A DNA stretch of 64,000 nucleotides from Clostridia bacterium. GTDB taxonomy: Bacteria; Bacillota; Clostridia; Oscillospirales; SIG627. A program made the translations under genes and the position numbers. Of this stretch, positions 1 to 64,000 are shown piece by piece. Positions within the stretch are counted from its first letter, which is position 1. Each line of letters opens with the position of its first letter. Under the pieces are notes generated by a model. That model made no database searches, was not told the DNA's origin, and worked only from the letters and a program-made list of their open reading frames with translations. The stretch spans positions 20,953-84,952 of the forward strand of contig JAFWZW010000003.1 in assembly GCA_017517325.1 (NCBI GenBank), in the 5' to 3' direction.

Positions 1-790
1 CGCTGTGGCCAATGGCAAGAAACAACGCCGAGCAAGGTACTGTTTCCGCTCCGGCAGGAAACGCTACCTCGGCACCGACCACGCGCCCCTCCTTGATCAC
101 GGGGCGTAAAAAGCGGCTCTCAAAATATATCTTTCCCCCAAGGCGCAGAATCTCTTCCCGAATGCCTCGCACGGCAATGCGAAGCTTATCCGTACCCACG
201 TGGGGCTTGTTTTGGTGCAGGATCTGATCCGGTGCACCGGCTTTCACCAGCTCCTCAAGAACAAAACGACCACGGTAATTTTTATCCTTTAAAAGGGTGT
301 TGAGCTTTCCATCGGAAAAGGTACCTGCGCCCCCTTCCCCAAACTGCACGTTGGATTCAGGGTCCAACGTTCCCTCTGAAAAGAAGGTGTCAACGTCAAG
401 GGCACGTTCTTCCACAGGTTTGCCACGCTCGATCACAACGGGGCAAAGGCCCGCACGTGCAAGGACAAGGGCGGCAAACATACCGGCAGGACCGAAGCCA
501 ACCACAAACGGTGCTTCTTTCGGTGCATTCGGCTTTGGGATCCGATAGTGATATTCATCGGTGATCCTCGTACACTTCACAGAGGGCTTGGCACGGCACT
601 TTTCGTCTAACGTAACGTCTACGGTATAGGTATAGGAGATCCTTCCCTTTCTGGCATCCAGCGAGGAACGGTACAGTTTCCATTTCCGAATCTCTCGCTC
701 TGCCACGCGCAGTTCTTTAGCCGCCTTTTTCTGTAGCAACGAATGCGGCTCGCCGGGCAAAAGATGAAGCCCGTTGATGCGGTAAAGCAT
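1..790 (-). CDS. FAD-dependent dehydrogenase (COG2509-like), C-terminus beyond window
   Basis: The reading frame starts at the ATG at 790 (minus) and is still open at base 1, so about 263 N-terminal residues are visible. After a ~90-residue N-terminal domain comes a Rossmann dinucleotide-binding motif, VVGFGPAGMFAALVLARAG, then an acidic residue in VIERG. The segment FGEGGAGTFSDGKLNT that follows is characteristic of uncharacterised FAD-dependent dehydrogenases found widely in Firmicutes. The visible part ends near LAIGHS, also typical of the family. A Shine-Dalgarno AAGGAGG lies just upstream. It is divergent from tRNA-Leu. The substrate is unknown. Family assignment is confident, physiological role is not. 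Confidence 0.9.
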   Translation of the reverse strand, partial: MLYRINGLHLLPGEPHSLLQKKAAKELRVAEREIRKWKLYRSSLDARKGRISYTYTVDVTLDEKCRAKPSVKCTRITDEYHYRIPKPNAPKEAPFVVGFGPAGMFAALVLARAGLCPVVIERGKPVEERALDVDTFFSEGTLDPESNVQFGEGGAGTFSDGKLNTLLKDKNYRGRFVLEELVKAGAPDQILHQNKPHVGTDKLRIAVRGIREEILRLGGKIYFESRFLRPVIKEGRVVGAEVAFPAGAETVPCSALFLAIGHS

Positions 791-805
791 AGGATCGGAT
801 CCTCC

Positions 806-834
806 TTGACAAAACTTGAAAAATCATATAAAAT
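806..834 (+). promoter_or_regulatory. Sigma-A promoter of tRNA-Leu
   Basis: TTGACA (806-811) and TAAAAT (829-834) are separated by 17 bp and end 10 bp before the tRNA 5' end. Confidence 0.75.
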
Positions 835-844
835 AAAATACAAT

Positions 845-928
845 GCGGGTGTGGCGGAATTGGCAGACGCGCCAGATTTAGGTTCTGGTGTCACCGGCGT
901 GCAGGTTCAAGTCCTGTCACCCGCACCA
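845..928 (+). tRNA. tRNA-Leu (anticodon UAG)
   Basis: The acceptor stem GCGGGTG (845-851) pairs with CACCCGC (918-924), followed by discriminator A and an encoded CCA (926-928). The anticodon stem CCAGA/TCTGG encloses the loop TTTAGGT, giving anticodon TAG, which reads CUA and other CUN leucine codons. A long variable arm, as expected for class II tRNA-Leu, precedes the T-arm GGTTCAAGTCC. It is a single gene with its own promoter and terminator. Confidence 0.96.
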
Positions 929-970
929 AAAGAAAGAGTAGTGCCTTTAGGTGCTGCTCTTTCTTTTATT
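928..970 (+). terminator. Intrinsic terminator of tRNA-Leu
   Basis: The arms AAAGAAAGAGTAGTGCC and GGTGCTGCTCTTTCTTT pair around a short loop and run into a T-rich tract. One G-T type mismatch is present in the stem. Confidence 0.8.
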
Positions 971-1124
971 ACGACGGTAGGACTTGAACCTCAAGGAGGC
1001 CGACGGCAAAGCATCAAATAGTCCGGGGGACTATTTGATCGACGGCGGGTACGCAGAAAAGCCGACAGGCTTTTTAAGTACGGCGCATTGCAATGCAAGG
1101 CGCGTCCTGTCACCCGCACCAAAA
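971..1124 (+). repeat. tRNA-adjacent repeat element with duplicated tRNA 3' end
   Basis: The segment is flanked by pieces of the upstream tRNA-Leu. At its left end, 979-991 is an exact 13-bp inverted copy of the T-arm sequence at 903-915. At its right end, 1104-1124 is an exact 21-bp direct copy of 911-931, the tRNA 3' end including CCA. Inside is a perfect palindrome, ATCAAATAGTCC and its complement around 1015-1037, and a GCGGGTA near 1046 that could pair with the duplicated CACCCGC in a tRNA-like acceptor fold. There is no credible ORF. It looks like a small non-coding element or the scar of insertion at a tRNA 3' end. Function is unknown. Confidence 0.7.
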
Positions 1125-1154
1125 ATCCTTGTTCTTATGAACAAGGATTTTTTT
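1121..1154 (+). terminator. Strong stem-loop terminator after the tRNA-adjacent element
   Basis: A perfect 12-bp stem, AAATCCTTGTTC paired with GAACAAGGATTT, with a 4-nt loop and a following T run. It directly follows the duplicated tRNA 3' end, so the element resembles a transcription unit ending in CCA plus terminator. Confidence 0.75.
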
Positions 1155-1363
1155 CAAGCCGATAGGCTTAGTATACCATCACGCTTTAGCGTGTATATCA
1201 TTGCCGCACTCATGCGGCGTATATCATCGCACCGTAGGTGGGTATGCTTCTATCGGCTTGATGAAATACAGCGGCTCAGCCACTGATGATATGCAAAACT
1301 CGTTTTGATGATATACAAGGCTTCGCCTTGATGCTTAAATCAAAATGCCGAAATCGGTATTTT
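1155..1363. repeat. Array of short palindromes joined by TATATCAT/GATGATAT linkers
   Basis: Six small hairpins follow each other: CACGCTTTAGCGTG, GCCGCACTCATGCGGC, CACCGTAGGTG, CAGCGGCTCAGCCACTG, AAAACTCGTTTT and AAGGCTTCGCCTT. They are separated by near-identical linkers (GTATATCAT twice, then GATGATAT twice). The first three are enclosed by an 11-bp inverted repeat, CAAGCCGATAG (1155-1165) and CTATCGGCTTG (1250-1260). A longer AT-rich hairpin at 1340-1363 closes the array. The stems differ from each other while the linkers are conserved, the reverse of a CRISPR. The stretch 1364-1464 shows nothing further. Confidence 0.7.
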
Positions 1364-1464
1364 GTACGACAAATTCGAAAGTTCATACAAATTAGCATAA
1401 CAAAATAAATCCTTTGTGTCAAGTTGAAAGGGCGCACGATTTTCACCGAAAACCGCTTTTTATA

Positions 1465-1493
1465 TTGATTTTTACTTTAAAAAATGATATACT
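1465..1493 (+). promoter_or_regulatory. Promoter of the GDPD-like gene
   Basis: TTGATT (1465-1470) and TATACT (1488-1493) with a 17-bp spacer, about 30 bp before the start codon. Confidence 0.65.
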
Positions 1494-1524
1494 CAATTCA
1501 ACAAAAAACAAGAAGGTGACGTAT

Positions 1525-2229
1525 ATGCGATTGATCGCACACGCTTGCGGACCCACGATCTACCCATCCAATTCTATTCTCTCTGCCAGAGAGGCTCTGA
1601 AAAGCGGAGCAGAGATGGTCGAACTGGATCTGCAGTTTACCTCCGACAAAAAGCTTGCCGTATTTCACGATGCGGACCTGATGAAAAAATTCGGTGATCC
1701 CCGAAAATGCTGTGAGGTAACGGCAAATGAATTTCTGGCAATGCGCCGCAGAGTGGATATTGCTTGCCCATCACACCTCTTGGAGCATTTCTTTGAATGC
1801 GGCATTTCTCCGATCCTTCTGCATTTTGATCAAACCACGTTAGAGGCGACCTTGGAGCTGGTAGAAGAGTATCACTATCTTGATCGCGTGTGTTTCGGTG
1901 TGACGCAGGTTTGTAGCCTTTTGCAGATCAAGAAACGCTTCCCCCAAGCCCGTGTGCTTGGATTTATCCACGAACCTGAAAGCATTGATGAATTTGCGAA
2001 AAACGGAGTGGATTTTATCCGCTTATGGGAACGCTGGATGATCCCTGAAAACATAGAGCGGGTGAAAAGAAGCGGAGCGGAGCTTTGGGTCATGACAGGC
2101 GGACCCGGAACCGATTACCCCGTAGGGCGCCCTGACCGTGCAGGTCTTTTAAGGGTTGCGGCGATGGAGCCTGACGGGCTTTTGGTCAACGATATTCCTT
2201 TTGTAAAATCAGTATTGGCAGAGAGATGA
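1525..2229 (+). CDS. Divergent glycerophosphodiester phosphodiesterase-like protein
   Basis: A 234-residue TIM-barrel protein of the GDPD family, without signal peptide. GDPDs cleave glycerophosphodiesters to glycerol 3-phosphate and an alcohol. The start at 1525 is chosen because AGAAGGTGA precedes it; an upstream ATG at 1414 has no such site. The metal-binding EMVELDL segment and the general-acid HDADL are present. Other conserved positions are changed: the usual HRG reads HACG, PENT reads PSNS, and the later metal-binding glutamate of the LIEIK strand is replaced in LLHFD. Activity may therefore be altered or lost. The intact paralogue lies at 40592-41404. The gene stands alone between its own promoter and a terminator. 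Confidence 0.75.
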   Translation: MRLIAHACGPTIYPSNSILSAREALKSGAEMVELDLQFTSDKKLAVFHDADLMKKFGDPRKCCEVTANEFLAMRRRVDIACPSHLLEHFFECGISPILLHFDQTTLEATLELVEEYHYLDRVCFGVTQVCSLLQIKKRFPQARVLGFIHEPESIDEFAKNGVDFIRLWERWMIPENIERVKRSGAELWVMTGGPGTDYPVGRPDRAGLLRVAAMEPDGLLVNDIPFVKSVLAER

Positions 2230-2234
2230 AAGAA

Positions 2235-2270
2235 AAGATCCCAAGACGGAACGTTCTTGGGATCTTATTT
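2235..2270. terminator. Bidirectional terminator
   Basis: AAGATCCCAAGA (2235-2246) pairs with TCTTGGGATCTT (2255-2266), with a T-rich tail on the plus strand. It lies between two convergent genes. Confidence 0.7.
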
Positions 2271-2822
2271 TACACTTGCTGCAACTCTTTGCCCTGCGGG
2301 ATAATCCTGCAGACGGCCGACGTACACCGATTCCACACCGGGAAACTTCAGAAAATCGCAGGGATGAGGAATATCGGGCAGGGACTCGGCGCCTTCGATC
2401 TGAAATTCCAAAAACAGCGCTTTGATGAACTCGGAGCAATAAAACTTATTATCCGAAGCTCTGTTGTGCTGGAACGCCGCCAAGCAAAGACCTACGAAGT
2501 TGTAGCCGTAATTATCCTTGTTAGCATACATTTCTTCCAGAAAGTTTTCAAGCCTTTCATACTGCTCGTCTGTAACGGAAAGCTTTAATACCTGACACTT
2601 GGTTTTGGGAAAACGGTAAAAGGTTCCTTTCCAGATATATTCCTTTACAAAGCCCCCCCAGAAGGGGTTATAGGGATGCCTTCTTCCAAAGGAAAACATC
2701 GGATCAAGAGAAGAAGAAAGAGAGATGGAGATGTGATTGAATTGTTGCCCGGTAACCGCTTTAATGGCACGGGAAAGATTGGAGCTGGTTTGAGTCAGCA
2801 CCAAATAGATCTCTTTTTCCAC
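2265..2822 (-). CDS. Permuted papain-like (YiiX/NlpC-P60-type) hypothetical protein
   Basis: The start is GTG at 2822, chosen because AGGAGGTG lies 5 bp upstream; this gives 185 residues. A histidine in FNHISISL near the N-terminus and a cysteine in FYCSEFIKALF near the C-terminus match the His-then-Cys order of circularly permuted NlpC/P60 (YiiX/YaeF-like) enzymes, which act on amide or ester bonds in lipids or peptides. No signal peptide or membrane segment is seen. It has its own promoter and a shared terminator. The family call rests on the two motifs and the length, and the substrate is unknown. Confidence 0.6.
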   Translation of the reverse strand: MEKEIYLVLTQTSSNLSRAIKAVTGQQFNHISISLSSSLDPMFSFGRRHPYNPFWGGFVKEYIWKGTFYRFPKTKCQVLKLSVTDEQYERLENFLEEMYANKDNYGYNFVGLCLAAFQHNRASDNKFYCSEFIKALFLEFQIEGAESLPDIPHPCDFLKFPGVESVYVGRLQDYPAGQRVAASVK

Positions 2823-2856
2823 GAAGACACCTCCTATCTTTATCGTCAACTCCCAT

Positions 2857-2885
2857 AGTATACTATTTTCTTTGGAATCAGTCAA
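2857..2885 (-). promoter_or_regulatory. Promoter of the YiiX-like gene
   Basis: On the minus strand, TTGACT (2885-2880) and TATACT (2862-2857) with a 17-bp spacer. Confidence 0.75.
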
Positions 2886-2907
2886 GAAAAAAGCTCGGAA
2901 TTTAATA

Positions 2908-2936
2908 TTGTAATTTTTATCCTATTTGGGTATAAT
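2908..2936 (+). promoter_or_regulatory. Promoter of mnmM
   Basis: TTGTAA (2908-2913) and a perfect TATAAT (2931-2936) with a 17-bp spacer. Confidence 0.7.
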
Positions 2937-2965
2937 GGTAAAAATAAAAGAAATGAGGGCACAAA

Positions 2966-3532
2966 TTGGACTACGCCTTTAACGCTTTGGGGCTATCCCA
3001 CAAATTTATGTCAGAACGGATCAAGCCCGGTTCGGTTTGCATTGACGGTACCGCAGGCAGAGGCCGAGATACCCTTTTCTTATCCAGACTGGTGGGAGAA
3101 AACGGAAGGGTCATCGCCTTTGACATACAGGAGGAAGCGGTGGAAAGCACCCGTGCGCTCCTTTCTGAAAACGACGCAAAAAACGCCGAAGTTCATCTTT
3201 GCTGTCACAGCAAGATGGATGAATTTGCCAATGCCGAAAGCATTGACGGTATTATGTTCAATTTCGGTTGGCTCCCCGGCGGTGATCACAAGGCCTTTTC
3301 CAAGGGTGAAACCTCCGTTGCGGCCATAAAAAAAGGACTAAGCCTTTTAAAGCCCGGTGGCGTTATGACCCTTTGTCTCTATTACGGCAAGGAGAACGGA
3401 ACGGAAGAGAGGGACACCGTTCTCAACCATTTGAAGGAGATTGATTCCAAGGCATACAGTGTTTTCCTGGGGAATTTTATCAACCGAACCTCCTGCCCGC
3501 CCATGATCGTTCTCATTGAAAAGCACCCTTGA
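2966..3532 (+). CDS. mnmM: Class I SAM methyltransferase, YtqB/MnmM type
   Basis: A 188-residue protein that should transfer the methyl group in the last step of mnm5(s2)U34 synthesis at the tRNA wobble position, as shown for YtqB/MnmM of Gram-positives. The SAM-binding motif I reads CIDGTAGRGRDTLFL. The family signatures MFNFGWLPGGDH and the C-terminal NRTSCPPMIVLIEK are both present. The start is TTG at 2966, preceded by GAGGG at a good distance; no ATG fits the N-terminus. It is monocistronic and followed closely by the nitroreductase promoter. The function is inferred from close motif agreement with the family. Confidence 0.85.
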   Translation: MDYAFNALGLSHKFMSERIKPGSVCIDGTAGRGRDTLFLSRLVGENGRVIAFDIQEEAVESTRALLSENDAKNAEVHLCCHSKMDEFANAESIDGIMFNFGWLPGGDHKAFSKGETSVAAIKKGLSLLKPGGVMTLCLYYGKENGTEERDTVLNHLKEIDSKAYSVFLGNFINRTSCPPMIVLIEKHP

Positions 3533-3557
3533 TCATATAAGAGTTTTCAGTTTTTTC

Positions 3558-3586
3558 TTGACAAAAAACACCGTAGGAATCATAAT
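3558..3586 (+). promoter_or_regulatory. Promoter of the nitroreductase gene
   Basis: A perfect TTGACA (3558-3563), 17 bp, then CATAAT (3581-3586). Confidence 0.75.
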
Positions 3587-3601
3587 AAGAAAGAGGTACA
3601 C

Positions 3602-4171
3602 ATGAACGTAAGTGACAGCATTTTAAAACGCCGTTCCATTCGGAAGTTTCAAAGCATCCCGGTTGCCAAAGAGGTACTTGAAAAATTGGTTTCTCTGGGC
3701 AGGCTTTATGCTTCTGCCGCCAATGCACAGCCCGTGCGTTTTGCCATCGTAAACAAAAAAGAAAACTGCGATGTTGTATTTGAAAATCTGAATTGGGCTA
3801 TGTTTTTACCTGATTTCACCATTGAAGAAAAGAGCCGCCCCACCGCCTATATTTTGCTTTTGAGCGAAAAAGAAAAGAGTTCCTTTTTTGAGTTTGATGC
3901 AGGAGCAGCCGCAACCACCGTTATGCTTGCTGCAGAGGAGGAAGGTCTTTCTTCCTGTTGTCTGAAGATCCCGCGGCAGGATGAAATGAAAAAAGTCTTA
4001 GGCCTTGAAGGATACGTTCCCGTTTACGCCATTGCACTTGGCCAAGGGGCGATCCAAAGCACCGTTATTCCTCGCGAAGAAAGCCAGAAATACAGCGTGG
4101 ATCCTCAGGGCAATTTTATCGTTCCAAAATTCAGAACAGAAGAAGTTTTGATCTGGTCTGATTGTAAATAA
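3602..4171 (+). CDS. Nitroreductase-family FMN oxidoreductase
   Basis: A 189-residue protein. The N-terminal RRSIRKF is the FMN-phosphate-binding signature of the family, and the central GAAATTVMLAAEEEGL is the dimer-interface helix common to these flavoproteins. They reduce nitro compounds, quinones or other electron acceptors with NAD(P)H. AAAGAGG lies upstream of the ATG. The next gene (YhcH-like) begins 21 bp downstream with its own Shine-Dalgarno site and no terminator between, so the two are probably co-transcribed. The physiological substrate cannot be read from the sequence. Confidence 0.85.
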   Translation: MNVSDSILKRRSIRKFQSIPVAKEVLEKLVSLGRLYASAANAQPVRFAIVNKKENCDVVFENLNWAMFLPDFTIEEKSRPTAYILLLSEKEKSSFFEFDAGAAATTVMLAAEEEGLSSCCLKIPRQDEMKKVLGLEGYVPVYAIALGQGAIQSTVIPREESQKYSVDPQGNFIVPKFRTEEVLIWSDCK

Positions 4172-4192
4172 AAAAACAAGGAGATAAACAAA

Positions 4193-4651
4193 ATGATTCT
4201 TGACCGTCTTGAAAATGCAAAGTTCTATCTTGGTATCCACCCGGGTATCGATGCCATTTTGAAAAAAGCAATGGAGACCACTCCTGAAAACTTCCCTTCG
4301 GAAAAGGTCTTTCTGGATGGTAAAAAGATCTTTATTAACCCCGGCAACTACGAGACTCACGCAGCAGAGGGCGCTTCCTTTGAGGCACACAGAGTATACG
4401 CTGACGTAATGTGCATGATCGAGGGTGAGGAGACCATCTACGTTAAGAACACCGATGCTCTTTCCCAGATCACCACGGAATACAACGCAGAAAAGGATTG
4501 CCTTCTGGCAAAGCTGGATGCTGATAATACCCCCGTTCGTCTGACTGCAGGCTCCTTCTGTATTCTCTTCCCTCAGGATGCGCATGCTCCCGGCTGCCAC
4601 GCTGAAGGCCCCTGCAAGGTAAAGAAGCTGATCGGTAAAGTTCAATTATAA
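4193..4651 (+). CDS. YhcH/YjgK/YiaL family protein
   Basis: A 152-residue double-stranded beta-helix protein. Family marks are FEAHRVYADV and FPQDAHAPGC, whose His and acidic residues are the likely metal or sugar site, and the C-terminal VKKLIGKV. Relatives include EbgC, the small subunit of the evolved beta-galactosidase, and YiaL; they are linked to sugar acid or sialic acid use, though the reaction is often unproven. AAGGAGAT lies 7 bp before the ATG. It is second in a probable two-gene unit with the nitroreductase and is followed by a terminator. Family is sure, function is not. Confidence 0.9.
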   Translation: MILDRLENAKFYLGIHPGIDAILKKAMETTPENFPSEKVFLDGKKIFINPGNYETHAAEGASFEAHRVYADVMCMIEGEETIYVKNTDALSQITTEYNAEKDCLLAKLDADNTPVRLTAGSFCILFPQDAHAPGCHAEGPCKVKKLIGKVQL

Positions 4652-4718
4652 GCAAAACATAAAAATATGAAAAAAGCGTGTTATCCTTTGCAAAGAACGA
4701 CGCAACCCCATTGAGATA

Positions 4719-4756
4719 AAAAAACAGTATAGTCAGACCGACTATACTGTTTTTTT
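4719..4756. terminator. Intrinsic terminator
   Basis: A stem of AAAAAACAGTATAGTC and its exact complement with a 5-nt loop; A and T tracts on the two sides make it usable in both directions. Confidence 0.85.
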
Positions 4757-4901
4757 GTTAAAAGCAATAAATCTCGAAACTTTTCAAAAACTACTTTATT
4801 TTTCTTCCCGATCATATCGATCATATTATAATATACTATGCCAAACAAATGTTCTGCACCGACAAGATCCTTGATCTCATAGATAAATCAAAATCACGCC
4901 T

Positions 4902-5597
4902 TTAAAACTTCACGGGGACAGGGTGATCCAGCGTCATTTCATCGGGCTTTACGATGCAGTCGTAGGCAAGGACCGTAACACCCTGTTCAGAGGCATGGCG
5001 CAGGGCTTTGCCGAAAGCGGGGTGGGTTTTGTCATTGGGTGAAAAGGAGCGCATTTCCTTCATCTGGATCACAAAGAGAACGTAGGCCTCAAAGCCCTCT
5101 TCCTTTGCCCGCATCAGTTCCTCTAAATGACGGACTCCCCTTTGGGTTGGCGCATCGGGAAAGGAGGCTTCCCCCGCTTCCTCCAGAGTAACGCCTTTCA
5201 CCTCCAAAAAGATGCGGCGGTCGCCATCCTCCACATAAAAATCAAAACGGGAGGTACCGAAAAATACTTCCCTGCGAACGATAGCGTTTGAAGAAAAGAA
5301 TTTTCCCGATCTAAAAAATTCCTCTGCGACAGCGTTGGGAGCCTGGGAATCCATATTGACGAGCAAAGGACTGCCCACTTCCCTTTTCTTCTCCACTGCC
5401 ACAAGATCATATTCGGTTTTGCGCTTTGCCCCCTCGCCCTTGGCAAGGTAAACGGTAGCACCCGGCAGGAGGAGCTCGCGGCAACGTCCCGTATTCTTCA
5501 CGTGAACCGGTTCTATTTTGCCGTCACGCTCTACCTGTGCCACGAAACGGTTGGGGCGGGATAGAAAAACGGCTTTTTCGACCTTTGAATATCGCAT
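4902..5597 (-). CDS. sfsA: DNA/RNA nuclease SfsA
   Basis: A 231-residue protein of the SfsA family, first described as a sugar fermentation stimulation factor and related to nucleases with a PD-(D/E)XK core. The N-terminal OB-like part contains FVAQVERDG and VKNTGRCRELL. The nuclease core has RFDFYVED followed by IFLEVKGVTLE, providing the D and ExK residues. The C-terminal part contains FPDAPTQRGVRHLEEL, a strong family signature. The start is the ATG at 5597, which has GAGGG upstream; an ATG at 5624 has no such site. The gene is divergent from scfA. The cellular role remains poorly defined in the family. Confidence 0.93.
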   Translation of the reverse strand: MRYSKVEKAVFLSRPNRFVAQVERDGKIEPVHVKNTGRCRELLLPGATVYLAKGEGAKRKTEYDLVAVEKKREVGSPLLVNMDSQAPNAVAEEFFRSGKFFSSNAIVRREVFFGTSRFDFYVEDGDRRIFLEVKGVTLEEAGEASFPDAPTQRGVRHLEELMRAKEEGFEAYVLFVIQMKEMRSFSPNDKTHPAFGKALRHASEQGVTVLAYDCIVKPDEMTLDHPVPVKF

Positions 5598-5697
5598 TTT
5601 ACCCTCGGTTTTCTTTTTTCTCATTGTAGCATATGGGATGATTTATTTCAAGAAAGGCTTTTTTTCAAGGAAAAAGCAGAAAAATGCGTTTCCTTCA

Positions 5698-5726
5698 TTG
5701 ACTTATGAAAAAAGCCGTGCTATAAT
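5698..5726 (+). promoter_or_regulatory. Promoter of scfA
   Basis: TTGACT (5698-5703) and TATAAT (5721-5726), 17-bp spacer, about 30 bp before the SCIFF start codon. One of the strongest promoters in the window. Confidence 0.85.
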
Positions 5727-5757
5727 AAACTCAATCTAATTGCGAAGGAGTCATACT

Positions 5758-5907
5758 ATGAAACATATCCAGACCTTGGAAACCAAAAATCTTTGCGAAA
5801 GCGCTAAAAAAGGCGGTTGCGGTGAGTGCCAGACTTCTTGCCAGTCCGCTTGCAAGACCAGCTGCGGCATTGCAAACCAGCAGTGCGAAAACAAAGAAAG
5901 CAAATAA
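5758..5907 (+). CDS. scfA: SCIFF ranthipeptide precursor (thioether-bridged peptide)
   Basis: A 49-residue peptide, the substrate of the downstream radical SAM enzyme, which installs Cys-to-residue thioether links. It begins MKHIQTLETKN, the usual SCIFF leader, and holds the conserved core GGCGECQTSCQSACKTSC. Cysteines are at 13, 21, 24, 28, 32, 36 and 43. The last six are the canonical set (six cysteines in forty-five residues); Cys13, in the leader, is additional. AAGGAGT precedes the ATG. A hairpin lies between this gene and the maturase. SCIFF is nearly universal in Clostridia; roles in cell-cell signalling have been proposed but its function is not settled. Confidence 0.95.
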   Translation: MKHIQTLETKNLCESAKKGGCGECQTSCQSACKTSCGIANQQCENKESK

Positions 5908-5917
5908 GCTTCAAAAC

Positions 5918-5947
5918 AAAAAAATGCCGCCTTGTGCGGCATTTTTT
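5918..5947 (+). terminator. Partial terminator/attenuator between scfA and scfB
   Basis: AAAAAATGCCGC and GCGGCATTTTTTT form a short GC-rich stem with a T7 tail. It ends about 20 bp before the scfB start, which has no separate promoter, so read-through would set a high precursor-to-enzyme ratio. Confidence 0.75.
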
Positions 5948-5967
5948 TCGATATAAAAGGAGTCGTT

Positions 5968-7347
5968 ATGATACATTGCTATAAACTGGGTGGGCTGAAC
6001 ATCGTGCTGGATACCTTTTCCGGCTCCGTTCACGTAGTGGACGAGGTGGCCTACGATCTCATCGAGGGCTTTGAAAACACAGAAAAGGAAGCCCTTATTG
6101 ATCTTCTTTTTGAAAAGCATAAGGGCAACCCCGAAGTGACCCGTGACGAGCTTTTGGATTGCTACGAGCAGGTTCTGGAGTTGAAGGAGATGGGTAAGCT
6201 CTTCAGCCCCGATCCCTTTAAGCCTCTTGCCGGTGAGCTGAAGCAAAAGACCAGCGGCGTTGTGAAGGCACTTTGCCTTCACGTTGCCCATACCTGCAAC
6301 TTGAACTGTGCCTACTGCTTTGCAAGTCAAGGGAAATATCAGGGTGAGCGAGCCATTATGAGCCTTGACGTTGCCAAGCGGGCCTTGGATTTTCTCATTG
6401 AAAATTCCGGCACCCGCAAAAACCTTGAGGTCGACTTTTTCGGCGGTGAGCCGCTGATGAATTTCGATATGCTCAAGGAGCTGGTTTCCTACGCCAGAGA
6501 GCGGGAAAAGGAAGCGGGCAAGCATTTCCGCTTTACTTTGACCACCAACGGCGTTCTCATTGACGATGACGTGATTGATTTTGCCAACCGCGAAATGAGC
6601 AACGTGGTTTTAAGTCTTGACGGCAGAAAAGAGATCCACGATCATTTCCGCGTAGACTATCAGGGTAAAGGAAGCTGGGAAAAGATCGTTCCCAAGTTTC
6701 AAAAGCTGGTGGAGGCACGCGGCGGCAAGGGCTACTATATGCGCGGCACCTTTACCCACCGCAACCCTGATTTTGTAAAGGATATTGAAGAAATGCTCCG
6801 CCTTGGCTTTACGGAACTGAGTATGGAGCCGGTGGTCTGCGCCCCCGATGACCCTTCCGCTCTGACAAAAGAGGATCTGCCCATCGTTTTGGAGCAATAT
6901 GAAAAGCTGGCAGAGCTGATGGCCGAAAAGCGCAAGGAAGGAAAGCCCTTTACCTTCTATCACTATATGATCGATCTCAAGGGCGGCCCCTGCATTTACA
7001 AACGCGTATCCGGCTGCGGCTCCGGAACGGAATATATGGCGGTAACGCCATGGGGTGACCTTTACCCCTGCCACCAATTCGTAGGCGACGAAAAATTCCT
7101 TTTAGGCAACATTTGGGAGGGTGTGAAGAACACCGCCATTCAGGATGAATTTATGGCCTGCAACGTTTATTCCCGCCCCGAATGCGAAACCTGCTGGGCA
7201 AAGCTTTATTGTTCCGGCGGTTGCGCCGCCAACGCTTACCACGCCACCGGCTCCGTTACCGGTATTTACGAATACGGTTGTAAGCTGTTCCGCAAGCGTA
7301 TGGAATGTGCCATTATGCTGGAAGCCTCCAAATCCTTGGAAGAATGA
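5968..7347 (+). CDS. scfB: SCIFF radical SAM maturase with SPASM domain
   Basis: A 459-residue enzyme that forms thioether bonds in the SCIFF peptide. Residues 1 to ~95 form the RiPP-recognition region. The radical SAM cluster motif is CNLNCAYC (Cys110, 114, 117), followed by FFGGEPLMNF. The C-terminal SPASM/twitch part carries the auxiliary-cluster cysteines: CGSGTEYMAVTPWGDLYPCHQF, then PECETCWAKLYCSGGC, and a final YGCKLF. The start at 5968 is chosen for AAAGGAGT; an upstream in-frame ATG (5932) lies inside the attenuator hairpin. The gene directly follows scfA and overlaps the next gene by 4 bp. Confidence 0.95.
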   Translation: MIHCYKLGGLNIVLDTFSGSVHVVDEVAYDLIEGFENTEKEALIDLLFEKHKGNPEVTRDELLDCYEQVLELKEMGKLFSPDPFKPLAGELKQKTSGVVKALCLHVAHTCNLNCAYCFASQGKYQGERAIMSLDVAKRALDFLIENSGTRKNLEVDFFGGEPLMNFDMLKELVSYAREREKEAGKHFRFTLTTNGVLIDDDVIDFANREMSNVVLSLDGRKEIHDHFRVDYQGKGSWEKIVPKFQKLVEARGGKGYYMRGTFTHRNPDFVKDIEEMLRLGFTELSMEPVVCAPDDPSALTKEDLPIVLEQYEKLAELMAEKRKEGKPFTFYHYMIDLKGGPCIYKRVSGCGSGTEYMAVTPWGDLYPCHQFVGDEKFLLGNIWEGVKNTAIQDEFMACNVYSRPECETCWAKLYCSGGCAANAYHATGSVTGIYEYGCKLFRKRMECAIMLEASKSLEE

Positions 7348-8693
7348 TGAAAACGCCCGTCTGTGATTTCGTAGAGGACTATCAAAAACAGAATATCACG
7401 CGCCTTCATATGCCCGGCCACAAGGGCGTTGGGAAAGCAGATCCAGTGGAAAGAGATATTACCGAGATCTCCGGCGCTGACGTGCTCTACCGAGAAAGTG
7501 GAATTTTAGCAGAAAGTCAACGAAATGCGACAACGCTTTTCGGTACCGAAAAGACCCTTTACTCCACGGAAGGCTCTACCCTTGCCATTCGTGCGATGCT
7601 GACCCTTGCGGTAAAGTATGCCGCTCTCGTAGGAAAGAAGCCCGTCATTGCTGCAGGCAGAAACGCTCACAAGGCTTTTCTTACCTCCTGCGCGCTCCTT
7701 GACCTTTCCCCCGTTTGGCTTTATCCGGAAAGTAGCTCTTCCCTTCTCTCCTGCAAGATCGATCCCAAGGAGCTGACCGCATTTTTTGAAGGTGCTTCGC
7801 CAATGCCCACCGCTCTTTATCTGACCAGCCCCGATTACCTTGGAAACGTTTGTGATATTGAGGGGATCGCAAGTGTTTGCAAAACCCACGGCGTTTTGCT
7901 TTTGGTGGATAACGCTCACGGCGCTTACCTTCAGTTTTTGCCGGAATCCATTCATCCAATCGCATTGGGAGCGGATCTCTGCTGTGATTCCGCACATAAA
8001 ACCCTGCCCGTGCTTACGGGAGGAGCCTATCTGCACGTAAGCAAAAACGCACCGAAGCATTTGGCGCTCTGGGCAGAGGAAGCCATAAGCTTGTATTCCT
8101 CCACCAGTCCTTCTTATCTGATCCTTCAATCTCTTGACCGCTGTAACCCTTATTTAAACGACGTTTTTCAAAAGGAGCTGATCGCCTTTATTGAAAAAAC
8201 AGAGGGGCTGAAAAAAAGCATTCGTCGGCTCGGCTTTCCCCTAACAGGTGACGAGCCCCTAAAGATCACCCTGATGCCCAAGGCGGCAGGATACACGGGA
8301 GAGGAGCTTGCTACCCTTTTGAGAGAGCACGGTATGGAATGCGAATTTGCCGACCCGGATTACACGGTCTTGATGCTTTCCCCCATTGCAGGAGAAAGGG
8401 TGTTGAATCAGCTCCATAATTTTTTTGAAAGGCTTCCCTTAAAAGAGCCGATCCTTCGGTTTCCACCCCAAATTCCGCGGGGAACGAAAAGCATCACTCC
8501 CAGAGAAGCGATGCTGGCACCAAGCGAAACGGTACCCATCTCCCTTGCGAAGGGCAGGATCTTAGCCGAAGCAGGCGTCAATTGCCCCCCTGCGGTACCC
8601 ATTGCCGTTTGCGGAGAGATCCTTGACGATGCCGCAACCAAAGCTTTTAAATATTATGGGATCCAATCCGTACGAGTTGTAATAGAAACATAG
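7344..8693 (+). CDS. PLP-dependent Orn/Lys/Arg decarboxylase-family protein
   Basis: A 449-residue member of the fold-I decarboxylase family (SpeA/Cad-like). It opens with the family segment TRLHMPGHKG. The PLP-binding lysine lies in DSAHKTLPVLTGGA, preceded by LLVDNAHGAY, whose Asp contacts the pyridine nitrogen. The C-terminal domain PREAMLAPSETVPI is also typical. The reaction would be decarboxylation of arginine, lysine or ornithine to a polyamine or diamine; which one cannot be told. The start ATG overlaps the scfB stop codon (ATGATG), so it is translationally coupled to the SCIFF maturase. A terminator follows. The coupling is noted often in Clostridia but gives no known functional link. 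Confidence 0.88.
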   Translation: MMKTPVCDFVEDYQKQNITRLHMPGHKGVGKADPVERDITEISGADVLYRESGILAESQRNATTLFGTEKTLYSTEGSTLAIRAMLTLAVKYAALVGKKPVIAAGRNAHKAFLTSCALLDLSPVWLYPESSSSLLSCKIDPKELTAFFEGASPMPTALYLTSPDYLGNVCDIEGIASVCKTHGVLLLVDNAHGAYLQFLPESIHPIALGADLCCDSAHKTLPVLTGGAYLHVSKNAPKHLALWAEEAISLYSSTSPSYLILQSLDRCNPYLNDVFQKELIAFIEKTEGLKKSIRRLGFPLTGDEPLKITLMPKAAGYTGEELATLLREHGMECEFADPDYTVLMLSPIAGERVLNQLHNFFERLPLKEPILRFPPQIPRGTKSITPREAMLAPSETVPISLAKGRILAEAGVNCPPAVPIAVCGEILDDAATKAFKYYGIQSVRVVIET

Positions 8694-8694
8694 C

Positions 8695-8730
8695 AAAAAC
8701 TGACACCGAAAAATTCGGTGTCAGTTTTTT
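8695..8730. terminator. Bidirectional terminator
   Basis: AAAACTGACACCGAA and TTCGGTGTCAGTTTT around a 3-nt loop with a T6 tail on the plus strand and an A tract on the other side; between convergent genes. Confidence 0.9.
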
Positions 8731-8736
8731 ATAGAA

Positions 8737-10113
8737 TTATACCATTGTTTCAGGCTCAAGCATAGCGTGAAGTTCTTCTTTGGTCAAAAAACCCGCTTCG
8801 CTGAGAACGGTGCGCACGCTCTTCCCCGTTTTGATGGCTTCTTTGGCAGCCTTTGCCGCCTTTTGATAGCCAACCTTGGGGCAGATAGCAGTGATGATTC
8901 CAACGGAATTTTCCACCAGCGCCTCACATCTCCTTGCATTTGCCGTGATACCTAAAATGCAGCGATCCACAAAGGTTTCAAGAGCACCTTCCATAGCACG
9001 GAGGGATTCAAACAGCTTATGATACAAAACGGGCTCGGCGTAGTTCAATTCAAGCTGCCCTGCTTCCGCCGCCAAGGTAATGCAGGTGTCGTTGCCCATT
9101 ACCAAAAAGGCCGTTTGGCTCATTACCTCGGGAATTACGGGATTCACCTTGCCGGGCATAATGGAGGATCCGTTCTGCATAGGAGGAAGATTGATCTCCT
9201 GAAAGCCGCAACGGGGACCCGAGGACATTAAGCGAAGGTCGTTTGCCATTTTGGAGCAGGAAACCGCACAAGTCTTTAAGGCAGAGGAAACAAAGGCAAA
9301 GGAATCGAGGTTTTGGGTGCCATCAATAAGATCCACGGCCTTCTTAATGGGAAGGCCGGTAATATCGGACAAGGTGGGTGCCAAGGCTCCAACGTATTCA
9401 TCCTTGGCGTTGAGGCTTGTACCTACTGCCGTTCCGCCTAAATTCACGTAATACATTTCCCCAAGGGCGCGTTCCAGACGAACAAGATCCCGCAGAACGG
9501 CGCGGCGATAGGCACCAAATTCGGAGCCAAGACGGATAGGAACGGCATCCTGCATTTGGGTGCGCCCCATTTTGATCACGGAATGGAATTGCTTTTTCTT
9601 TTTTTCCAGCGCATCCTCCAGACGACGAAGCTGAGCTATAACACGGATCAACAATTTTGCGGTGGTCAGCTTTGCAGCTGTGGGGATTACGTCGTTGGTG
9701 GATTGAGAGCGATTCACGTGGTCGTTTGGGTGAACGATGGTATAGTCCCCTTTCCTCCCCCCTAAAATTTCTATGGCGCGGTTAGCGATCACTTCGTTGG
9801 CATTCATATTGGCCGTGGTACCTGCGCCTCCCTGCACGGGATCGCAAATAAACTGATCCCACAAATTCCCCTCAATGATCTCATCGCAGGCTTTGCAAAT
9901 AGCATCCTTCCTTTCAAGGCTCATTTCATCCACGGCATAATTTGTGATGGCGCAAGCCTTTTTTACCTGAGCCAATGAAATAATAAATTCCGGAAGCAAT
10001 CTTTGACCCGTTATGCAAAAATTCTCTGCACCGCGCATAGACTGCACGCCGTAATAAGCATTGACGGGGACCTTTTTTTCCCCGATCGAATCAGACTCCA
10101 AACGATAATCCAT
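8737..10113 (-). CDS. aspA: Aspartate ammonia-lyase
   Basis: A 458-residue cytoplasmic enzyme of the fumarase/aspartase superfamily that converts L-aspartate to fumarate and ammonia. The signature GSSIMPGKVNP, with the catalytic serine loop, is complete. Upstream are GGAGTTANMNANEVIANRA and NDHVNRSQSTNDVIPTA, the other two conserved active-site regions; the TNDVIPTA form is closer to aspartase than to fumarase. The N-terminus MDYRLESDSIGEKKVPVNAY fits AspA. GGAGG lies upstream of the ATG. It is transcribed alone from a promoter that contains an inverted repeat. Fumarate produced can act as electron acceptor in anaerobes. Confidence 0.93.
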   Translation of the reverse strand: MDYRLESDSIGEKKVPVNAYYGVQSMRGAENFCITGQRLLPEFIISLAQVKKACAITNYAVDEMSLERKDAICKACDEIIEGNLWDQFICDPVQGGAGTTANMNANEVIANRAIEILGGRKGDYTIVHPNDHVNRSQSTNDVIPTAAKLTTAKLLIRVIAQLRRLEDALEKKKKQFHSVIKMGRTQMQDAVPIRLGSEFGAYRRAVLRDLVRLERALGEMYYVNLGGTAVGTSLNAKDEYVGALAPTLSDITGLPIKKAVDLIDGTQNLDSFAFVSSALKTCAVSCSKMANDLRLMSSGPRCGFQEINLPPMQNGSSIMPGKVNPVIPEVMSQTAFLVMGNDTCITLAAEAGQLELNYAEPVLYHKLFESLRAMEGALETFVDRCILGITANARRCEALVENSVGIITAICPKVGYQKAAKAAKEAIKTGKSVRTVLSEAGFLTKEELHAMLEPETMV

Positions 10114-10143
10114 AATGTTCCTCCACGCATTTTTTGCAATGGA

Positions 10144-10176
10144 AGTATACCACTTTCGTTTTATTTTGTAAAGTGG
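10144..10176 (-). promoter_or_regulatory. aspA promoter with embedded inverted repeat
   Basis: On the minus strand, TTTACA (10172-10167), 17 bp, TATACT (10149-10144). The 7-bp arms CCACTTT (10150-10156) and AAAGTGG (10170-10176) lie across the spacer and the -35 box, as expected for a repressor operator. Confidence 0.65.
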
Positions 10177-10265
10177 TTTTTTAAATTTTGTTTTATATTT
10201 TAAAGCTTTAAATCAAAACCGTTTTATCATTTGCGGTTTCAAAAAGATCAAAGAAGCAATAAATA

Positions 10266-10817
10266 TCACGTTCCCTTCTGATGGAGAAAGCAGTCAGGCT
10301 CGTGAGAGAGGATAATACCGATGGCTTGCAGATAGGAATAGACGATCACGGAGCCTACGTATCTCATTCCCCTTTTTTTTAAATCCTTCGAAATAGCATC
10401 CGAGAGCGAATTGGTGGTCAAACCAACCTCGTAGTGGTTTTCGCCCTTGGTAAAAACTTTTAAGTAGTTGTAAAAAGAGCCGTATTCCTTTGAAATCTCA
10501 TTAAAGATCTTGCTGTTTTCTATGCTTGCGCAGATCTTTTTTCGATTTCTTATGATCCCCGTATCGCTCATCAGCTCGTTTACTTTTTTGGAATCATACT
10601 CTATGACCTTATGAATATCAAAGCCGTCGTAGGCTTTTCGGAAGTTCTCTCTTTTTTTCAAAACACATTCCCAGGATAAGCCCGCCTGGAAGGATTCCAG
10701 AATCAGCATTTCATATAAATATTGCTCCTCATAATTCGGAACGCCCCATTCCCGATCGTGATATTCCACGTATAACGGACTATTCAAATTGCACCAGCTG
10801 CACCTTTTTCGTTTCAT
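10266..10817 (-). CDS. tag: DNA-3-methyladenine glycosylase I
   Basis: A 183-residue base-excision enzyme that removes 3-methyladenine from alkylated DNA. The zinc-binding residues of Tag are present: the N-terminal RCSWC, the His of EYHDREWG, and the C-terminal His and Cys of SHEPDCF. The central LESFQAGLSWECVLKKRENF holds the recognition and catalytic region, and MRYVGSVIVYSYLQAIGII is the usual C-terminal helix. The length equals the family norm. It is a single gene, with a long perfect stem-loop about 60 bp upstream. The base composition is slightly more AT-rich than its neighbours. Confidence 0.93.
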   Translation of the reverse strand: MKRKRCSWCNLNSPLYVEYHDREWGVPNYEEQYLYEMLILESFQAGLSWECVLKKRENFRKAYDGFDIHKVIEYDSKKVNELMSDTGIIRNRKKICASIENSKIFNEISKEYGSFYNYLKVFTKGENHYEVGLTTNSLSDAISKDLKKRGMRYVGSVIVYSYLQAIGIILSHEPDCFLHQKGT

Positions 10818-10870
10818 TTCACACCTCCGTTTTTTCCCATTATATCACAATTCTTCCATCACACAATAAC

Positions 10871-10905
10871 AGATCAAAGCGGTTGTCATCCAACCGCTTT
10901 GATCT
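10871..10905. other. Perfect 15-bp stem-loop in the tag/small-ORF intergenic region
   Basis: AGATCAAAGCGGTTG (10871-10885) and its exact complement (10891-10905) with a 5-nt loop. There is no clear T tract on either side, so it may be a remnant terminator or an operator rather than a working terminator. Confidence 0.55.
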
Positions 10906-10981
10906 GCCGTATTATCGGTTCACTTTTATACCGATGGATTTCTAATCGGAAATTTTGTGTTTCTAAAACGAAATATAGTTC

Positions 10982-11010
10982 TTGCAAATCCTCTCGATTT
11001 ATGTTATAAT
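10982..11010 (+). promoter_or_regulatory. Promoter of the 51-aa ORF
   Basis: TTGCAA (10982-10987) and TATAAT (11005-11010) with a 17-bp spacer. Confidence 0.65.
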
Positions 11011-11044
11011 ATATCCGTTAAATTGAAAAAATGGAAGGTATGTT

Positions 11045-11200
11045 ATGACCGTAAATTATAATAAGCTCTGGAAAAAGCTCATTGATGCCGAGGGAACGCT
11101 TGATATTGAACTGCTTGAAAACTACATTGTAGATCACCTCGGCGTCACCATTGGCGAGGAATACGCCGAGCCGCAAGGAAGAATTACCTTTACCGAGTGA
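11045..11200 (+). CDS. Small hypothetical protein, 51 aa
   Basis: ATG at 11045 with GGAAGG upstream, a good promoter and a strong terminator 23 bp after the stop, so it is very probably expressed. The N-terminus MTVNYNKLWKKLID resembles the first helix of small Cro/CI-type regulators (YNKLWKLLID), but the helix-turn-helix that should follow is missing and the sequence turns acidic (EGTLDIELLENYIVDHLG). It may be a truncated regulator or an unrelated small protein. No cysteines, no membrane segment. Confidence 0.6.
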   Translation: MTVNYNKLWKKLIDAEGTLDIELLENYIVDHLGVTIGEEYAEPQGRITFTE

Positions 11201-11222
11201 ATTTTCAATAGCAAGTAATCAT

Positions 11223-11269
11223 AACAAAAAACGCCACCTTAGACTTTCATCTAAGATGGCGTTTTTGTT
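11223..11269. terminator. Strong bidirectional terminator
   Basis: A ~20-bp stem, AACAAAAAACGCCACCTTAGA paired with TCTAAGATGGCGTTTTTGTT around CTTTCA, with one G-T mismatch. It separates the small ORF from the convergent tmRNA gene. Confidence 0.85.
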
Positions 11270-11336
11270 CGTATCAGAGCGAAACCTTCACGGCGAAGCC
11301 GCCGCTAAAGAAGTAAGTGTTCGTCCAATACACGTT

Positions 11337-11684
11337 TGGTGGAGTCGAGGGGAATCGAACCCCTGTCCGAAATTTGATTCACAGGAACTTCTCCGGGTGC
11401 AGTCGGTGCTTAAAATTCCCGGGCTACGCTGTCCGCCGACAGGCTACGCAGCCGGTAGCTTCATAAATGCATGACCCGACTCAAAGCTTTATCGGATACA
11501 CGTTCACCGCTCATGTGACACCCAAGCCGAGGCCGCGGTGCTCCTCGGGTGGATGGCCGCCTAATTAGGCAGCGAGAGCTACTCTATTGTTAGCGTTTAA
11601 TTTTTAATTTGCAGTTTTGAAGAGTGTCTGCGACTCTACCCGCTACTCCTGCTTCAGAAACCCCGTCGAAACCATTACGACCCC
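11337..11684 (-). ncRNA. ssrA: Transfer-messenger RNA (tmRNA)
   Basis: The 348-nt gene begins GGGGTCGTAATGGTTTCGACG and ends GGTTCGATTCCCCTCGACTCC plus ACCA, so both halves of the tRNA-like domain are present; GGGGTCG pairs with CGACTCC. The tag reading frame is at 11594-11565 (minus): resume codon GCT, then codons giving ANNRVALAA and a TAA stop. VALAA is a typical protease-recognised C-terminus. tmRNA rescues stalled ribosomes and tags the unfinished protein for ClpXP-type degradation. The pseudoknot regions were not folded in detail. Confidence 0.95.
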
Positions 11685-11687
11685 ATA

Positions 11688-12110
11688 TCAGCTATGGCAA
11701 TGGTGACAATCGCCACTGCAATGCTCATGATCACACGCGGTCCCCTCGGGCTCGGGGAACTCCATAACAAAGAGCGTATCGCTGATCTTATCAAAGCCAA
11801 CCGCTTCCGCGATGACGGCATCATCCTCACAGAGAATGGGATAGATCACCGATGCGACCTGTACGCGCTGAAGAAATTCTACCACACTTGTGAACACGTT
11901 TGCAAGCATTTTTACAGAAATTTTATTTTCAATGGCTACTGCATTGAGAATATAGGCGGCTTCTCCCACGAATTTGATCTGAAAGAGACCTAATTTATCA
12001 TCATCCGAAAAGATCTTAAAGCCAACGGCACCTTTCTCCATGGAAACACCTGCGGCGGTGCAATAGGCAAGATGCTCAGTTTCGGATTCAAAGGGGGACA
12101 GGTGGATCAT
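11688..12110 (-). CDS. Hypothetical acyltransferase-like protein with His/Cys tail
   Basis: A 140-residue protein of unrecognised family. The body alternates short strands and helices in a way that resembles a small GNAT domain (FKIFSDDDKLGLFQIKFVGEAAYILNAVAIE), but no clear acetyl-CoA loop is seen. The C-terminus is CDHEHCSGDCHHCHS, four Cys and four His in 15 residues, likely to bind a metal such as zinc, nickel or iron. It overlaps rluB by 4 bp (ATGA) and is the last gene of the long operon, ending just before tmRNA. Function is unknown; a metal-storage or metal-dependent role is a guess from the tail. Confidence 0.65.
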   Translation of the reverse strand: MIHLSPFESETEHLAYCTAAGVSMEKGAVGFKIFSDDDKLGLFQIKFVGEAAYILNAVAIENKISVKMLANVFTSVVEFLQRVQVASVIYPILCEDDAVIAEAVGFDKISDTLFVMEFPEPEGTACDHEHCSGDCHHCHS

Positions 12111-12826
12111 AATTCACACAGCGCCATCAGGGCGCGAAGCTCCTTTTCTTCTAATTCTTCCCAAGTACCGGAACGCAAAGAGCCAAGCTGGACCTTTCCT
12201 TCCGAAATACGCTTCAGTCTCGTAACCTCAAGGCCCACCAGCTCACACATTTTGCGTATCTGGCGGTTTCTGCCTTCTTTCAAGATAAAGCGAAGTTTTG
12301 TGGGAATGGCAGGCTCGGGACAGGTTACCCTGCAAGGAAGGATGGTGTAGCCATCCAACTCCATTGGGCCGTTAAGCTTTTTCATTTGCTCTTCGCTGGG
12401 AACGGTACGAACCTTTACCACGTACACCTTCTCTACCCCGCTTTTAGGATGCATCAGGGCATTGGCAAGGGCCCCGTCGTTGGTCATCAAAAGCAGACCC
12501 TCGGAATCCAGATCCAGACGACCTATGGGATAAACGCGCTCGGGCACGTTCTTCACCAGATCGGCAACGCACTTTCTTCCCTTTTCGTCCGACATCGTAG
12601 AGACGTATCCACGGGGTTTATTGAGCTTAATATAAATTTTCTTGCCGCTGGGAACGACGGTTTTTCCTTGGAAGGTAACGAAATCCTTCCCCGAGCGCAC
12701 CTTCTGACCGATGAGGGCGCATCTTCCGTTGATCATAACCTTTCCTGCGGCAATTTCTTCTTCGGCCTTTCTGCGGCTCATAACGCCGCAATCTGCCAGA
12801 TATTTTTGTATTCTTACTTCTTCCAT
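12107..12826 (-). CDS. rluB: RsuA/RluB-family pseudouridine synthase
   Basis: A 239-residue enzyme that converts uridine to pseudouridine in ribosomal RNA. An N-terminal S4 RNA-binding domain (RIQKYLADCGVMSRRKAEEEIAAGKVMING) is followed by the catalytic domain with GRLDLDSEGLLLMTNDG, whose Asp is the nucleophile. EGRNRQIRKMCELVG is the RsuA/RluB signature. The start is taken as ATG at 12826; a TTG at 12838 is also possible. It overlaps the end of the carboxypeptidase gene, so translation is coupled. The RluB subgroup (23S U2605-type) is more likely than RsuA by length, but this is not certain. Confidence 0.9.
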   Translation of the reverse strand: MEEVRIQKYLADCGVMSRRKAEEEIAAGKVMINGRCALIGQKVRSGKDFVTFQGKTVVPSGKKIYIKLNKPRGYVSTMSDEKGRKCVADLVKNVPERVYPIGRLDLDSEGLLLMTNDGALANALMHPKSGVEKVYVVKVRTVPSEEQMKKLNGPMELDGYTILPCRVTCPEPAIPTKLRFILKEGRNRQIRKMCELVGLEVTRLKRISEGKVQLGSLRSGTWEELEEKELRALMALCEL

Positions 12827-13977
12827 TTTTTTAACCAATCACAAAATCGTTTCCATATTTTTTGCCAAAAACCCGGTGGGATCTCTCTTTGGTCAACGCT
12901 TACCTCCGCACAAAGAGGAATCCGTGCTATCTCATTTTCTCCCAAGGTATAGACGACCTCACCCAAAACGTCATCCTTTGCTATGGGGGCGTAGACGAAG
13001 GTAGGCAATTCCACGCGAGAACGAACGGTTTCTTCCGAACGGATCATACACGAAGCGCTCCCAACGTTTATAAGCGAAAGAACGGGTGCCGTTCCGCCTA
13101 CCACGGGAATCTCAAGCTTTAAGCCACCTTCTTCAACGAGGGTTTCCGAATGATATTGGGAAAAGCCGAAGTCAAAGAGGCTTGCGTGATCCCGCCAGTC
13201 GTCGGGGGCCCCCAAGGTGGTACACACAAGGGTCTTTCCGTCACGGCACGCGGCGGTTACAAGGCATCTTCCCGCCGCTTTGGTAAAGCCCGTCTTCCCT
13301 GCCACGCAGCCATCGTACGAACGAAGCAGACGATTGTGGTTAGAAAGGTAACGGGTCTTGCCTTCGGGGGCTGAAATGGTTTTGGTCCGAGTTCCCGAGA
13401 TCTCCGCAAACAGAGGATTCTTCATCGCACTACACATCAAAAGAGATAGATCCCTTGCTGTAGAGAGGTGTCCATCCTCCTGCAAACCGTTGGGGTTTAC
13501 GAAATGGGAGCCGTTCATTCCCAGCTCCGCCGCTTTTTGGTTCATCGCTTCGGCAAAGGCGGGAACGCTTCCCGAAACGTGAAGGGCAATGGCAACGGCG
13601 GCATCGTTGGCGCTCTCCAGCATCATAGCATAGATCAGCTCCAGCAGGGTCAATTCCTCCCCTGCTACAAGGTAAACGGAGGAGCCTTCGATCCCTACGG
13701 CCTCCTTTGGGATGACAACCTTTGCATTGAGGTCACCCTTTTCCAAGGCCACAAGGCAAGTCATAATCTTGGTTGTGCTTGCCATAGGAACGGCTCGATC
13801 GGCGGCAGACTGGGCTAAAACGGCACCTGTATCCGCATCCATTAAAAAATAGCTTTGTGCTGAGATATCACGCCAAACCGCCACGGCAGTTTCCCCCGGG
13901 GAAGCAAAGACCGTCAACGGAATAAGACACGCAAAAATCAGCGCGAAACAAAGAAATCGGATCCATATTTTTTTCAT
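12814..13977 (-). CDS. dacF: D-alanyl-D-alanine carboxypeptidase (DacF/PBP5 type)
   Basis: A 387-residue low-molecular-weight penicillin-binding protein that trims the terminal D-Ala of peptidoglycan stem peptides. A signal peptide covers about residues 1-26. Catalytic motifs are Ser67-Thr-Thr-Lys70 (SxxK), Ser122-Ala-Asn124 (SxN) and Lys228-Thr-Gly230 (KTG). A PBP5-type C-terminal beta domain follows, and the end (WQKIWKRFCDWLKKWKK) is an amphipathic, aromatic and lysine-rich helix for membrane anchoring. GGGAGA precedes the ATG. It follows the sporulation gene ytfJ in the operon, so a DacF-like role in spore or vegetative cortex is plausible but not proven. Confidence 0.92.
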   Translation of the reverse strand: MKKIWIRFLCFALIFACLIPLTVFASPGETAVAVWRDISAQSYFLMDADTGAVLAQSAADRAVPMASTTKIMTCLVALEKGDLNAKVVIPKEAVGIEGSSVYLVAGEELTLLELIYAMMLESANDAAVAIALHVSGSVPAFAEAMNQKAAELGMNGSHFVNPNGLQEDGHLSTARDLSLLMCSAMKNPLFAEISGTRTKTISAPEGKTRYLSNHNRLLRSYDGCVAGKTGFTKAAGRCLVTAACRDGKTLVCTTLGAPDDWRDHASLFDFGFSQYHSETLVEEGGLKLEIPVVGGTAPVLSLINVGSASCMIRSEETVRSRVELPTFVYAPIAKDDVLGEVVYTLGENEIARIPLCAEVSVDQREIPPGFWQKIWKRFCDWLKKWKK

Positions 13978-14037
13978 TCTGTTTCTCCCTTATCCTCTTT
14001 TTGTGAGTATATGAGAAACAAAATGAAATCATACCCT

Positions 14038-14520
14038 TTATTCTGCGGACACTTCAAGCTCGGCAGGTGCTTCGGCAGACTCTGTGGGTGCTACCGTTTC
14101 TTCCTGCTGTGCTTTCTTCGTATCTTTTTTAAAATAGGATTTGACCTTTTCGAAAATGGCGGGGGATTTATCCACCAGATCCGAAATGGTATTGACGATG
14201 GCACTATCGGAGGAGACGCTGGTGCCGTTCACGTTCATCACCCTCACTTCACCGCCTGATACCACAAGAAAAGTCAGAGGGGTAACGGACATACCAGCAG
14301 CATTGCCGCCGCCGAAATGAGGCATATCACGGCGGGGATTGGCTTTGCTGTCAAAATCCACACCGCCGGAGGTAAAGCCACAGCTCACCTTGGAAATGGG
14401 AATAATGGTAACACCGTCAGGCAGAGAGATGGGGGTACCCACCACGGCATCCGCATCCAACACCTTTTTGATGTTTTCCAATGAGGCATCGATCACTTGT
14501 TTCAACGGGATCTCATTCAT
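14038..14520 (-). CDS. ytfJ: GerW/YtfJ family sporulation protein
   Basis: A 160-residue protein of the YtfJ (GerW) family, a forespore-expressed protein needed for normal spore germination in Bacillus. Family features are GTPISLPDGVTIIPISKVSCGF, then a glycine-rich stretch with FGGGNAAGMSVTPLTFLVV. The C-terminal 30 residues are a low-complexity Ala/Glu tail, longer than usual. The ATG overlaps the stop of the DUF2953 gene by 4 bp, as ytfJ and ytfI are paired in Bacillus. It is a sign that the organism sporulates or descends from a spore former. Confidence 0.92.
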   Translation of the reverse strand: MNEIPLKQVIDASLENIKKVLDADAVVGTPISLPDGVTIIPISKVSCGFTSGGVDFDSKANPRRDMPHFGGGNAAGMSVTPLTFLVVSGGEVRVMNVNGTSVSSDSAIVNTISDLVDKSPAIFEKVKSYFKKDTKKAQQEETVAPTESAEAPAELEVSAE

Positions 14521-15116
14521 GATTGAACATCCTTTCCTTCAAATAATCTTAAATAGGCACGCAAAAGTACGCCGATCAGATGAAACGCTTTTACCGTCAG
14601 ATCCAAATGAATGGAAAAACGGCTTTTTTCCGAAACGAAATCAGGCGCGATCACAAGATTACGGTTATCGCAACGAAAATGGGAATAGTGCTGAAGAAGA
14701 GCGCAAAGACCGTTTGCAGCCTGAATGGCACCGCCGTAAAGAAGAGCCGTCTCTGCGGCATCGGCAGTTCCGATGGAAACGTGAAGCTCCTTCAGGTAGA
14801 TCTTCATTTTGGAAAAATGCTCTTTCAGGGCGCGGCCGATGATCCGACCGATGCGCAAAAGAAATTCGACAAAGCCCAAAGGATCTGCACGGTTTTTGCG
14901 TTTTGTTCCTCCTTGCGCAGGCTCGCTTTCCGCAGACTTTTTCGTTTTCTTTTCTTGGGTAAAACGGCGAAAAAGCTTCATTCCGTCAAAACGAAAAAGT
15001 AAAACACGCACGGTAACCTTGGCGCTCTCGCCGTAAGTAAAAATCACGTGGATATTGACAAAGAGCAAAAAGAGGATTAAAGCCAGAAGAGCCAAAAAAA
15101 CATAAAGAGCGATCAC
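14517..15116 (-). CDS. DUF2953 membrane protein (YtfI-like)
   Basis: A 199-residue protein with one N-terminal membrane segment (LYVFLALLALILFLLFVNIHV) and a following beta-rich region beginning FTYGESAKVTVRVLLFRF, the start of DUF2953. A Lys/Ser/Glu-rich linker near residues 55-75 is followed by the second half of the domain (LHVSIGTADAAETALLYGGAIQA). In spore formers this family (YtfI) is encoded next to YtfJ and is expressed during sporulation. It overlaps both neighbours by 4 bp, so it is tightly co-translated. No enzymatic motif is seen. Confidence 0.85.
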   Translation of the reverse strand: MIALYVFLALLALILFLLFVNIHVIFTYGESAKVTVRVLLFRFDGMKLFRRFTQEKKTKKSAESEPAQGGTKRKNRADPLGFVEFLLRIGRIIGRALKEHFSKMKIYLKELHVSIGTADAAETALLYGGAIQAANGLCALLQHYSHFRCDNRNLVIAPDFVSEKSRFSIHLDLTVKAFHLIGVLLRAYLRLFEGKDVQS

Positions 15117-15694
15117 GAATCTTCCTCTTCCTCGGAGACGGAATCCATCTTCAGCTGGACTGATACCTCACCGGGGAGATCTTCAAGACTCTCAAGACCA
15201 AAGCAACGGAGAAAATTGGGAGTGGTTTGATACAGAATGGGTCTGCCGGGTGCATCCAATCTGCCACATTCTTCAATAAGCTCTCGCTGGATCAGGGTGG
15301 CAATGATTCCGGAGCAATCCACGCCGCGCACCTGCTCAATGTAGGTTTTGGTTACGGGTTGTTTATACGCCACGATGGATAAGGCTTCCAGAGCGGCTTT
15401 TGAGATGGGCGCGGTGCGCTTGATCTCAAGAAGCTTCTGAACGGGCTCAGCATATTCCCTTTTGGTGCAAAGCTGAACGGCATCGCCAACACGGCAAAGC
15501 TGGAAGGAGGAATCCTTATGAGAAAGCCTTTCTTCCAATTCGTCCACGATCACGCCCACCTCAAGCTTCGTAATGTCAAAGATCTGTGCCAATCTCTCAA
15601 CGGTAACGGGGTCACCCCCTGCAAAGAGAACGGCCTCCAGAGCGTTTACAAGATACCCTTTTTCGTAACTGACAAATTTCAGTGAGTATTTCAT
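15113..15694 (-). CDS. scpB: Segregation and condensation protein B
   Basis: A 193-residue kleisin-partner protein with two winged-helix domains that joins ScpA and SMC in the condensin complex for chromosome segregation. The N-terminal ALEAVLFAGGDPVTVERLAQIF and the central ALEALSIVAYKQPVTKTYIEQVRGVD are diagnostic of ScpB, and LIEECGRLDAPGRPILYQTT closes the second winged helix. The last ~15 residues are acidic. It overlaps scpA by 4 bp, the conserved arrangement in Firmicutes. SMC itself is not in this window. Confidence 0.95.
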   Translation of the reverse strand: MKYSLKFVSYEKGYLVNALEAVLFAGGDPVTVERLAQIFDITKLEVGVIVDELEERLSHKDSSFQLCRVGDAVQLCTKREYAEPVQKLLEIKRTAPISKAALEALSIVAYKQPVTKTYIEQVRGVDCSGIIATLIQRELIEECGRLDAPGRPILYQTTPNFLRCFGLESLEDLPGEVSVQLKMDSVSEEEEDS

Positions 15695-16434
15695 GCCTTC
15701 GCTCCTTTCTTTTCCATATTCAAACTGATAATATAATCCCCATCACAGCGCTCAAAATGGACTCTGCCGCTTTGAACAAGCTCTAAAATAGCAAGGAAGG
15801 TTGCAACACGGTCACTGCGGGCACCTTGTTCCCGAAGCATTGAAGCAAAGGAAACGCTGTTCCCACGTGGAAACGCCTTTACCATTCGGCGCAGAACGAA
15901 CACCACCTTGGATTCCACCGGGGTGATCTTGGCGGAGAAGATACTTTGCACGTCCTCCTTCTTTTTCCGTTCCCGCTCCTCACGAAGGGCAGTTCGCATC
16001 TGCGAAAAGGCTTCCCAAAGCAGGGCAGGATCGGTGGTCACTGCTTCGATCTTCACAATGGGAGGAACCGGGGTGGGGTGATACCGATGATAATACTCTT
16101 TTTCCCGTTCCGCCAAAAAGGTAGCGGCGCGTTTCACCTCTGAATACTCAATGAGAGAACGAACCAGATCATCACGGGGGTCTTCCTCGTCATCTTCCTT
16201 GGGAAGGAGCATTTTGGATTTAATATACAAAAGCTCGCAGGCCATCACGATAAATTCGCTGGAAAGCTCGGCATTGTAGATCTGGCAAAGCTCCATATAC
16301 TCCAGATACTGCTCCAGAATATCCGCAATGGGAATATCGTAAATATTGATTTTTTGTTTGGTGATCAAGGTCAGGAGAAGGTCAAGGGGACCATCGTAAA
16401 TCTCCAGCTTGAAATTTAACTGTTCCGTTGCCAT
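15691..16434 (-). CDS. scpA: Segregation and condensation protein A
   Basis: A 247-residue kleisin subunit of the SMC-ScpAB condensin. The N-terminal segment FKLEIYDGPLDLLLTLITKQKINIYDIPIADI is the conserved SMC-neck-binding domain, and the C-terminal winged helix (VVFVLRRMVKAFPRGNSVSF to SGRVHFE) binds the SMC head. A charged linker lies between. The start ATG shares one base with the stop of the upstream M50 gene. The order scpA-scpB is conserved. Confidence 0.95.
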   Translation of the reverse strand: MATEQLNFKLEIYDGPLDLLLTLITKQKINIYDIPIADILEQYLEYMELCQIYNAELSSEFIVMACELLYIKSKMLLPKEDDEEDPRDDLVRSLIEYSEVKRAATFLAEREKEYYHRYHPTPVPPIVKIEAVTTDPALLWEAFSQMRTALREERERKKKEDVQSIFSAKITPVESKVVFVLRRMVKAFPRGNSVSFASMLREQGARSDRVATFLAILELVQSGRVHFERCDGDYIISLNMEKKGAKA

Positions 16435-17102
16435 TAAAGGATGACTCCTTGTGCGATGGTAATAAACACGCGGTAAATTACTGAAACAACTGCGTGAATT
16501 GGGGTAGAAAGGATCCCCAATGCAAGCAGTAAAATCATAACGAACTGAAAATAGCGTTCGTAAGGGGCAATTTTATAAAGAACCTGATACGGAAGAAACG
16601 CATACAGGATCTTGGAGCCGTCAAGAGGGGGCACGGGGATCAGGTTGAAAACACCAAGACCTAAGTTGATGCTGACCATATACCCTGCCATAGTCACCAA
16701 AAAGTAATAAGGGGTAGGCGTTGCGCCAAACAACTGATGACGGATACCCAAGCCGTAGAGAAAAACGTAAAGAAACGAAGACAAGAAGGCCAGAGCAAAA
16801 TTGGAAAGAGGCCCTGCAAGTGCCGTTAACGCCATATCCCGCTTGGGCTTCTTAAAATAGCGGGGATCCACCGATACCGGTTTTGCCCAGCCGATACGAA
16901 AAACTAAAAGAGAAATAAAGCCGATGGGGTCGATATGGCGCAAAGGGTTCATAGAAAGCCTGCCCATATATTTGGCGGTAGGGTCACCCAAGCGGTAAGC
17001 GGCATAGCCGTGCATCATTTCGTGAACGGAAAGGGCTATGAGGATCACCGGCAGGGTAAGAAGGATATCCAAAATGCGATTAATCAGCTGTTCCATATTC
17101 AA
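16434..17102 (-). CDS. Site-2-type membrane metalloprotease (M50)
   Basis: A 222-residue integral membrane protein with about five hydrophobic segments. The zinc-protease motif HEMMH (HExxH) sits in the first helix region, and the third zinc ligand is in NLIPVPPLDGSKIL, the NPxPPLDG-type motif of site-2 proteases. It resembles the short YwhC/SpoIVFB-like group without PDZ or CBS domains. Such proteases cut substrates in the membrane; the substrate here is unknown. In Firmicutes the gene is commonly placed upstream of scpAB, as here. Confidence 0.92.
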   Translation of the reverse strand: MNMEQLINRILDILLTLPVILIALSVHEMMHGYAAYRLGDPTAKYMGRLSMNPLRHIDPIGFISLLVFRIGWAKPVSVDPRYFKKPKRDMALTALAGPLSNFALAFLSSFLYVFLYGLGIRHQLFGATPTPYYFLVTMAGYMVSINLGLGVFNLIPVPPLDGSKILYAFLPYQVLYKIAPYERYFQFVMILLLALGILSTPIHAVVSVIYRVFITIAQGVIL

Positions 17103-17866
17103 TCTCGTTTCATTCTCTCTCTTCTGAGCACCTCAAAGGCACAGATAGCAGAAGCGGCTGAGGCGGTAAGGGAGCCTGAAAAGACTCTTCCGTAAGGAAT
17201 GCGGATCTTTTCATCGGCGGCATCCAAAAATTCTCGCGATATACCGCGTTTTTCACCACCTACGATGAGAAAAAGCGGGCGGGCAAGGTCGGCCTCGAAG
17301 AGCTCCACGGAATCCTTTTCGGAGGCACAGACAACACGATACCCTTTTTCCTTGGCAAGGGCACAGAGAGCGGCACCGTCTTCATAGGTGGCACAAGGGA
17401 TCGCCTCCGTAGTACCTGCAGAGGAACGAAGGGTCACGCCTGCGGCACTCAGCCAGTTGCGGGGAGTCAGAATCATTCCACCGGCACCCGCCGCATAAAA
17501 GGAGCGAACGGCACAGCCGAAGTTGAAAGGATCCTCGATCCCGCAAATGAGAAAGACGAAACCGTTACCACGGTCGAAAACCTCTTCGGGAGAAAGCATT
17601 TCTCTCTCCCCCACTCTGGCAATCACGCCACCGTGGGTGTGACCCGTGGTAACGGAATCAAAAAACGCTTCGGTTTCCATGCGCACGGGTATCTTATTCT
17701 TTTTGGCAAGCGAAAGGAGACGGAGAATATTCCTCTCCTCCTTCTTTGCTCTGGGAAGCAAAAGGATCTCATAGACCGGGCGAGATTTGTGCTTCAGCAC
17801 CGAAAGGATGGAAAGAGCTCCTTCGGCGAAATGAGATTCCCCTTGTTTTTCCTTATCTTTTCTCAT
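17099..17866 (-). CDS. TrmH-family (SpoU) RNA 2'-O-methyltransferase
   Basis: A 255-residue SPOUT methyltransferase. An N-terminal substrate-binding part (RPVYEILLLPRAKKEERNILRLLSLAKKNKIPVR) is followed by the trefoil-knot domain with motif 1 near GIEDPFNFGCAVRSFYAAGAGGMIL, motif 2 LFLIVGGEKRGIS and motif 3 RIPYGRVFSGSLTASAASAICAFE. In motif 1 the Asn-Xaa-Gly of typical TrmH enzymes reads NFG, with Arg retained. Likely substrate is 23S rRNA or tRNA. It overlaps both neighbouring genes by 4 bp. In motif 3 the usual serine-leucine-Asn reads SLTAS, so the conserved Asn is missing, which may reduce activity. Confidence 0.85.
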   Translation of the reverse strand: MRKDKEKQGESHFAEGALSILSVLKHKSRPVYEILLLPRAKKEERNILRLLSLAKKNKIPVRMETEAFFDSVTTGHTHGGVIARVGEREMLSPEEVFDRGNGFVFLICGIEDPFNFGCAVRSFYAAGAGGMILTPRNWLSAAGVTLRSSAGTTEAIPCATYEDGAALCALAKEKGYRVVCASEKDSVELFEADLARPLFLIVGGEKRGISREFLDAADEKIRIPYGRVFSGSLTASAASAICAFEVLRRERMKRD

Positions 17867-18585
17867 TCATTCTCCCAGTTATGCCAGTAGTTCTGAACGT
17901 CTTCGTTATCGTCAAGGGCATCAATGAGCTTCTGCATCTTGATCACTGCCTCTTCATCAGAAAGATTGACGTAAGTCGAAGGGATCTTGGCTTCTTCGGT
18001 AGAAAGGATCTTGTAGCCTGCCCCCTCCAAAGCTTCCTTTACGGTATAAAGATCGGCAGTGGCAGTAAGCACCTCAAATACGTCCTCCTCAAGGCCAATA
18101 TCCTCAGCACCTGCTTCCAGAGCGGCTTCCATAATGGTATCCTCATCCACACCTTCAGCCTCGACCAGGATCACACCCTTATCGCTGAAGAGGTATGCCA
18201 CGCAGCCCGTAGTACCCAAATTTCCGCCGAACTTGTCAAAATAGTGGCGCAGATCGGCACTGGTACGGTTGCGGTTATCAGTGGCACATTCCACGATCAC
18301 GGCGATGCCGCTGGGGCCGTAGCCTTCATAGTAAATGGATTCGTAATTTTCCGCATCGGAAGAAGCAGCCTTTTTAATAATGCGGTCGATGTTATCGTTG
18401 GGAACGTTCAAGCTCTTGGCTTTGGAGATCAGATCGCGAAGCTTGGAATTGGAGTTGGGGTCGGCACCGCCAGCCTTAACGGCCATAGCGATCTCCTTGC
18501 CGATCTTGGTGAAGACCTTGGCGCGCTGAGCGTCAGTCTTCTCTTTCTTATGTTTAATATTATTCCACTTGGAATGTCCAGACAT
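17863..18585 (-). CDS. yebC: YebC/PmpR-family protein
   Basis: A 240-residue member of the YebC family. The N-terminus MSGHSKWNNIKHKK is diagnostic, followed by DAQRAKVFTKIGKEI and GGADPNSNSKLRDLISKAKSLNVPNDNI. Members have been described as DNA-binding regulators and, more recently, as ribosome-associated factors that relieve stalling at proline-rich sequences. Length is normal. It sits directly downstream of argS (23-bp gap) in the operon. The name follows the family; which activity dominates here is not decided by the sequence. Confidence 0.96.
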   Translation of the reverse strand: MSGHSKWNNIKHKKEKTDAQRAKVFTKIGKEIAMAVKAGGADPNSNSKLRDLISKAKSLNVPNDNIDRIIKKAASSDAENYESIYYEGYGPSGIAVIVECATDNRNRTSADLRHYFDKFGGNLGTTGCVAYLFSDKGVILVEAEGVDEDTIMEAALEAGAEDIGLEEDVFEVLTATADLYTVKEALEGAGYKILSTEEAKIPSTYVNLSDEEAVIKMQKLIDALDDNEDVQNYWHNWENE

Positions 18586-18607
18586 TTCAATATCCTCCGA
18601 TTTTTTG

Positions 18608-20308
18608 TTAAATTTTTTCAGGCGTTCTCAAACCAATGAGATGCAGGGCGCAACCGAGGACGTTTTTAACTGCCTGGCAAAGAGAAAGGCGAATGGCTTT
18701 TTCTTCTTTTTCTGCACTGCGAATGGGACACGCGTTATAGAAGCGGTTGAAGCTTTGGCACAGATCCAAAGCAAAGCGGGTAATAATGGAAGGCTCGTAT
18801 TCATTCAAAGCGCGCACGATTCGTTCGGGGAATAAGGCAAGGGTGGTGATCAGCGCCTTTTCCTCGTCACAAAGGGTACCGCTTTCGGGGCAGGTAAATG
18901 CCTCGGACTTATTCAGAATGCTGCAAGCACGAGCGTAGGTATACTGAGCGTAGGGGCCCGTGTTACCGTCAAAATTCAAGGCTTCCGACCAGTTGAAGTT
19001 CACGTCCTTGATGCGGTTGGCGGAAAGGCTGTTAAAGATCACGGCGCCAACGCCAACGTCCTTGGCGATCTCTTCCTTATTTTCAAGGCCGGGATTCTTT
19101 TCTTCAATGATAGCGCCTGCTTTTTCAATGGCCTCCTGAAAGAGATCATCCAAAAGCACGACGTTGCCGGTACGGGAAGCGATCTTTTCTCCGTTAATAC
19201 TGAAGGTACCGTAGGGCACGTGAACCAACTGATCCTCCCAATCGTAGCCCATCAGACCGACGACCTTGAACCACTGAGCGAAATGCAAGCTCTGGCCTGC
19301 GCTGGTAACGTAAATACACTTATCAAAGGCATACTCCTTCTTTCTCCAAAGGGCCGCTGCAATATCACGGGTGGGATAGAGAGAAGAGCCGTCACGCTTC
19401 AGGATCAGGCAAGGAGGCATATTGTACGCTTCCAGATCTACAAGGCTTGCGCCATCGTCAATTTTAAGCAGATTCTTTTCCTTCAATTCCTCCACGACGG
19501 CAGGCATTTTATCGCTGTAAAAGCTTTCGCCGTTGAAGCTGTCAAAAGAAACACCCAAAAGCTCGTAGGTCTTCATATATTCCTTTAAGCTGATCTCCTT
19601 AAAGAGACGCCAAAGGCGAAGATTCTCTTCATCCCCTGCTTCCAGAAGCGCAAATTCCTTACGCGCTTCGTCGTTGAGGGGGGGATCTTCCTCAGCCTTA
19701 GTGCCAAACAGAACGTATAGGCGATTCAGTTCCTCGATGCCCTCACGGCGGATCACCTCTTCATCCCCCCACTTCTTGAAGGAAACCACCAGTTTTCCGT
19801 ACTGGGTACCCCAGTCACCCAAGTAGTTGATACCCACGGTATCGTACCCTGAGAAGCGGTGTATAAGCTTGATGGAATTGCCTATGATGGTGGTGCCCAA
19901 ATGGCCGATGTGGAAGCGCTTGGCAATATTGGGGGAAGAATAGTCGATGACCATCGTCTTTCCCTTGCCGATCTCATTGCTGCCGTAATTTTCACCCTGA
20001 CGAAGCATTTCTGCCAAAAGAGAAACGCGATAGGAATCGGCAAGGAAGAAGTTAAGGTAGCCGCCTGCGTTTTCAACCTTGGCCACACCGGGAATGGGTT
20101 TAGCGGCAAGAGCGGAAGAAAGATCGGAGGCGATCACCATAGGACTTTTGCGAAGAAGCTTTGAAAGCTTAAAGCAAGCCAGAGCAATATCCCCCATCGC
20201 CGGATCCGGCGGGGTATCGAAAAAGTCACGAAGGGTTTCTGCGGGAAGGGCGTCGTTTGCCAAAATCTCCGCAACGGTTGATGCAATGGTTTCTTTGATC
20301 TGATTCAT
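18608..20308 (-). CDS. argS: Arginine-tRNA ligase
   Basis: A 566-residue class I aminoacyl-tRNA synthetase charging tRNA-Arg. The N-terminal additional domain (Add1) spans ~1-115, followed by the HIGH motif in FHIGHLGTTIIGNSI and the late KMSKS-equivalent loop GEKIASRTGNVVLLDDL, as is normal for ArgRS. The anticodon-binding DALR domain forms the C-terminus, beginning NTGPYAQYTYARACSIL. It starts 8 bp after the DUF3048 gene, so they are co-transcribed. No T-box or other leader is seen before it. Confidence 0.96.
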   Translation of the reverse strand: MNQIKETIASTVAEILANDALPAETLRDFFDTPPDPAMGDIALACFKLSKLLRKSPMVIASDLSSALAAKPIPGVAKVENAGGYLNFFLADSYRVSLLAEMLRQGENYGSNEIGKGKTMVIDYSSPNIAKRFHIGHLGTTIIGNSIKLIHRFSGYDTVGINYLGDWGTQYGKLVVSFKKWGDEEVIRREGIEELNRLYVLFGTKAEEDPPLNDEARKEFALLEAGDEENLRLWRLFKEISLKEYMKTYELLGVSFDSFNGESFYSDKMPAVVEELKEKNLLKIDDGASLVDLEAYNMPPCLILKRDGSSLYPTRDIAAALWRKKEYAFDKCIYVTSAGQSLHFAQWFKVVGLMGYDWEDQLVHVPYGTFSINGEKIASRTGNVVLLDDLFQEAIEKAGAIIEEKNPGLENKEEIAKDVGVGAVIFNSLSANRIKDVNFNWSEALNFDGNTGPYAQYTYARACSILNKSEAFTCPESGTLCDEEKALITTLALFPERIVRALNEYEPSIITRFALDLCQSFNRFYNACPIRSAEKEEKAIRLSLCQAVKNVLGCALHLIGLRTPEKI

Positions 20309-20316
20309 AATGTCTC

Positions 20317-21459
20317 CTATGAAATGGTTACGTGGGAAATGGTATCGGTATCAACAATGGAAATATAACTTCTACCGCAGGCAACCTTCATTTCGGTGCC
20401 GTCTGCAGCGTAGTAGCGGAACATATCTCCTTCTCCTGCGCGCTTCCAGGTAATGGGGCAAGCCACGCCGCCGTTGAGGTAATAGCCGGAGCCTTCACCC
20501 GTTAAGGTAACCTCAAGTCTTCCGTAGCTGTCAACCACACGTTCAGCTGCAAAGAGGATCCAAACGTTTTCGGTGGCGACCTGTGCACCGTCTACCCCGT
20601 CAACGTGAGGAGCACTATATTGAGAATGGAGATATTTGCCGGAAGCGGCGTCGTAGTTAAACTCGGAAACGGAATAATCAGAGTGCGGGATTTTGACATA
20701 GGTAGCGGGGGTACCGTTCTGAATGCCTGCAAAAGCAGGATCGAAGGAGAAAGCGGTAAATTCTTTGTTATTCAGATCGGTGCGGTAGCCACGGTTGGCA
20801 ACGATAGCCGCAAGACCTGCACCGGTAGCGAAGGCGGTATGCTCCATGGGAACGCCGCTGTTCAAGCGGTCGCGGTTGCGGAAGAAGGTATCAAGGCCGT
20901 TGAGCTTCACGCCGTCGTAAGCCATGCCGTCCATATTATTCACGCCAAGCCTGCGGATGGCATCGTACGCCATCGGCTGAGAACCGCCGAAGTGAGCGTA
21001 AAGAGCGTCATAGGAAGCGGCGATCTGCACGTAATAAGGGCGGGCAGATCGAATGCTGCCAAGGTTTCCTGCATTGGCGTAATCCAGAAGGATCCCTTCA
21101 AGACGGATAATGCCGCCCTCGGCGAGGACCTCGTAGATAATATCACATTTTGAAAGGCCGGATTGAGGCAGTGCTACCTTCAGATTGTTAAGCATAACCG
21201 CCAAAGGGCGCTTGCCGACCAGAGAAGCATCGCACTCCAGACCGGTAAGCGGATTCATATTTTCAGGCAAGGTGGGCACGGGGGGAGTGGTGACCACTTC
21301 TTCCGTGGTAACGGATTGAGTCGGCTCGGTTTCTTCCAGAGTTTCCGTTACTTTTTCAAACGTAGTAACGGGCGCTTCTTCTGAACCGCAAGCAGCAAAG
21401 GAAAGCAGAACGGAAAGCAAAAGAAACATAGAAAACGTACGCTTCAAAATCGATCTCAT
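20317..21459 (-). CDS. DUF3048 lipoprotein (YerB-like)
   Basis: A 380-residue secreted lipoprotein. The signal peptide ends in the lipobox LSFAAC (Cys about residue 24), followed by a Thr/Glu-rich spacer. The DUF3048 domain begins PLTGLECDASLVGKRPLAVMLNN and includes GLSKCDIIYEVLAEGGIIRLEGI and GSIRSARPYYVQIAASYDALYAHFGGS, the usual signatures. The Bacillus relative is YerB; no enzymatic activity is established. The start is ATG 21459, with AAAGGTG upstream. It is the first gene of a 12-gene minus-strand operon reaching down to 11688. Confidence 0.9.
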   Translation of the reverse strand: MRSILKRTFSMFLLLSVLLSFAACGSEEAPVTTFEKVTETLEETEPTQSVTTEEVVTTPPVPTLPENMNPLTGLECDASLVGKRPLAVMLNNLKVALPQSGLSKCDIIYEVLAEGGIIRLEGILLDYANAGNLGSIRSARPYYVQIAASYDALYAHFGGSQPMAYDAIRRLGVNNMDGMAYDGVKLNGLDTFFRNRDRLNSGVPMEHTAFATGAGLAAIVANRGYRTDLNNKEFTAFSFDPAFAGIQNGTPATYVKIPHSDYSVSEFNYDAASGKYLHSQYSAPHVDGVDGAQVATENVWILFAAERVVDSYGRLEVTLTGEGSGYYLNGGVACPITWKRAGEGDMFRYYAADGTEMKVACGRSYISIVDTDTISHVTIS

Positions 21460-21518
21460 TTTAACACCTTTTCCCGGGTTTTGGCCTATGGGCATAATTC
21501 CCGTATTTTATTTGGGTC

Positions 21519-21547
21519 ATTATACCATTTTTCATCCGAAAAATCAA
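21519..21547 (-). promoter_or_regulatory. Promoter of the DUF3048-argS-scpAB operon
   Basis: On the minus strand, TTGATT (21547-21542) and TATAAT (21524-21519) with a 17-bp spacer. Confidence 0.8.
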
Positions 21548-21580
21548 GACGATTCCCAAAAAATCAGTGCATTTAAGGAC

Positions 21581-21619
21581 AAAAAATCGGCAAACTTCGT
21601 TTCCAAAGTTTGCCGATTT
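21581..21619 (-). terminator. Terminator of the substrate-binding protein gene
   Basis: AAATCGGCAAACTT and AAGTTTGCCGATTT form a 14-bp stem; on the minus strand it is followed by a T6 run. Confidence 0.9.
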
Positions 21620-21629
21620 GATCGATATC

Positions 21630-23345
21630 TTATTCAGCGTCCTGAGCAGCCTGATATGCAGCGTTCTTTTCTGCATAATCCTTAAGCTTTGCTTCGGTAA
21701 AGATAGTGTGACCGTAGGGGCTGGTTTCAAGGCCCTTCAGCTCGGAAGAAGCCAGATAGTTGTGTGCATAGAAAACGAGAGCTGCGGCGGGACATTCATC
21801 ACCCAAAAGCTTCTCAACCTCAACCAGTTTCTTTGCACGATCTTTTCTGGTAGTGAGATCCAAAACTTCGTTAAGAAGGTTGGTATATGCTTCAGATTCA
21901 AAACCGGTAACGTGCTTTGCAGTACCAACGGAATCGACAGTTACTTCCACAACGCTTCCGCTGTAGGAGGGAGCGAAGGGAGCCAATGCAGAATATGCAT
22001 TGGTAGAAAGAGCCTGATAGTCAAGGGCGATCACGTCAAACTTGCCGCCATAGAGGGCAGACTCATAGGACTCACCGGAAACACCCTTAAGATCAACCTT
22101 GAAGCCGAGGGTCTCCCATACGCCCTTTGCGTATTCAGCGACCTTCTGCTCATAAGCGCGATCTTCGCGGTAGGTGATGGCAAAATCTCCGGAGGTAACG
22201 CCTGCTTCTTTCAAAAGAGCCTTAGCTCCTTCCACATCACCTGCGGTCTTATAAAGGTCACCTGCTTCCTTGCGGAAACTTGCTTTCATGGTAGCACCGG
22301 TGGCAACGTCGGAAACGAAGCCTGCAGCTGCCTTGGAGCCCATACCGATGATCTTGGCGATCTCTTCACGGTTCAAAGCGGAGCTGAGAGCCTTTCTGAC
22401 CTTGGCGTCGGAAAGAACGTCATTCTCGCAATTGAAGAAGTAGGTGTAGGAGGAAAGGGTATCGGAAGATTTGATCTCCTTTTCCTTTGCGGCATAGGTC
22501 TCGGTGGTAAAGGTACCTACGTAGTAGATCTCACCGTTATCAAACGCGGCAACAGCTTCCTCGGAAGTTTTATATTTTGCAAAATCGGTTACCAGCTGAT
22601 AGGGCTTAACGAAAACGTTGTAGCCGTCTTCGGGATCCTTTTCGAGGCGATAATACTTGGAGAAGTCAAGACGGTACTCCCCTGCGGGATCCATAGATTT
22701 GATGGAGAACTTACCGTTGGTGGAAATATCGTTGGTGTTGGTGGACCAAACGTCTTCCTTGCCTTGAACGGCATCGTCTCTCAAGGGGATCAGTGCGGGA
22801 CTGGAGATAGCTTCCAGGAACAGTTCAACGTCAATGGGCTTTTCAAACTGAACCTCAAGGGTATTACTGTCCACAGCGGCTACGCCCAGATCGTCAATGG
22901 TCATATTGCCTGCTTTAACTTCTCTTGCGTTCTTGATGTCATAGAGAAGAGCGGCTGCGGGGCTATCCGTTTCGGGAGAAAGGATACGCTTCCACGCATA
23001 GGCGAAGTGGTCGGCGGAAAGAGTACGGCCGTCGTTCCATCTGGAATAGAAAATATCAATGTAGAGGAAGTATTCGTCGCGGCTCTCATTGTATTTTTCT
23101 TCCCAAGCTTCTGCAATGGCAGGCTCGATCTTACCGTCCTTCACCTGGGTAAGCCCCTCATAAAGCAGAGAAGAAACCTTGACAAAATCCTTGTCATAGA
23201 TCATCTCGGTGGGATCCAGATCGGTCTGGGGATCGGCAAGCACCATGGGAATGATGGATCCCATGTCTTCCATATCCACCGTGCAGGAGCACAAGCTCAT
23301 GGTCAACATTGCTGCCAAAAGCAATAATGCAACTATTTTTTTCAT
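21630..23345 (-). CDS. Peptide ABC transporter substrate-binding lipoprotein (family 5)
   Basis: A 571-residue extracellular binding protein of the OppA/DppA type. A signal peptide ends at the lipobox SLCSC, so it is lipid-anchored. The family 5 pattern is present: DPTEMIYDKDFVKVSSLLYEGLT near the N-terminus, LSADHFAYAWKRILSP, and KVRKALSSALNREEIAKIIG. The start is ATG 23345, with AGGAGG 7 bp upstream. It has its own promoter and terminator. No permease or ATPase gene is adjacent, so it is an orphan binding protein that must use a transporter encoded elsewhere or act as a sensor. Confidence 0.92.
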   Translation of the reverse strand: MKKIVALLLLAAMLTMSLCSCTVDMEDMGSIIPMVLADPQTDLDPTEMIYDKDFVKVSSLLYEGLTQVKDGKIEPAIAEAWEEKYNESRDEYFLYIDIFYSRWNDGRTLSADHFAYAWKRILSPETDSPAAALLYDIKNAREVKAGNMTIDDLGVAAVDSNTLEVQFEKPIDVELFLEAISSPALIPLRDDAVQGKEDVWSTNTNDISTNGKFSIKSMDPAGEYRLDFSKYYRLEKDPEDGYNVFVKPYQLVTDFAKYKTSEEAVAAFDNGEIYYVGTFTTETYAAKEKEIKSSDTLSSYTYFFNCENDVLSDAKVRKALSSALNREEIAKIIGMGSKAAAGFVSDVATGATMKASFRKEAGDLYKTAGDVEGAKALLKEAGVTSGDFAITYREDRAYEQKVAEYAKGVWETLGFKVDLKGVSGESYESALYGGKFDVIALDYQALSTNAYSALAPFAPSYSGSVVEVTVDSVGTAKHVTGFESEAYTNLLNEVLDLTTRKDRAKKLVEVEKLLGDECPAAALVFYAHNYLASSELKGLETSPYGHTIFTEAKLKDYAEKNAAYQAAQDAE

Positions 23346-23393
23346 TGAAAAACCTCCTAAACGGCACATAAATATACCAATATACTACGGGAA

Positions 23394-23422
23394 ATTATAA
23401 CACCAAACAAGAAAATAATCAA
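23394..23422 (-). promoter_or_regulatory. Promoter of the substrate-binding protein gene
   Basis: On the minus strand, TTGATT (23422-23417) and TATAAT (23399-23394), 17-bp spacer. Confidence 0.8.
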
Positions 23423-23501
23423 GTCGAATTTTGATAAATCCAAAATTCTTTTATTTGCACAACAAAACAAAAATCAACTTGTGCTATTTTAACAAAAAAA
23501 C

Positions 23502-24287
23502 CTATGAAAAATCAACAATTTCACCACCTAAAGCCTCTTCGTAAGGAATCACGGTCAGCTCCGGTGACAGGGCACACAAGGCATCGCGAAAACAATAGAC
23601 CGCATCTTTTTCGGAAGCGTGGTGGCCGCAATCGATAACGGTCATTCCCAGCTCTACCGCTTCCTGGGCAATATGATACGAGATATCCCCTCCCACAAAG
23701 GCATCCGCACCTTTTTCAAGGCAAGGCAATACAAGGTCTTTACCGGAGCCGCAGCAAAAGCCAACTTCCTCAATATCAAGCCCGGCGGAATATAGGCGAA
23801 CGGGCGCACCCAAAGCAGAAGAGACGCGCTCCGCCAGATCTTCGGGGCTTATTTTTTCGCACAACGAGCCAATGGCACCGATGAAAGGCTCGTTCTCTAA
23901 AAGAGGCTCGCGGCGGTACGGAGCAACCACGCCGATCTTCTCACCCAAACGGTCGTTCAACCCGTCTACCGCTCCGTCAAAACGGGTGTGAAGACTGATC
24001 AAAGAGATACCCGCCTGCATTAAAAGGATGATCTTCTGCCCTACAAGGGTATCTTCGTTAATAGCCTTAACGGGCGAAAAGATCAAAGGGTGATGGCTTA
24101 CGATCAATTGGCACCCCTCAGCCATAGCTTTTTCAATGGCGGAAAAGGTAACGTCAAGGCAGGTGAGCACGCGTGTGATCTCCTGCTCACGGTCGGGACA
24201 GACCAAAAGCCCGTCGTTATCCCAAGAACAAGCGCGTTCTACGGGATAGATCGTTTGAAAATAAGCTTCCAGATCACGAATTCTCAT
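23502..24287 (-). CDS. Nif3-like dinuclear metal center protein
   Basis: A 261-residue protein of the Nif3/YqfO/DUF34 family. The metal-site residues lie in LIVSHHPLIF (His-His), LISLHTRFD (His and Asp) and near the C-terminus in VIDCGHHASE (His, Glu). The N-terminus CSWDNDGLLVC is the usual family start. Proteins of this family form toroidal hexamers with a two-metal site; a role related to GTP cyclohydrolase I-like chemistry or metal insertion has been suggested. GGAGG precedes the ATG at 24287. It overlaps the end of trmK by 14 bp, the conserved trmK-yqfO pair of Firmicutes. Confidence 0.93.
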   Translation of the reverse strand: MRIRDLEAYFQTIYPVERACSWDNDGLLVCPDREQEITRVLTCLDVTFSAIEKAMAEGCQLIVSHHPLIFSPVKAINEDTLVGQKIILLMQAGISLISLHTRFDGAVDGLNDRLGEKIGVVAPYRREPLLENEPFIGAIGSLCEKISPEDLAERVSSALGAPVRLYSAGLDIEEVGFCCGSGKDLVLPCLEKGADAFVGGDISYHIAQEAVELGMTVIDCGHHASEKDAVYCFRDALCALSPELTVIPYEEALGGEIVDFS

Positions 24288-25005
24288 TGATAGCCTCCAG
24301 TTGTGAAAGGTATAACGCCTCCTCCTTTTTTTCCAAGGATACGTCAAAACCCGCTTTTTCTTTTCCGACGATTTTCGACCTCACCTTGGCAAGGCGTTTT
24401 TCAAAATAAAGCGAAGCCCCCTCCCCTTTCGTTTGGGAAAGGTATTCGCCCACTAAATAAAATTCAGGATCCCGCTCTCTTCTGACACCGTCAAATCGCG
24501 CACGGAAGATGAGAAAGACCTTGCCGTTTTCCCCAATGGCTTGCTCCCCTTCTACCGAAAAGCCGTTCTCATAAAGGAATTTGCGAAGCAAATGCGCACG
24601 GCTCATAGGCTGAAGAACGAAGCCGGTATTCAAAGGAATCCGATCCAAAGCCCGGGAAAGGATCCCGGCAATCGTTTCGCCGCCCATTCCTGCAATCACG
24701 AAGGTATCGGGAGAAAGAGAGATCACATCCAAAATACCGTCGGTCAGAAAAAACTGCGCCTTATGAGCGATGCCGGCACTTGTCAAAGCCGCTTTGGCAC
24801 GGGCAAGGGGCTCGGGATTCAAATCGGTCACGATGGCGTGGCGGCACCACCCGTTTTCCAAAAGGAAAAGCGGAAGCGCTCCGTGGTCTGAGCCAACGTC
24901 ACACACCACACCGCCCCGTGGCAAGCTCTCCGCAATGGCGGAGAGTCTTGCCGAAAGGGATGCGGACCTTGCACCTCCGGCATTATTTGCTTGCCAGATA
25001 TGCAT
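24274..25005 (-). CDS. trmK: tRNA (adenine-N1) methyltransferase TrmK family
   Basis: A 243-residue enzyme that methylates N1 of A22 in tRNAs. SAM motif I is CDVGSDHGALPLFLL, and the catalytic region is VIAGMGGETIAGIL. The C-terminal half is the coiled-coil domain of the family (EKRLAKVRSKIVGKE to KKEEALYLSQL). The ATG at 25005 is chosen because GGAG lies 7 bp upstream. It overlaps the end of the DUF1858 gene by 23 bp. This gives about 15 residues more than relatives have before SARLSAIAE, so a later non-ATG start is possible. Confidence 0.88.
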   Translation of the reverse strand: MHIWQANNAGGARSASLSARLSAIAESLPRGGVVCDVGSDHGALPLFLLENGWCRHAIVTDLNPEPLARAKAALTSAGIAHKAQFFLTDGILDVISLSPDTFVIAGMGGETIAGILSRALDRIPLNTGFVLQPMSRAHLLRKFLYENGFSVEGEQAIGENGKVFLIFRARFDGVRRERDPEFYLVGEYLSQTKGEGASLYFEKRLAKVRSKIVGKEKAGFDVSLEKKEEALYLSQLEAINENS

Positions 25006-25186
25006 TGATCTTCTCCACCAGGGCATCGGCATCAGTTCCGTGAACGGCACAAGCCTGGGCAATGGATTCTCCGCGGGAAGCGGGGCAACCGAGGCAATGC
25101 ATACCGATCTCAAAAAAGAACTGTGCAGTTCCCTGATCTGCATCCAGAATATCACCGATGATGCTTTCTTTGGTTACAGAGGTCAT
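24983..25186 (-). CDS. DUF1858 domain protein
   Basis: A 67-residue helical protein. The family signature is EIGMHCLGCPASRGESIAQAC, with the CxxC pair that could bind metal or form a disulfide. Relatives are small, often fused to hybrid-cluster or redox proteins, and have no assigned reaction. The ATG at 25186 has AAAGGAG upstream; the ATG at 25204 does not. It lies between the pseudo-ATPase and trmK. Confidence 0.88.
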   Translation of the reverse strand: MTSVTKESIIGDILDADQGTAQFFFEIGMHCLGCPASRGESIAQACAVHGTDADALVEKINAYLASK

Positions 25187-25213
25187 ATTTTTTTCTCCTT
25201 TCATAGCAATGAT

Positions 25214-27856
25214 TTATGAATCGCGCCCTTGGGCGGGATCATCTTTTTTCAAAAACTTCATCCATTCCGAGATCACAAGAGGGATCACGGCTAAAACGGT
25301 GGCAAAGAACAGGATCCAGAAGCTGATACCGGAGCCTGCGGCACCCGTCTGCCAAAGTCTCTTCAGTGGCGTTGCCACAGTCAGAAGAAGCACGAAGAGG
25401 CAGAGCCCCAAGGTGATAGCACCGATTTTTCCGATCTGGCGAAGACGCTGAAGCAGGTGACCGTCAAACTTTACGGACAGAGAGGAAAACCAGGAAGCCA
25501 TCACGAAGGTGATCAGTGCGGCGCTTTGAGCCGTATCCGCCCCGCCTGATGCATACAGAGCGATCTGGTAGGAAAGCATCGTAGCAATGGCCTGGGTGAT
25601 ACCGATGATCAGAGGAATGATGATCAGGACCTGCAGAGAGGCAACGCGGTCATCCTTCAGAACGCCCTTGTTATCCTCAAGCTTTGGCCCGGGCAAGCGG
25701 TAAAAAATATTGGCCCCTGCGGGGATGATGGCTCCAAGCCCTGCAAGAAGCATTGGCAAACGCTCAAAAGGGACCGTGCCGTGAGCCGTCAGAGAAATCA
25801 AAATACTGATTCCAAGCGCTACCTGTACAAGGAGCACATACTGCATAATATGGACCACGTTGCGATAGAAAATGCGTGCCCAATTGATACAAAAGGGCAT
25901 CAATTCGTATTTCTTTTCTTTTACCAAAAGATCCGCATTGAGGCGGACTGCATTGAGCTTTTCCTCTGCGCTGACCACGGAAATATCCGATTCCATTTGA
26001 GGCAGGGTGTTATAAAGCCCGTCGGTCATGGAAAGAGTGATATCCCCATTATCCTTATGGTATTTTACAATGCTTTGCTTCTCCTCAACCGGGAAGCCGC
26101 AATACGCCTTGTATTTTTCAATATCGGCAACGAATACGCCTCGATCCATTCGCTCGTAGGTCTGGTAAGACAGAGCGTACTGATAATCGTTCTCGCCGAT
26201 GATGGAAACGCTCTTGGAAAGGGCCGCAACCGTTTCGGGGTAGTCATCCGTAAGCAGATACGTAATGACGCCTGATTTCTGACAGGTATTTACCGCATTG
26301 GCAGCGGCGGCGCTGATGGGGGTGGAAAGCCCGAAAACGCCCAGATACGTCATCCCCCTACAGAGCCTTCTCTGATCTCCCGTTGAAGGCGAGGATACGG
26401 AAAGGGTGGCGACGGCGACGATGCGCTCGCTGATCCCCGCAAGATGACGTGCATCTGCACGCAAAGCGGCACGGACGGATTCATTCATCGCATGGCTTTG
26501 CCCGTCCTTCCATATTTCCGTACAAGCTGCCAGAACGGAATTGGGGTTGCCTCGGATCACCAGCCGATACTTTCCTTCGCAAAGGGTCAGAGCGCAGGAA
26601 TAGCCCAGCTTTGGGTCAAAATCATAGCGATTGATAAACAGGTGCTTTTTTTCAAGCCTTGTTTTTTGGATCCCGATTCCTGCAGCGGCAGACATTATGG
26701 CCTTTTCCGCCTGCCACTCTTCCCTTTTGCCTGTGTAGTATTCTTTGCCGCTTTGTGCAAGTAGCAGATTTTCAAGAAGCGGAGCGGCTTTTTCGCCCGC
26801 CTCTTTAAACTCAAAGCAATTCTGCCCCAAATAGAAAGAGCTGGGAATGGGGCTTGAATAAAAGAGATAATCGCTGGAATTGACGAACACGCAGTTTACG
26901 TCACTTAAACGGTCGACGGCACCGGGATTTCGCAGGATGACGCCTTCTCCGAAGAGCTTTGCCGTCATAAAAGCGATGGCAAGATCGCACAGATGCTCAA
27001 TGGAATCGGGGAAAGCGGCAATCACCGCAGCAGAGGCGTAGTAGAAGGAATCAAATACGTCCTGACCGCGAAACACCCCGAAGGCAAAGAGAAAAAAGCA
27101 GGTGACGACCCAAATCATAGAGATCTGCTTTTTCAGCTCCGTAGCGGTGCGGTAGATCTGAGGAACGGTGGTGTTCTGACGGGAAACGGTAAAATTCTCA
27201 TTATCAAATATGTTTCTGCCTGTATTGCAAACGAACACCTTGGCACTACCGTGAAGGACCACGCTACCCGCAAAAAGGATACAATCGAAGTACGGAAGGG
27301 CACTTTCCTCTTCCTCTACCTCGGCATGGCTTCGTTTGAAAACGGGAACACGCCTGCCGGTCACGCTGGCTTCCAGGATCTTTAAGGCACTGTGCTTTAA
27401 GATAATACCGTCGCAGGGCATCACGTCGCCTTTTTCCAAAAGAAGAATATCCCCCGGCACCAATTCACTTTTGGCCACGGAGCGGATCCTGCCGGAACGG
27501 CGCACATGGTATTTACTTCGGGAATAACGCTCCGTTTTTTTCTGAACGGAACGGCAATAAAAATGGGTGCCCAGCACGATGGAAGCGTAAAGCAGTGACA
27601 CTGCGATCATTGCAATCAGCGACGTTACGTTCCCCGTTCCCACGTAGTCAAGAAAGCCCACCACGAGAAAGAGGATCATCATAATATCGCCGAAGATCTT
27701 TTTCAGAAGGCCTGAAGCGGTATTTTTCTTTTCAAAGAGAATATTTTCGCCAAATTCACGGCGATTCTGCAAAACCTGCTCCGAGGTAAGACCCAATTCG
27801 GGATCGGTACCCAAAATGGAGCGAAGCTTCTCTAAGTTGACTTCCAGTAGATTCAT
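25214..27856 (-). CDS. P-type ATPase homologue with degenerate catalytic motifs (pseudo-ATPase)
   Basis: An 880-residue protein with the full layout of a P-type cation ATPase: N-terminal cation-ATPase segment, two membrane helices, actuator domain, two helices, P/N domains, then about six C-terminal helices. The reading frame is uninterrupted, but the hallmark residues are gone. The actuator TGES reads TGRR (166-169). The M4 PEGL reads PDSIEHL (283-289). The phosphorylation motif DKTGT reads NSSDY, with Asn326 in place of the catalytic Asp. KGA reads RGN (435), TGD reads TDD (536-538), and GDGxND reads TDGLYN (611-616). ATP-driven transport through a phospho-enzyme is therefore unlikely. Its ATG overlaps the stop codon of the ClpE-like gene by 4 bp. 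A regulatory, scaffold or sensor role is inferred only from the combination. Confidence 0.85.
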   Translation of the reverse strand: MNLLEVNLEKLRSILGTDPELGLTSEQVLQNRREFGENILFEKKNTASGLLKKIFGDIMMILFLVVGFLDYVGTGNVTSLIAMIAVSLLYASIVLGTHFYCRSVQKKTERYSRSKYHVRRSGRIRSVAKSELVPGDILLLEKGDVMPCDGIILKHSALKILEASVTGRRVPVFKRSHAEVEEEESALPYFDCILFAGSVVLHGSAKVFVCNTGRNIFDNENFTVSRQNTTVPQIYRTATELKKQISMIWVVTCFFLFAFGVFRGQDVFDSFYYASAAVIAAFPDSIEHLCDLAIAFMTAKLFGEGVILRNPGAVDRLSDVNCVFVNSSDYLFYSSPIPSSFYLGQNCFEFKEAGEKAAPLLENLLLAQSGKEYYTGKREEWQAEKAIMSAAAGIGIQKTRLEKKHLFINRYDFDPKLGYSCALTLCEGKYRLVIRGNPNSVLAACTEIWKDGQSHAMNESVRAALRADARHLAGISERIVAVATLSVSSPSTGDQRRLCRGMTYLGVFGLSTPISAAAANAVNTCQKSGVITYLLTDDYPETVAALSKSVSIIGENDYQYALSYQTYERMDRGVFVADIEKYKAYCGFPVEEKQSIVKYHKDNGDITLSMTDGLYNTLPQMESDISVVSAEEKLNAVRLNADLLVKEKKYELMPFCINWARIFYRNVVHIMQYVLLVQVALGISILISLTAHGTVPFERLPMLLAGLGAIIPAGANIFYRLPGPKLEDNKGVLKDDRVASLQVLIIIPLIIGITQAIATMLSYQIALYASGGADTAQSAALITFVMASWFSSLSVKFDGHLLQRLRQIGKIGAITLGLCLFVLLLTVATPLKRLWQTGAAGSGISFWILFFATVLAVIPLVISEWMKFLKKDDPAQGRDS

Positions 27857-30135
27857 ACTTCCTCTTTATCGGTCGTAATGCAAATTTTACCATCCTTTAC
27901 CGAGAGACGAACGCCACGGATCAAACGTTCACGGTCTGCCACCAGATGATCGGCAACGGGATCCTCAACGCGGGTCTGCAGGAATCGCGCCATATTTCTC
28001 GCACCGTACTTTTCACTGTAGCTTTCCTCAGCAATATATGCCACAACGGCATCGTCATAGGAAAGAGCAAGGCCTTTTTCTGCCATAGCATCCTTCAGTT
28101 CACGCATACGCAAGGCAGCGATTTTCACAAAATCCTCGCGGGAAAGCTTGCGGAAGGTGATGATCTCATCCACGCGGTTAATAAATTCGGGGCGTAAAAA
28201 CGCTTCCAGCCCCTTCAGGGTGCGGGAGCCTTCGGCGTCATCCAGACTGTGGCCAAAGCCTGAAATGCCGGAGCGCACCTGACTGCCGGCGTTGGTGGTC
28301 ATCACGATAACGGTATTTTCAAAATTGATCTCTTTACCGTGGGCATCGCTGACCTTGCCGTCATCCAGGATCTGCAGGAGCACGTTGAGTACGTCGGGAT
28401 GTGCCTTTTCGATCTCGTCAAACAGTACTACGGAATAGGGCTTGCGGCGGATCTTCTCCGTCAGCTGACCAGCATCGTCATAGCCCACGTAACCGGGAGG
28501 TGAACCGATGATACGGGAGACTGCGTGCTTTTCCATATATTCCGACATATCAAGACGAATGAGAGCATCGGGCGTATCAAAGAGCTGACAGGCAAGCTGC
28601 TTGACCAGCTCCGTTTTACCCACACCCGTGGGTCCTGCAAAAATAAAGCTGGCAGGCTTTGCCTTTACGCTGATACCGGCACGATGGCGCTTGATGGCAC
28701 GGCAGACGGCATCCACCGCTTCATCCTGTCCGATGATATGATCGGAAAGGATCTCTTTCAGACCTACGATCTTTTCAAATTCATTTTCGGAAATGCTGGC
28801 GGCGGGAATCCCCGTCCAGGATTCAATGACGCGGGCAATATCCTCGATGGTCAAAGCAATACCGTCACGCTCACGGGAGAGTCTTGAAAACTCATCCTCC
28901 AAGCGCATTTGCGACACCTTGATCTCTGCAATGCGGGCGTAGACGGAATCATCGGGATCGCTTTTGGATTCCAGTTCTTCCCGCTCGGAGCGAAGGGTTC
29001 CCAGTTCTTTGGAAATGGCGTCGATCCGATTGATCACGTCACTTCCGATGGCCTTTCCTGCGCAGGCTTCGTCCAGAATGTCAATGGCTTTATCCGGCAG
29101 GAAGCGATCCGTAATGTACCGCTCCGAAAGATTTACGGTGGTGCGAAGGATGCCCTGAGGCACCTTCAGGCCGTGAAAGGCTTCGTAATACTTCTTTATG
29201 CCTTCCAAGATCTCAATGGTTTTGGAGGCGTTGGGCTCTTCCACCATCACGGGCTGGAAGCGGCGTTCCAAGGCCTGATCCTTTTCAATATATTTGCGAT
29301 ATTCCGCAAGAGTCGTGGCGCCGATGATCTGAATTTCACCGCGGGAGAGAGCGGGCTTTAAGATATTGGCACAGCTCATACCGCCTTCCGCATCCCCGGC
29401 CCCTACGATGGTATGGATCTCGTCGATCACCAGAATCACGTTCCCCTGCTTTTTGATCTCTTCCACAAGGCTCTTCACTCGGCTTTCAAATTGGCCGCGG
29501 AAATGGGTTCCGGCAACCATTGCCGTAAGATCCAGAAGAAAGACCTCTTTATCCTGCAGACGCACCGGGACCTTTTTGTCGGCAATGGCTTGGGCCAAAA
29601 GCTCTGCAATGGCGGTTTTACCCACGCCGGGCTCACCGATCAGGCAAGGGTTATTCTTCTGTCGGCGGCAGAGGATCTGGATCACACGGGCAAGCTCGGC
29701 TTCTCTGCCGATGACCCGATCCAGTTCCCCGCGGACGGCCTTGCGAGTCAGATCCAAGCAATATCCTTCCAGCATTTTAGAGTGCTTAGGCGCTTTTTTT
29801 CCGCCTTTTTCTCCACGGTTGTTGCCGGAGGATTCTTCCTTTTCGTTATCGTTTTTCACGGGAACGGGAGGCGTAATGGCGCCGAACAGAGCACCAAGAT
29901 CCATAGCGGAAGCATCCCCGTCCTGAGAGGCCTCCACCATTTGCTCCATTTGCTGTTCAAAAAGCTCCAGATCCTCTTCACGGATCCCCATTTTTTCCAT
30001 CTGATCTGCCAAGGGCATAATTTTCAGTTCCTTGGCACAACGAATACAAAGCCCCTCAGAGGTGACCTTTTCACCCTGGATCTTGTTTACGAAAATAACG
30101 GCGGGGCGGACCTTACAACGGGCACATAGTTTCAT
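27853..30135 (-). CDS. clpE: ClpE/ClpC-type AAA+ unfoldase with N-terminal zinc finger
   Basis: A 760-residue Hsp100 protein that unfolds proteins for ClpP. Residues 1-40 form a zinc ribbon with Cys4, Cys7, Cys30 and Cys33, as in ClpE and McsA. A low-complexity linker (about 85-118) replaces the Clp-N repeats. The first AAA+ module has Walker A GEPGVGKT (167-174) and Walker B VILVIDEIH; the second has GPTGVGKTE and VVLFDEIEKAH, then the arginine-finger region RPEFINRVDEII. A middle coiled coil lies between them. The gene is translationally coupled to the pseudo-ATPase downstream and is 3 bp from pgsA upstream. ClpE name follows the zinc finger; a ClpC identity cannot be excluded. Confidence 0.9.
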   Translation of the reverse strand: MKLCARCKVRPAVIFVNKIQGEKVTSEGLCIRCAKELKIMPLADQMEKMGIREEDLELFEQQMEQMVEASQDGDASAMDLGALFGAITPPVPVKNDNEKEESSGNNRGEKGGKKAPKHSKMLEGYCLDLTRKAVRGELDRVIGREAELARVIQILCRRQKNNPCLIGEPGVGKTAIAELLAQAIADKKVPVRLQDKEVFLLDLTAMVAGTHFRGQFESRVKSLVEEIKKQGNVILVIDEIHTIVGAGDAEGGMSCANILKPALSRGEIQIIGATTLAEYRKYIEKDQALERRFQPVMVEEPNASKTIEILEGIKKYYEAFHGLKVPQGILRTTVNLSERYITDRFLPDKAIDILDEACAGKAIGSDVINRIDAISKELGTLRSEREELESKSDPDDSVYARIAEIKVSQMRLEDEFSRLSRERDGIALTIEDIARVIESWTGIPAASISENEFEKIVGLKEILSDHIIGQDEAVDAVCRAIKRHRAGISVKAKPASFIFAGPTGVGKTELVKQLACQLFDTPDALIRLDMSEYMEKHAVSRIIGSPPGYVGYDDAGQLTEKIRRKPYSVVLFDEIEKAHPDVLNVLLQILDDGKVSDAHGKEINFENTVIVMTTNAGSQVRSGISGFGHSLDDAEGSRTLKGLEAFLRPEFINRVDEIITFRKLSREDFVKIAALRMRELKDAMAEKGLALSYDDAVVAYIAEESYSEKYGARNMARFLQTRVEDPVADHLVADRERLIRGVRLSVKDGKICITTDKEEV

Positions 30136-30138
30136 ACT

Positions 30139-30780
30139 TTACTTTCCTTCAACGGATTCACGTTTCTTTTGTTCTTTTTTATTTTGAATGATCGCATCCT
30201 TGGTGGATTCGATCTGAGATGCATAATTAAACACGTACATAACGAAGGCCATGAGCATCACGAGAATGAGAATGATGCAGAGAAGATTAGCCAAAAAGAG
30301 GTCGCCGCCGGCCACAGTATGAAAAAAATGAACTACACAGATCAGAACGTACCATACGATGGTGGCAAGCTTTCCGCACCAAACGGCGGAAACGTAGACG
30401 TTGCTTTTTGACATAATCAGATAGGCGCCGACGATCATCACGATCTCCTTTGTGATAATGATCACCGCTAAGATCACGAAGGGGCCGCGGAAGGCAACGG
30501 CAAGGCATATGGTAACCGCAACCTCCAAAAGCTTGTCGGCAAGAGGATCAAGGAGTTTTCCTACGTTGGTGATCCAGTTATTCCGACGAGCAAGAAAACC
30601 GTCCACCGCATCGCTGATTCCGGCTAAAATGAAAACGATGCCGGCAGCACGAAGCTGTTCCGCCTGGGTGCCGCGATCGATCACGCCGAAAAAGAAGAGA
30701 ACGTAGACGGGCACCAGAAGAATGCGGAATGCAGATATGTAATTGGGAATTTGCTTTGCTTTGAACGCAAGTGATTTCAT
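30139..30780 (-). CDS. pgsA: CDP-alcohol phosphatidyltransferase (PgsA-like)
   Basis: A 213-residue membrane enzyme with about five helices. The catalytic CDP-alcohol phosphatidyltransferase signature DGxxAR...G...D...D is complete in DGFLARRNNWITNVGKLLDP plus LADK. It most likely makes phosphatidylglycerol phosphate from CDP-diacylglycerol and glycerol 3-phosphate, judged by the N-terminal IPNYISAFRILLVPVYVLFF and size. The C-terminal ~25 residues are charged and cytoplasmic. It lies between cvpA and clpE in the operon. Confidence 0.9.
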   Translation of the reverse strand: MKSLAFKAKQIPNYISAFRILLVPVYVLFFFGVIDRGTQAEQLRAAGIVFILAGISDAVDGFLARRNNWITNVGKLLDPLADKLLEVAVTICLAVAFRGPFVILAVIIITKEIVMIVGAYLIMSKSNVYVSAVWCGKLATIVWYVLICVVHFFHTVAGGDLFLANLLCIILILVMLMAFVMYVFNYASQIESTKDAIIQNKKEQKKRESVEGK

Positions 30781-30783
30781 TTC

Positions 30784-31500
30784 TTATCCTTTCGTGATGG
30801 AGAACATTCCAAAAAAATCAAAACCTGAGAGAAATTTTAAAAGATAAGTCTGTTCAGGGTCAAACGAAGCCAAAAAAGGATTGGGGCTACTACCGATCCA
30901 GGGGGCGGCGGAAACCAAAATTGCAGACAATACAAGCACCAGAAAAAAGCCCTGCAGAGCACCTGCCAAAAGACCCAAAAAACGGTTTGAAAAATTAAGA
31001 ATCGGAAGTTTGGAAATCAGATCCAGAAGGTGCACCGCAATGCGAACGGCAACGGAAAACACCACGAATAAAAGGAAAAACGCCAAGGCGTAGGAGGCGG
31101 CATCAGCCAAAGGCAAGGCCACGAAGCCGGAAACGGTATCTGCAGCGGCATCCCCCACGGTCTGAGAAGCGGTGGCCACATGATCTGCAATGGCTTCAGC
31201 ATCAGTTCCAAAGCGCGCAAGAAGCTGTTGACAGCTTTCCGGCAAAGCGGAAAAATCAATGCCGGATGCGCTCTGCCCTATTTCTTGAGACAAGACAGTC
31301 AAAAAGCGCTGACGCAGAAACGGATAGAAAAACGCAGAGCTGAAAAAGGAGCCAAGGGGCTTTGCAAACAACGAGGTGAGGAAAAAGGCAATAATACTGC
31401 CGAAAAAGCCGAAAAAGCTTTTAATAAAGCCACGCTTCTTTCCCATCCAGATGCATAGGATCAAAATAGCCAGAAGCAGAAGGTCGATCAAAATATTCAT
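30784..31500 (-). CDS. CvpA-family membrane protein
   Basis: A 238-residue protein with four hydrophobic segments. The start, MNILIDLLLLAILILCIWMGKKRGFIKSFFG, is the standard CvpA opening. The later part, FLGLLAGALQGFFLVLVLSAIL, is the last helix pair. CvpA proteins are linked to colicin V export in E. coli and to envelope homeostasis in other bacteria; the activity is not known. A ~60-residue insert between helices 2 and 3 is predicted outside the membrane. It overlaps the DUF5711 gene by 4 bp. Confidence 0.85.
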   Translation of the reverse strand: MNILIDLLLLAILILCIWMGKKRGFIKSFFGFFGSIIAFFLTSLFAKPLGSFFSSAFFYPFLRQRFLTVLSQEIGQSASGIDFSALPESCQQLLARFGTDAEAIADHVATASQTVGDAAADTVSGFVALPLADAASYALAFFLLFVVFSVAVRIAVHLLDLISKLPILNFSNRFLGLLAGALQGFFLVLVLSAILVSAAPWIGSSPNPFLASFDPEQTYLLKFLSGFDFFGMFSITKG

Positions 31501-32678
31501 TTCGAATCTCCTTTCTTATCTAAAAAGCGGATCTTGGCGGTAGTATCGGAGCAAAGGATCACCGTATCCTCCGAAAGCACGCCGAAATCGGAATATTCCC
31601 CATCCAGCGTATAGGATTTCATTTCTTCATCAGCACGAAGCACGTAAAGCTTGGCGTGAGTCAAAACGTAAACGGTATCTTCCCAGGTTTCTACCTTGAG
31701 GATCTGAGAGGAAAGCTTTTCAGAGATAAGCTCCTGACCTTTTTCGTCAAATGCGCGCAGACGGAAATTGACACCGATGGAGAGCTCGTCCTGCACGATA
31801 CAAAAGAGTTCTTCTCCCAAAGAGATCTGCTCAAGACTTCCAGCGGGAATGGATGCACTTGCTACCGTTTCCCCATCATCCATAAAGGTAATGGTTTCAT
31901 CGGTAACCAAAACGGCAAAATCACGATGAGATCGGACGGCAAGCGGGATCTGATCCGCAAAGCTTACGGTATAAAGGGGTATCTCTTCCCCAAGCTTCAA
32001 CCCGATCATCTCCCCAAGCAGTTCGCCGTTCTGGGTTTTGACGGTGGTAACGTTCAAAATGTTTTGATCGGAAAGGTAAGCGTCTATCGCAAACTTATCG
32101 GCAGAAAGCCAGCGGTGGATCTCTTCAAAATCCCGATCGTAAACGAAGACGGCGGAATGGTAGGATTTTTCAGAGGTGACCACGCAAAAGGCACCGTCAC
32201 CGTTGATGGATACGCCCTGTACCGCATAGTCAAAGGTATTTTCATACAGCAAAGAGAAGGAATTATAAATGCGAACCTGATAACCGCCCAGATCGTAAAT
32301 GGCAAGATATCGGTCACCGCAGACGGCGGTGGGATTGGTCATACTGTAAGAATCGGTCATAACGGCACTGCCGCGGCGGTCGTAAAGAGTGACACCGCTT
32401 TCGCTGACCAGTGCAAGGTCGCCGCGGAACACGTGGAAGCGGTTGCCGGAATCGGCGTTGTAATGGATCACCGTTTCCTCGTTAAAGGTACCGGATGAGG
32501 AAAAATCCAGATATTTGATCAAATAGCGGAGGTTTTCGATGGTAATATCGTTTCTGAAAAGGATCAGACCGCCCAATAAAAAGGCAACGAGCACAATAAT
32601 GGCCACAAGTTTCATTCGCTTGAATTTTTTTACCTTGATCTCAGAACGGGTATCCCCCATTTTTTCTGCTTGGTTCAT
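31497..32678 (-). CDS. DUF5711 single-pass membrane protein with propeller-like ectodomain
   Basis: A 393-residue protein with a short cytoplasmic Lys-rich N-terminus, one membrane helix (MKLVAIIVLVAFLLGGLILF, ~residues 22-41), and an extracellular beta-rich domain of WD40/YVTN-like repeats (for example LYDRRGSAVM, FVYDRDFEEIHRW, YVLRADEEMKSY). It matches the DUF5711 group known mainly from Clostridia, which has no assigned function. It is co-translated with cvpA (4-bp overlap) and lies downstream of truA with a 36-bp gap. Confidence 0.8.
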   Translation of the reverse strand: MNQAEKMGDTRSEIKVKKFKRMKLVAIIVLVAFLLGGLILFRNDITIENLRYLIKYLDFSSSGTFNEETVIHYNADSGNRFHVFRGDLALVSESGVTLYDRRGSAVMTDSYSMTNPTAVCGDRYLAIYDLGGYQVRIYNSFSLLYENTFDYAVQGVSINGDGAFCVVTSEKSYHSAVFVYDRDFEEIHRWLSADKFAIDAYLSDQNILNVTTVKTQNGELLGEMIGLKLGEEIPLYTVSFADQIPLAVRSHRDFAVLVTDETITFMDDGETVASASIPAGSLEQISLGEELFCIVQDELSIGVNFRLRAFDEKGQELISEKLSSQILKVETWEDTVYVLTHAKLYVLRADEEMKSYTLDGEYSDFGVLSEDTVILCSDTTAKIRFLDKKGDSK

Positions 32679-32714
32679 GCGCTCTCCTTTCTATTTTGAT
32701 CGCAATATTTTCTT

Positions 32715-33458
32715 TTAATCAATCTCCGTATAGTAAACGCGCTCCAGATAAAGCCCCTGAGGCGGCACCGTAATGCCCGCAAGCGTGCGATCGCCCCGCT
32801 TCAGAATCTCGGGGATCTCAAGGGTAAGCTTCCCCATCTCACGGGAAATCAAGGTGCCCACCATAATTCTCACCATATTATAAAGGAATCCGTTGCCGGT
32901 GACCTTAAATTCGATCAGATCCCCCTTGCGTTCAACGGAAAAGCCGTAAATAGTACGCACCGTATCCTCCACAACGGAGCCCGTTGCCGCAAAGGCGGCA
33001 AAATCGTGCTTTCCAACATACCCCTGAGCCGCAAGATGCATCCGCTCTGCATCAAGGGGGCGGGGAAAGAAATAGGCGCGGTGCACCTGAAAGGGATCAC
33101 GCAGACGTGCGTTGTAGACCCGATAGCAATAGGTTTTTCCTTTGCAGGAAAAACGGGCGTGAAACCCTTCCGGTGCCGCTTTGGCGCTTTGCACCGCAAT
33201 GCCGGCGGGCAAGAGAGCGTTTAGGGCCAATGGGAGCCGCTCCAAAGGAAAGGGCGACGGAATATCCGCGTGACAAACGAAGGTCTTGGCGTGAACCCCC
33301 GCATCGGTACGGCTGCAGCCCGCTACGGGAACGGGTGAACCGAATATCTTTTTCAGGGCAGTCATTAGTTCTCCTTGAACGGTAACGGCATTGGACTGTA
33401 TTTGCCAGCCGTGAAAATCCGTTCCGTCATAGCAGAGGGTCAGGATCACACGGGTCAT
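32715..33458 (-). CDS. truA: tRNA pseudouridine(38-40) synthase
   Basis: A 247-residue enzyme forming pseudouridine at positions 38-40 of the tRNA anticodon arm. The N-terminal LCYDGTDFHGWQIQ and the catalytic motif GCSRTDAGVHA (Asp nucleophile) are complete. FLYNMVRIMVGTLI is the conserved C-terminal motif. The ATG overlaps the stop of ecfT by 4 bp, and the ecfA-ecfT-truA order is conserved across Firmicutes. Confidence 0.96.
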   Translation of the reverse strand: MTRVILTLCYDGTDFHGWQIQSNAVTVQGELMTALKKIFGSPVPVAGCSRTDAGVHAKTFVCHADIPSPFPLERLPLALNALLPAGIAVQSAKAAPEGFHARFSCKGKTYCYRVYNARLRDPFQVHRAYFFPRPLDAERMHLAAQGYVGKHDFAAFAATGSVVEDTVRTIYGFSVERKGDLIEFKVTGNGFLYNMVRIMVGTLISREMGKLTLEIPEILKRGDRTLAGITVPPQGLYLERVYYTEID

Positions 33459-34282
33459 AATCTGCCACCGAAATCAAAGGGCAAATAGCTACAGAACACG
33501 ATGCCGGAAAAGAGGGCAAGAAGAAGTAACGTAGCGACAACGTCAGTCAGAGAAAGACGCATAACCTTTAGGCGCGTTCTCCCCTCTCCGCCCGTATAAC
33601 AGCGGCACTCCATCGCCACCGCAAGGTCTGTTGCTCGAGAGAAGGCGGAAACGAAAAGGGGAATGAGAATGGGCACCAGAGCCTTAGCACGGCGAAGAAG
33701 ACTGCCTGTTTCGAAATCCACACCGCGAGCTTTTTGAGCGTTGATGATCTTCTCCGTCTCTTCAATGAGCGTAGGCACGAATCGAAGTGCTAAGGACATC
33801 ATCATAGCAAATTCGTGAACGGGCACCCGAAGCTTTTTCAAGGGAGAAAGCAGACTCTCCAGAGCATCGGTCAGATCCATAGGGCTGGTGGTATAGGTCA
33901 GAAGAATGCTGGTTCCCATCACCAGAGAAAGGATACGGATGATCATAAAGAGGGCGCGCCAGACCCCTTCGGGGTAAACGGAAATAAAACCAAGGGTAAA
34001 AAGCGGTACTTCTCCCGTAGTCCAGAACAGATTGATCACGGCGGTAAAGACCGAGATAAACACCACGGGCTTCAGGCCCTGAAGGATCACCTTCAGCGAA
34101 ATATGGGAAAGAAAAGTCAAACCGACCACCAGAACGGAAAGATAAAGGAAGGACGGAAGATCTACGGCGAAGAACACCAGGATCACAAATGCCAGCATCA
34201 ACAGAATCTTCATACGGGGATCCAGGCGATGCAGAAGGCTATTTCCCGGGAAATATTGACCAAGGGTAATATCTTTCAGCAT
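33455..34282 (-). CDS. ecfT: ECF transporter transmembrane subunit EcfT
   Basis: A 275-residue integral membrane protein of the energy-coupling factor vitamin and metal transporters; it links the ATPases EcfA1/A2 to exchangeable substrate-binding S components. The start HRLDPRMKILLMLAFVILVFF is typical. Two Ala-Arg-Gly type coupling motifs are seen, in NAQKARGVDF and in AVAMECRCYTG (relaxed). Around five to six membrane helices. No S component gene is in this window, so the module is the shared type. Confidence 0.94.
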   Translation of the reverse strand: MLKDITLGQYFPGNSLLHRLDPRMKILLMLAFVILVFFAVDLPSFLYLSVLVVGLTFLSHISLKVILQGLKPVVFISVFTAVINLFWTTGEVPLFTLGFISVYPEGVWRALFMIIRILSLVMGTSILLTYTTSPMDLTDALESLLSPLKKLRVPVHEFAMMMSLALRFVPTLIEETEKIINAQKARGVDFETGSLLRRAKALVPILIPLFVSAFSRATDLAVAMECRCYTGGEGRTRLKVMRLSLTDVVATLLLLALFSGIVFCSYLPFDFGGRL

Positions 34283-34283
34283 T

Positions 34284-35141
34284 TCAAGTGCCCTCCTTCA
34301 ACAGTTTTTTCAAAAGAAAGAGTGCATCGGAAACGGTATGAACGGAAGCGGGAACGGGAATGCCACGCGCCTTCAGATCCAGAATAAGCCTTGTGATCTG
34401 GGGCAAGGCAAGGTGGGCTTCCGTTAATTTTTCAGGATCGGAAAACACCTTTTCCACCGTGTCGTGAAGAAAAGCCGTACCTTCCTTCAAAACCAGAAGC
34501 TCATCGGCAAAGCGGGCAACGTCTTCCATACTGTGTGAGATAAGAAGAACGGTTTTTCCTCGCTCACGCTGGTAGGTCACAAGTCTGCCCAAAATCTCTT
34601 CTCTGCCGCTGGGATCCAGCCCTGCGGCGGGCTCATCCAGCACCAATACCTCGGGATCCATTGCCAAGACCCCTGCAATGGCAACGCGGCGTTTCTGACC
34701 GCCTGAAAGCTCAAAGGGGGATTTATCCATCAGATCCGGCTCAACACCGGTAAAATGGGCGGCCTCCTCCACGAGACGTTGGATCTCTTCGTTGCTCTTC
34801 CCCCTATTTTTGGGACCGAAGGCAATATCCTGAAAGACCGTTTCTTCAAACAACTGGTATTCGGGGTACTGGAAAACAAGCCCAACGCGAAAACGTGCTG
34901 CATGGCGGGACTTGGCGTTTACAAAAAGCTCTTCCCCGTCTAAAAGCACTCTGCCCTCCGTGGGGCGGAGAATGCCGTTAAGAAGCTGGGCAAGAGTGCT
35001 CTTGCCTGAGCCTGTATGACCGATGACCCCCGTAATTTTACCCGGCGTGAAGGAAAGATCTATATCCTGCAGGGCAACCTTTTCAAAGGGGGTATCGGGG
35101 CTATAGCGATACGAAACGTGCTCTAATCTGATTTCTGCCAT
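34284..35141 (-). CDS. ecfA2: ECF transporter ATPase EcfA2
   Basis: A 285-residue ABC ATPase. Walker A GHTGSGKST, Q-loop in VFQYPEYQLFEETVFQDIAFGPKN, signature LSGGQKRRVAIAG, Walker B VLVLDEPAAGLDP and switch His in LLISHSMEDV are all present. The start is ATG 35141, with AAGAG upstream and directly after the ecfA1 stop codon; the ATG at 35192 lies inside ecfA1. The C-terminal ~60 residues follow the ECF-type ATPase pattern. It pairs with EcfA1 and EcfT. Confidence 0.94.
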   Translation of the reverse strand: MAEIRLEHVSYRYSPDTPFEKVALQDIDLSFTPGKITGVIGHTGSGKSTLAQLLNGILRPTEGRVLLDGEELFVNAKSRHAARFRVGLVFQYPEYQLFEETVFQDIAFGPKNRGKSNEEIQRLVEEAAHFTGVEPDLMDKSPFELSGGQKRRVAIAGVLAMDPEVLVLDEPAAGLDPSGREEILGRLVTYQRERGKTVLLISHSMEDVARFADELLVLKEGTAFLHDTVEKVFSDPEKLTEAHLALPQITRLILDLKARGIPVPASVHTVSDALFLLKKLLKEGT

Positions 35142-35142
35142 A

Positions 35143-36012
35143 CTACTCTTTTCCAAATAAGCTAAAAATAAAGTCTGCAGCTTCCTTTTCATCTAAAATT
35201 CCTTTGGGGAATCGGAAGCGTTCTGCCAGAACGGGATCCTCGGAAAGCAGGTGGACAAGCTCCGTTACTTGGGGCGCATCCAACCCCGCTGCGTGAAGGA
35301 ATGGAACGTCAGAGAAGATCTCCTTCGGGGTGCCGTCACGCACCACTCTTCCCTCTTCCATTACGATCACCCGATCCGCCTGCACCGCTTCATCCATATG
35401 GTGGGTGATCAGAACTACTGTCATTTTTTCTACGCGGTTCAAGCGCAGAATGGTCTCCATAATCTCACGGCGCCCCTGAGGATCCAGCATTGCGGTGGAT
35501 TCATCAAAGAGAATGCATTCCGGCTTCATTGCCAAAATGCCCGCAATGGCGATTCTTTGCTTTTGACCACCTGAAAGCTTGTGGGGGGAATGTTTGGCAA
35601 ATTCCTTCATTCCCACGGTTTCCAGCGCCTCGTCTACCAAAGAGCGGATCCGGTCTGAAGGGATCCCTAAATTTTCGGGGCCGAAGGCAACGTCCTCCTC
35701 CACCAGATTGGAGACCAGCTGGTTATCGGGATTCTGAAACACCATTCCCGCTCTTCTTCTGATGGGAAGAAGATTTTCTTCCTCAGCGGTATCCATTCCA
35801 AAGGCGGTGACTCGCCCCGACTGAGGCACCAAAATACCGTTGAGAAGCTTTGCCAAGGTACTTTTTCCGCTTCCGTTGCGCCCTAAGACGGCAACGAAGT
35901 TCCCTTTTTCAATGGTAAGGGAAACCTCCCTCACCGCTTTTTTCATTTCCTCCTTATCCGTTTCATACTGAAACGAAACGTTTTCGCAGGAAAGGATCAC
36001 ATCCGATTTCAA
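35143..36012 (-). CDS. ecfA1: ECF transporter ATPase EcfA1
   Basis: A 289-residue ABC ATPase. Walker A is GRNGSGKST, the Q-loop segment is MVFQNPDNQLVSNLVEEDVAFGPENLG, the signature is LSGGQKQRIAIAG, and Walker B is CILFDESTAMLDP, in which the usual Glu-Pro reads Glu-Ser as is normal for EcfA1. The switch His is in LITHHMDEA. It forms the heterodimer with EcfA2 that powers EcfT. It is 3 bp from the upstream methyltransferase gene. Confidence 0.94.
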   Translation of the reverse strand: MKSDVILSCENVSFQYETDKEEMKKAVREVSLTIEKGNFVAVLGRNGSGKSTLAKLLNGILVPQSGRVTAFGMDTAEEENLLPIRRRAGMVFQNPDNQLVSNLVEEDVAFGPENLGIPSDRIRSLVDEALETVGMKEFAKHSPHKLSGGQKQRIAIAGILAMKPECILFDESTAMLDPQGRREIMETILRLNRVEKMTVVLITHHMDEAVQADRVIVMEEGRVVRDGTPKEIFSDVPFLHAAGLDAPQVTELVHLLSEDPVLAERFRFPKGILDEKEAADFIFSLFGKE

Positions 36013-36015
36013 ATC

Positions 36016-36888
36016 TTACTCCTTTTCCCAACGGGTCGCAAACCCGCATGGTAAGCATTTTCCGGTGCTTTTCACCAAAAGCCCCACTTCGTCGGAGGTC
36101 ACTTTGCCCCCAAACCGGCGGCAGACCTCTTCGTTCACAAGATACGAAACGGCACTTCCTGAAAGGCCGGTGGTATAAGAATTTACAAGGAAAAACAAAG
36201 GATCGTCACTGAGGATGGCGGCGGTCTCGCGGATCAGATCGTGAATACTGTCCTCCAGATGCCACATTTCCCCTTTCGGCCCTCTTCCGTAGGAGGGCGG
36301 ATCCATTACGATCCCGTCGTAACGGTTGCCGCGGCGCGCTTCACGCTGAACGAATTTCAGCGCGTCGTCCACCAGATAGCGGCAGGGTGCATCACCCATG
36401 CCGGAAAGCTGCATATTTTCCTTTGCCATTGCCACCATATTCTTGGCGGCATCCACGTGGCAGACAGAAGCACCGCCCCGTGCTGCGGCAAGAGAGGCAC
36501 CGCCGGTATAGGCAAACAAATTCAGGACCTTAACTTCTCTGCCCTCCTCACGGCGCTTTTCGCAAAGGCCGCGGATCCAATGCCAGTTCACGCCCTGCTC
36601 AGGGAATACGCCCGTGTGCTTGAAGCCCATAGGCTTTACGTGGAAATCAAGACCGGCGATACGGCACTTCCATGATTCGGGAAGGCGATTTTGATTCCAG
36701 GCACCGCCGCCGCTGCGGGAGCGGGAATAGACCGCATCTGCCTTTTTCCAAGCAGGGTGACGACGGATCCCCTTCCAAACCACCTGAGGATCGGGGCGGA
36801 TCAGGATATACTCACCCCAACGTTCAAGGCGCTGACCGTCAGAGCAATCCAAAAGTTCGTAATCGTCAAGAGACTCTAAATACCACAT
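36016..36888 (-). CDS. Class I SAM-dependent methyltransferase (RlmI/RlmL-like)
   Basis: A 290-residue protein. The SAM site is LNLFAYTGGASLAAARGGA followed by VCHVDAAKNMV, and the catalytic motif IV is VMDPPSYGRGPKGEMW (D-P-P-S-Y), typical of nucleic-acid base methyltransferases such as RlmI and RlmL. No PUA or THUMP domain is present, so it is the short Clostridial form. It starts one base before the stop of ruvB (ATG-A overlap) and precedes the ECF genes. The RNA target is unknown. Confidence 0.85.
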   Translation of the reverse strand: MWYLESLDDYELLDCSDGQRLERWGEYILIRPDPQVVWKGIRRHPAWKKADAVYSRSRSGGGAWNQNRLPESWKCRIAGLDFHVKPMGFKHTGVFPEQGVNWHWIRGLCEKRREEGREVKVLNLFAYTGGASLAAARGGASVCHVDAAKNMVAMAKENMQLSGMGDAPCRYLVDDALKFVQREARRGNRYDGIVMDPPSYGRGPKGEMWHLEDSIHDLIRETAAILSDDPLFFLVNSYTTGLSGSAVSYLVNEEVCRRFGGKVTSDEVGLLVKSTGKCLPCGFATRWEKE

Positions 36889-37967
36889 CAGTTCCCATCC
36901 TCCTCAAAGCCTTCCATTCTCAACTGCGCCGATTCCGTGGGTACGGAGATGCCCAAGTGGCGATAGGCGTGAGGGGTAACACATCTTCCTCGGGGGGTAC
37001 GGGACAAAAAGCCGATCTGCATAAGATACGGCTCGTAAACGTCTTCAATGGTCACCGCTTCTTCACCGATGGTGGCAGAAAGCGTTTCCAGCCCCACGGG
37101 GCCGCCTGAAAAGTTACGAATGATGGCGGTGAGAAGCTTACGGTCCACCTGATCCAGCCCCAGATGATCCACCTCCAGCCGTTCCAGCGCCATTTTGGCA
37201 ATGGCATCCGTTACAACACCGTCGCCCTTGACCATAGCAAAATCACGAACGCGCTTCAGTAGGCGGTTGGCGATACGGGGCGTACCGCGGCTTCGGCTTG
37301 CGATCTCCAGCGCACCGGTAGGCTCGATGGGGATTCCCAGAATGCCCGCAGAACGGGAAACGATGGAAGCCAATTCTTCATTGGTGTAAAGCTCCAAGCG
37401 CATCAGCATACCGAAACGGTCGCGCAGAGGTGCGGAAAGAGAGCCTGCACGGGTGGTGGCGCCGATGAGCGTAAAGCGCTCAAGGGGAATGCGAATACTC
37501 CGCGCCGCAGGTCCCTGCCCCATCATAATATCCAGAGCAAAATCCTCCATTGCGGGATACAGAATCTCTTCAATGGCGCGGGAAAGACGGTGGATCTCAT
37601 CGATAAAGAGAACGTCACCCGCGGAAAGAGAGGAAAGAATGGCGGCCAGATCACCGGGCTTTTCAATAGCAGGGCCCGAGGTGATCTTAATACCCACTCC
37701 CATTTCGTTGGCAATAATATGGGAAAGGGTGGTTTTACCCAGACCGGGAGGGCCGTAGAGCAAAATATGATCCAGCGCTTCGCCCCGAAGCTTTGCAGCC
37801 TGAATGAAGACACGAAGGTTTTCTTTGATCTTTTCCTGACCAACGTAATCAGAAAGGCTTTGGGGGCGAAGGGAAAGCTCTTCCCCCACCTCCTCTGCCG
37901 CATCGGCGGGGGTAAAGCTGGCAGATACGATGCGATTTTCAAAATCGGTTTCAAAATCCTGTGTCAT
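36888..37967 (-). CDS. ruvB: Holliday junction branch migration helicase RuvB
   Basis: A 359-residue AAA+ motor that drives branch migration of Holliday junctions with Ruv[19 protein letters not shown] begins the conserved core; Walker A is [13 protein letters not shown], Walker B is [11 protein letters not shown], and the arginine-finger region is [16 protein letters not shown]. The C-terminal winged helix ends [22 protein letters not shown] ~25-residue N-terminal extension precedes the core. It overlaps ruvA by 4 bp. Confidence 0.97.
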
Positions 37968-38578
37968 TTTTTATCTCCCATAGATTTTAAGGCAAGGCGG
38001 ATCAGATCCTGCAGATCCCGTGCTTCTCCCACAACGCCGCGCACGGCGCTTGCGGCCACCTGGGGCTGATAGCCCAAAACGATCAGGGCGTTCACCGCTT
38101 CGTTCAGGTCGGAAGCGGGAGCGGCCGAGGCGGCACCCGCATTGGAAGCAGGAATTGGTGAAACGGTGGTTTTTGCGATCTTATCCTTCAATTCCAGAAT
38201 GATCTTCTGAGCGCCTTTCATCCCAAGGCCCTGAGCGGCCGTGAGCGCTTTGGCATCACCCGCCAGAACGCACATTGCCAGCTCCTCCGGTTCCAGCGCC
38301 GAAAGGATGCTGACGGCAACCTTGGGGCCGATACCGGAAACGTCAAGCAGATGGAGGAACATTTCCCGTTCCGTGGGACTGGAGAAGCCGTAAAGGGTCA
38401 TATTGGGGCGATCCCCGGAGCCCATACTCAAATGGGTATAAACACGCACATCCTTTTTACCCGAAAGGTGCCCTGCGGTCTTGGCGGAAACGTTCAGGCT
38501 CCAGCCGATGCCACCGGTATCCACCACGCAGGTGTTAAGGGAAAGGCTCTGAAGGGTGCCGGAAATATAATCAAACAT
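37964..38578 (-). CDS. ruvA: Holliday junction branch migration protein RuvA
   Basis: A 204-residue DNA-binding subunit that forms tetramers on Holliday junctions. It begins [20 protein letters not shown], the OB-fold domain, contains the helix-hairpin-helix segments [19 protein letters not shown] and [18 protein letters not shown], and ends with the flexible RuvB-binding domain ([23 protein letters not shown]). An Ala-rich linker separates the last two. The stop of ruvC abuts the start. Confidence 0.96.
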
Positions 38579-39103
38579 TTATTTTCCTCCTGTTTTTTTG
38601 GAGTCCTGCAGCGTTTGCATTCTTGCGATCTTATTGGATGAACGGTAACCATGGGTCAGGGCAATGGCAAGGGCGTCTGCCGCATCGTCTGGCCTTGGAA
38701 CGCCCGGAAGATGAAAAAGGATTCGGACCATTTCCATAACCTGACGCTTTTCCGCTCTGCCGAAGCCAACCACCGATTGTTTTACCTGAAGGGGGGTATA
38801 CTCAAAAATGGGGATCCCCCGTTCCTCGGCGGCGAGGAGAATGCATCCTCGTGCCTGCGCTACATTGATGACGGTCTTCTGGTTGTTGGAAAAAAAGAGC
38901 TCTTCAATGGCAAGGACATGGGGCTTATAAGTTTCGATCAGCTTTACCACGCTGTCGTGAACATGGCGAATGCGCCGTTCCACAGGCTGACCCTTGGCAG
39001 TCTCAATGACGCCGCAGTTGATATATTCAAAGCGATCCCCCACCTTTCGGCAAACGCCGAAGCCCGTGGTGGCAATGCCGGGATCAATTCCCAGAATGAT
39101 CAT
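38579..39103 (-). CDS. ruvC: Holliday junction resolvase RuvC
   Basis: A 174-residue endonuclease that cuts Holliday junctions. Catalytic acidic residues are in ILGIDPGIATTGFG (Asp7 type), LAIEELFFS (Glu), and RPDDAADALAIALTH (two Asp). The start is taken as ATG 39103, with GGAG at 6 bp; a TTG at 39115 with GGAGG 8 bp upstream is equally possible and would add four residues. It is the first gene of a 16-gene minus-strand run ending at 23502. Confidence 0.95.
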   Translation of the reverse strand: MIILGIDPGIATTGFGVCRKVGDRFEYINCGVIETAKGQPVERRIRHVHDSVVKLIETYKPHVLAIEELFFSNNQKTVINVAQARGCILLAAEERGIPIFEYTPLQVKQSVVGFGRAEKRQVMEMVRILFHLPGVPRPDDAADALAIALTHGYRSSNKIARMQTLQDSKKTGGK

Positions 39104-39175
39104 ATTCTGCTCCAAATCCTCACCCTCCTTCCCTGAAAAAGCGCAAAAAAGCCCTTTTATATATATTATCATAAT

Positions 39176-39204
39176 ACTATACCACAAAAAGGCAGTGAAG
39201 TCAA
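39176..39204 (-). promoter_or_regulatory. Promoter of the ruvCAB operon
   Basis: On the minus strand, TTGACT (39204-39199) and TATAGT (39181-39176), 17-bp spacer. Confidence 0.8.
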
Positions 39205-39251
39205 TTCTAACCTTTAAATTTAAATCGAAGTTGAACGGCGACTCATTTTTC

Positions 39252-39280
39252 TTGCTTTTTGGCAAAAAATGTGATAAAAT
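39252..39280 (+). promoter_or_regulatory. Promoter of the MFS transporter gene
   Basis: TTGCTT (39252-39257) and TAAAAT (39275-39280), 17-bp spacer, 30 bp before the start codon. Confidence 0.65.
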
Positions 39281-39309
39281 CGAAGGGTATTCAGTTACTT
39301 GGAGGTCTT

Positions 39310-40581
39310 ATGAAACTAAACGTTAAACGTACCACGCTCATCGGGTTTGCCTTTATGTCCATTCTCGCTTTTTGGCAGATGTACGATCAGGTGATTCCTT
39401 ATCTGCTTGAAAACAATTTCGGATTCTCCACCTTACAGACCAACTCCATTATGTCGGTGGATAACGTTCTCGCCATATTTATGCTCCCCTTGTTCGGCGC
39501 ACTTTCCGACCGCACCAAAACGCCTTTGGGAAAGCGAACTCCTTACATTTTAGTGGGTACCGTTCTCTCCACTTGCCTGCTGATTTTCCTTGGAATCTTC
39601 ACGGAAAACTTAAATCTTACCGGCTTTCTCGTTACTCTGTTTCTGCTCCTTTTCGTGATGAGCACCTACCGAACACCCGCGGTTGCCTATATGCCGGACG
39701 TAACCCCGAAGCCCCTTCGTTCCAAAGGAAACGCTATTATCAATCTGGTGGGTTACATCGGTGGTATTTTCTCCACCATTGTAATGATGTTCCTCCTGAA
39801 AAGCGAGAAGACGGAAAGCGGTGAATCGGTCTATTCGGAAGGTCAATCCTTTATGCCGGTCTTTCTGATCATTGCATCCTTTATGCTGCTCTCCGTTTTG
39901 ATCCTGGTCTTTTCTATCAAGGAAAACGCGCTGCTCAAAAGCGTTGCCGGCACGGTAGACGATACCCCTGAAGAAGAACAAGGCAAAGGCGAAAAGCTCC
40001 CTCCCGCCGTTTTTCGCAGTCTCATTCTGATCCTTCTTTCCGTTTTTCTCTGGTTTATGGCCTATAACGCCGTTACCACAGCATTTTCCCGCTACTGTGT
40101 GGAAGAACTGGGTGCGGATCTCGGCGTTAGCTCCGGATATTTATTAACCGCCACCATTTCCGCTATAGCCGCCTTCGTTCCCTTAGGCTGGCTTTCTGAC
40201 AAGCTGGGGAGAAAAAAGACCGTGCTTTTGGGTATTCTTCTGATGACTGCCTGCTACGGCATTGCCATTACTCTCACCTCTGCCACACCGCTGATCTATC
40301 TGCTCTTCGGCATCGTAGGCGTGGGCTGGGCGGCCATCAACGTCAACTCCTTTCCTATGGTTGTGGAGATGGCAAAGGGTGGCGACGTTGGAAAATACAC
40401 CGGCTTTTATTACACCTTCTCCATGGCAGCACAGATCACAACCCCTTTGGTTTCGGGCTTTCTCATTGATCACCTTTCCGCCGGTTACCGCATTCTTTTC
40501 CCCTACGCCGTTCTCTTCTCTCTCCTTTCCTTCGTCACAATGTCCTTCGTTAAACACGGGGATTCAAAAACAATCAAATGA
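39310..40581 (+). CDS. Major facilitator superfamily transporter
   Basis: A 423-residue protein with 12 likely membrane helices. The MFS loop 2-3 signature reads GALSDRTKTPLGKRTPYI, the form seen in sugar transporters of the SLC45/GPH-like groups, and its second-half counterpart is GWLSDKLGRKKTVLLG. A hydrophilic central loop with a TPEEEQGKGEK segment separates the halves. GGAGG precedes the ATG at 39310. The GDPD gene begins 10 bp downstream, so they form an operon. The substrate may be a sugar or a glycerophosphodiester; the pairing suggests, but does not prove, the latter. Confidence 0.88.
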   Translation: MKLNVKRTTLIGFAFMSILAFWQMYDQVIPYLLENNFGFSTLQTNSIMSVDNVLAIFMLPLFGALSDRTKTPLGKRTPYILVGTVLSTCLLIFLGIFTENLNLTGFLVTLFLLLFVMSTYRTPAVAYMPDVTPKPLRSKGNAIINLVGYIGGIFSTIVMMFLLKSEKTESGESVYSEGQSFMPVFLIIASFMLLSVLILVFSIKENALLKSVAGTVDDTPEEEQGKGEKLPPAVFRSLILILLSVFLWFMAYNAVTTAFSRYCVEELGADLGVSSGYLLTATISAIAAFVPLGWLSDKLGRKKTVLLGILLMTACYGIAITLTSATPLIYLLFGIVGVGWAAINVNSFPMVVEMAKGGDVGKYTGFYYTFSMAAQITTPLVSGFLIDHLSAGYRILFPYAVLFSLLSFVTMSFVKHGDSKTIK

Positions 40582-40591
40582 GGTAACGAAA

Positions 40592-41404
40592 ATGACCATT
40601 CTTCTCATCGTCATTGCGGCAATAACGGCTCTTACTCTGATCTTTCTTCTCATCATTTCCCCCTCGGATCGCAAGCATAAAGACGTGGATCTGCTGAACG
40701 GGGCTTACATTGCCCACCGCGGCCTTCACAACAAAGAGGCTGGCGTGCCCGAAAATTCCCTCCTCTCCTTTCAAAAAGCCATTGAAAGAGGCTATGCCAT
40801 TGAAATCGATATTCACCTGACAAAGGACGGAAAGGTCGTGGTCTACCACGACCACAAGCTGGAGCGTGGATGCGGTGTCAAGGGTAGAGTGGAGGAAAAG
40901 ACACTGGAGGAATTGAAGTCTTACCGTCTGTTCGGCACGAAGGAAAAGATCCCTACCCTGGAAGAAACGCTGAAGGCCGTTAACGGAAACGTATTTCTTC
41001 TCATTGAATACAAAGCAAAGAAAAACAGCAAAGCTCTTTGCAACGCCGCCGATAAAATTCTCTCCGATTACAAGGGTAAATACTTCATTCAATCCTTCTA
41101 TCCACAGGTGCTTTTTTGGTACCGTTTTCACAACCGAAAGGTCTGCCGCGGGCTTTTGGGTGCCGACTTCCGTGATAAGGGGCCGGTGAAGAGAATGGCA
41201 GGCAATATGGTATTCAACTTCATTGCCCGCCCCGATTTTATTGCTTACCGTCATACGGATGCCAAAAATCCTATGCGTCGCTTTGCTTGCTGGCTGGGCG
41301 CGGAGCGTCTTGGCTGGACTTTTACCTCTCAAGAAGATCTCAATGCGGGAAAAAAGTATTTCAGCGGCTATATTTTCGAGCAATTTATTCCCGAAAAGAA
41401 ATAA
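40592..41404 (+). CDS. Membrane-anchored glycerophosphodiester phosphodiesterase
   Basis: A 270-residue protein with one N-terminal membrane helix (residues 3-22) and a complete GDPD catalytic domain. The active-site motifs are intact: YIAHRGLH, VPENSLLSF, AIEIDIHLTKDGKVVVYHDHKLER (Glu, Asp, His) and FLLIEYKAK (second metal Glu). It hydrolyses glycerophosphodiesters to glycerol 3-phosphate. This contrasts with the degenerate paralogue at 1525-2229. GAGGTAACGAAA precedes the ATG. It is second in the operon with the MFS transporter. Confidence 0.92.
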   Translation: MTILLIVIAAITALTLIFLLIISPSDRKHKDVDLLNGAYIAHRGLHNKEAGVPENSLLSFQKAIERGYAIEIDIHLTKDGKVVVYHDHKLERGCGVKGRVEEKTLEELKSYRLFGTKEKIPTLEETLKAVNGNVFLLIEYKAKKNSKALCNAADKILSDYKGKYFIQSFYPQVLFWYRFHNRKVCRGLLGADFRDKGPVKRMAGNMVFNFIARPDFIAYRHTDAKNPMRRFACWLGAERLGWTFTSQEDLNAGKKYFSGYIFEQFIPEKK

Positions 41405-41420
41405 AATCCCATTTTCTTAC

Positions 41421-41449
41421 TTGACACGTGTTTTCCTGCGTGATACAAT
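41421..41449 (+). promoter_or_regulatory. Promoter of fba
   Basis: Perfect TTGACA (41421-41426), 17 bp, TACAAT (41444-41449). Confidence 0.85.
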
Positions 41450-41500
41450 AGATTGATTGTTAAAACGACAATAAAAAAAACAAATAAAGGAGATCAAAAA

Positions 41501-42472
41501 ATGGCACTTGTAACAACCAAAGAAATGTTTGAAAAGGCCTATAACGGTGGCTATGCCGTTGGTGCTTTCAACGTAAACAACATGGAGATCGTTCAGGGTA
41601 TCACCGAAGCCTGCGCTGAAGAGAAATCCCCTGTTATCCTTCAGGTATCCAAGGGCGCAAGAGCTTATGCTAACCACACTTACCTTGTTAAGCTGGTTGA
41701 AGCTGCAGTTCAGGAATGCCCCGAGATTCCGATCGCTCTGCACCTTGACCACGGTGATAGCTTTGAGACCTGTAAATCCTGTATCGACGGCGGTTTCACC
41801 TCCGTTATGATCGATGCTTCCTCCAAGCCCTTCGAAGAAAACATCGAAATTACCAAGAAGGTAGTTGAATACGCTCACGCTCACGGAGTTGTGGTAGAAG
41901 CTGAGCTCGGCTCTCTTGCCGGTATCGAGGATGAAGTGAACGTTGCTGCTGAGGCCGCTTCCTACACCCGTCCCGAAGAGGTTGAGGAATTCGTTTCCAA
42001 GACCGGCTGTGACTCTCTTGCCATTGCCATCGGCACTTCCCACGGCGCATACAAATTCACCCCCGAGCAGTGCACCGTAAACGAGCAGGGCATTCTGGTT
42101 CCCCCCGCACTTCGCTTTGACGTGCTGGAAGAAGTAACCAAGAGACTTCCCGGCTTCCCCATCGTTCTGCACGGTTCTTCCTCCGTTCCTCAGGAATACG
42201 TTAAGATGGTGAACGAGAACGGCGGTAAGATGCCCAACGCTATCGGCGTTCCCGAAGAGCAGCTCCGCAAGGCAGCAAGCCTCTCCGTATGCAAGATCAA
42301 CATCGACTCTGACCTCCGTCTTGCTATGACCGGTACCATCCGTAAGTTCTTCAACGATGAGCCCAGCAAGTTCGACCCCAGAGAATATCTGAAGCCCGCA
42401 AGAGCCAACATTAAAGAGATCGTTCGTCACAAGTTGATCAACGTTCTGGGTTGCGCAGGCAAGGCTGAGTAA
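41501..42472 (+). CDS. fba: Class II fructose-bisphosphate aldolase
   Basis: A 323-residue zinc-dependent glycolytic enzyme that splits fructose 1,6-bisphosphate into dihydroxyacetone phosphate and glyceraldehyde 3-phosphate. The zinc site includes His residues in ALHLDHGDSFE, IGTSHGAYKF and FPIVLHGSSSVP, and the phosphate-binding region is KINIDSDLRLAMTG. The N-terminus LVTTKEMFEKAYNGGYAVGAFNV fits. AAAGGAGAT lies at a good distance from the ATG. Strong promoter and terminator and codon choice restricted to common codons point to high expression. Confidence 0.96.
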   Translation: MALVTTKEMFEKAYNGGYAVGAFNVNNMEIVQGITEACAEEKSPVILQVSKGARAYANHTYLVKLVEAAVQECPEIPIALHLDHGDSFETCKSCIDGGFTSVMIDASSKPFEENIEITKKVVEYAHAHGVVVEAELGSLAGIEDEVNVAAEAASYTRPEEVEEFVSKTGCDSLAIAIGTSHGAYKFTPEQCTVNEQGILVPPALRFDVLEEVTKRLPGFPIVLHGSSSVPQEYVKMVNENGGKMPNAIGVPEEQLRKAASLSVCKINIDSDLRLAMTGTIRKFFNDEPSKFDPREYLKPARANIKEIVRHKLINVLGCAGKAE

Positions 42473-42489
42473 TTCTAACCGAGATAACG

Positions 42490-42518
42490 AAAAACGCCGC
42501 AAATTGCGGCGTTTTTTT
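42490..42518. terminator. Terminator of fba
   Basis: AAAAACGCCGCAA and TTGCGGCGTTTTTTT, a compact GC-rich stem with a T7 tail; it also lies just downstream of the convergent uronate operon. Confidence 0.9.
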
Positions 42519-42525
42519 CTTTTGC

Positions 42526-43428
42526 TTATTTATTTTCGTTTCCTTCCCAAGCGAGAAATTCTTCGCTGAGCATATAATCCATCAAATTGCGGATATAAGA
42601 AAGCTTCATAAGCCTGACGCGGAAGGGACAGGTAACGGAGCTGTGCTCCCCACCGATCTCCAAATTGAAGATCCCCCGGTATCCGGCGTCAACCAAGGCT
42701 TGGACCACTTCATCCCAATGAATGCTGTGATTGTTGTTAAAGGGCAGAAGATGCTGATCCCGAACGCCGTCGTTGTTGTCAATATGAAGCGCTTTTAGTT
42801 TATCTCCCGCTTTCAGGATAAATTCCCTTTGGGATTGCTTTGCCAGCCCTAAAGCGTTTACAAGGTGCAAATGCCCCGTATCCAGACAGATCCCCAAATT
42901 GTCGGCACTGACCTCATCCATATACCTGAAGATCTGCTCTACCGTGAAAACGTCTGCATTTTTATAAAGATTTTCAATACAAAGGCAAATATCCGTTCCT
43001 TTCACGAAATCGGAAAGCTCCGCAAGGACGGGCAAAACCTTTTGGTGCCGCTCTTCATCGCTCAATTCCGAATAGGCAGAAAGGTGCAAAACGGCGTTTT
43101 TGACCCCAAGACCGTGGAAGAGCTCCAGCTCCCTTTTGATACGATCCAAAAGGCCTTCCGTCAAGATACCGCCCTGTGCACCGGGACGAAAGCTTAAATG
43201 CCCTTGAGGAATAAAAAAGCCTTTATCATCAATAAAACTCCGCAATTCCACGCCCACGGCGTAAGGTGTTTTGCCCGTTTCATCGGCACGGCAGATCAGA
43301 TCCGAAAGGTGCTCGTGGCAAAGCTCCGCGTGGGTAAATCCTGCTTCCAGATAGCGCTCCACCGTTTGTTCGGGAGAAAGCATTTTAAAATATGCGGAAG
43401 CAATGGAGGCCGGAAAGATCGTGGACAT
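42526..43428 (-). CDS. Sugar phosphate isomerase/epimerase (xylose isomerase-like TIM barrel)
   Basis: A 300-residue AP endonuclease 2/xylose isomerase-like barrel. Metal-ligand regions are LCIENLYKNA (Glu), LGICLDTGHLHL (Asp, His), ALHIDNNDGVRDQHLLPF (His, Asp) and the final IFNLEIGGE (Glu), all in the expected order. Such enzymes isomerise or epimerise keto sugars. AAAAGGAG precedes the ATG, 30 bp after the RpiB-family gene, so it is the last gene of the uronate operon. The exact reaction is not known. Confidence 0.87.
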   Translation of the reverse strand: MSTIFPASIASAYFKMLSPEQTVERYLEAGFTHAELCHEHLSDLICRADETGKTPYAVGVELRSFIDDKGFFIPQGHLSFRPGAQGGILTEGLLDRIKRELELFHGLGVKNAVLHLSAYSELSDEERHQKVLPVLAELSDFVKGTDICLCIENLYKNADVFTVEQIFRYMDEVSADNLGICLDTGHLHLVNALGLAKQSQREFILKAGDKLKALHIDNNDGVRDQHLLPFNNNHSIHWDEVVQALVDAGYRGIFNLEIGGEHSSVTCPFRVRLMKLSYIRNLMDYMLSEEFLAWEGNENK

Positions 43429-43457
43429 AAAGCAGCTCCTTTTAAAACTTTGAAAAA

Positions 43458-44096
43458 TTATGCAATAAGCTTTCGTATATAAGCGGCAATGGTCTCATCC
43501 TTGCAGTTGGCAAAGAACAACTCGCGGAAAGCAGGGCTTGCCACGGCACCGCGAAGCAGTTCCTGATCGATGCGATCCAAACACTCGGTGAGGGGGCGCA
43601 GGGTCTCGGCACGAACGGCATCCAGAATCTTCTTGTTGCGCTGTTCGGGCACCACGCGCTCCTTGGGATAACCCTGACCGTGACCGAAGCCGAAGAGCTT
43701 TTCGAAGATATAGGTGAGGTTCAGCTCACCGCCCCAGCCAAAGCCCTTTGCAAAAGGAAGAGCTACGGCGTTACCATCGTTTACGTGAGCGAAGGTATAT
43801 GCGTCAACGGGATCCTCCACGTGGCCGCAGATCACCCCGGGGAAGCTGTTCATAGCAAGCATAGCACCTTCACCGGTACCGCAACCGGTAATAACGTAGT
43901 CAGCGGCGCCGCTGTTAAGAAGAATGGCACCCAAAATACCGATCTGAACGTAGGTCAGCTGGTGCTCGTCATCGGCGGAAAACATACCGTAGTTATCCAC
44001 GGTGTGACCCATTGGCTCAACCACATTTTTCAGTTGCTCTAAAATCAGGGCATTCTTTGCCGCCTGACTGTTTTCATTGATCAATGCAATTTTCAT
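43458..44096 (-). CDS. RpiB/LacAB-family isomerase, probable DHU isomerase (DhuI-like)
   Basis: A 212-residue protein of the RpiB/LacA/LacB fold. The substrate loop CGTGEGAMLAMNSFPGVICG is present, with Glu-Gly in the position where RpiB has the catalytic motif GTGIG. A C-terminal extension of ~60 residues beyond the 145-residue RpiB core matches the longer family members that isomerise 4-deoxy-5-keto-hexuronate (DhuI in streptococci). The neighbouring SDR and KdgF-like cupin support this reading over ribose-phosphate isomerisation. The exact reaction is inference; fold is sure. Confidence 0.82.
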   Translation of the reverse strand: MKIALINENSQAAKNALILEQLKNVVEPMGHTVDNYGMFSADDEHQLTYVQIGILGAILLNSGAADYVITGCGTGEGAMLAMNSFPGVICGHVEDPVDAYTFAHVNDGNAVALPFAKGFGWGGELNLTYIFEKLFGFGHGQGYPKERVVPEQRNKKILDAVRAETLRPLTECLDRIDQELLRGAVASPAFRELFFANCKDETIAAYIRKLIA

Positions 44097-44107
44097 ATTC
44101 TTTCTCC

Positions 44108-44458
44108 TTACTTAATAAAATCTTCCCTTGCGGGGGTAAAAAAGTCCAGCATAACACCGCCCTCCAGAGCGGTACAACCGTGAATAACGCCGTCTTTTTT
44201 CAGGAGAGTATCCCCTGCTTTTACCTCGTAGGTCTCATCCCCAACGGTAAACTGAAAGCGTCCTGATACGATATAGGTGATCTGAGTATGGGGGTGGCTG
44301 TGAAGAGAGCCAACTGCACCGGTTTCGAACACATTTTCGACGCACATAGCGTCATCGGAGTAAGAAAGGATCCTTCTGACGACACCGGGCCCTGCGGCCT
44401 GTATCTCCGCCTGATCGTGATGGAGGCAAGAAAAATTGCGATATTCCTTTGCGTTCAT
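44108..44458 (-). CDS. kdgF: KdgF-like cupin
   Basis: A 116-residue single-domain cupin. Motif 1 is GSLHSHPHTQITYIVSGRFQF (metal-binding His), motif 2 ends with DGVIHGCTAL (His), and the C-terminus MLDFFTPAREDF matches KdgF, which opens unsaturated uronic acids into linear keto acids. The start is ATG 44458 with AAAGGAGGAG upstream; the ATG at 44509 lies inside the SDR gene. It sits between the SDR and RpiB-family genes, 11 bp from each, a typical context for KdgF. Confidence 0.85.
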   Translation of the reverse strand: MNAKEYRNFSCLHHDQAEIQAAGPGVVRRILSYSDDAMCVENVFETGAVGSLHSHPHTQITYIVSGRFQFTVGDETYEVKAGDTLLKKDGVIHGCTALEGGVMLDFFTPAREDFIK

Positions 44459-44468
44459 AGCTCCTCCT

Positions 44469-45260
44469 TTACGGCTGTTTGCCGATATAGGCAAGGATTC
44501 CGCCGTCAACGTATAAGATCTGACCGTTCACAAAATCCGAAGCCTCGGAAGCAAGGAATACGGCAGGGCCCACAAGGTCATCGGTAGTGCCCCAGCGCCC
44601 CGCGGGCGTTTTGGAAATAATAAACTGGTCGAAGGGATGGCGGCTTCCGTCTGCCTGTCTTTCACGAAGAGGAGCCGTTTGGTTGGTGGCGATATAACCA
44701 GGGCCAATGCCGTTGCACTGAATGTTGGCACCGCCGAATTCAGAGCAGATATTACGGGTGAGCATCTTCAGACCACCCTTGGCGGCGGCGTAAGCACTAA
44801 CAGTCTCTCTGCCCAATTCGCTCATCATTGAGCAGATATTGATGATCTTGCCGTGGCCTTTTTCCAGCATATCCGGAATTACGGCCTTACTACAAATAAA
44901 GGGGGCGATCAGATCCACGTCAATGACCTTGGAAAAATCCTCCACGGACATATCGCACATTGGAACACGCTTGATGATACCTGCGTTGTTTACCAGAATA
45001 TCCACGCTGCCTACCTTTTCCTTAATAGCGGCAACCATCTTGCTAACGGCCTTTTCATCGGTCACGTCGGCACAGAAGCCGTAGGCCTCAACCCCCGCCT
45101 CGCGGTAGGCGGCAACGCCGCTTTCGATATGCTCTTCCTTCGAGGTATTAAAGCAAACGACAGCACCTGCTTTGCCGAGACCAATTCCGATGGCAAGACC
45201 GATGGAATGGGCACCGCCCGTAACCAGCGCAACCTTGCCTTCCAAAGAAAACTGTTTCAT
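44469..45260 (-). CDS. SDR oxidoreductase, KduD/DhuD/gluconate 5-dehydrogenase type
   Basis: A 263-residue short-chain dehydrogenase. The cofactor motif is VTGGAHSIGLAIG (TGxxxGxG form), then NNAG in ILVNNAGII, and the catalytic Ser-Tyr-Lys in SMMSELGRETVSAYAAAKGG. Relatives reduce or oxidise 3-deoxy-D-glycero-2,5-hexodiulosonate and 2-keto-3-deoxygluconate, or 5-keto-gluconate. With the RpiB-family and KdgF-like partners, it would give 2-keto-3-deoxygluconate. The kinase and aldolase of the following steps are not in this window. Confidence 0.88.
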   Translation of the reverse strand: MKQFSLEGKVALVTGGAHSIGLAIGIGLGKAGAVVCFNTSKEEHIESGVAAYREAGVEAYGFCADVTDEKAVSKMVAAIKEKVGSVDILVNNAGIIKRVPMCDMSVEDFSKVIDVDLIAPFICSKAVIPDMLEKGHGKIINICSMMSELGRETVSAYAAAKGGLKMLTRNICSEFGGANIQCNGIGPGYIATNQTAPLRERQADGSRHPFDQFIISKTPAGRWGTTDDLVGPAVFLASEASDFVNGQILYVDGGILAYIGKQP

Positions 45261-45272
45261 ATTTTTTCCTCC

Positions 45273-46655
45273 TTAATCATCATACTCAACCAGCATCACC
45301 ACATCACAATGCCAACCGCCGGTGTGGGCTGTATACGTTCCTTCATGCCAATAAACGGGCATATTATCCTGTGCGTGAATGGGAACGGTGGGACGCCAGA
45401 TCTTAACACCGCGATCCCCGGGGATGCGGCGGATCACCTGCTCCAGCTCATATTCTTCCCCAAAATTATGGGTCACGTAGGATTCAAGGACGCGATCCTT
45501 CCCGTCGAAACGTGCAATAAAGATTCGATTGGTATCCACAAAGGTGCGGCTCACAAATTCCGGCTCAAAGCCGCTTTCGCCTACACCGTAATAATACGCC
45601 ATGCCGCCTAAATAAGTTTGGGAACCATCGTAAATATCCTTTGCCAAAAACTCCCCTGCCTTGCAAATTGGCTTTGAGATCTGCCAAGCACCGTCACGAA
45701 ACGTAGCGGAATAATAGGTAGGCTTTTGAGGATCGGGGGAATTGACCACATCCATTTCAAAGCTTGCAAAGCCGATGCGCAAAGGAAGGGTGGACGAAAC
45801 CTCAAGAAGCCGCGAGGTACCCCCTTCCGGCGGGGCATAGACCACGTCAAGAGCGTTTAGATCCAGTACGTCGCCACAGTCATCGTAAAGATCCAGCCCT
45901 TGACGGGTGCCGTCGTTCTTCAAAAGATATCCTTCGGAATCAAACATTCCGCTTCGAATGGTGTGATCCATAGATTTATAAGGATGGCCGTAAAGGGCAA
46001 ACAGAAACTGCTCGTCACTTCCCTTTTCCGTCAGAACATGCTGTTTTCTGATATCAAAATAGAAAAGAGATCTGGTTTCGCCAAGAGGTTTGATATAAAT
46101 ATTCTGATCCTTCAGGTAACCGTCAAAAGCAGTGCCCGGATCAGAGTTTAAAAACGTTCTTGCAGGGCTCCAGGTTTCGCCCTCATCCTCAGAATAGCGG
46201 AACACCCATTTGTAACCATCCACGCGGGAGAACATCCAAAGCTGATTCTTGACGGTATTTTCATAGATCTGAACGTAGGTGACGGTCCCGTCATAGGGAA
46301 GCTCACGCTCCGCTACGAAAGTGGAGATATCATAAGGCTTTTCAGTAAAGCGATACTTCACCGCTTTTACCTGATGCCCCGTATACGCCACCAGGATCCG
46401 CCCGCTTTTCAATACGCAAACGGAGGGAGCGTTGTGCTCGTCGGCATAGGTGCAATTTAAAGTGCAAAGGCGAAAATCACGACTGGGAGTACGGCTACAC
46501 TTGGCGTCCATCTCTTTAACGTGGATCTCTCCCGTATCGGTATAATACCCGATATAGGTCAGGCCGTTATCGGCAACGATGGCCTTGGAATGGATCCACC
46601 AATCGGTATTTGCGCGCTTGATCCTTTTCTCTTTTGCTAAATCCGTATTCAACAT
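45273..46655 (-). CDS. BNR-4 repeat beta-propeller protein, candidate intracellular uronan lyase or glycosidase
   Basis: A 460-residue protein with no signal peptide. It opens with TDWWIHSKAIVADNGLTYIGYYTDTGEI and YADEHNAPSVCVLKSGRILVAYTGH, the first blades of a BNR-4 propeller as in families PL24/PL25/PL42 and GH145. A central FRYSEDEGETWSPA is an Asp-box. Conserved His residues (HNAP, TGH, DHTIRSGM, THNFGEEYE) could form an active site. Being first in an operon with unsaturated-uronate genes, it may cleave an imported oligosaccharide next to a uronic acid. The polysaccharide is unknown and the catalytic assignment is inference. Confidence 0.7.
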   Translation of the reverse strand: MLNTDLAKEKRIKRANTDWWIHSKAIVADNGLTYIGYYTDTGEIHVKEMDAKCSRTPSRDFRLCTLNCTYADEHNAPSVCVLKSGRILVAYTGHQVKAVKYRFTEKPYDISTFVAERELPYDGTVTYVQIYENTVKNQLWMFSRVDGYKWVFRYSEDEGETWSPARTFLNSDPGTAFDGYLKDQNIYIKPLGETRSLFYFDIRKQHVLTEKGSDEQFLFALYGHPYKSMDHTIRSGMFDSEGYLLKNDGTRQGLDLYDDCGDVLDLNALDVVYAPPEGGTSRLLEVSSTLPLRIGFASFEMDVVNSPDPQKPTYYSATFRDGAWQISKPICKAGEFLAKDIYDGSQTYLGGMAYYYGVGESGFEPEFVSRTFVDTNRIFIARFDGKDRVLESYVTHNFGEEYELEQVIRRIPGDRGVKIWRPTVPIHAQDNMPVYWHEGTYTAHTGGWHCDVVMLVEYDD

Positions 46656-46676
46656 ATTACTGCTCCTTTCCTTTCG

Positions 46677-46705
46677 AGTATAGCACTTCTTTTAAAGAAT
46701 AAAAA
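46677..46705 (-). promoter_or_regulatory. Putative regulated promoter of the uronate operon
   Basis: On the minus strand, TATACT (46682-46677) with only a weak -35 (TTTTTA, 46705-46700). A perfect 13-bp palindrome TTCTTTTAAAGAA (46687-46699) fills the spacer and may be an operator. Confidence 0.55.
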
Positions 46706-46727
46706 CAGAAAAAACGAAATCAAAGGG

Positions 46728-46755
46728 TTGAATTTCGGAACTCATATGCTATAAT
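46728..46755 (+). promoter_or_regulatory. Promoter of the AraC regulator gene
   Basis: TTGAAT (46728-46733) and TATAAT (46750-46755), 16-bp spacer, divergent from the uronate operon promoter. Confidence 0.7.
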
Positions 46756-46795
46756 GATTAGGAAAAAAACGGAACATCACCACAAAGGAGCGCCT

Positions 46796-47563
46796 ATGTT
46801 TTATCGCAACCGTGAAGGATCCTTCAAGATACTGGGCATTTATTTCGTAGACCGAAAAGAAAGAGAGGTTTCGGAAGCAGGAAGAGATTATACAGCCATC
46901 GGACTGCGACTGGAAGGAAACAGCACCTTTATCTATAACGAAAAAAAGCTACAGGCAAAAAGCGGCAGTATTTCCTATATCCCCGCAGGCTCCGTTTTTT
47001 CCAGAAAGACCAGGGGAGGAGAAAAACTCATCGTATTTCATTTAGAGCCGTTAGGAAAACGGTTTCCGAAACTACAGATCATTCCCAATGCAAACCAGCT
47101 TCAGCCTTTGTTTGAGCAAAGCCTAAAGATCTGGAATGAAAAAGGCGCCGCCTCACACAACCTTTGTATGGGGCTTTTATACCACATCTTTGCTTCCCTT
47201 GAGAAAATGGAAGAAAACCAGAACCCATCCGTTCCCGCCTCCATTGCCCCCGGAGTCGAGCTACTTCAGCGTGAATTTCGGAACCCCCACCTGACCGCCG
47301 CGGTGCTGGCCGAACGATGCGGCGTCAGCGAAAGCTATTTTCGCAGAGTTTATCGCGCCGCCTACGGCTCATCCCCCTGGCAGACCATTTTGGATCTTCG
47401 GTTTCGCAATGCTTGCAGTTTGCTTCTTTCCGGTTATTATTCCCCAAAGCAGGTCTCGGAGCTTTGCGGCTTTACGGACGTAAAGTATTTTCGGAACGCC
47501 TTTCAAAAACGCTTCGGCATTTCTCCCACCCAATACGCACTGCGATCGGAAAACAAAAAGTAA
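46796..47563 (+). CDS. AraC-family transcriptional regulator of the uronate operon
   Basis: A 255-residue regulator. The N-terminal half is a cupin-like ligand domain (YTAIGLRLEGNSTFIYNEKKLQAKSGSISYIPAGSVFSRK). The C-terminal half has two helix-turn-helix motifs, with LAERCGVSESYFRRVYRAAYGSSPWQTI and VSELCGFTDVKYFRNAFQKRFGISPTQY typical of AraC/XylS. AAAGGAG precedes the ATG. It is divergently transcribed from the BNR-4 gene with a ~140-bp shared region, so it probably controls that operon in response to a sugar acid. Confidence 0.92.
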   Translation: MFYRNREGSFKILGIYFVDRKEREVSEAGRDYTAIGLRLEGNSTFIYNEKKLQAKSGSISYIPAGSVFSRKTRGGEKLIVFHLEPLGKRFPKLQIIPNANQLQPLFEQSLKIWNEKGAASHNLCMGLLYHIFASLEKMEENQNPSVPASIAPGVELLQREFRNPHLTAAVLAERCGVSESYFRRVYRAAYGSSPWQTILDLRFRNACSLLLSGYYSPKQVSELCGFTDVKYFRNAFQKRFGISPTQYALRSENKK

Positions 47564-47594
47564 GTGAAAAAATATTCGATCAAGTTTTTTCTTC

Positions 47595-47623
47595 TTGATT
47601 TTTTTCAATACAGGGTCTATAAT
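47595..47623 (+). promoter_or_regulatory. Promoter of the two-HTH regulator
   Basis: TTGATT (47595-47600) and TATAAT (47618-47623) with a 17-bp spacer; the start of transcription would be near 47631, about 125 bp before the start codon. Confidence 0.7.
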
Positions 47624-47637
47624 TAAAATACAAACTA

Positions 47638-47740
47638 CGCATAGGCGAACAATATAAAAGTCGTTTATGCGAACAATATAATAATCGCATTTGCGAACGA
47701 TGTAATATACGTATATACGAATAATACTTTTTTTTAAAAA
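47638..47740 (+). repeat. Four 24-bp direct repeats in the leader of the regulator gene
   Basis: Copies begin exactly 24 bp apart at 47645, 47669, 47693 and 47717: GCGAACAATATAA, GCGAACAATATAA, GCGAACGATGTAA, then ACGAATAATAC. Each of the first three ends in a TCGTTTAT/TCGCATTT/ACGTATAT-like segment. An extra tail ACGCAT lies before the first copy. The repeats lie between the promoter and the start codon. They look like binding sites for a protein, perhaps the encoded regulator itself, or a repeated RNA structure. Confidence 0.75.
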
Positions 47741-47756
47741 AGAAAGAAAACGAATT

Positions 47757-48992
47757 ATGGATTATCGTAAAATTGATGAAGTTGCCCGTGATTGGGGCAT
47801 TTCCCCCCGCAGGCTGCAAACCCTTTGTTCCCAAGGAAAGATCAAAGGTGCTACCCGTTTCGGTCGGGCGTGGATGATTCCAAAGGATACAAAAAAGCCC
47901 GCAGATGGCAGAACAAAAGAAAGCCGAAAAGACCAAGGCCGTGATATGCCTATGCCCAGAAAGACACCGTTCCTGCATATGACGAGCCTCTACCACACCC
48001 CCGGCTGTGCAGAAAAAGCCACGGAAGCACTGTTTCACAATCACGAAGCGCAGACGCTCTTTGCCGCTGAGATCGCATATTCAAGGGGCAAGATCGATCA
48101 GGTTTACGACAGTGCCACCTATTTGTTGGGAAAGCATTCAGGTTTTTACGCCATTCTTTCTGCCGGTATGCTCCTTGCTCAATGCGCTATCTGGCGGGGG
48201 GATCTGAATATGTGGAGGAAGGCCAAGATCCACATTTCCGAGGCCCGCGCCGAAAGTGATAAGGACCGCGAGATCATTACCCTTTGTATCTGCGCCGTTG
48301 ACAGTATGCTTTACGACGTTAAAGACTTTCCCGATTGGTTCAAGATCGGCTGTTTTGAACTACTTCATAAGGATTCGCTCCCCGCTGCAAAGGTGTATTA
48401 CGCAAAATATATTTATGCCGCAGGACACGGGATCGCCTCAAAGACCATTGAAATGGAAGGTGTCTCGGGTCTTGCTTTAATGGCGCTCCTCCCCGGAACC
48501 ATCGAGCCTATGATCTCACAGGCTATGGCCGATAACACAGTGATCGCAGAGATCTACTTGCGCCTGACCTGCGCCGTTGCTTACCATTTTACCAAAAACA
48601 AAGAGCAGGCGATCCGCCACATTGACAAAGCCATAGCTCTGGCGCTTCCTGATGGATTTTTCGGAATCCTGGCGGAGTATTGCCGCACCATCGGTCCCCT
48701 TTTGGAGCAAAGGCTGAGCGCAGTAGATACGGAAGCGTGGAACGAGGTTAATAGGCTGTTTAAAAATTATATTGAAAACTGGTCGAAATTAGGAAGCAAG
48801 ATCACAGGGCGGCAAATCATTGAAAACCTTTCAGCGCAGAATCGAGAGGTTGCACGCCTTGCCGCTTTCAAGCTTTCCGATGCGGAAATCGCTTCCCGAA
48901 TGAACATGTCCCTCTCCGGTGTCAAGCAAGCTATTCGCATCATCAAACAAAAAAGTGGTTTGGAGCGGGACGATTTTGCCGCAATTCTTTAA
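47757..48992 (+). CDS. Transcriptional regulator with N-terminal and LuxR-type C-terminal HTH
   Basis: A 411-residue protein. The N-terminus (DYRKIDEVARDWGISPRRLQTLCSQGKIKGATRFGRAWMIP) is an excisionase/MerR-like DNA-binding domain. The middle ~270 residues are helical and TPR-like, with no clear repeat boundaries. The C-terminus (NREVARLAAFKLSDAEIASRMNMSLSGVKQAIRIIKQKSGL) is a LuxR-type helix-turn-helix. Two different DNA-binding ends are unusual. It lies upstream of a small Cys protein and a giant surface protein and may control them. The middle domain's ligand is unknown. Confidence 0.75.
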   Translation: MDYRKIDEVARDWGISPRRLQTLCSQGKIKGATRFGRAWMIPKDTKKPADGRTKESRKDQGRDMPMPRKTPFLHMTSLYHTPGCAEKATEALFHNHEAQTLFAAEIAYSRGKIDQVYDSATYLLGKHSGFYAILSAGMLLAQCAIWRGDLNMWRKAKIHISEARAESDKDREIITLCICAVDSMLYDVKDFPDWFKIGCFELLHKDSLPAAKVYYAKYIYAAGHGIASKTIEMEGVSGLALMALLPGTIEPMISQAMADNTVIAEIYLRLTCAVAYHFTKNKEQAIRHIDKAIALALPDGFFGILAEYCRTIGPLLEQRLSAVDTEAWNEVNRLFKNYIENWSKLGSKITGRQIIENLSAQNREVARLAAFKLSDAEIASRMNMSLSGVKQAIRIIKQKSGLERDDFAAIL

Positions 48993-49096
48993 AAAAACGC
49001 ATATCCGAAGACCTCGGAAAAAGTTATAACAGCGATTCAAAAAACACCCTGAAAAGTTATAAAGAATCAAAAATATTTGTACTTTTTTTCATCTTT

Positions 49097-49132
49097 CAGG
49101 TAATACCCAAAATCAAAAATACCTGCTATACT
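49097..49132 (+). promoter_or_regulatory. Putative activator-dependent promoter of the adhesin locus
   Basis: The -10 is TATACT (49127-49132). An inverted repeat, CAGGTA (49097-49102) and TACCTG (49120-49125), lies where a -35 box would be expected, and no -35 consensus is present. This suggests activator-dependent transcription of the two genes downstream. Confidence 0.5.
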
Positions 49133-49194
49133 TTCGTCAGTAAAACGAAGTACGGCAGGTTTTCTTTTTATACTGAGCCGAAAGGAGAACACAG

Positions 49195-49569
49195 ATGTTT
49201 CTGAAATCACCCGACAAGGGTGCGGGTCAGAAGTCCTCCGTTCCAAAAGAAGGCGATCTGTTCAAGGTCATCCGGATCCGCGAAAAAACCTTTGAGATCC
49301 GATATGGCTTCTATGAAGAACGAGATCGGCACGTACCAAATGCCGAGCCTATGGAGATCTACCCCGACTTTATCCGCAACCCACAGCACACCGATGACGG
49401 TATTCCGATCATCACGGCAATTCAAAGCCCTTGCAAGCACTATAAAGGTAAGAAGGATGAAAACAGCACCTGCGAGGAATGTTCTTTTTACCAGGCTCAC
49501 GAGGAATTGATCGGGCTTTGTACTTGCCCTAAAAACAAACTGAAAACGGAAGGAGTCCAAGATGGTTAA
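49195..49569 (+). CDS. Hypothetical Cys-containing protein, 124 aa
   Basis: A 124-residue soluble protein without signal peptide or membrane segment. The N-terminal part is Lys-rich; a middle segment, DLFKVIRIREKTFEIRYGFYEERDR, is beta-like. The C-terminal third holds six Cys: SPCKHYKG, STCEECSFYQAH and LCTCPKN, arranged as a C-x?-CxxC...CxC cluster that could bind zinc or iron. The family is not recognised. AAAGGAGAA precedes the ATG. Its last codons overlap the start of the giant surface protein, so they are translationally coupled. It may act in assembly or regulation of that protein. Confidence 0.65.
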   Translation: MFLKSPDKGAGQKSSVPKEGDLFKVIRIREKTFEIRYGFYEERDRHVPNAEPMEIYPDFIRNPQHTDDGIPIITAIQSPCKHYKGKKDENSTCEECSFYQAHEELIGLCTCPKNKLKTEGVQDG

Positions 49570-52500
49570 AGCCTTTCCTTCTATCAATAAAGTCCCAAAA
49601 CAAACAAACGACACGGAGAAACGAACTATGAAAAAAACGAAACTTTCCAAACGCATTATAAGCTTCTTTTTGTGCTTGACTTTACTTGCAAGCTACCTTC
49701 CTCTTTCTGTTTTGGCAGGGAGCTCTTCCCTTTCTCGCGCCGCCATCGCAGGAGCCGTTACCGACCCGGGCACGGCGGATAGCTGGGAAAATATGCTTGG
49801 CACGGCGCAGGACGGAAACCGTTATGCCGGCAGAGTATGGGTAGACAAATCCGTTTACAAAGACGGTGACGTTGCCATTCTCAACAGCAAAAACACCTCC
49901 GGCTCACATTTTTCGGTAGATTTGGAGGATGACGAGGACTTTCAGGTTATCTTCTCCGCCCTTGGCTCCACTATGACCACCAAGGAATCCACCACCTCCA
50001 CCGGTCCTATGGACGTGGTTCTGGTTCTGGATACCTCCACATCTATGGATGATGAGGACCGCAACGGCGTTACCCGCTTAGAGAGAACCATTACCGCTGC
50101 AAACAGCTTGCTTGACGATCTTCTCACCCTGCAAAACGTTCGGATCGCCATCGTAACCTACAATAATGACAGCGAAACCGTTATTCCTCTTGCCGCTTAT
50201 ACAAACGGCATTGAGCTGGTGGTTACCGATTATTATAATAACGGCTCCTCCGATGCCGGTGTTGTGACGGCTTATGACAATAACCGCAACGTTCTGGGAA
50301 AAGACGACGGCTACACCATGGGCACCAACCTTCAGTCAGGTATCGACAGAGGCTTTAACATTCTTGCAAATGCCACGGGCGTATCAGGACGCATTCCCGT
50401 TGCCATCGTTCTCACCGACGGTCAGGCTAACCGCGCCGACAGCGAAGGATTCTACGAGCTCTCCACTCACAGTGATAAAGACGGCACCTCTGCCAGCGGC
50501 AGAAACCTTTATCTAAGCACGCTGCTCAACGCCGCTTACAACAAAACGAAAATTGAAGAAAACTACGGCAAGGATGCCACCGTTTACTCCGTTGGCGTTG
50601 ATATTACAAACAACGTTGTGGCAAGACTTCTGATGAACCCTGCCGATCCCACCAACGGATTTAACGCAAGAAACGCAAACTCCGACGTAAAGAGAGCTTA
50701 CGAATATTTCCAGAGATGGGCAAACGGCGAAACCGTAACCTACAACCGTTGGACCTTCGATCACAATTATCCCACCCAAAACGGCGCCATCACCGACGCA
50801 AAAATTGCCGCCAATATCAACTACGCCGATACCTACTACGACGTTTCCAACGCTGATATTGCCGACACCTTCGAGCAGATCTACGAAGAACTTTCCTCCG
50901 GTGTTTTCAACCCCATTTCCTCCACCACGATCACAGACGGTGCAACCGGTGTGGCTCACACCCCTTTGATCTACGTTGACTTTATCGGTCAGTACATGGA
51001 GATCAAAGAGATCCAATCCGTTACGCTCTTCGGCGCCTCTTACGGCGTAATCCAAAATGCTAACGGTACCTACACCGTTGATACCGCTACCGGCACCAAC
51101 CCCACTACCAACGAAGCTTGGAATACCCGCGACGATATTCTCATCTCCGTAACCGAAGAGGCCGACGGGACCCAGAAGCTGGAGATCCGGATCAATCAGG
51201 AGATCCTGCCCATTATTTTAGAGCAGGCCGTTTCTGAAACCGTAGGCAACAAGACCACTGCAACCATTTATGAATTTCTGCAGGATCCCCTTCGCATCTA
51301 TTACACAATTGGCGTTGATTCCGATATTCTGCTTCCCAGCGGGCAAATCGACGTTTCCAAAATTCAAAACTACCGGCATGTTAACGCTGCCGAGGGCACC
51401 GTTTCCTTCTACAGCAACCGCTTTGGCGTAATGAACCCTGCCAATGCCAACGTCGTAACCAAGGGCGATGCTCACGTAGGCTTCAAGCCCTCCCTTGAAA
51501 ACAGATACTATTATCATCAGACAAATCAGGGCATTTTTACCAAGATCACCGATAAAACCAACGGCAGTGCCGTTACCTTCCCCTCCAATAGCGAATACGG
51601 TATCCTTTGGGATGAATCCAAGTATGGCCTGACCTGGATGTCTTACGCAGAATACCTGGCCGCAACAGATAACACCAAGGTCTACACCTATGTTTCCTAT
51701 TATCACCCCACCCCCGACACCACCGACGCTCAAAACGCAGCTGAGGAGGTTACCTATCTGGTATATACCGATTGGAAATACCTGAAGGAATCCGTAGCGT
51801 TCTTCGATGCAAATTCCAACACATACCTTAACGGCGGCAACGTTCTTGAAGAGAGTCAGGTTGCAAGCACCGTATCCGCTTACCTTCAGGCTAACCCCAA
51901 AGCTAAAATCTACGCCGTACTGGGAATCGGCTCTCACCGCACCAGCCGTCTTCACAATATGACTGTAGCCAAAACTCTCAACAACACCGAAACGGCGGCA
52001 GAGCGCTACACTCCCGAATACACCTACGACACCGCCACCCTGCACAACGGCAACGACGTGGTGGTATGGCTTGGCAACAACGGTAAATTGACCGTAAAGA
52101 TCGATACCGGCATCGCTCTGACCAAGAGAGTGACGGAAGCCATCGGAAACCCCAATGATACCTACGCATTGACCGTAACCGTACCCTCCGGTGTCGTGGC
52201 TACCCCGAAGGTAGTAGATGCACATGGCAATACCGTTCAAAGCACCTACAGCGGAAACGTTCTGACAGTTCAGGTAAAAGCTGACGAGACCGTTTATATC
52301 AGCGGTATTCCCGGCGGTACCCAGTGTCAGATCGGTGAAGTGGTAAACGGCGATTACTTTGTTGCAAGCAAAACCGATACCGTCACCGTTCCTCTTGCAA
52401 GTGATGCCTTAAACGGAGCGGCACAATTTGCCACTGCAACCGTTACCAACGCTCCCAACCAATACGGTAATCTCTTTATCACCAAAGAGATCACAAGCGA

Positions 52501-55500
52501 TCACAACATCCCTGCGGCCATTTTAGATAACACGTTCTCTCTGACCGTAAACCTTGGAGCCGCTCTCACAGGAAAGACCTTCACCGTTGAAGACAGCGCT
52601 CACAACGCTCCCTACAACGTAACGGTAGATTCCGCCGGTAATCTTACGTTTGATATCAAAGCAAGACAGACCGTTGAGATCCTCCAAATCCCTGCAGGCA
52701 CACCCATAACCGTAACGGAATCCGATCCCGGCAGTCACTTCAACGTCACCTATCGCACCCGCAACCATTCAGGGGAAAACGCCGATGCTGACAACGCTTT
52801 GATCATTCCGCAGAACGGCAGTGCAACCGCAGTAGTATTGAACCACTACACCCCTTCCCCCGTTTCGGTTGACCTGGATATCGCAGGCACCAAAGACTTC
52901 CGTATCGAAGGCGCGCACAGCGGCGGCACCTTCACCTACAAGGTTCAGAAGTGGAACGGAACCGCTTGGGAAGATATAAGCGGCAAGACCGCAGAGACCT
53001 CTTACGCTGCTAACGAAAAAGGCACCAAGACCTTTACCATCGATAACGTACTGGCAGGCATCAGCTTTACCGAGGTCGGCAGATACTCCTATCAGGTACT
53101 GGAAGTAAAGGGCAACGTTCTCAACGTTACCTACGACAGAACCCTCTACGCCTTTGACGTGACCATAACGGACAACGGCGGCCAGCTTGTGGCAACCGTG
53201 ACCGATCGCGACGGCGCCCCCATTACCGACGGATCTTACGAGGTGACCTTCGTAAACACCTATCACACCGTACCCGTCAGCCTTGACGTGAAGAAGATCG
53301 TAGAAAACAGATCCGGTGATACCACCGTTTCTGCCGCAGGCTTTGAATTTAAAGCCGTTCGTACCGATGCGGCTTGGAGCGCTCTGACCGGTAGCGACGC
53401 CGCTTCCTCCAGCATCTTTTCCGACGCTGCAGGTAACGCACGCTTCACCTCTGTTTGCACCAAGCCCGGCACGTATTATTTCGTTCTTTCCGAAGTAAAC
53501 CGCGGTGCCGCCGCTTGGACCTATTCGGCAGCAGAATACCGCATTACCGTTACGGTAATTGAAAACAGCGGCGAATTGACCGCCGAGCTTAAGGTAGAAA
53601 AACACGGCTCTCAGAACGCAAACGAGACTGCAAGCGTTGACCCCTCAGACGCCACCAAAGGCTCCGTTTCCTTCGTGAACGTTTACGATCCCGAGGATAC
53701 CTCCATCAACCTTGACGGCAAAGTTATCAAAGAGCTTTCGGGTATGACCCTGAAGCCCGATCAGTTCACCTTCTACGTATACGCCGACGGTGACCGTTCT
53801 ACTCCCATTCTTGTGGGTACCAACAACTTAAACGGCGACGTCCATTTCGTGGATTTCGACAAGGCTCTCATCTTCACCGGCATCGGAAAGTTCCAGTACG
53901 ACGTAGTGGAAGCCATCCCCACCGGGGCTGTTTACAATGCAGAAACCGGTAAATACGTATTAAACGGTATGAGCTACGATCCCACCATCTACGATCTGGT
54001 AGTGGAAGTGGTCAATGATACTGCCACAGGAAAACTCATTGCAAACTCCTACTTTGAAGATGCGGTTGCAGGCGTGGTCACCTTCCGCAACAGCTATAAG
54101 GCAGTATCCACTCAGTACGAGCTGGGCGGCACGAAGATCCTTCACGGCCGTGCACCCAAAAACGGAGAATTCACCTTCGAGCTGTACGAAGGCACTACCT
54201 TGAAGGGCACCACCTCCAACAAAGCAGACGGAAGCTTCCGCTTTGCCCCCATCACCTATACCGAAGCAGGCACCTACACCTACACCATCAAGGAAGTGCA
54301 CGGTAGTGTTGCCGGCATCCGCTACGACGGTGTGAACAGCCCCGTAAGCGTAACGGTGACCGTAACCGATACCAACGGCGTTTTGAGCGCTGCTGCAAGC
54401 CTTGATCCCGCTGACGTAAAGTTTGAAAACACTTACGCCGCAATGTCCGCAAAGGTAAGCTTTAACGGAAGTAAAACGCTTGCCGGCGGCACCTTGGCAG
54501 ACGGCGCCTTCACCTTCAAGCTTTATCAGACCGATCTTTCCTTTGATATCACCTCACCCTCTGCCGTACACCTTGCTACCGCTCTCAACGCAGGCTCTGT
54601 CTTCTCCTTCGCAAGAGAGCTTGATAAAGCAGGCACCTATTACTTCGTGGTAGTGGAAGACGGCTCCAATCCCGTTGAAAATATTGTTTACGACCGCACC
54701 GCTCACAGATTCTCCGTGCAAGTAACCGACTCGGGTTACGGCCAGTTGATGGCAGTTGTAATCAACATGAACAGCGGCGCCGTTACCGCCGCCTCCGCCG
54801 ACGTTTCCGTCAGCACTCCCTTTGTGAACGCAACCTTCGAGGAAGTCACGGAGAAGGAGGTATTTCTGGCCGGCAACACCACCACCCAGATCGACGGTAA
54901 AAAGGTAAGTGCCGGCGATATTCTCACCTACTACATTACCTACACCAACTACACCGGCGAAACGGTTGTGGCTGATATTATGGATACCATTCCCAACCAC
55001 ACCACCTACGTTGACGGCTCCGCCTCCCACGGTGGCACCTACGTTGGCTCTCACGTCAACTGGATCCTGAACGTGGCAAAGGACGAAAGCGTTACCGTTT
55101 CCTTTGACGTAAAGGTAAACGAAGAAGAGGCCGTCGTTGCCAACACCGCCGTAATCCGCGACGGTATCAACACCTATCACACCAACGAGGTTGTAAACCA
55201 CACCGTTGAAGAGGAACTGAAAAAAGACGTATTCTTCCCTGCCAATACCGAAATCAGCATTGACGGTAAGAAGGTTTACGAAGGTGACGAGCTCCTTTAC
55301 ACCATCAGCTTTACCAATGCTTCCACAGAAGCGGCAGATCTGACCATCAACGACGTGATCCCCGCCAATACCACTTACGTGGAAGGCTCTGCCGACAACG
55401 GCGGTGTCTACGCAGGCGGCGCCATCACCTGGACCATGAACAACGTTCCCGCCTGGTCCACCGTAGTAGTGACCTTTAAGGTTACCGTTAACAGCGGTAT

Positions 55501-56095
55501 CGGAGCCGAAACCATTCAGAATCAGGCAACGGCTTTCGACGGCGTCAACCATTACACCACCGACGTGGTTACCAATTACACCGTGAAGGACAACGTCGAG
55601 AAGAAGGTCGCCCTCGCAAGTGAGCCCACCGTAAACATTGACGGCAAGGCCGTTGAAAAGGGTGAAGTGCTGGTATACACCATCAGCTACAAGAACACCT
55701 CTTCTGAAAAGGCAAGCGTTACCATTGAAGATACCGTTCCCGCTTATACCTATTACGTTGACGGCTCTGCCGACAACGGCGGTAGTTATGCCGGAGGCGT
55801 GATCACCTGGAATCTTGAGGTCGATCCCGGATCCGAAGTGACCGTAAGCTTCAAGGTAAAGGTAGACGGCAAAAACGGTGATGCAGTTCTGAACAAGGCA
55901 ACCGTTCTGGAAGGAAAAAACACTTATACCACAAATTCGGTTTCCAACACCGTAACCGTGGAAGAGATCGTTCCTCCCGGACCTCAGACCGGTGACAGAA
56001 CCAACTTGATCCTTTGGTTTACCCTTCTCTTCGTAAGCGGCAGCGGCGTGATCGCTTCCTCCGTTTACGGCAAAACCAGAAAAGAGGAAAACTAA
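49562..56095 (+). CDS. Giant cell-wall surface protein: VWA, pilin isopeptide and DUF11 domains
   Basis: A 2177-residue secreted protein. The ATG at 49562 has a strong AAGGAG and overlaps the previous gene; a second ATG at 49628 starts the signal peptide proper (SKRIISFFLCLTLLASYLPLSVLAG). A von Willebrand A domain (~145-455) has the MIDAS motif DTSTSMD. Two small Ig-like domains (~840-1095) precede five FctA/Spy0128-like pilin domains (~1100-1760), each ending in a VTFVNTY-type strand. Three ~125-residue DUF11 repeats follow (~1762-2135) with DGSADNGGxYAGG cores. The end is GPQTGD, a hydrophobic helix and KTRKEEN, a sorting signal with Gly in place of Leu of LPxTG. It is likely a pilus-tip-like or adhesive protein. 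No sortase is encoded here. Confidence 0.88.
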   Translation: MVKAFPSINKVPKQTNDTEKRTMKKTKLSKRIISFFLCLTLLASYLPLSVLAGSSSLSRAAIAGAVTDPGTADSWENMLGTAQDGNRYAGRVWVDKSVYKDGDVAILNSKNTSGSHFSVDLEDDEDFQVIFSALGSTMTTKESTTSTGPMDVVLVLDTSTSMDDEDRNGVTRLERTITAANSLLDDLLTLQNVRIAIVTYNNDSETVIPLAAYTNGIELVVTDYYNNGSSDAGVVTAYDNNRNVLGKDDGYTMGTNLQSGIDRGFNILANATGVSGRIPVAIVLTDGQANRADSEGFYELSTHSDKDGTSASGRNLYLSTLLNAAYNKTKIEENYGKDATVYSVGVDITNNVVARLLMNPADPTNGFNARNANSDVKRAYEYFQRWANGETVTYNRWTFDHNYPTQNGAITDAKIAANINYADTYYDVSNADIADTFEQIYEELSSGVFNPISSTTITDGATGVAHTPLIYVDFIGQYMEIKEIQSVTLFGASYGVIQNANGTYTVDTATGTNPTTNEAWNTRDDILISVTEEADGTQKLEIRINQEILPIILEQAVSETVGNKTTATIYEFLQDPLRIYYTIGVDSDILLPSGQIDVSKIQNYRHVNAAEGTVSFYSNRFGVMNPANANVVTKGDAHVGFKPSLENRYYYHQTNQGIFTKITDKTNGSAVTFPSNSEYGILWDESKYGLTWMSYAEYLAATDNTKVYTYVSYYHPTPDTTDAQNAAEEVTYLVYTDWKYLKESVAFFDANSNTYLNGGNVLEESQVASTVSAYLQANPKAKIYAVLGIGSHRTSRLHNMTVAKTLNNTETAAERYTPEYTYDTATLHNGNDVVVWLGNNGKLTVKIDTGIALTKRVTEAIGNPNDTYALTVTVPSGVVATPKVVDAHGNTVQSTYSGNVLTVQVKADETVYISGIPGGTQCQIGEVVNGDYFVASKTDTVTVPLASDALNGAAQFATATVTNAPNQYGNLFITKEITSDHNIPAAILDNTFSLTVNLGAALTGKTFTVEDSAHNAPYNVTVDSAGNLTFDIKARQTVEILQIPAGTPITVTESDPGSHFNVTYRTRNHSGENADADNALIIPQNGSATAVVLNHYTPSPVSVDLDIAGTKDFRIEGAHSGGTFTYKVQKWNGTAWEDISGKTAETSYAANEKGTKTFTIDNVLAGISFTEVGRYSYQVLEVKGNVLNVTYDRTLYAFDVTITDNGGQLVATVTDRDGAPITDGSYEVTFVNTYHTVPVSLDVKKIVENRSGDTTVSAAGFEFKAVRTDAAWSALTGSDAASSSIFSDAAGNARFTSVCTKPGTYYFVLSEVNRGAAAWTYSAAEYRITVTVIENSGELTAELKVEKHGSQNANETASVDPSDATKGSVSFVNVYDPEDTSINLDGKVIKELSGMTLKPDQFTFYVYADGDRSTPILVGTNNLNGDVHFVDFDKALIFTGIGKFQYDVVEAIPTGAVYNAETGKYVLNGMSYDPTIYDLVVEVVNDTATGKLIANSYFEDAVAGVVTFRNSYKAVSTQYELGGTKILHGRAPKNGEFTFELYEGTTLKGTTSNKADGSFRFAPITYTEAGTYTYTIKEVHGSVAGIRYDGVNSPVSVTVTVTDTNGVLSAAASLDPADVKFENTYAAMSAKVSFNGSKTLAGGTLADGAFTFKLYQTDLSFDITSPSAVHLATALNAGSVFSFARELDKAGTYYFVVVEDGSNPVENIVYDRTAHRFSVQVTDSGYGQLMAVVINMNSGAVTAASADVSVSTPFVNATFEEVTEKEVFLAGNTTTQIDGKKVSAGDILTYYITYTNYTGETVVADIMDTIPNHTTYVDGSASHGGTYVGSHVNWILNVAKDESVTVSFDVKVNEEEAVVANTAVIRDGINTYHTNEVVNHTVEEELKKDVFFPANTEISIDGKKVYEGDELLYTISFTNASTEAADLTINDVIPANTTYVEGSADNGGVYAGGAITWTMNNVPAWSTVVVTFKVTVNSGIGAETIQNQATAFDGVNHYTTDVVTNYTVKDNVEKKVALASEPTVNIDGKAVEKGEVLVYTISYKNTSSEKASVTIEDTVPAYTYYVDGSADNGGSYAGGVITWNLEVDPGSEVTVSFKVKVDGKNGDAVLNKATVLEGKNTYTTNSVSNTVTVEEIVPPGPQTGDRTNLILWFTLLFVSGSGVIASSVYGKTRKEEN

Positions 56096-56107
56096 GCAAA
56101 ACAAATA

Positions 56108-56175
56108 GCGGTGGCAGTCACTGCCACCGCAGAAATAAAAGATGCAACGCAGAAGCGTTGCATTTTTTATTTTTA
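56108..56175. terminator. Double hairpin terminator after the surface protein
   Basis: The first hairpin is GCGGTGGCAGTCACTGCCACCGC (56108-56130), a near-perfect palindrome; the second is GATGCAACGC...GCGTTGCAT followed by T6. It also lies at the 3' end of the convergent GH4 gene. Confidence 0.88.
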
Positions 56176-57492
56176 GTGATACTTGGGAAGATAAAAGCCG
56201 TGGGCTTCAATAAGCTCATCCACCATAGCCTTGATGGAATCAATATCCAACTCAGCCGCCGTATGGGGATCCAGCATTGCCGCCTGATAGATGGCATCCT
56301 TCTTTTTCGTGCGGGCGGCTTCAATGGTCAGAAGCTGAACGTTGATATTGGTCATATTCATAGCCGCACAGACGGTGGGAAGGGCGCCTACGTGACGGGG
56401 GTGCACCCCTTTTGTATCAATATCGCAGGGGACCTCCACGCAGGCATCCTCGGGAAGATTTGTGATCAAGCGGTCACGATTCAAGACGTTGCCGCCGATC
56501 CGGTAGGGGGTACCCCCGACCAGCGCATCCATAATACCTCTTGCATATTCCTTGGACTGCTCGTGCTCCTTGATGCCCGTTTCAAGCAAGGTCTTATACT
56601 CTTTCTGCCACTTTTCCCGTTGATTGATACAGCGGCGCGGGTATTCATCCAAAGGAATATTAAAACGCTGAATCAATTCAGGGTATTTTGATTTGATGTA
56701 GAAGGGGTTGTACTCGGCGTTGTGTTCGCTGGATTCGGTACAGTAATAACCGAAATTCAGAATATAATCCAGCCTGATCTTGTCTTTAAATTCAGGATCC
56801 GCCATTTTAGCGGGGATCTTCCGGCGGATCAGGGGGTAAAGATCGTTCCCGTCGCGGTCGCGCAGCTCCAGAAGCCAGGCCATATGATTGATACCCGCGA
56901 TCAGCTCCGTTCTCCCCTCAAGATATTCTTCAAGACCAAGATTTATCAAAAGCTTCTTGGAGCAGACCTGAACGCTGTGGCAAAGTCCCAAAGTATTTAC
57001 GGCAGTATAGCGCTGAAGATAACCCGAAATCATCGCCATAGGGTTGGTATAATTCAAAAGGAGGGCATTGGGACAGACCGCTTCCATATCTGCGGCAAAA
57101 TCCTCTAAAACCGGAATGGTGCGCAGAGCACGCATAATGCCGCCAATGCCTAAGGTATCGGCAATGGTTTGGCGCAGGCCGTACTTTTTGGGGATCTCAA
57201 AATCGATGACGGTGCAAGGCTCGAAGCCACCGATCTGTACGGCGTTGATCACAAAATCAGCACCGCGCAGGGCATCCTTGCGATGCTCCACCCCGTGGTA
57301 CAGGCGAATGGTGCCGCGGCTACCCGTAGCGCTCTTCATAGCGTTGAGGATCACTTCGCTCTCCTGCAGGCGTGCGTGATCAATATCATACAAGGCAAAT
57401 TCCGCATTCTTCAAAAAATCGCTGAGCATACAGTCACCGATGATGCGGCGTACAAAAACGGTGCTTCCCGCACCTAAAAACGTAATTTTCAT
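56173..57492 (-). CDS. melA: GH4-family glycosidase (alpha-galactosidase/glucosidase type)
   Basis: A 439-residue NAD- and Mn-dependent glycosidase of family 4. The dinucleotide-binding start is KITFLGAGSTVF; the conserved NYTNPMAM, TLGLCHSVQ (Cys-His metal ligands) and GINHMAWLL (His) motifs are complete, as is the later VEVPCDIDTKGVHP. These features and the length match MelA-like alpha-galactosidases, though closely related GH4 subgroups act on alpha-glucosides or alpha-galacturonides. GGGAGG precedes the ATG. It is divergent from an AraC regulator, which likely controls it. Confidence 0.88.
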   Translation of the reverse strand: MKITFLGAGSTVFVRRIIGDCMLSDFLKNAEFALYDIDHARLQESEVILNAMKSATGSRGTIRLYHGVEHRKDALRGADFVINAVQIGGFEPCTVIDFEIPKKYGLRQTIADTLGIGGIMRALRTIPVLEDFAADMEAVCPNALLLNYTNPMAMISGYLQRYTAVNTLGLCHSVQVCSKKLLINLGLEEYLEGRTELIAGINHMAWLLELRDRDGNDLYPLIRRKIPAKMADPEFKDKIRLDYILNFGYYCTESSEHNAEYNPFYIKSKYPELIQRFNIPLDEYPRRCINQREKWQKEYKTLLETGIKEHEQSKEYARGIMDALVGGTPYRIGGNVLNRDRLITNLPEDACVEVPCDIDTKGVHPRHVGALPTVCAAMNMTNINVQLLTIEAARTKKKDAIYQAAMLDPHTAAELDIDSIKAMVDELIEAHGFYLPKYH

Positions 57493-57542
57493 TATGATAC
57501 CTCCCTTTTCTTCATTCTATCAAACATAATTAAAAAGAGGGA

Positions 57543-57572
57543 TTGATTTTTGTGTTGATAACTTGTTATAAT
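57543..57572 (+). promoter_or_regulatory. Promoter of the second AraC regulator gene
   Basis: TTGATT (57543-57548) and TATAAT (57567-57572), 18-bp spacer. It lies in the 103-bp region shared with the divergent GH4 gene, for which no clear -35 is seen. Confidence 0.6.
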
Positions 57573-57595
57573 GTGAGATATTAGGAGGTGGCTTT

Positions 57596-58366
57596 ATGCG
57601 GCGGAATGAAATCATCATCAATCGGAAATACCCTGGGCTGAACCCTGTGGTCTTCGGCTTTGAAGACTGTGAGCCCCGCCACTCCTACGGTCCTGCGGTG
57701 CGCCCTTATTGGCTTTTTCATTACGTGGTAGCGGGAACGGGAAAATTTCACCGTGATGGCAAGATTTACACCTTGAAAAAAGGTGAGATTTTTGTGATCC
57801 CTCCTTATTTGGAGACCTACTACGAAGCGGACAACGAGGATCCGTGGCACTATATTTGGATCGGCTTTACCGCAGAAAGCGACCTTGTGCAGATCCTGGA
57901 TCTGCCCGTGATCCGTGCCGTGGGGCTCGGGCATATTTTTGAAGAAATGAAGCTGTGCCTTTCTCTGGAAAATGGAAAAAGTGCCTATTTATCCGCAAAG
58001 CTTTGGGAGCTTTATTCCGCCTTGCTTGAAACGGGAAAAGCAGAAAACGACTACGTAGAAAAGGCGCTCCACTGTATCCGCGAGGAATACATGACCGATC
58101 TTTCCGTAGAGGAGCTGGCACGGCGGCTGAATCTGGACAGAAGCTATTTCAGCGGCCTGTTCAGGGAGAAAATGGGAACGCCGCCCGGCAGATACCTGCA
58201 CATGTTTCGTCTTGAAAAGGCGGCAGAGCTGATGGTAAAGCACAAAATGTCCCCCAGTACTGCCGCCCTTTCCGTAGGTTTTTCCGATCTGTATCACTTT
58301 TCCAAGGCCTTTAAAAAGCACTTCGGCACCTCACCCCGTGCCTGGTGCAATGAACGACTGATATAA
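57596..58366 (+). CDS. AraC-family transcriptional regulator next to GH4
   Basis: A 256-residue regulator. The N-terminal cupin-like arm (YWLFHYVVAGTGKFHRDGKIYTLKKGEIFVIPPYLETYYEAD) is typical of sugar-sensing AraC proteins such as MsmR/RafR. The C-terminal HTH pair is LARRLNLDRSYFSGLFREKMGTPPGRYL and AALSVGFSDLYHFSKAFKKHFGTSPRAW. AGGAGGTGG precedes the ATG. Divergent placement from the GH4 gene suggests control by an alpha-galactoside. A strong terminator follows. Confidence 0.93.
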   Translation: MRRNEIIINRKYPGLNPVVFGFEDCEPRHSYGPAVRPYWLFHYVVAGTGKFHRDGKIYTLKKGEIFVIPPYLETYYEADNEDPWHYIWIGFTAESDLVQILDLPVIRAVGLGHIFEEMKLCLSLENGKSAYLSAKLWELYSALLETGKAENDYVEKALHCIREEYMTDLSVEELARRLNLDRSYFSGLFREKMGTPPGRYLHMFRLEKAAELMVKHKMSPSTAALSVGFSDLYHFSKAFKKHFGTSPRAWCNERLI

Positions 58367-58399
58367 AAAAGTTGGCAGAAAATTCTGCCAACTTTTTTG
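58365..58399. terminator. Bidirectional terminator
   Basis: AAAAAAGTTGGCAGAA and TTCTGCCAACTTTTTT around a 2-nt loop, between convergent genes. Confidence 0.92.
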
Positions 58400-58400
58400 A

Positions 58401-58562
58401 TTATTTCGTTTCAGAATCGGACTCGGGATGACAAAGGAAGCGTTTTTCGCAGGAGGCACAGCCGCAGGAGCAGCTCTTTCCTTTCTTTTTGCTTCGGATC
58501 ATTGAAAATACGATCAATAAAACCACGAGAACGATAACGGAAATGACGATCAGATCTCCCAT
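58401..58562 (-). CDS. FeoB-associated Cys-rich membrane protein
   Basis: A 53-residue protein of the FeoB-associated Cys-rich family. One membrane helix (residues 4-20, LIVISVIVLVVLLIVFS) is followed by a Lys-rich stretch and a Cys cluster, SCSCGCASCEKRFLCHP (five Cys), which could bind Fe(II) at the membrane. GGAGGC precedes the ATG. It starts 21 bp after the feoB stop, so it is the third gene of the feo operon; proteins of this family usually occur in this place. Confidence 0.92.
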   Translation of the reverse strand: MGDLIVISVIVLVVLLIVFSMIRSKKKGKSCSCGCASCEKRFLCHPESDSETK

Positions 58563-58583
58563 CAGAGCCTCCTTTTCAAAACA

Positions 58584-60731
58584 TTATTTTTCCGCACGGT
58601 AGCCCTTGCGGAACACGAGATAGAAAAGTGCCGCCAAAACCAGTACTGCCGCCACCGTAAAGATGCTGAAGGGGGTTTCTCCCAGAACGACGCCCACCAG
58701 CTGGTAGACGATCAGGGAGATGGCATAAGCAAAGGCGCACATATAGCCGACGGTGATCCAAGTCCACTTTGCATTTCCCATTTCACGCTTAATGGCACCG
58801 ATGGCCGCAAAGCAGGGGGCACAAAGGAGATTGAAGATCATAAAGCTGTAGGCACGAACGGGGCCGAAATCCGCACGGATCATTTCCCAGATCTCGTTGC
58901 CGGTTTCGCTGATCTCGCCGCCGAAATTGTAAAGAGTACCGAAGGTCATAACCACCTCTTCCTTTGCAATGAGACCCGTAGCGGTGGCAACGGTGGCCTT
59001 CCATGCCATATCCCCTACCCATCCCAAAGGATAGAAGATCCAGGAGAAGAAGCGGCCCACGTAAGCAAGGAGAGACTCGTTGCTGTTTTCAACGGCTCCG
59101 AAGCCGCCGTTTACAAAGCCGTAGGTCTTCAGGAACCAGAGAACGATGGAGCTTAACAGAACGATGGTGGTGGCACGCTTTACAAAATCCCAACCGCGGT
59201 CCAAAGTGGTGCGGGTAACGTTGCGCGCGGAAGGAAGGTGGTAGGCGGGAAGCTCCATAACGAAGGGGGCGGGCTTTCCCGAAAAGGTTTTAAATTTCTT
59301 CAAGATCACACCTGAGATCACCACAGCCAGAACGCCGATAAAGAAGGCGGAAAGGGCAACCAACGGAGAATTTCCGAAGACAGCACCTGCAAAGAGACCG
59401 ATGATAGGCATTTTCGCCCCGCAAGGAATAAAGCCCGTGGTCATAACGGTGATCTTTCGATCCGTTTCCTGCTCAATGGTACGGCTGGCAAGAATGCCGG
59501 GAACGCCGCAGCCGGTGGCAACCAGCATCGGAATAATGGATTTGCCGGAGAGACCGAATTTACGGAGGATGCGATCCATGATAAAGGCCACGCGGGACAT
59601 ATAACCCACATCCTCCAAAAGAGAAAGGAGCAGAGAGAGCACCAGGATCTGGGGTACGAAACCCAAAACAGCACCCACGCCCGCAACGATGCCGTCCATC
59701 ACGAGGCCGTAAAGCCAGCCGCTGACACCAAGGCTCGTCAGGATCCAATCAAAGATGCCGGGGATCCACTCACCAAAAAGCACGTCGTTTGCCCATTCGG
59801 TACCCATAGTTCCGATAGAAAAGGGGAACGAGCCCATGGCAATGGCATACATCAAAAACATAATGCCCGCAAAAATAGGCAGTGCAAGGATACGGTTGGT
59901 AACGATGCGATCCACCCGATCGGAAACGGAAAGCTTCTTGGGGTTCCGCTTTTTTGCCACCTTGGCGGTAAGACTTGTAATGAACACGTAGCGGTCGTTG
60001 GCGATGATGCTTTCCGCATCGTCATCCATTACTTTTTCCACGTGAGAAATATCTTTTTCGATATGTTCAAGAACGGCGGGGTCAAGCTTCAGATCCTTTA
60101 CGACCTTTTCATCCCGCTCAAAGATCTTGACGGCATACCAGCGCTGTCTTTCCTCCGGGAGATGATGTACGGTGGCTTCCTCAATGTGGGCAATGGCGTG
60201 CTCCACTTCACCGGAAAAGATGTGAAGATGGGAGGCTCTCTTTTCACTTGCCGCAAGAATGGCCGCCTGTGCTACCTCTTCCATTCCCTCCCCCTTTAGG
60301 GCGGAGATCTCATAGATGGGACAGGAAAGAGCCTTGGAAAGAGCAGCGATATCGATCTTTCCCCCGGATTTGCGGACGATATCCATCATATTGATGGCAA
60401 TGACCACGGGGATCCCCAGCTCCATCAGCTGGGTAGTAAGATAGAGGTTGCGCTCCAGATTGGTGCCGTCAACGATGTTCAGGATCACCTCAGGTCTTTC
60501 CTCCACCAAATAATTGCGGGCAACCACCTCTTCCATAGTGTAAGGAGAAAGGGAATAGATGCCGGGAAGGTCTACCACCTCAACGTCTTTATGCTTTTTT
60601 ACGCTACCGCTTTTCTTCTCCACGGTAACACCCGGCCAGTTACCCACGTACTGGTTGGATCCGGTCAATGCGTTAAACAGCGTTGTTTTACCGCAGTTTG
60701 GGTTTCCGGCAAGGGCAATGCGAATACTCAT
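58584..60731 (-). CDS. feoB: Ferrous iron transporter FeoB
   Basis: A 715-residue Fe(II) permease. The N-terminal G-protein domain has G1 GNPNCGKT (9-16), the G2 region with GVTVEKKSG, G3 VVDLPGIYSL and G4 INMMD. A helical GDI-like segment leads to two Gate motifs in a membrane domain of about 8-10 helices, including GYMSRVAFIMDRILRKFGLSGKSIIPMLVATGCGVPGI. The Cys in GCGVPG and in PCGAKMP line the supposed pore. FeoA precedes it. Regulation is probably by an iron-dependent repressor at sites in front of feoA and feoB. Confidence 0.96.
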   Translation of the reverse strand: MSIRIALAGNPNCGKTTLFNALTGSNQYVGNWPGVTVEKKSGSVKKHKDVEVVDLPGIYSLSPYTMEEVVARNYLVEERPEVILNIVDGTNLERNLYLTTQLMELGIPVVIAINMMDIVRKSGGKIDIAALSKALSCPIYEISALKGEGMEEVAQAAILAASEKRASHLHIFSGEVEHAIAHIEEATVHHLPEERQRWYAVKIFERDEKVVKDLKLDPAVLEHIEKDISHVEKVMDDDAESIIANDRYVFITSLTAKVAKKRNPKKLSVSDRVDRIVTNRILALPIFAGIMFLMYAIAMGSFPFSIGTMGTEWANDVLFGEWIPGIFDWILTSLGVSGWLYGLVMDGIVAGVGAVLGFVPQILVLSLLLSLLEDVGYMSRVAFIMDRILRKFGLSGKSIIPMLVATGCGVPGILASRTIEQETDRKITVMTTGFIPCGAKMPIIGLFAGAVFGNSPLVALSAFFIGVLAVVISGVILKKFKTFSGKPAPFVMELPAYHLPSARNVTRTTLDRGWDFVKRATTIVLLSSIVLWFLKTYGFVNGGFGAVENSNESLLAYVGRFFSWIFYPLGWVGDMAWKATVATATGLIAKEEVVMTFGTLYNFGGEISETGNEIWEMIRADFGPVRAYSFMIFNLLCAPCFAAIGAIKREMGNAKWTWITVGYMCAFAYAISLIVYQLVGVVLGETPFSIFTVAAVLVLAALFYLVFRKGYRAEK

Positions 60732-60753
60732 AGGTCTAATCCTTTCTGTTTTG

Positions 60754-60771
60754 AATTAGCAAAGGCTAACT
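60754..60771. promoter_or_regulatory. Operator-like inverted repeat between feoA and feoB
   Basis: Minus-strand AGTTAG-N6-CTAATT; the arms are the same as those of the site before feoA (61039-61056), except for one base, and the spacer is also 6 bp. Confidence 0.6.
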
Positions 60772-60790
60772 CAAGGGTAAAAAAATATTC

Positions 60791-61012
60791 TTATTCGATC
60801 TCGATCATTTGGGCATCGTGCTTACGCAGGCTCAATTCATACCCGCGAACACAGATCTCAATAGGGTCACCCAAGGGTGCAACCTTACGCACGTAAACCT
60901 CCACGCCACGGGTAATGCCCATGTCCATAATACGGCGTTTTACTGCGCCTTCACCGTGAAGTTTTACCACCTTGGCGGTCTTCCCCACTTTCAAATCCTT
61001 CAGGGTTTTCAA
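60791..61012 (-). CDS. feoA: Ferrous iron transport protein FeoA
   Basis: A 73-residue SH3-like protein. It begins MKTLKDLKVGKTAKVVKLHGEG and contains RRIMDMGITRGVEVYVRKVAPLGDPIEICVRGYELSLR, the full FeoA pattern. It supports FeoB-mediated ferrous iron uptake. GGAG precedes the ATG. It is the first gene of the feo operon, 59 bp before feoB, with its promoter and an operator just upstream. Confidence 0.95.
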   Translation of the reverse strand: MKTLKDLKVGKTAKVVKLHGEGAVKRRIMDMGITRGVEVYVRKVAPLGDPIEICVRGYELSLRKHDAQMIEIE

Positions 61013-61038
61013 GACGTTCTCCTTTCCGTTGCTCTAAC

Positions 61039-61093
61039 AGTTAGCGCCCACTAACTACAGTGGTAGTATACACAAAAAAGCAGTTATTGTCAA
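61039..61093 (-). promoter_or_regulatory. feo operon promoter with downstream operator
   Basis: On the minus strand, perfect TTGACA (61093-61088), 17 bp, TATACT (61070-61065), then the inverted repeat AGTTAG-N6-CTAACT (61056-61039) near the transcription start. Position fits a repressor; an iron-dependent DtxR/MntR-like factor is inferred from gene context. Confidence 0.75.
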
Positions 61094-61557
61094 GGGTTTT
61101 TTGACGAAAAATCAACTTTTTCTTTCTCCATAGGCGTATAGGAAAGCCCCTCCTCCACCCTTCCGGGAGCGGTGATAACGTATCCCCTTTTCTCATAAAA
61201 AGAAACGGCTCCGTCGGAAGCGTTGAGAGTAATGCGTTCCGCTTTGACTCTATCCTCAATATATGCAAGCAGTCGGGAGCCGATTCCCTTTCCTGCGTAT
61301 TCGGGCAACACGTAAAGAAGGAGAATATGCCCTTTTCCCTTAAGCGCCCCCACGGCGACCAGCTCAGCCTCATAAGCTCCGAAGAGACAAATAGAGCCGT
61401 CAAAGCAATTCATAAATAAGGAGGGCGGCTCCGTCAGATCGCGGAAGCGCTCCATTCCTTCCATCGAACAGGTATTCTTTTCTGCGTGGTAAAAGCTTTT
61501 CCAAAGCACGCGGGATGCCGCGGACAGTTCATCAAAGCCGATTTCCCGAATTTCCAT
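61090..61557 (-). CDS. GNAT-family N-acetyltransferase
   Basis: A 155-residue acetyltransferase. The acetyl-CoA site is ILLLYVLPEYAGKGIGSRLLAYIED (Q/RxxGxG/A form), and the last strand is ITLNASDGAVSFYEKRGYV. The start is ATG 61557, with AGAGGTG upstream; the ATG at 61605 lacks one. It ends inside the -35 box of the feo promoter. The substrate, a small amine or protein N-terminus, cannot be inferred. Confidence 0.9.
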   Translation of the reverse strand: MEIREIGFDELSAASRVLWKSFYHAEKNTCSMEGMERFRDLTEPPSLFMNCFDGSICLFGAYEAELVAVGALKGKGHILLLYVLPEYAGKGIGSRLLAYIEDRVKAERITLNASDGAVSFYEKRGYVITAPGRVEEGLSYTPMEKEKVDFSSKNP

Positions 61558-61633
61558 TATATCACCTCTTATTCTATGGTAAACAACGATGACCCCTTTT
61601 GTCAAGAAAATGCGGAAAAATGCGAAAAAACTC

Positions 61634-61662
61634 TTGAAAGATCACAGATTTTGCAGTATACT
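61634..61662 (+). promoter_or_regulatory. Promoter of guaA
   Basis: TTGAAA (61634-61639) and TATACT (61657-61662), 17-bp spacer. Confidence 0.75.
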
Positions 61663-61705
61663 GTTCAGTATCAAAAACCTATCGAATATTCTCAGGAGGA
61701 ATACC

Positions 61706-62707
61706 ATGAATCAGAACATGCGTCCCGAAGATATGAAACGGATCACCACCAAAGAGTTGGCCGATGCCTTCATTGAAGAGCAGGTCAAGCTGGTACGTCA
61801 GCAGGTTGGTGACAAAAAAGTTCTTCTTGCCCTTTCCGGCGGTGTTGACTCTTCCGTTGTTGCCGCTCTTTTGATCAAAGCCATCGGTAAACAGCTGGTT
61901 TGTGTTCACGTAAACCACGGCCTTATGCGCAAAGGCGAAAGCGAGCAGGTAATCGAAGTGTTCGGCAAAGAATTGGATGCCAATCTGGTTTACGTTGATG
62001 CCACCGACCGTTTCCTGGATCTTCTCAAGGGCGAAGCAGACCCCGAAAAGAAGCGCAAGATCATCGGCGGCGAATTTATCAAGGTGTTTGATGAGGAAGC
62101 AGCAAAGCTTGAAGGAATCGAATTTCTCGCTCAGGGTACCATTTACCCCGATATTTTGGAAAGCATCAAGGCAAAAGAAAGCGGTAAGCCCGTAAAATCC
62201 CATCATAACGTAGGCGGTCTGCCTGAAGATATGAAAATGGAGCTGGTCGAGCCCGTTAAGCTTCTCTTTAAGGACGAAGTACGCGTGGTTGGCGAAGCGC
62301 TGGGTCTTCCCCACGCTATGGTTTACCGTCAGCCCTTCCCCGGCCCCGGTCTGGGCGTGCGTTGCCTGGGTGCCATCACCCGTGACAGACTGGCTGCCCT
62401 TCGAGAAGCAGACGCCATTCTCCGCGAAGAATTTGATATTTGCGGCCTTGCAGAAAAGGTTTGGCAGTACTTCATTGCCATTCCCGATATGAAGAGCGTT
62501 GGCGTTCGCAACGAAATGCGCTACGAGGGCTGGCCCGCCATCATCCGCGCCGTCAATACCACCGATGCCATGACCGCCACCATCGAAGAGATCCCCTACG
62601 CCGTGCTCCACAAGATCACCCAGCGCATTACAAACGAAGTCGAAGGTATCAACCGCGTTCTCCTCGACCTCACCCCCAAGCCCACCGGCACCATCGAATG
62701 GGAATAA
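61706..62707 (+). CDS. guaA: GMP synthase ATPPase subunit (no glutaminase domain)
   Basis: A 333-residue protein covering only the ATP-pyrophosphatase and dimerisation domains of GMP synthase, which converts XMP to GMP. The P-loop SGGVDSS (44-50), VNHGLMRKGE, the FPGPGLGVRCLG loop and the C-terminal GTIEWE are all intact. The N-terminal class I glutamine amidotransferase domain (about 200 residues in the usual 510-520-residue enzyme) is absent, and no separate glutaminase gene is adjacent. GGAGGA precedes the ATG. Ammonia would come from a separate GuaA-A subunit, as in archaea, or directly. It is not truncated: promoter and start codon are normal. Confidence 0.93.
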   Translation: MNQNMRPEDMKRITTKELADAFIEEQVKLVRQQVGDKKVLLALSGGVDSSVVAALLIKAIGKQLVCVHVNHGLMRKGESEQVIEVFGKELDANLVYVDATDRFLDLLKGEADPEKKRKIIGGEFIKVFDEEAAKLEGIEFLAQGTIYPDILESIKAKESGKPVKSHHNVGGLPEDMKMELVEPVKLLFKDEVRVVGEALGLPHAMVYRQPFPGPGLGVRCLGAITRDRLAALREADAILREEFDICGLAEKVWQYFIAIPDMKSVGVRNEMRYEGWPAIIRAVNTTDAMTATIEEIPYAVLHKITQRITNEVEGINRVLLDLTPKPTGTIEWE

Positions 62708-62805
62708 TACCAAAAACGCTGAAAGCCCGCATAAATACTGGGTTTTTGAGGTTTGAAAAAGCCTCGTGACAACGTTTTGACAACAATTTCAGATTATCCA
62801 TAAAT

Positions 62806-62850
62806 AAAGAGCTAACAGATTTTTGTTACAAAGTCTGTTAGCTCTTTTTT
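62806..62850. terminator. Terminator between guaA and the following convergent genes
   Basis: AAAGAGCTAACAGA and TCTGTTAGCTCTTT, a 14-bp stem with a long AT-rich loop and T6 tail. The stretch 62708-62805 holds no gene; it contains GACAACGTTTTGACAAC. Confidence 0.85.
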
Positions 62851-62854
62851 GTTA

Positions 62855-63706
62855 TTATAATGCTTCTTCTGCAAAGCACTTTATTTCAATCTTGCTTGCA
62901 TTTTCTCTATGAGCTTGGCGGTACGTTTCAATATTTGCTTCTAACCTAGGTAATTGGTCTTTGGTAGTGACGAGTACAGCTATACATCTAAAATTGCGAT
63001 GAGCTATTGTTTCGTAGTTGATACCTGCGTCGTAAAAATTATCTAGGAAATCATATAGGCGTCTTGCGATACCTGCTGCGGTACTCCAATACTTTATTTC
63101 AACGATTAGATCAATATTGTCTCGCTGTGATACACCAATAAAATCGTATTTATGCTTTCCAATTCCAATGTTGCGCTTGAAACTATATCGTCTTCCATAC
63201 ATCTTTGTGAAGTAATTGAAGCACATTTCTTCAATTTCAATATATTTTTTCATTCGGCTTAAATGACTATCCACAGGTGCATTTTCAACATTGGTAGATT
63301 CAGTAGGAGTATCCTCTTTTGTCTCAGCTTCGATTTTCTCTGTTACTTCTTTGTTGTTCATTTCTAAAACCGCAAGTGACTGCAGCGTGGTTTCGGCATC
63401 AAGCTTTTTATCAAGGTTTTTTTGAACGCCAACCCACTTACATATACCGAATATAAGCAGAAAAATTCCCAGGAGAATTAAAGCGGCGGCAACCCACGGA
63501 AAAACGACAACAAAATAGGAAGCTAATTGTTCACGCTGCTGAACCATTTGCAACGAAAAAGCAGAAAGAGCATCGAAGTCAACTTGGCTTATCAGTATCA
63601 ATTCCGAATTGAACAAAAAAACGAGAACGGCAACTGGTAGTACGATAAGTACGATTCCAAGAGAGACGAGAAATTTATATAGATTATCATATTCTAGATT
63701 ACTCAT
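62855..63706 (-). CDS. Membrane protein with PD-(D/E)XK nuclease-like C-terminal domain
   Basis: A 283-residue protein. Two hydrophobic segments (about 12-32 and 64-90) anchor the N-terminus. A coiled, Glu/Thr-rich linker (100-145) leads to a C-terminal domain with YSFKRNIGIGKHKYDFIGVSQRDNIDLIVEIKYW. The Asp in KYDFIG and the Glu-x-Lys of VEIKYW form the core of a PD-(D/E)XK nuclease fold, like restriction-endonuclease-type proteins. No close family is recognised. Base use is AT-richer than the genes before it. It overlaps the preceding gene by 4 bp. A defence role is possible but unsupported beyond the fold. Confidence 0.65.
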   Translation of the reverse strand: MSNLEYDNLYKFLVSLGIVLIVLPVAVLVFLFNSELILISQVDFDALSAFSLQMVQQREQLASYFVVVFPWVAAALILLGIFLLIFGICKWVGVQKNLDKKLDAETTLQSLAVLEMNNKEVTEKIEAETKEDTPTESTNVENAPVDSHLSRMKKYIEIEEMCFNYFTKMYGRRYSFKRNIGIGKHKYDFIGVSQRDNIDLIVEIKYWSTAAGIARRLYDFLDNFYDAGINYETIAHRNFRCIAVLVTTKDQLPRLEANIETYRQAHRENASKIEIKCFAEEAL

Positions 63707-64000
63707 AAGACATCCTCTTGTTTCTTAGAATTACGAAGTTCGTCAAGAGCATCCCTTGTGCGCTGTGCCTCTACTTCGGGATATGTATAACGCCAACGAT
63801 CATATTCCTCTTTGCTAATTTCACCATTGCGGTACTTCTCTGCTTCTTTCTGCCAAGAAGTAAAACGCTCAAGCAAAGAAATGTAAGATGTTCCTCTGTT
63901 TTTATCAAGGCGAATACAAACCTCGTCATCGAGCTTGTCAATCTTCAAGCCGTAAATGTCCTCTAACGCAAAGAGCGTATGCATAAAGCCGAGATCCGTA
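63703..64000 (-). CDS. Hypothetical protein, C-terminal part (runs off window)
   Basis: The frame is open from 63703 to the end of the window, so only the last ~98 residues are seen; an internal ATG at 63984 has no good ribosome site. The tail ERFTSWQKEAEKYRNGEISKEEYDRWRYTYPEVEAQRTRDALDEL is helical and charged. An EEYDRWRYTYPE-type ending is reminiscent of the C-terminal ends of some recombinase or mobilisation proteins of Firmicutes, but this is a weak impression. It overlaps the PD-(D/E)XK gene by 4 bp. Confidence 0.5.
   Translation of the reverse strand, partial: TDLGFMHTLFALEDIYGLKIDKLDDEVCIRLDKNRGTSYISLLERFTSWQKEAEKYRNGEISKEEYDRWRYTYPEVEAQRTRDALDELRNSKKQEDVL

Follow-up and report, generated by a model that had tools for sequence, protein, structure and literature searches.

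A P-type ATPase family without its catalytic motifs is encoded beside a ClpE-like unfoldase in three GTDB families

The 64,000-nucleotide stretch of clostridial DNA analysed here (the window) holds a gene for an 880-residue protein, identified by homology as a full-length P2-type P-type ATPase, in which the motifs of catalysis have been lost. Loss of these motifs was seen in every orthologue read, across three GTDB families; the motif-less proteins tested form one clade, are under purifying selection and have a fixed place next to one gene for a ClpE-like AAA+ unfoldase. We give roughly even chances to the view that a single ancestral pump gave rise to a membrane partner of this Clp unfoldase that has no catalysis of its own.

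Results

The initial annotation had described an open 880-residue frame with the layout of a P-type ATPase. This description was borne out by the frame itself (Table 1; the plus-strand reading of the same interval is broken by stops), by Pfam and by alignment with the Listeria calcium pump LMCA1 (lmo0841), the best solved relative of the window protein, over residues 20-866 (E 1.9e-40). The 880 residues match Cation_ATPase_N, E1-E2_ATPase and Cation_ATPase_C in Pfam but give no match to the HAD hydrolase domain, whereas all three ordinary paralogues examined from related genomes carry the same three domains plus PF00702 (Hydrolase). The 25 members of our profile A2 match PF00122 (25/25), PF00690 (24/25) and PF00689 (17/25), and PF00702 is absent from the families that they match. 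With N-terminal, A, P/N and C-terminal membrane domains in the expected order, the protein is predicted to have the fold of the P-type superfamily. LMCA1 and other P2A calcium pumps are the nearest solved relatives by sequence and align end to end (profile A2, E 7.9e-133); Pumps, however, retain their catalytic and ion-site motifs, as the ordinary paralogues do, and LMCA1 shows DKTGT and GDGVND in the alignment, whereas the family described here (hereafter the pseudo-ATPase) has no intact TGES, DKTGT, TGD or GDGVND.

Table 1. Positions in the window of the pseudo-ATPase gene, its motif sites, the genes of its locus and two other features.
Feature	Window positions	Strand	Residues	Remarks
NIF3/DUF34 protein	23502..24347	-		downstream neighbour
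TrmK methyltransferase	24274..25155	-		downstream neighbour
Pseudo-P-type ATPase gene	25214..27856	-	880 aa	ATG start, no internal stop
GDGVND position (P domain), reads TDGLYN	26009..26026	-	611-616	GDGVND intact in 0/70 orthologues
TGD position (P domain), reads TDD	26243..26251	-	536-538	TGD intact in 0/70
KGA position (N domain), reads RGN	26546..26554	-	435-437	KGA intact in 12/70 orthologues
DKTGT position, reads NSSDY	26867..26881	-	326-330	DKTGT intact in 0/70 orthologues
M4 PEGL region, reads PDSIEHL	26990..27010	-	283-289	acid kept
A domain	27137..27556	-	about 101-240	best conserved part; limits approximate
TGES position, reads TGRR	27350..27361	-	166-169	TGES intact in 0/70 orthologues
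ClpE-like AAA+ unfoldase	27853..30135	-		N-terminal CxxC...CxxC; stop overlaps pseudo-ATPase start by 4 bp
CDP-alcohol phosphatidyltransferase (PgsA-like)	30139..30780	-		upstream in conserved locus
CvpA/Colicin_V family membrane protein	30784..31500	-
DUF5711 protein	31497..32678	-
Surface protein	49562-56095	+	2177 aa	von Willebrand A domain, several Spy0128-like isopeptide (FctA) domains
FeoB ferrous iron transporter	58584-60731	-

All six motif changes that had been read in the window protein stand. The reading is refined at the level of single letters: the T and G of TGES, the T and D of TGD and the first Asp of GDG survive, and an acid stands at the position of the M4 Glu. The idea that Asn326 and TGRR might be conserved in relatives did not hold. 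The column of Asn326 reads D in nine, N in five, H in five and E in two of the 21 proteins of the window's own family (f1), with other letters in the other two families (f19 and f20), and TGRR itself is not conserved; Asn326 was thus dropped as a special residue.

We read motifs in 92 motif-less proteins (21 from f1, 33 from f19 and 38 from 37 genomes of f20, the f20 genome G794 counting twice), and compared 70 orthologues with 19 ordinary paralogues residue by residue. None of the orthologues has an intact DKTGT, TGES, TGD or GDGVND, whereas all 19 paralogues have each of them. KGA is intact in 18 of the 19 paralogues and in 12/70 orthologues; the 13 orthologues with an Ala in that column are all of f19, and the KGA Lys, which is Arg in the window protein, is found in 18/70 (16 of these f19). 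Because an intact pump among low-scoring or untested Clp neighbours would speak against the motif-less reading, 20 more proteins, all encoded directly behind Clp (in 17 f20 and 2 f19 genomes), were read as well, and DKTGT, TGES, TGD and GDGVND were at their places in 0/20 (in one, L210, the letters TGES occur away from the motif position). Intact DKTGT was therefore found in none of the 70 orthologues and none of the 20 further neighbours.

Judged by DKTGT, TGES, TGD, GDGVND and the KGA lysine, the family would not be classed among P-type enzymes, nor, despite the kept M4 acid, would it be classed among P2A calcium pumps, which combine the PEGL acid of M4 with the N..TD ligands of M6. The thought that it is nevertheless an ATP-driven pump of unusual chemistry draws on human ERMA, for which one report argues magnesium transport dependent on the Asp of the DKQGI loop, with TGES gone and GDGVND replaced by GSSANL (PMC13322241), and on the Asp that 14/70 orthologues retain at the phosphorylation column. 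The other 56/70, including the window protein with its Asn, have another letter there, however, the Glu of TGES is present in 8/70, the first Asp of GDG in 7/70, and the M6 Asn and M6 Thr in none of the 70, and we regard such a pump as very improbable. Since the chemistry of the phosphorylated Asp, the Mg site and the M6 ligands are gone, the pseudo-ATPase should form no phosphoenzyme and should not pump, and it would be expected not to hydrolyse ATP.

What is kept is not spread evenly over the protein. Across the 70 proteins 32 columns are at least 85% identical, and the A domain holds 17 of them; within f1 the A domain is again best conserved and M5-M10 least. Where the family has its specific Cys210 (87%), which lies in the A domain, the usual residue of ordinary pumps is Thr, and where it has Ala196 (93%) they mostly carry Ser or Met. 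At lost sites the lineages show constant letters of their own (e.g. Trp in place of the P-domain Lys in 30 of 31 f19 proteins). In the membrane, an acid (D or E) is kept at the M4 position in 61/70 orthologues and in 16/20 of the proteins read later, and the position of the M6 Asp holds Asp in 18/18 proteins of f20, Asn in 30/31 of f19 and Asp in 0/21 of f1. Two f20 copies are too rearranged to align: L110 (G063, 1317-3383; 689 aa) has lost the N (nucleotide-binding) domain, and L111 (G081, 11343-14822) is a 1160-aa frame with long insertions.

Each species is represented in the genome collection by a single genome, in many cases fragmented or incomplete. Among 59 related genomes, orthologues turned up in 20 f1 genomes besides the window's own, at 27-68% identity and with scores of at least 286 bits, against at most 188 for ordinary pumps. 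A family-wide search gave the gene in 21 of 23 f1 genomes; G004 and G006 gave no match, and since both also lack the EcfT of this locus, the locus is probably missing from these assemblies. In f19 the same kind of protein was reached by a profile search over 395 genomes of the order, and in f20 by reading the genes that follow Clp. Outside the order, 391 genomes of the class were searched and 28 besides the window's own exceeded the threshold; the 19 fetched from these all keep DKTGT, although distant motif-less members may be missed by the order- and class-wide searches, which in most rows gave scores to only two candidates per genome. The tree of 66 proteins, built by a quick search and with several f20 rows on long branches, joins the 46 motif-less proteins in one clade (SH-aLRT 100), separate from the 19 ordinary pumps, and f1 and f19 each form one clade within it (100 and 100).

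Many motif losses at once, together with the two rebuilt f20 copies, are what a decaying pseudogene or an assembly artefact might show. Ten pairs were compared for dN/dS (Nei-Gojobori), two of which, one of them a pair of ordinary pumps, gave no value because dS was saturated. The three best pairs gave 0.055 (dS 0.44), 0.075 (dS 0.68) and 0.062 (dS 1.18), far from the value near 1 that decay would bring; L017/L020 gave 0.204 (dS 1.17), the highest, and three pairs with dS above 1.5 gave 0.097-0.119, while a control pair of ordinary pumps gave 0.077. Along L011/L013, windows over residues 441-660 (the N and P regions) gave 0.01 and the last window, over the C-terminal helices, was looser at 0.30. 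By these ratios, selection on the pseudo-ATPase is strongly purifying, like that on a working pump. With long open frames in many species, a conserved locus and neither relaxed selection nor generally broken frames, we rejected decay, to which we leave almost no chance. Dozens of related species keep the dead pump behind the same Clp, which argues for a selected protein and not a broken gene. The proposal of the initial annotation, that this is a kept protein without catalytic motifs, is in this respect supported by the absence of intact DKTGT and the low dN/dS, and the conserved motif-less state is, as far as sequences can tell, firm.

The locus itself is conserved. The order DUF5711-CvpA-pgsA-Clp-pseudo-ATPase-TrmK-NIF3 is largely kept over the f1 stretches that were fetched, with TrmK not detected in the L041 and L050 loci; further genes of the locus we take, from reading their sequences, to be truA, ecfT, ecfA and argS. 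The Clp is ClpE-like, and its CxxC pairs suggest a zinc ribbon. In f1, the pseudo-ATPase lies directly downstream of this Clp in 20 of 21 genomes (in the exception, G009, both genes are present but apart), and its start is -4 to +5 bp from the Clp stop in 15 of the 18 loci measured. The pair is present in 49 of 63 f19 genomes, with one more cut by contig ends, and, with coordinates read by eye, a P-ATPase-like match lies directly behind Clp in at least 53 of the 105 f20 genomes that have that Clp; in some f20 loci the open frame begins up to about 250 bp past the Clp stop. One f20 genome (G794) has the pair twice, on different contigs (L201 on C123 and L202 on C75), both copies motif-less. At 30 loci sampled across 22 further families of the order, Clp stands with no P-ATPase beside it, although the preceding genes are largely the same. 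In the Clp tree, which has 72 rows, those with the pair fall within one clade of 43 (SH-aLRT 99), which includes three rows without a partner (G096, G080 and G050, one of them from family f6). One gain and a few losses of the partner gene is the simplest reading of this tree.

Residuals of evolutionary rate gave, in an eight-gene set, 0.43 for the pseudo-ATPase against Clp, the highest of its seven values, and in a six-gene set 0.41 against ecfA2, 0.41 against DUF5711 and 0.39 against Clp; the signal is weak and not specific. Because other genes of the locus reach equal values, rate covariation does not decide the link to Clp. In the tripeptide for ClpP docking, GF is preceded by A, S, T or P in 39 of the 40 Clp proteins from genomes with the pair, and by L, V, M or I in 22 of the remaining 33 (among which are the ClpC-like L147 and one unparsed protein). 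The difference follows one clade, whose three partnerless members show P, A and L, and the tripeptide was dropped as a sign of partnership. A match to PF00574 (the ClpP family) was found in 61 of 63 f19 genomes, a few of these matches being only weak or partial. Finally, a second, longer Clp (at least 600 bits; ClpC-like by length and identity) occurs in 1 of 50 f19 genomes with the pseudo-ATPase versus 11 of 13 without it. Mutual exclusion was rejected as a rule, since the window's own genome, of f1, holds both.

A motif-less pump might also act as a regulatory subunit, forming a dimer with one of the cell's ordinary P-type pumps. Ordinary pumps whose motifs are intact were indeed read in nine f1 genomes (among them G004, which gave no pseudo-ATPase), and further P-ATPase matches occur in most f19 genomes, with motifs read only in G188. 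Against this, 9 of the 50 pseudo-ATPase-bearing f19 genomes show no second match at E 1e-60, a threshold below which weaker pump types would fall, and five of the nine (G391, G197, G145, G095 and G284) are at least 93% complete. We therefore set this partnership aside as improbable.

Discussion

The results presented here suggest the following history. In the ancestor of this group of GTDB families, a single event would have brought a P2-type cation pump to lie behind a ClpE-like Clp gene, and the pump would then have lost its phosphorylation, dephosphorylation and Mg-binding motifs and most of its ion site while being kept as a non-catalytic membrane protein. Its helices would anchor it in the membrane, making it the membrane-embedded partner of Clp, and its cytoplasmic head, in which the A domain is best kept and the P and N domains are also constrained, may dock or regulate the unfoldase at the membrane. 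A ligand could possibly be felt through the acidic residue kept in M4. We favour a membrane partner of Clp because the head is under selection and the gene lies beside that of the unfoldase, with start and stop touching in most f1 loci; the gene neighbourhood likewise favours a scaffold or regulator of Clp among the possible roles. The new role is probably related to Clp and exerted at the membrane. A more detailed picture, in which a former pump, now a membrane dock or regulator of an AAA+ unfoldase, senses through its old ion site and places or gates Clp without itself burning ATP, is offered as a tentative model.

Gene order alone can be inherited, and we infer the Clp partnership from gene order together with a weak rate test. 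The other families sampled have the Clp but no such partner, as do three members of the pair-bearing Clp clade; in G009 the two genes lie apart, and in some f20 loci a gap separates them, all of which counts against the partnership. A different reading is that the protein stands alone as a membrane sensor or a lipid- or ion-binding protein, in the manner of TMEM94, and shares only an operon with Clp. Since the M4 acid is mostly kept and the M6 position is nearly constant in f20 (Asp) and in f19 (Asn), a ligand site may remain in the membrane; the operon also holds PgsA and CvpA; and in one study TMEM94 lacked ATPase activity and showed a lipid within its membrane gorge (PMC12134183). Such a sensor leaves unexplained, however, why in three families the gene stays on the same side of a single Clp, nearly touching it in most of the f1 loci measured, and we consider it somewhat unlikely, if a serious contender. 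Sensing of a ligand by the M4 acid would fit both the stand-alone sensor and the partner of Clp.

Human TMEM94 (ERMA), of P-type fold with TGES lost and GDGVND replaced, is the closest precedent, in mode of working, for a P-type protein without catalysis. Its cryo-EM structure shows P-type architecture without TGES, with no nucleotide at the site and no ATPase activity, and the same study, which found AMPPCP to bind in the micromolar range and saw a bound lipid, speaks against a magnesium ATPase (PMC12134183). It differs from the pseudo-ATPase in being a eukaryotic protein of the ER that keeps the Asp (DKQGI), and its function is disputed. PfGC-beta of Plasmodium is reported to be a working protein with a degenerate P4-ATPase domain, although here the ATPase-like domain belongs to a protist, is of P4 type and is fused to a guanylate cyclase (PMC6592433). 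Among bacteria, the P6 ATPases such as CtpE form a P-type family with a changed M6 ion site, but CtpE has PEGL (PMC10654040) and is reported to take up calcium (PMC5615198). Neither a bacterial family of motif-less P-type proteins nor a link of one to Clp was found among the matches listed in the open-licence literature.

The fold of P-type ATPases is taken to be defined by a single phosphorylated Asp. A family of bacterial proteins that lacks the catalytic motifs and is yet under selection like that on a pump suggests that this fold can be re-used for another job. Because Pfam and PHROGs both class the motif-less window protein among ATPases, the family is also a warning for annotation. It may provide a clean system for the question raised by TMEM94/ERMA, namely what a P-type protein does without its chemistry, and, being tied to one Clp gene, it hints that an AAA+ unfoldase may have a partner in the membrane.
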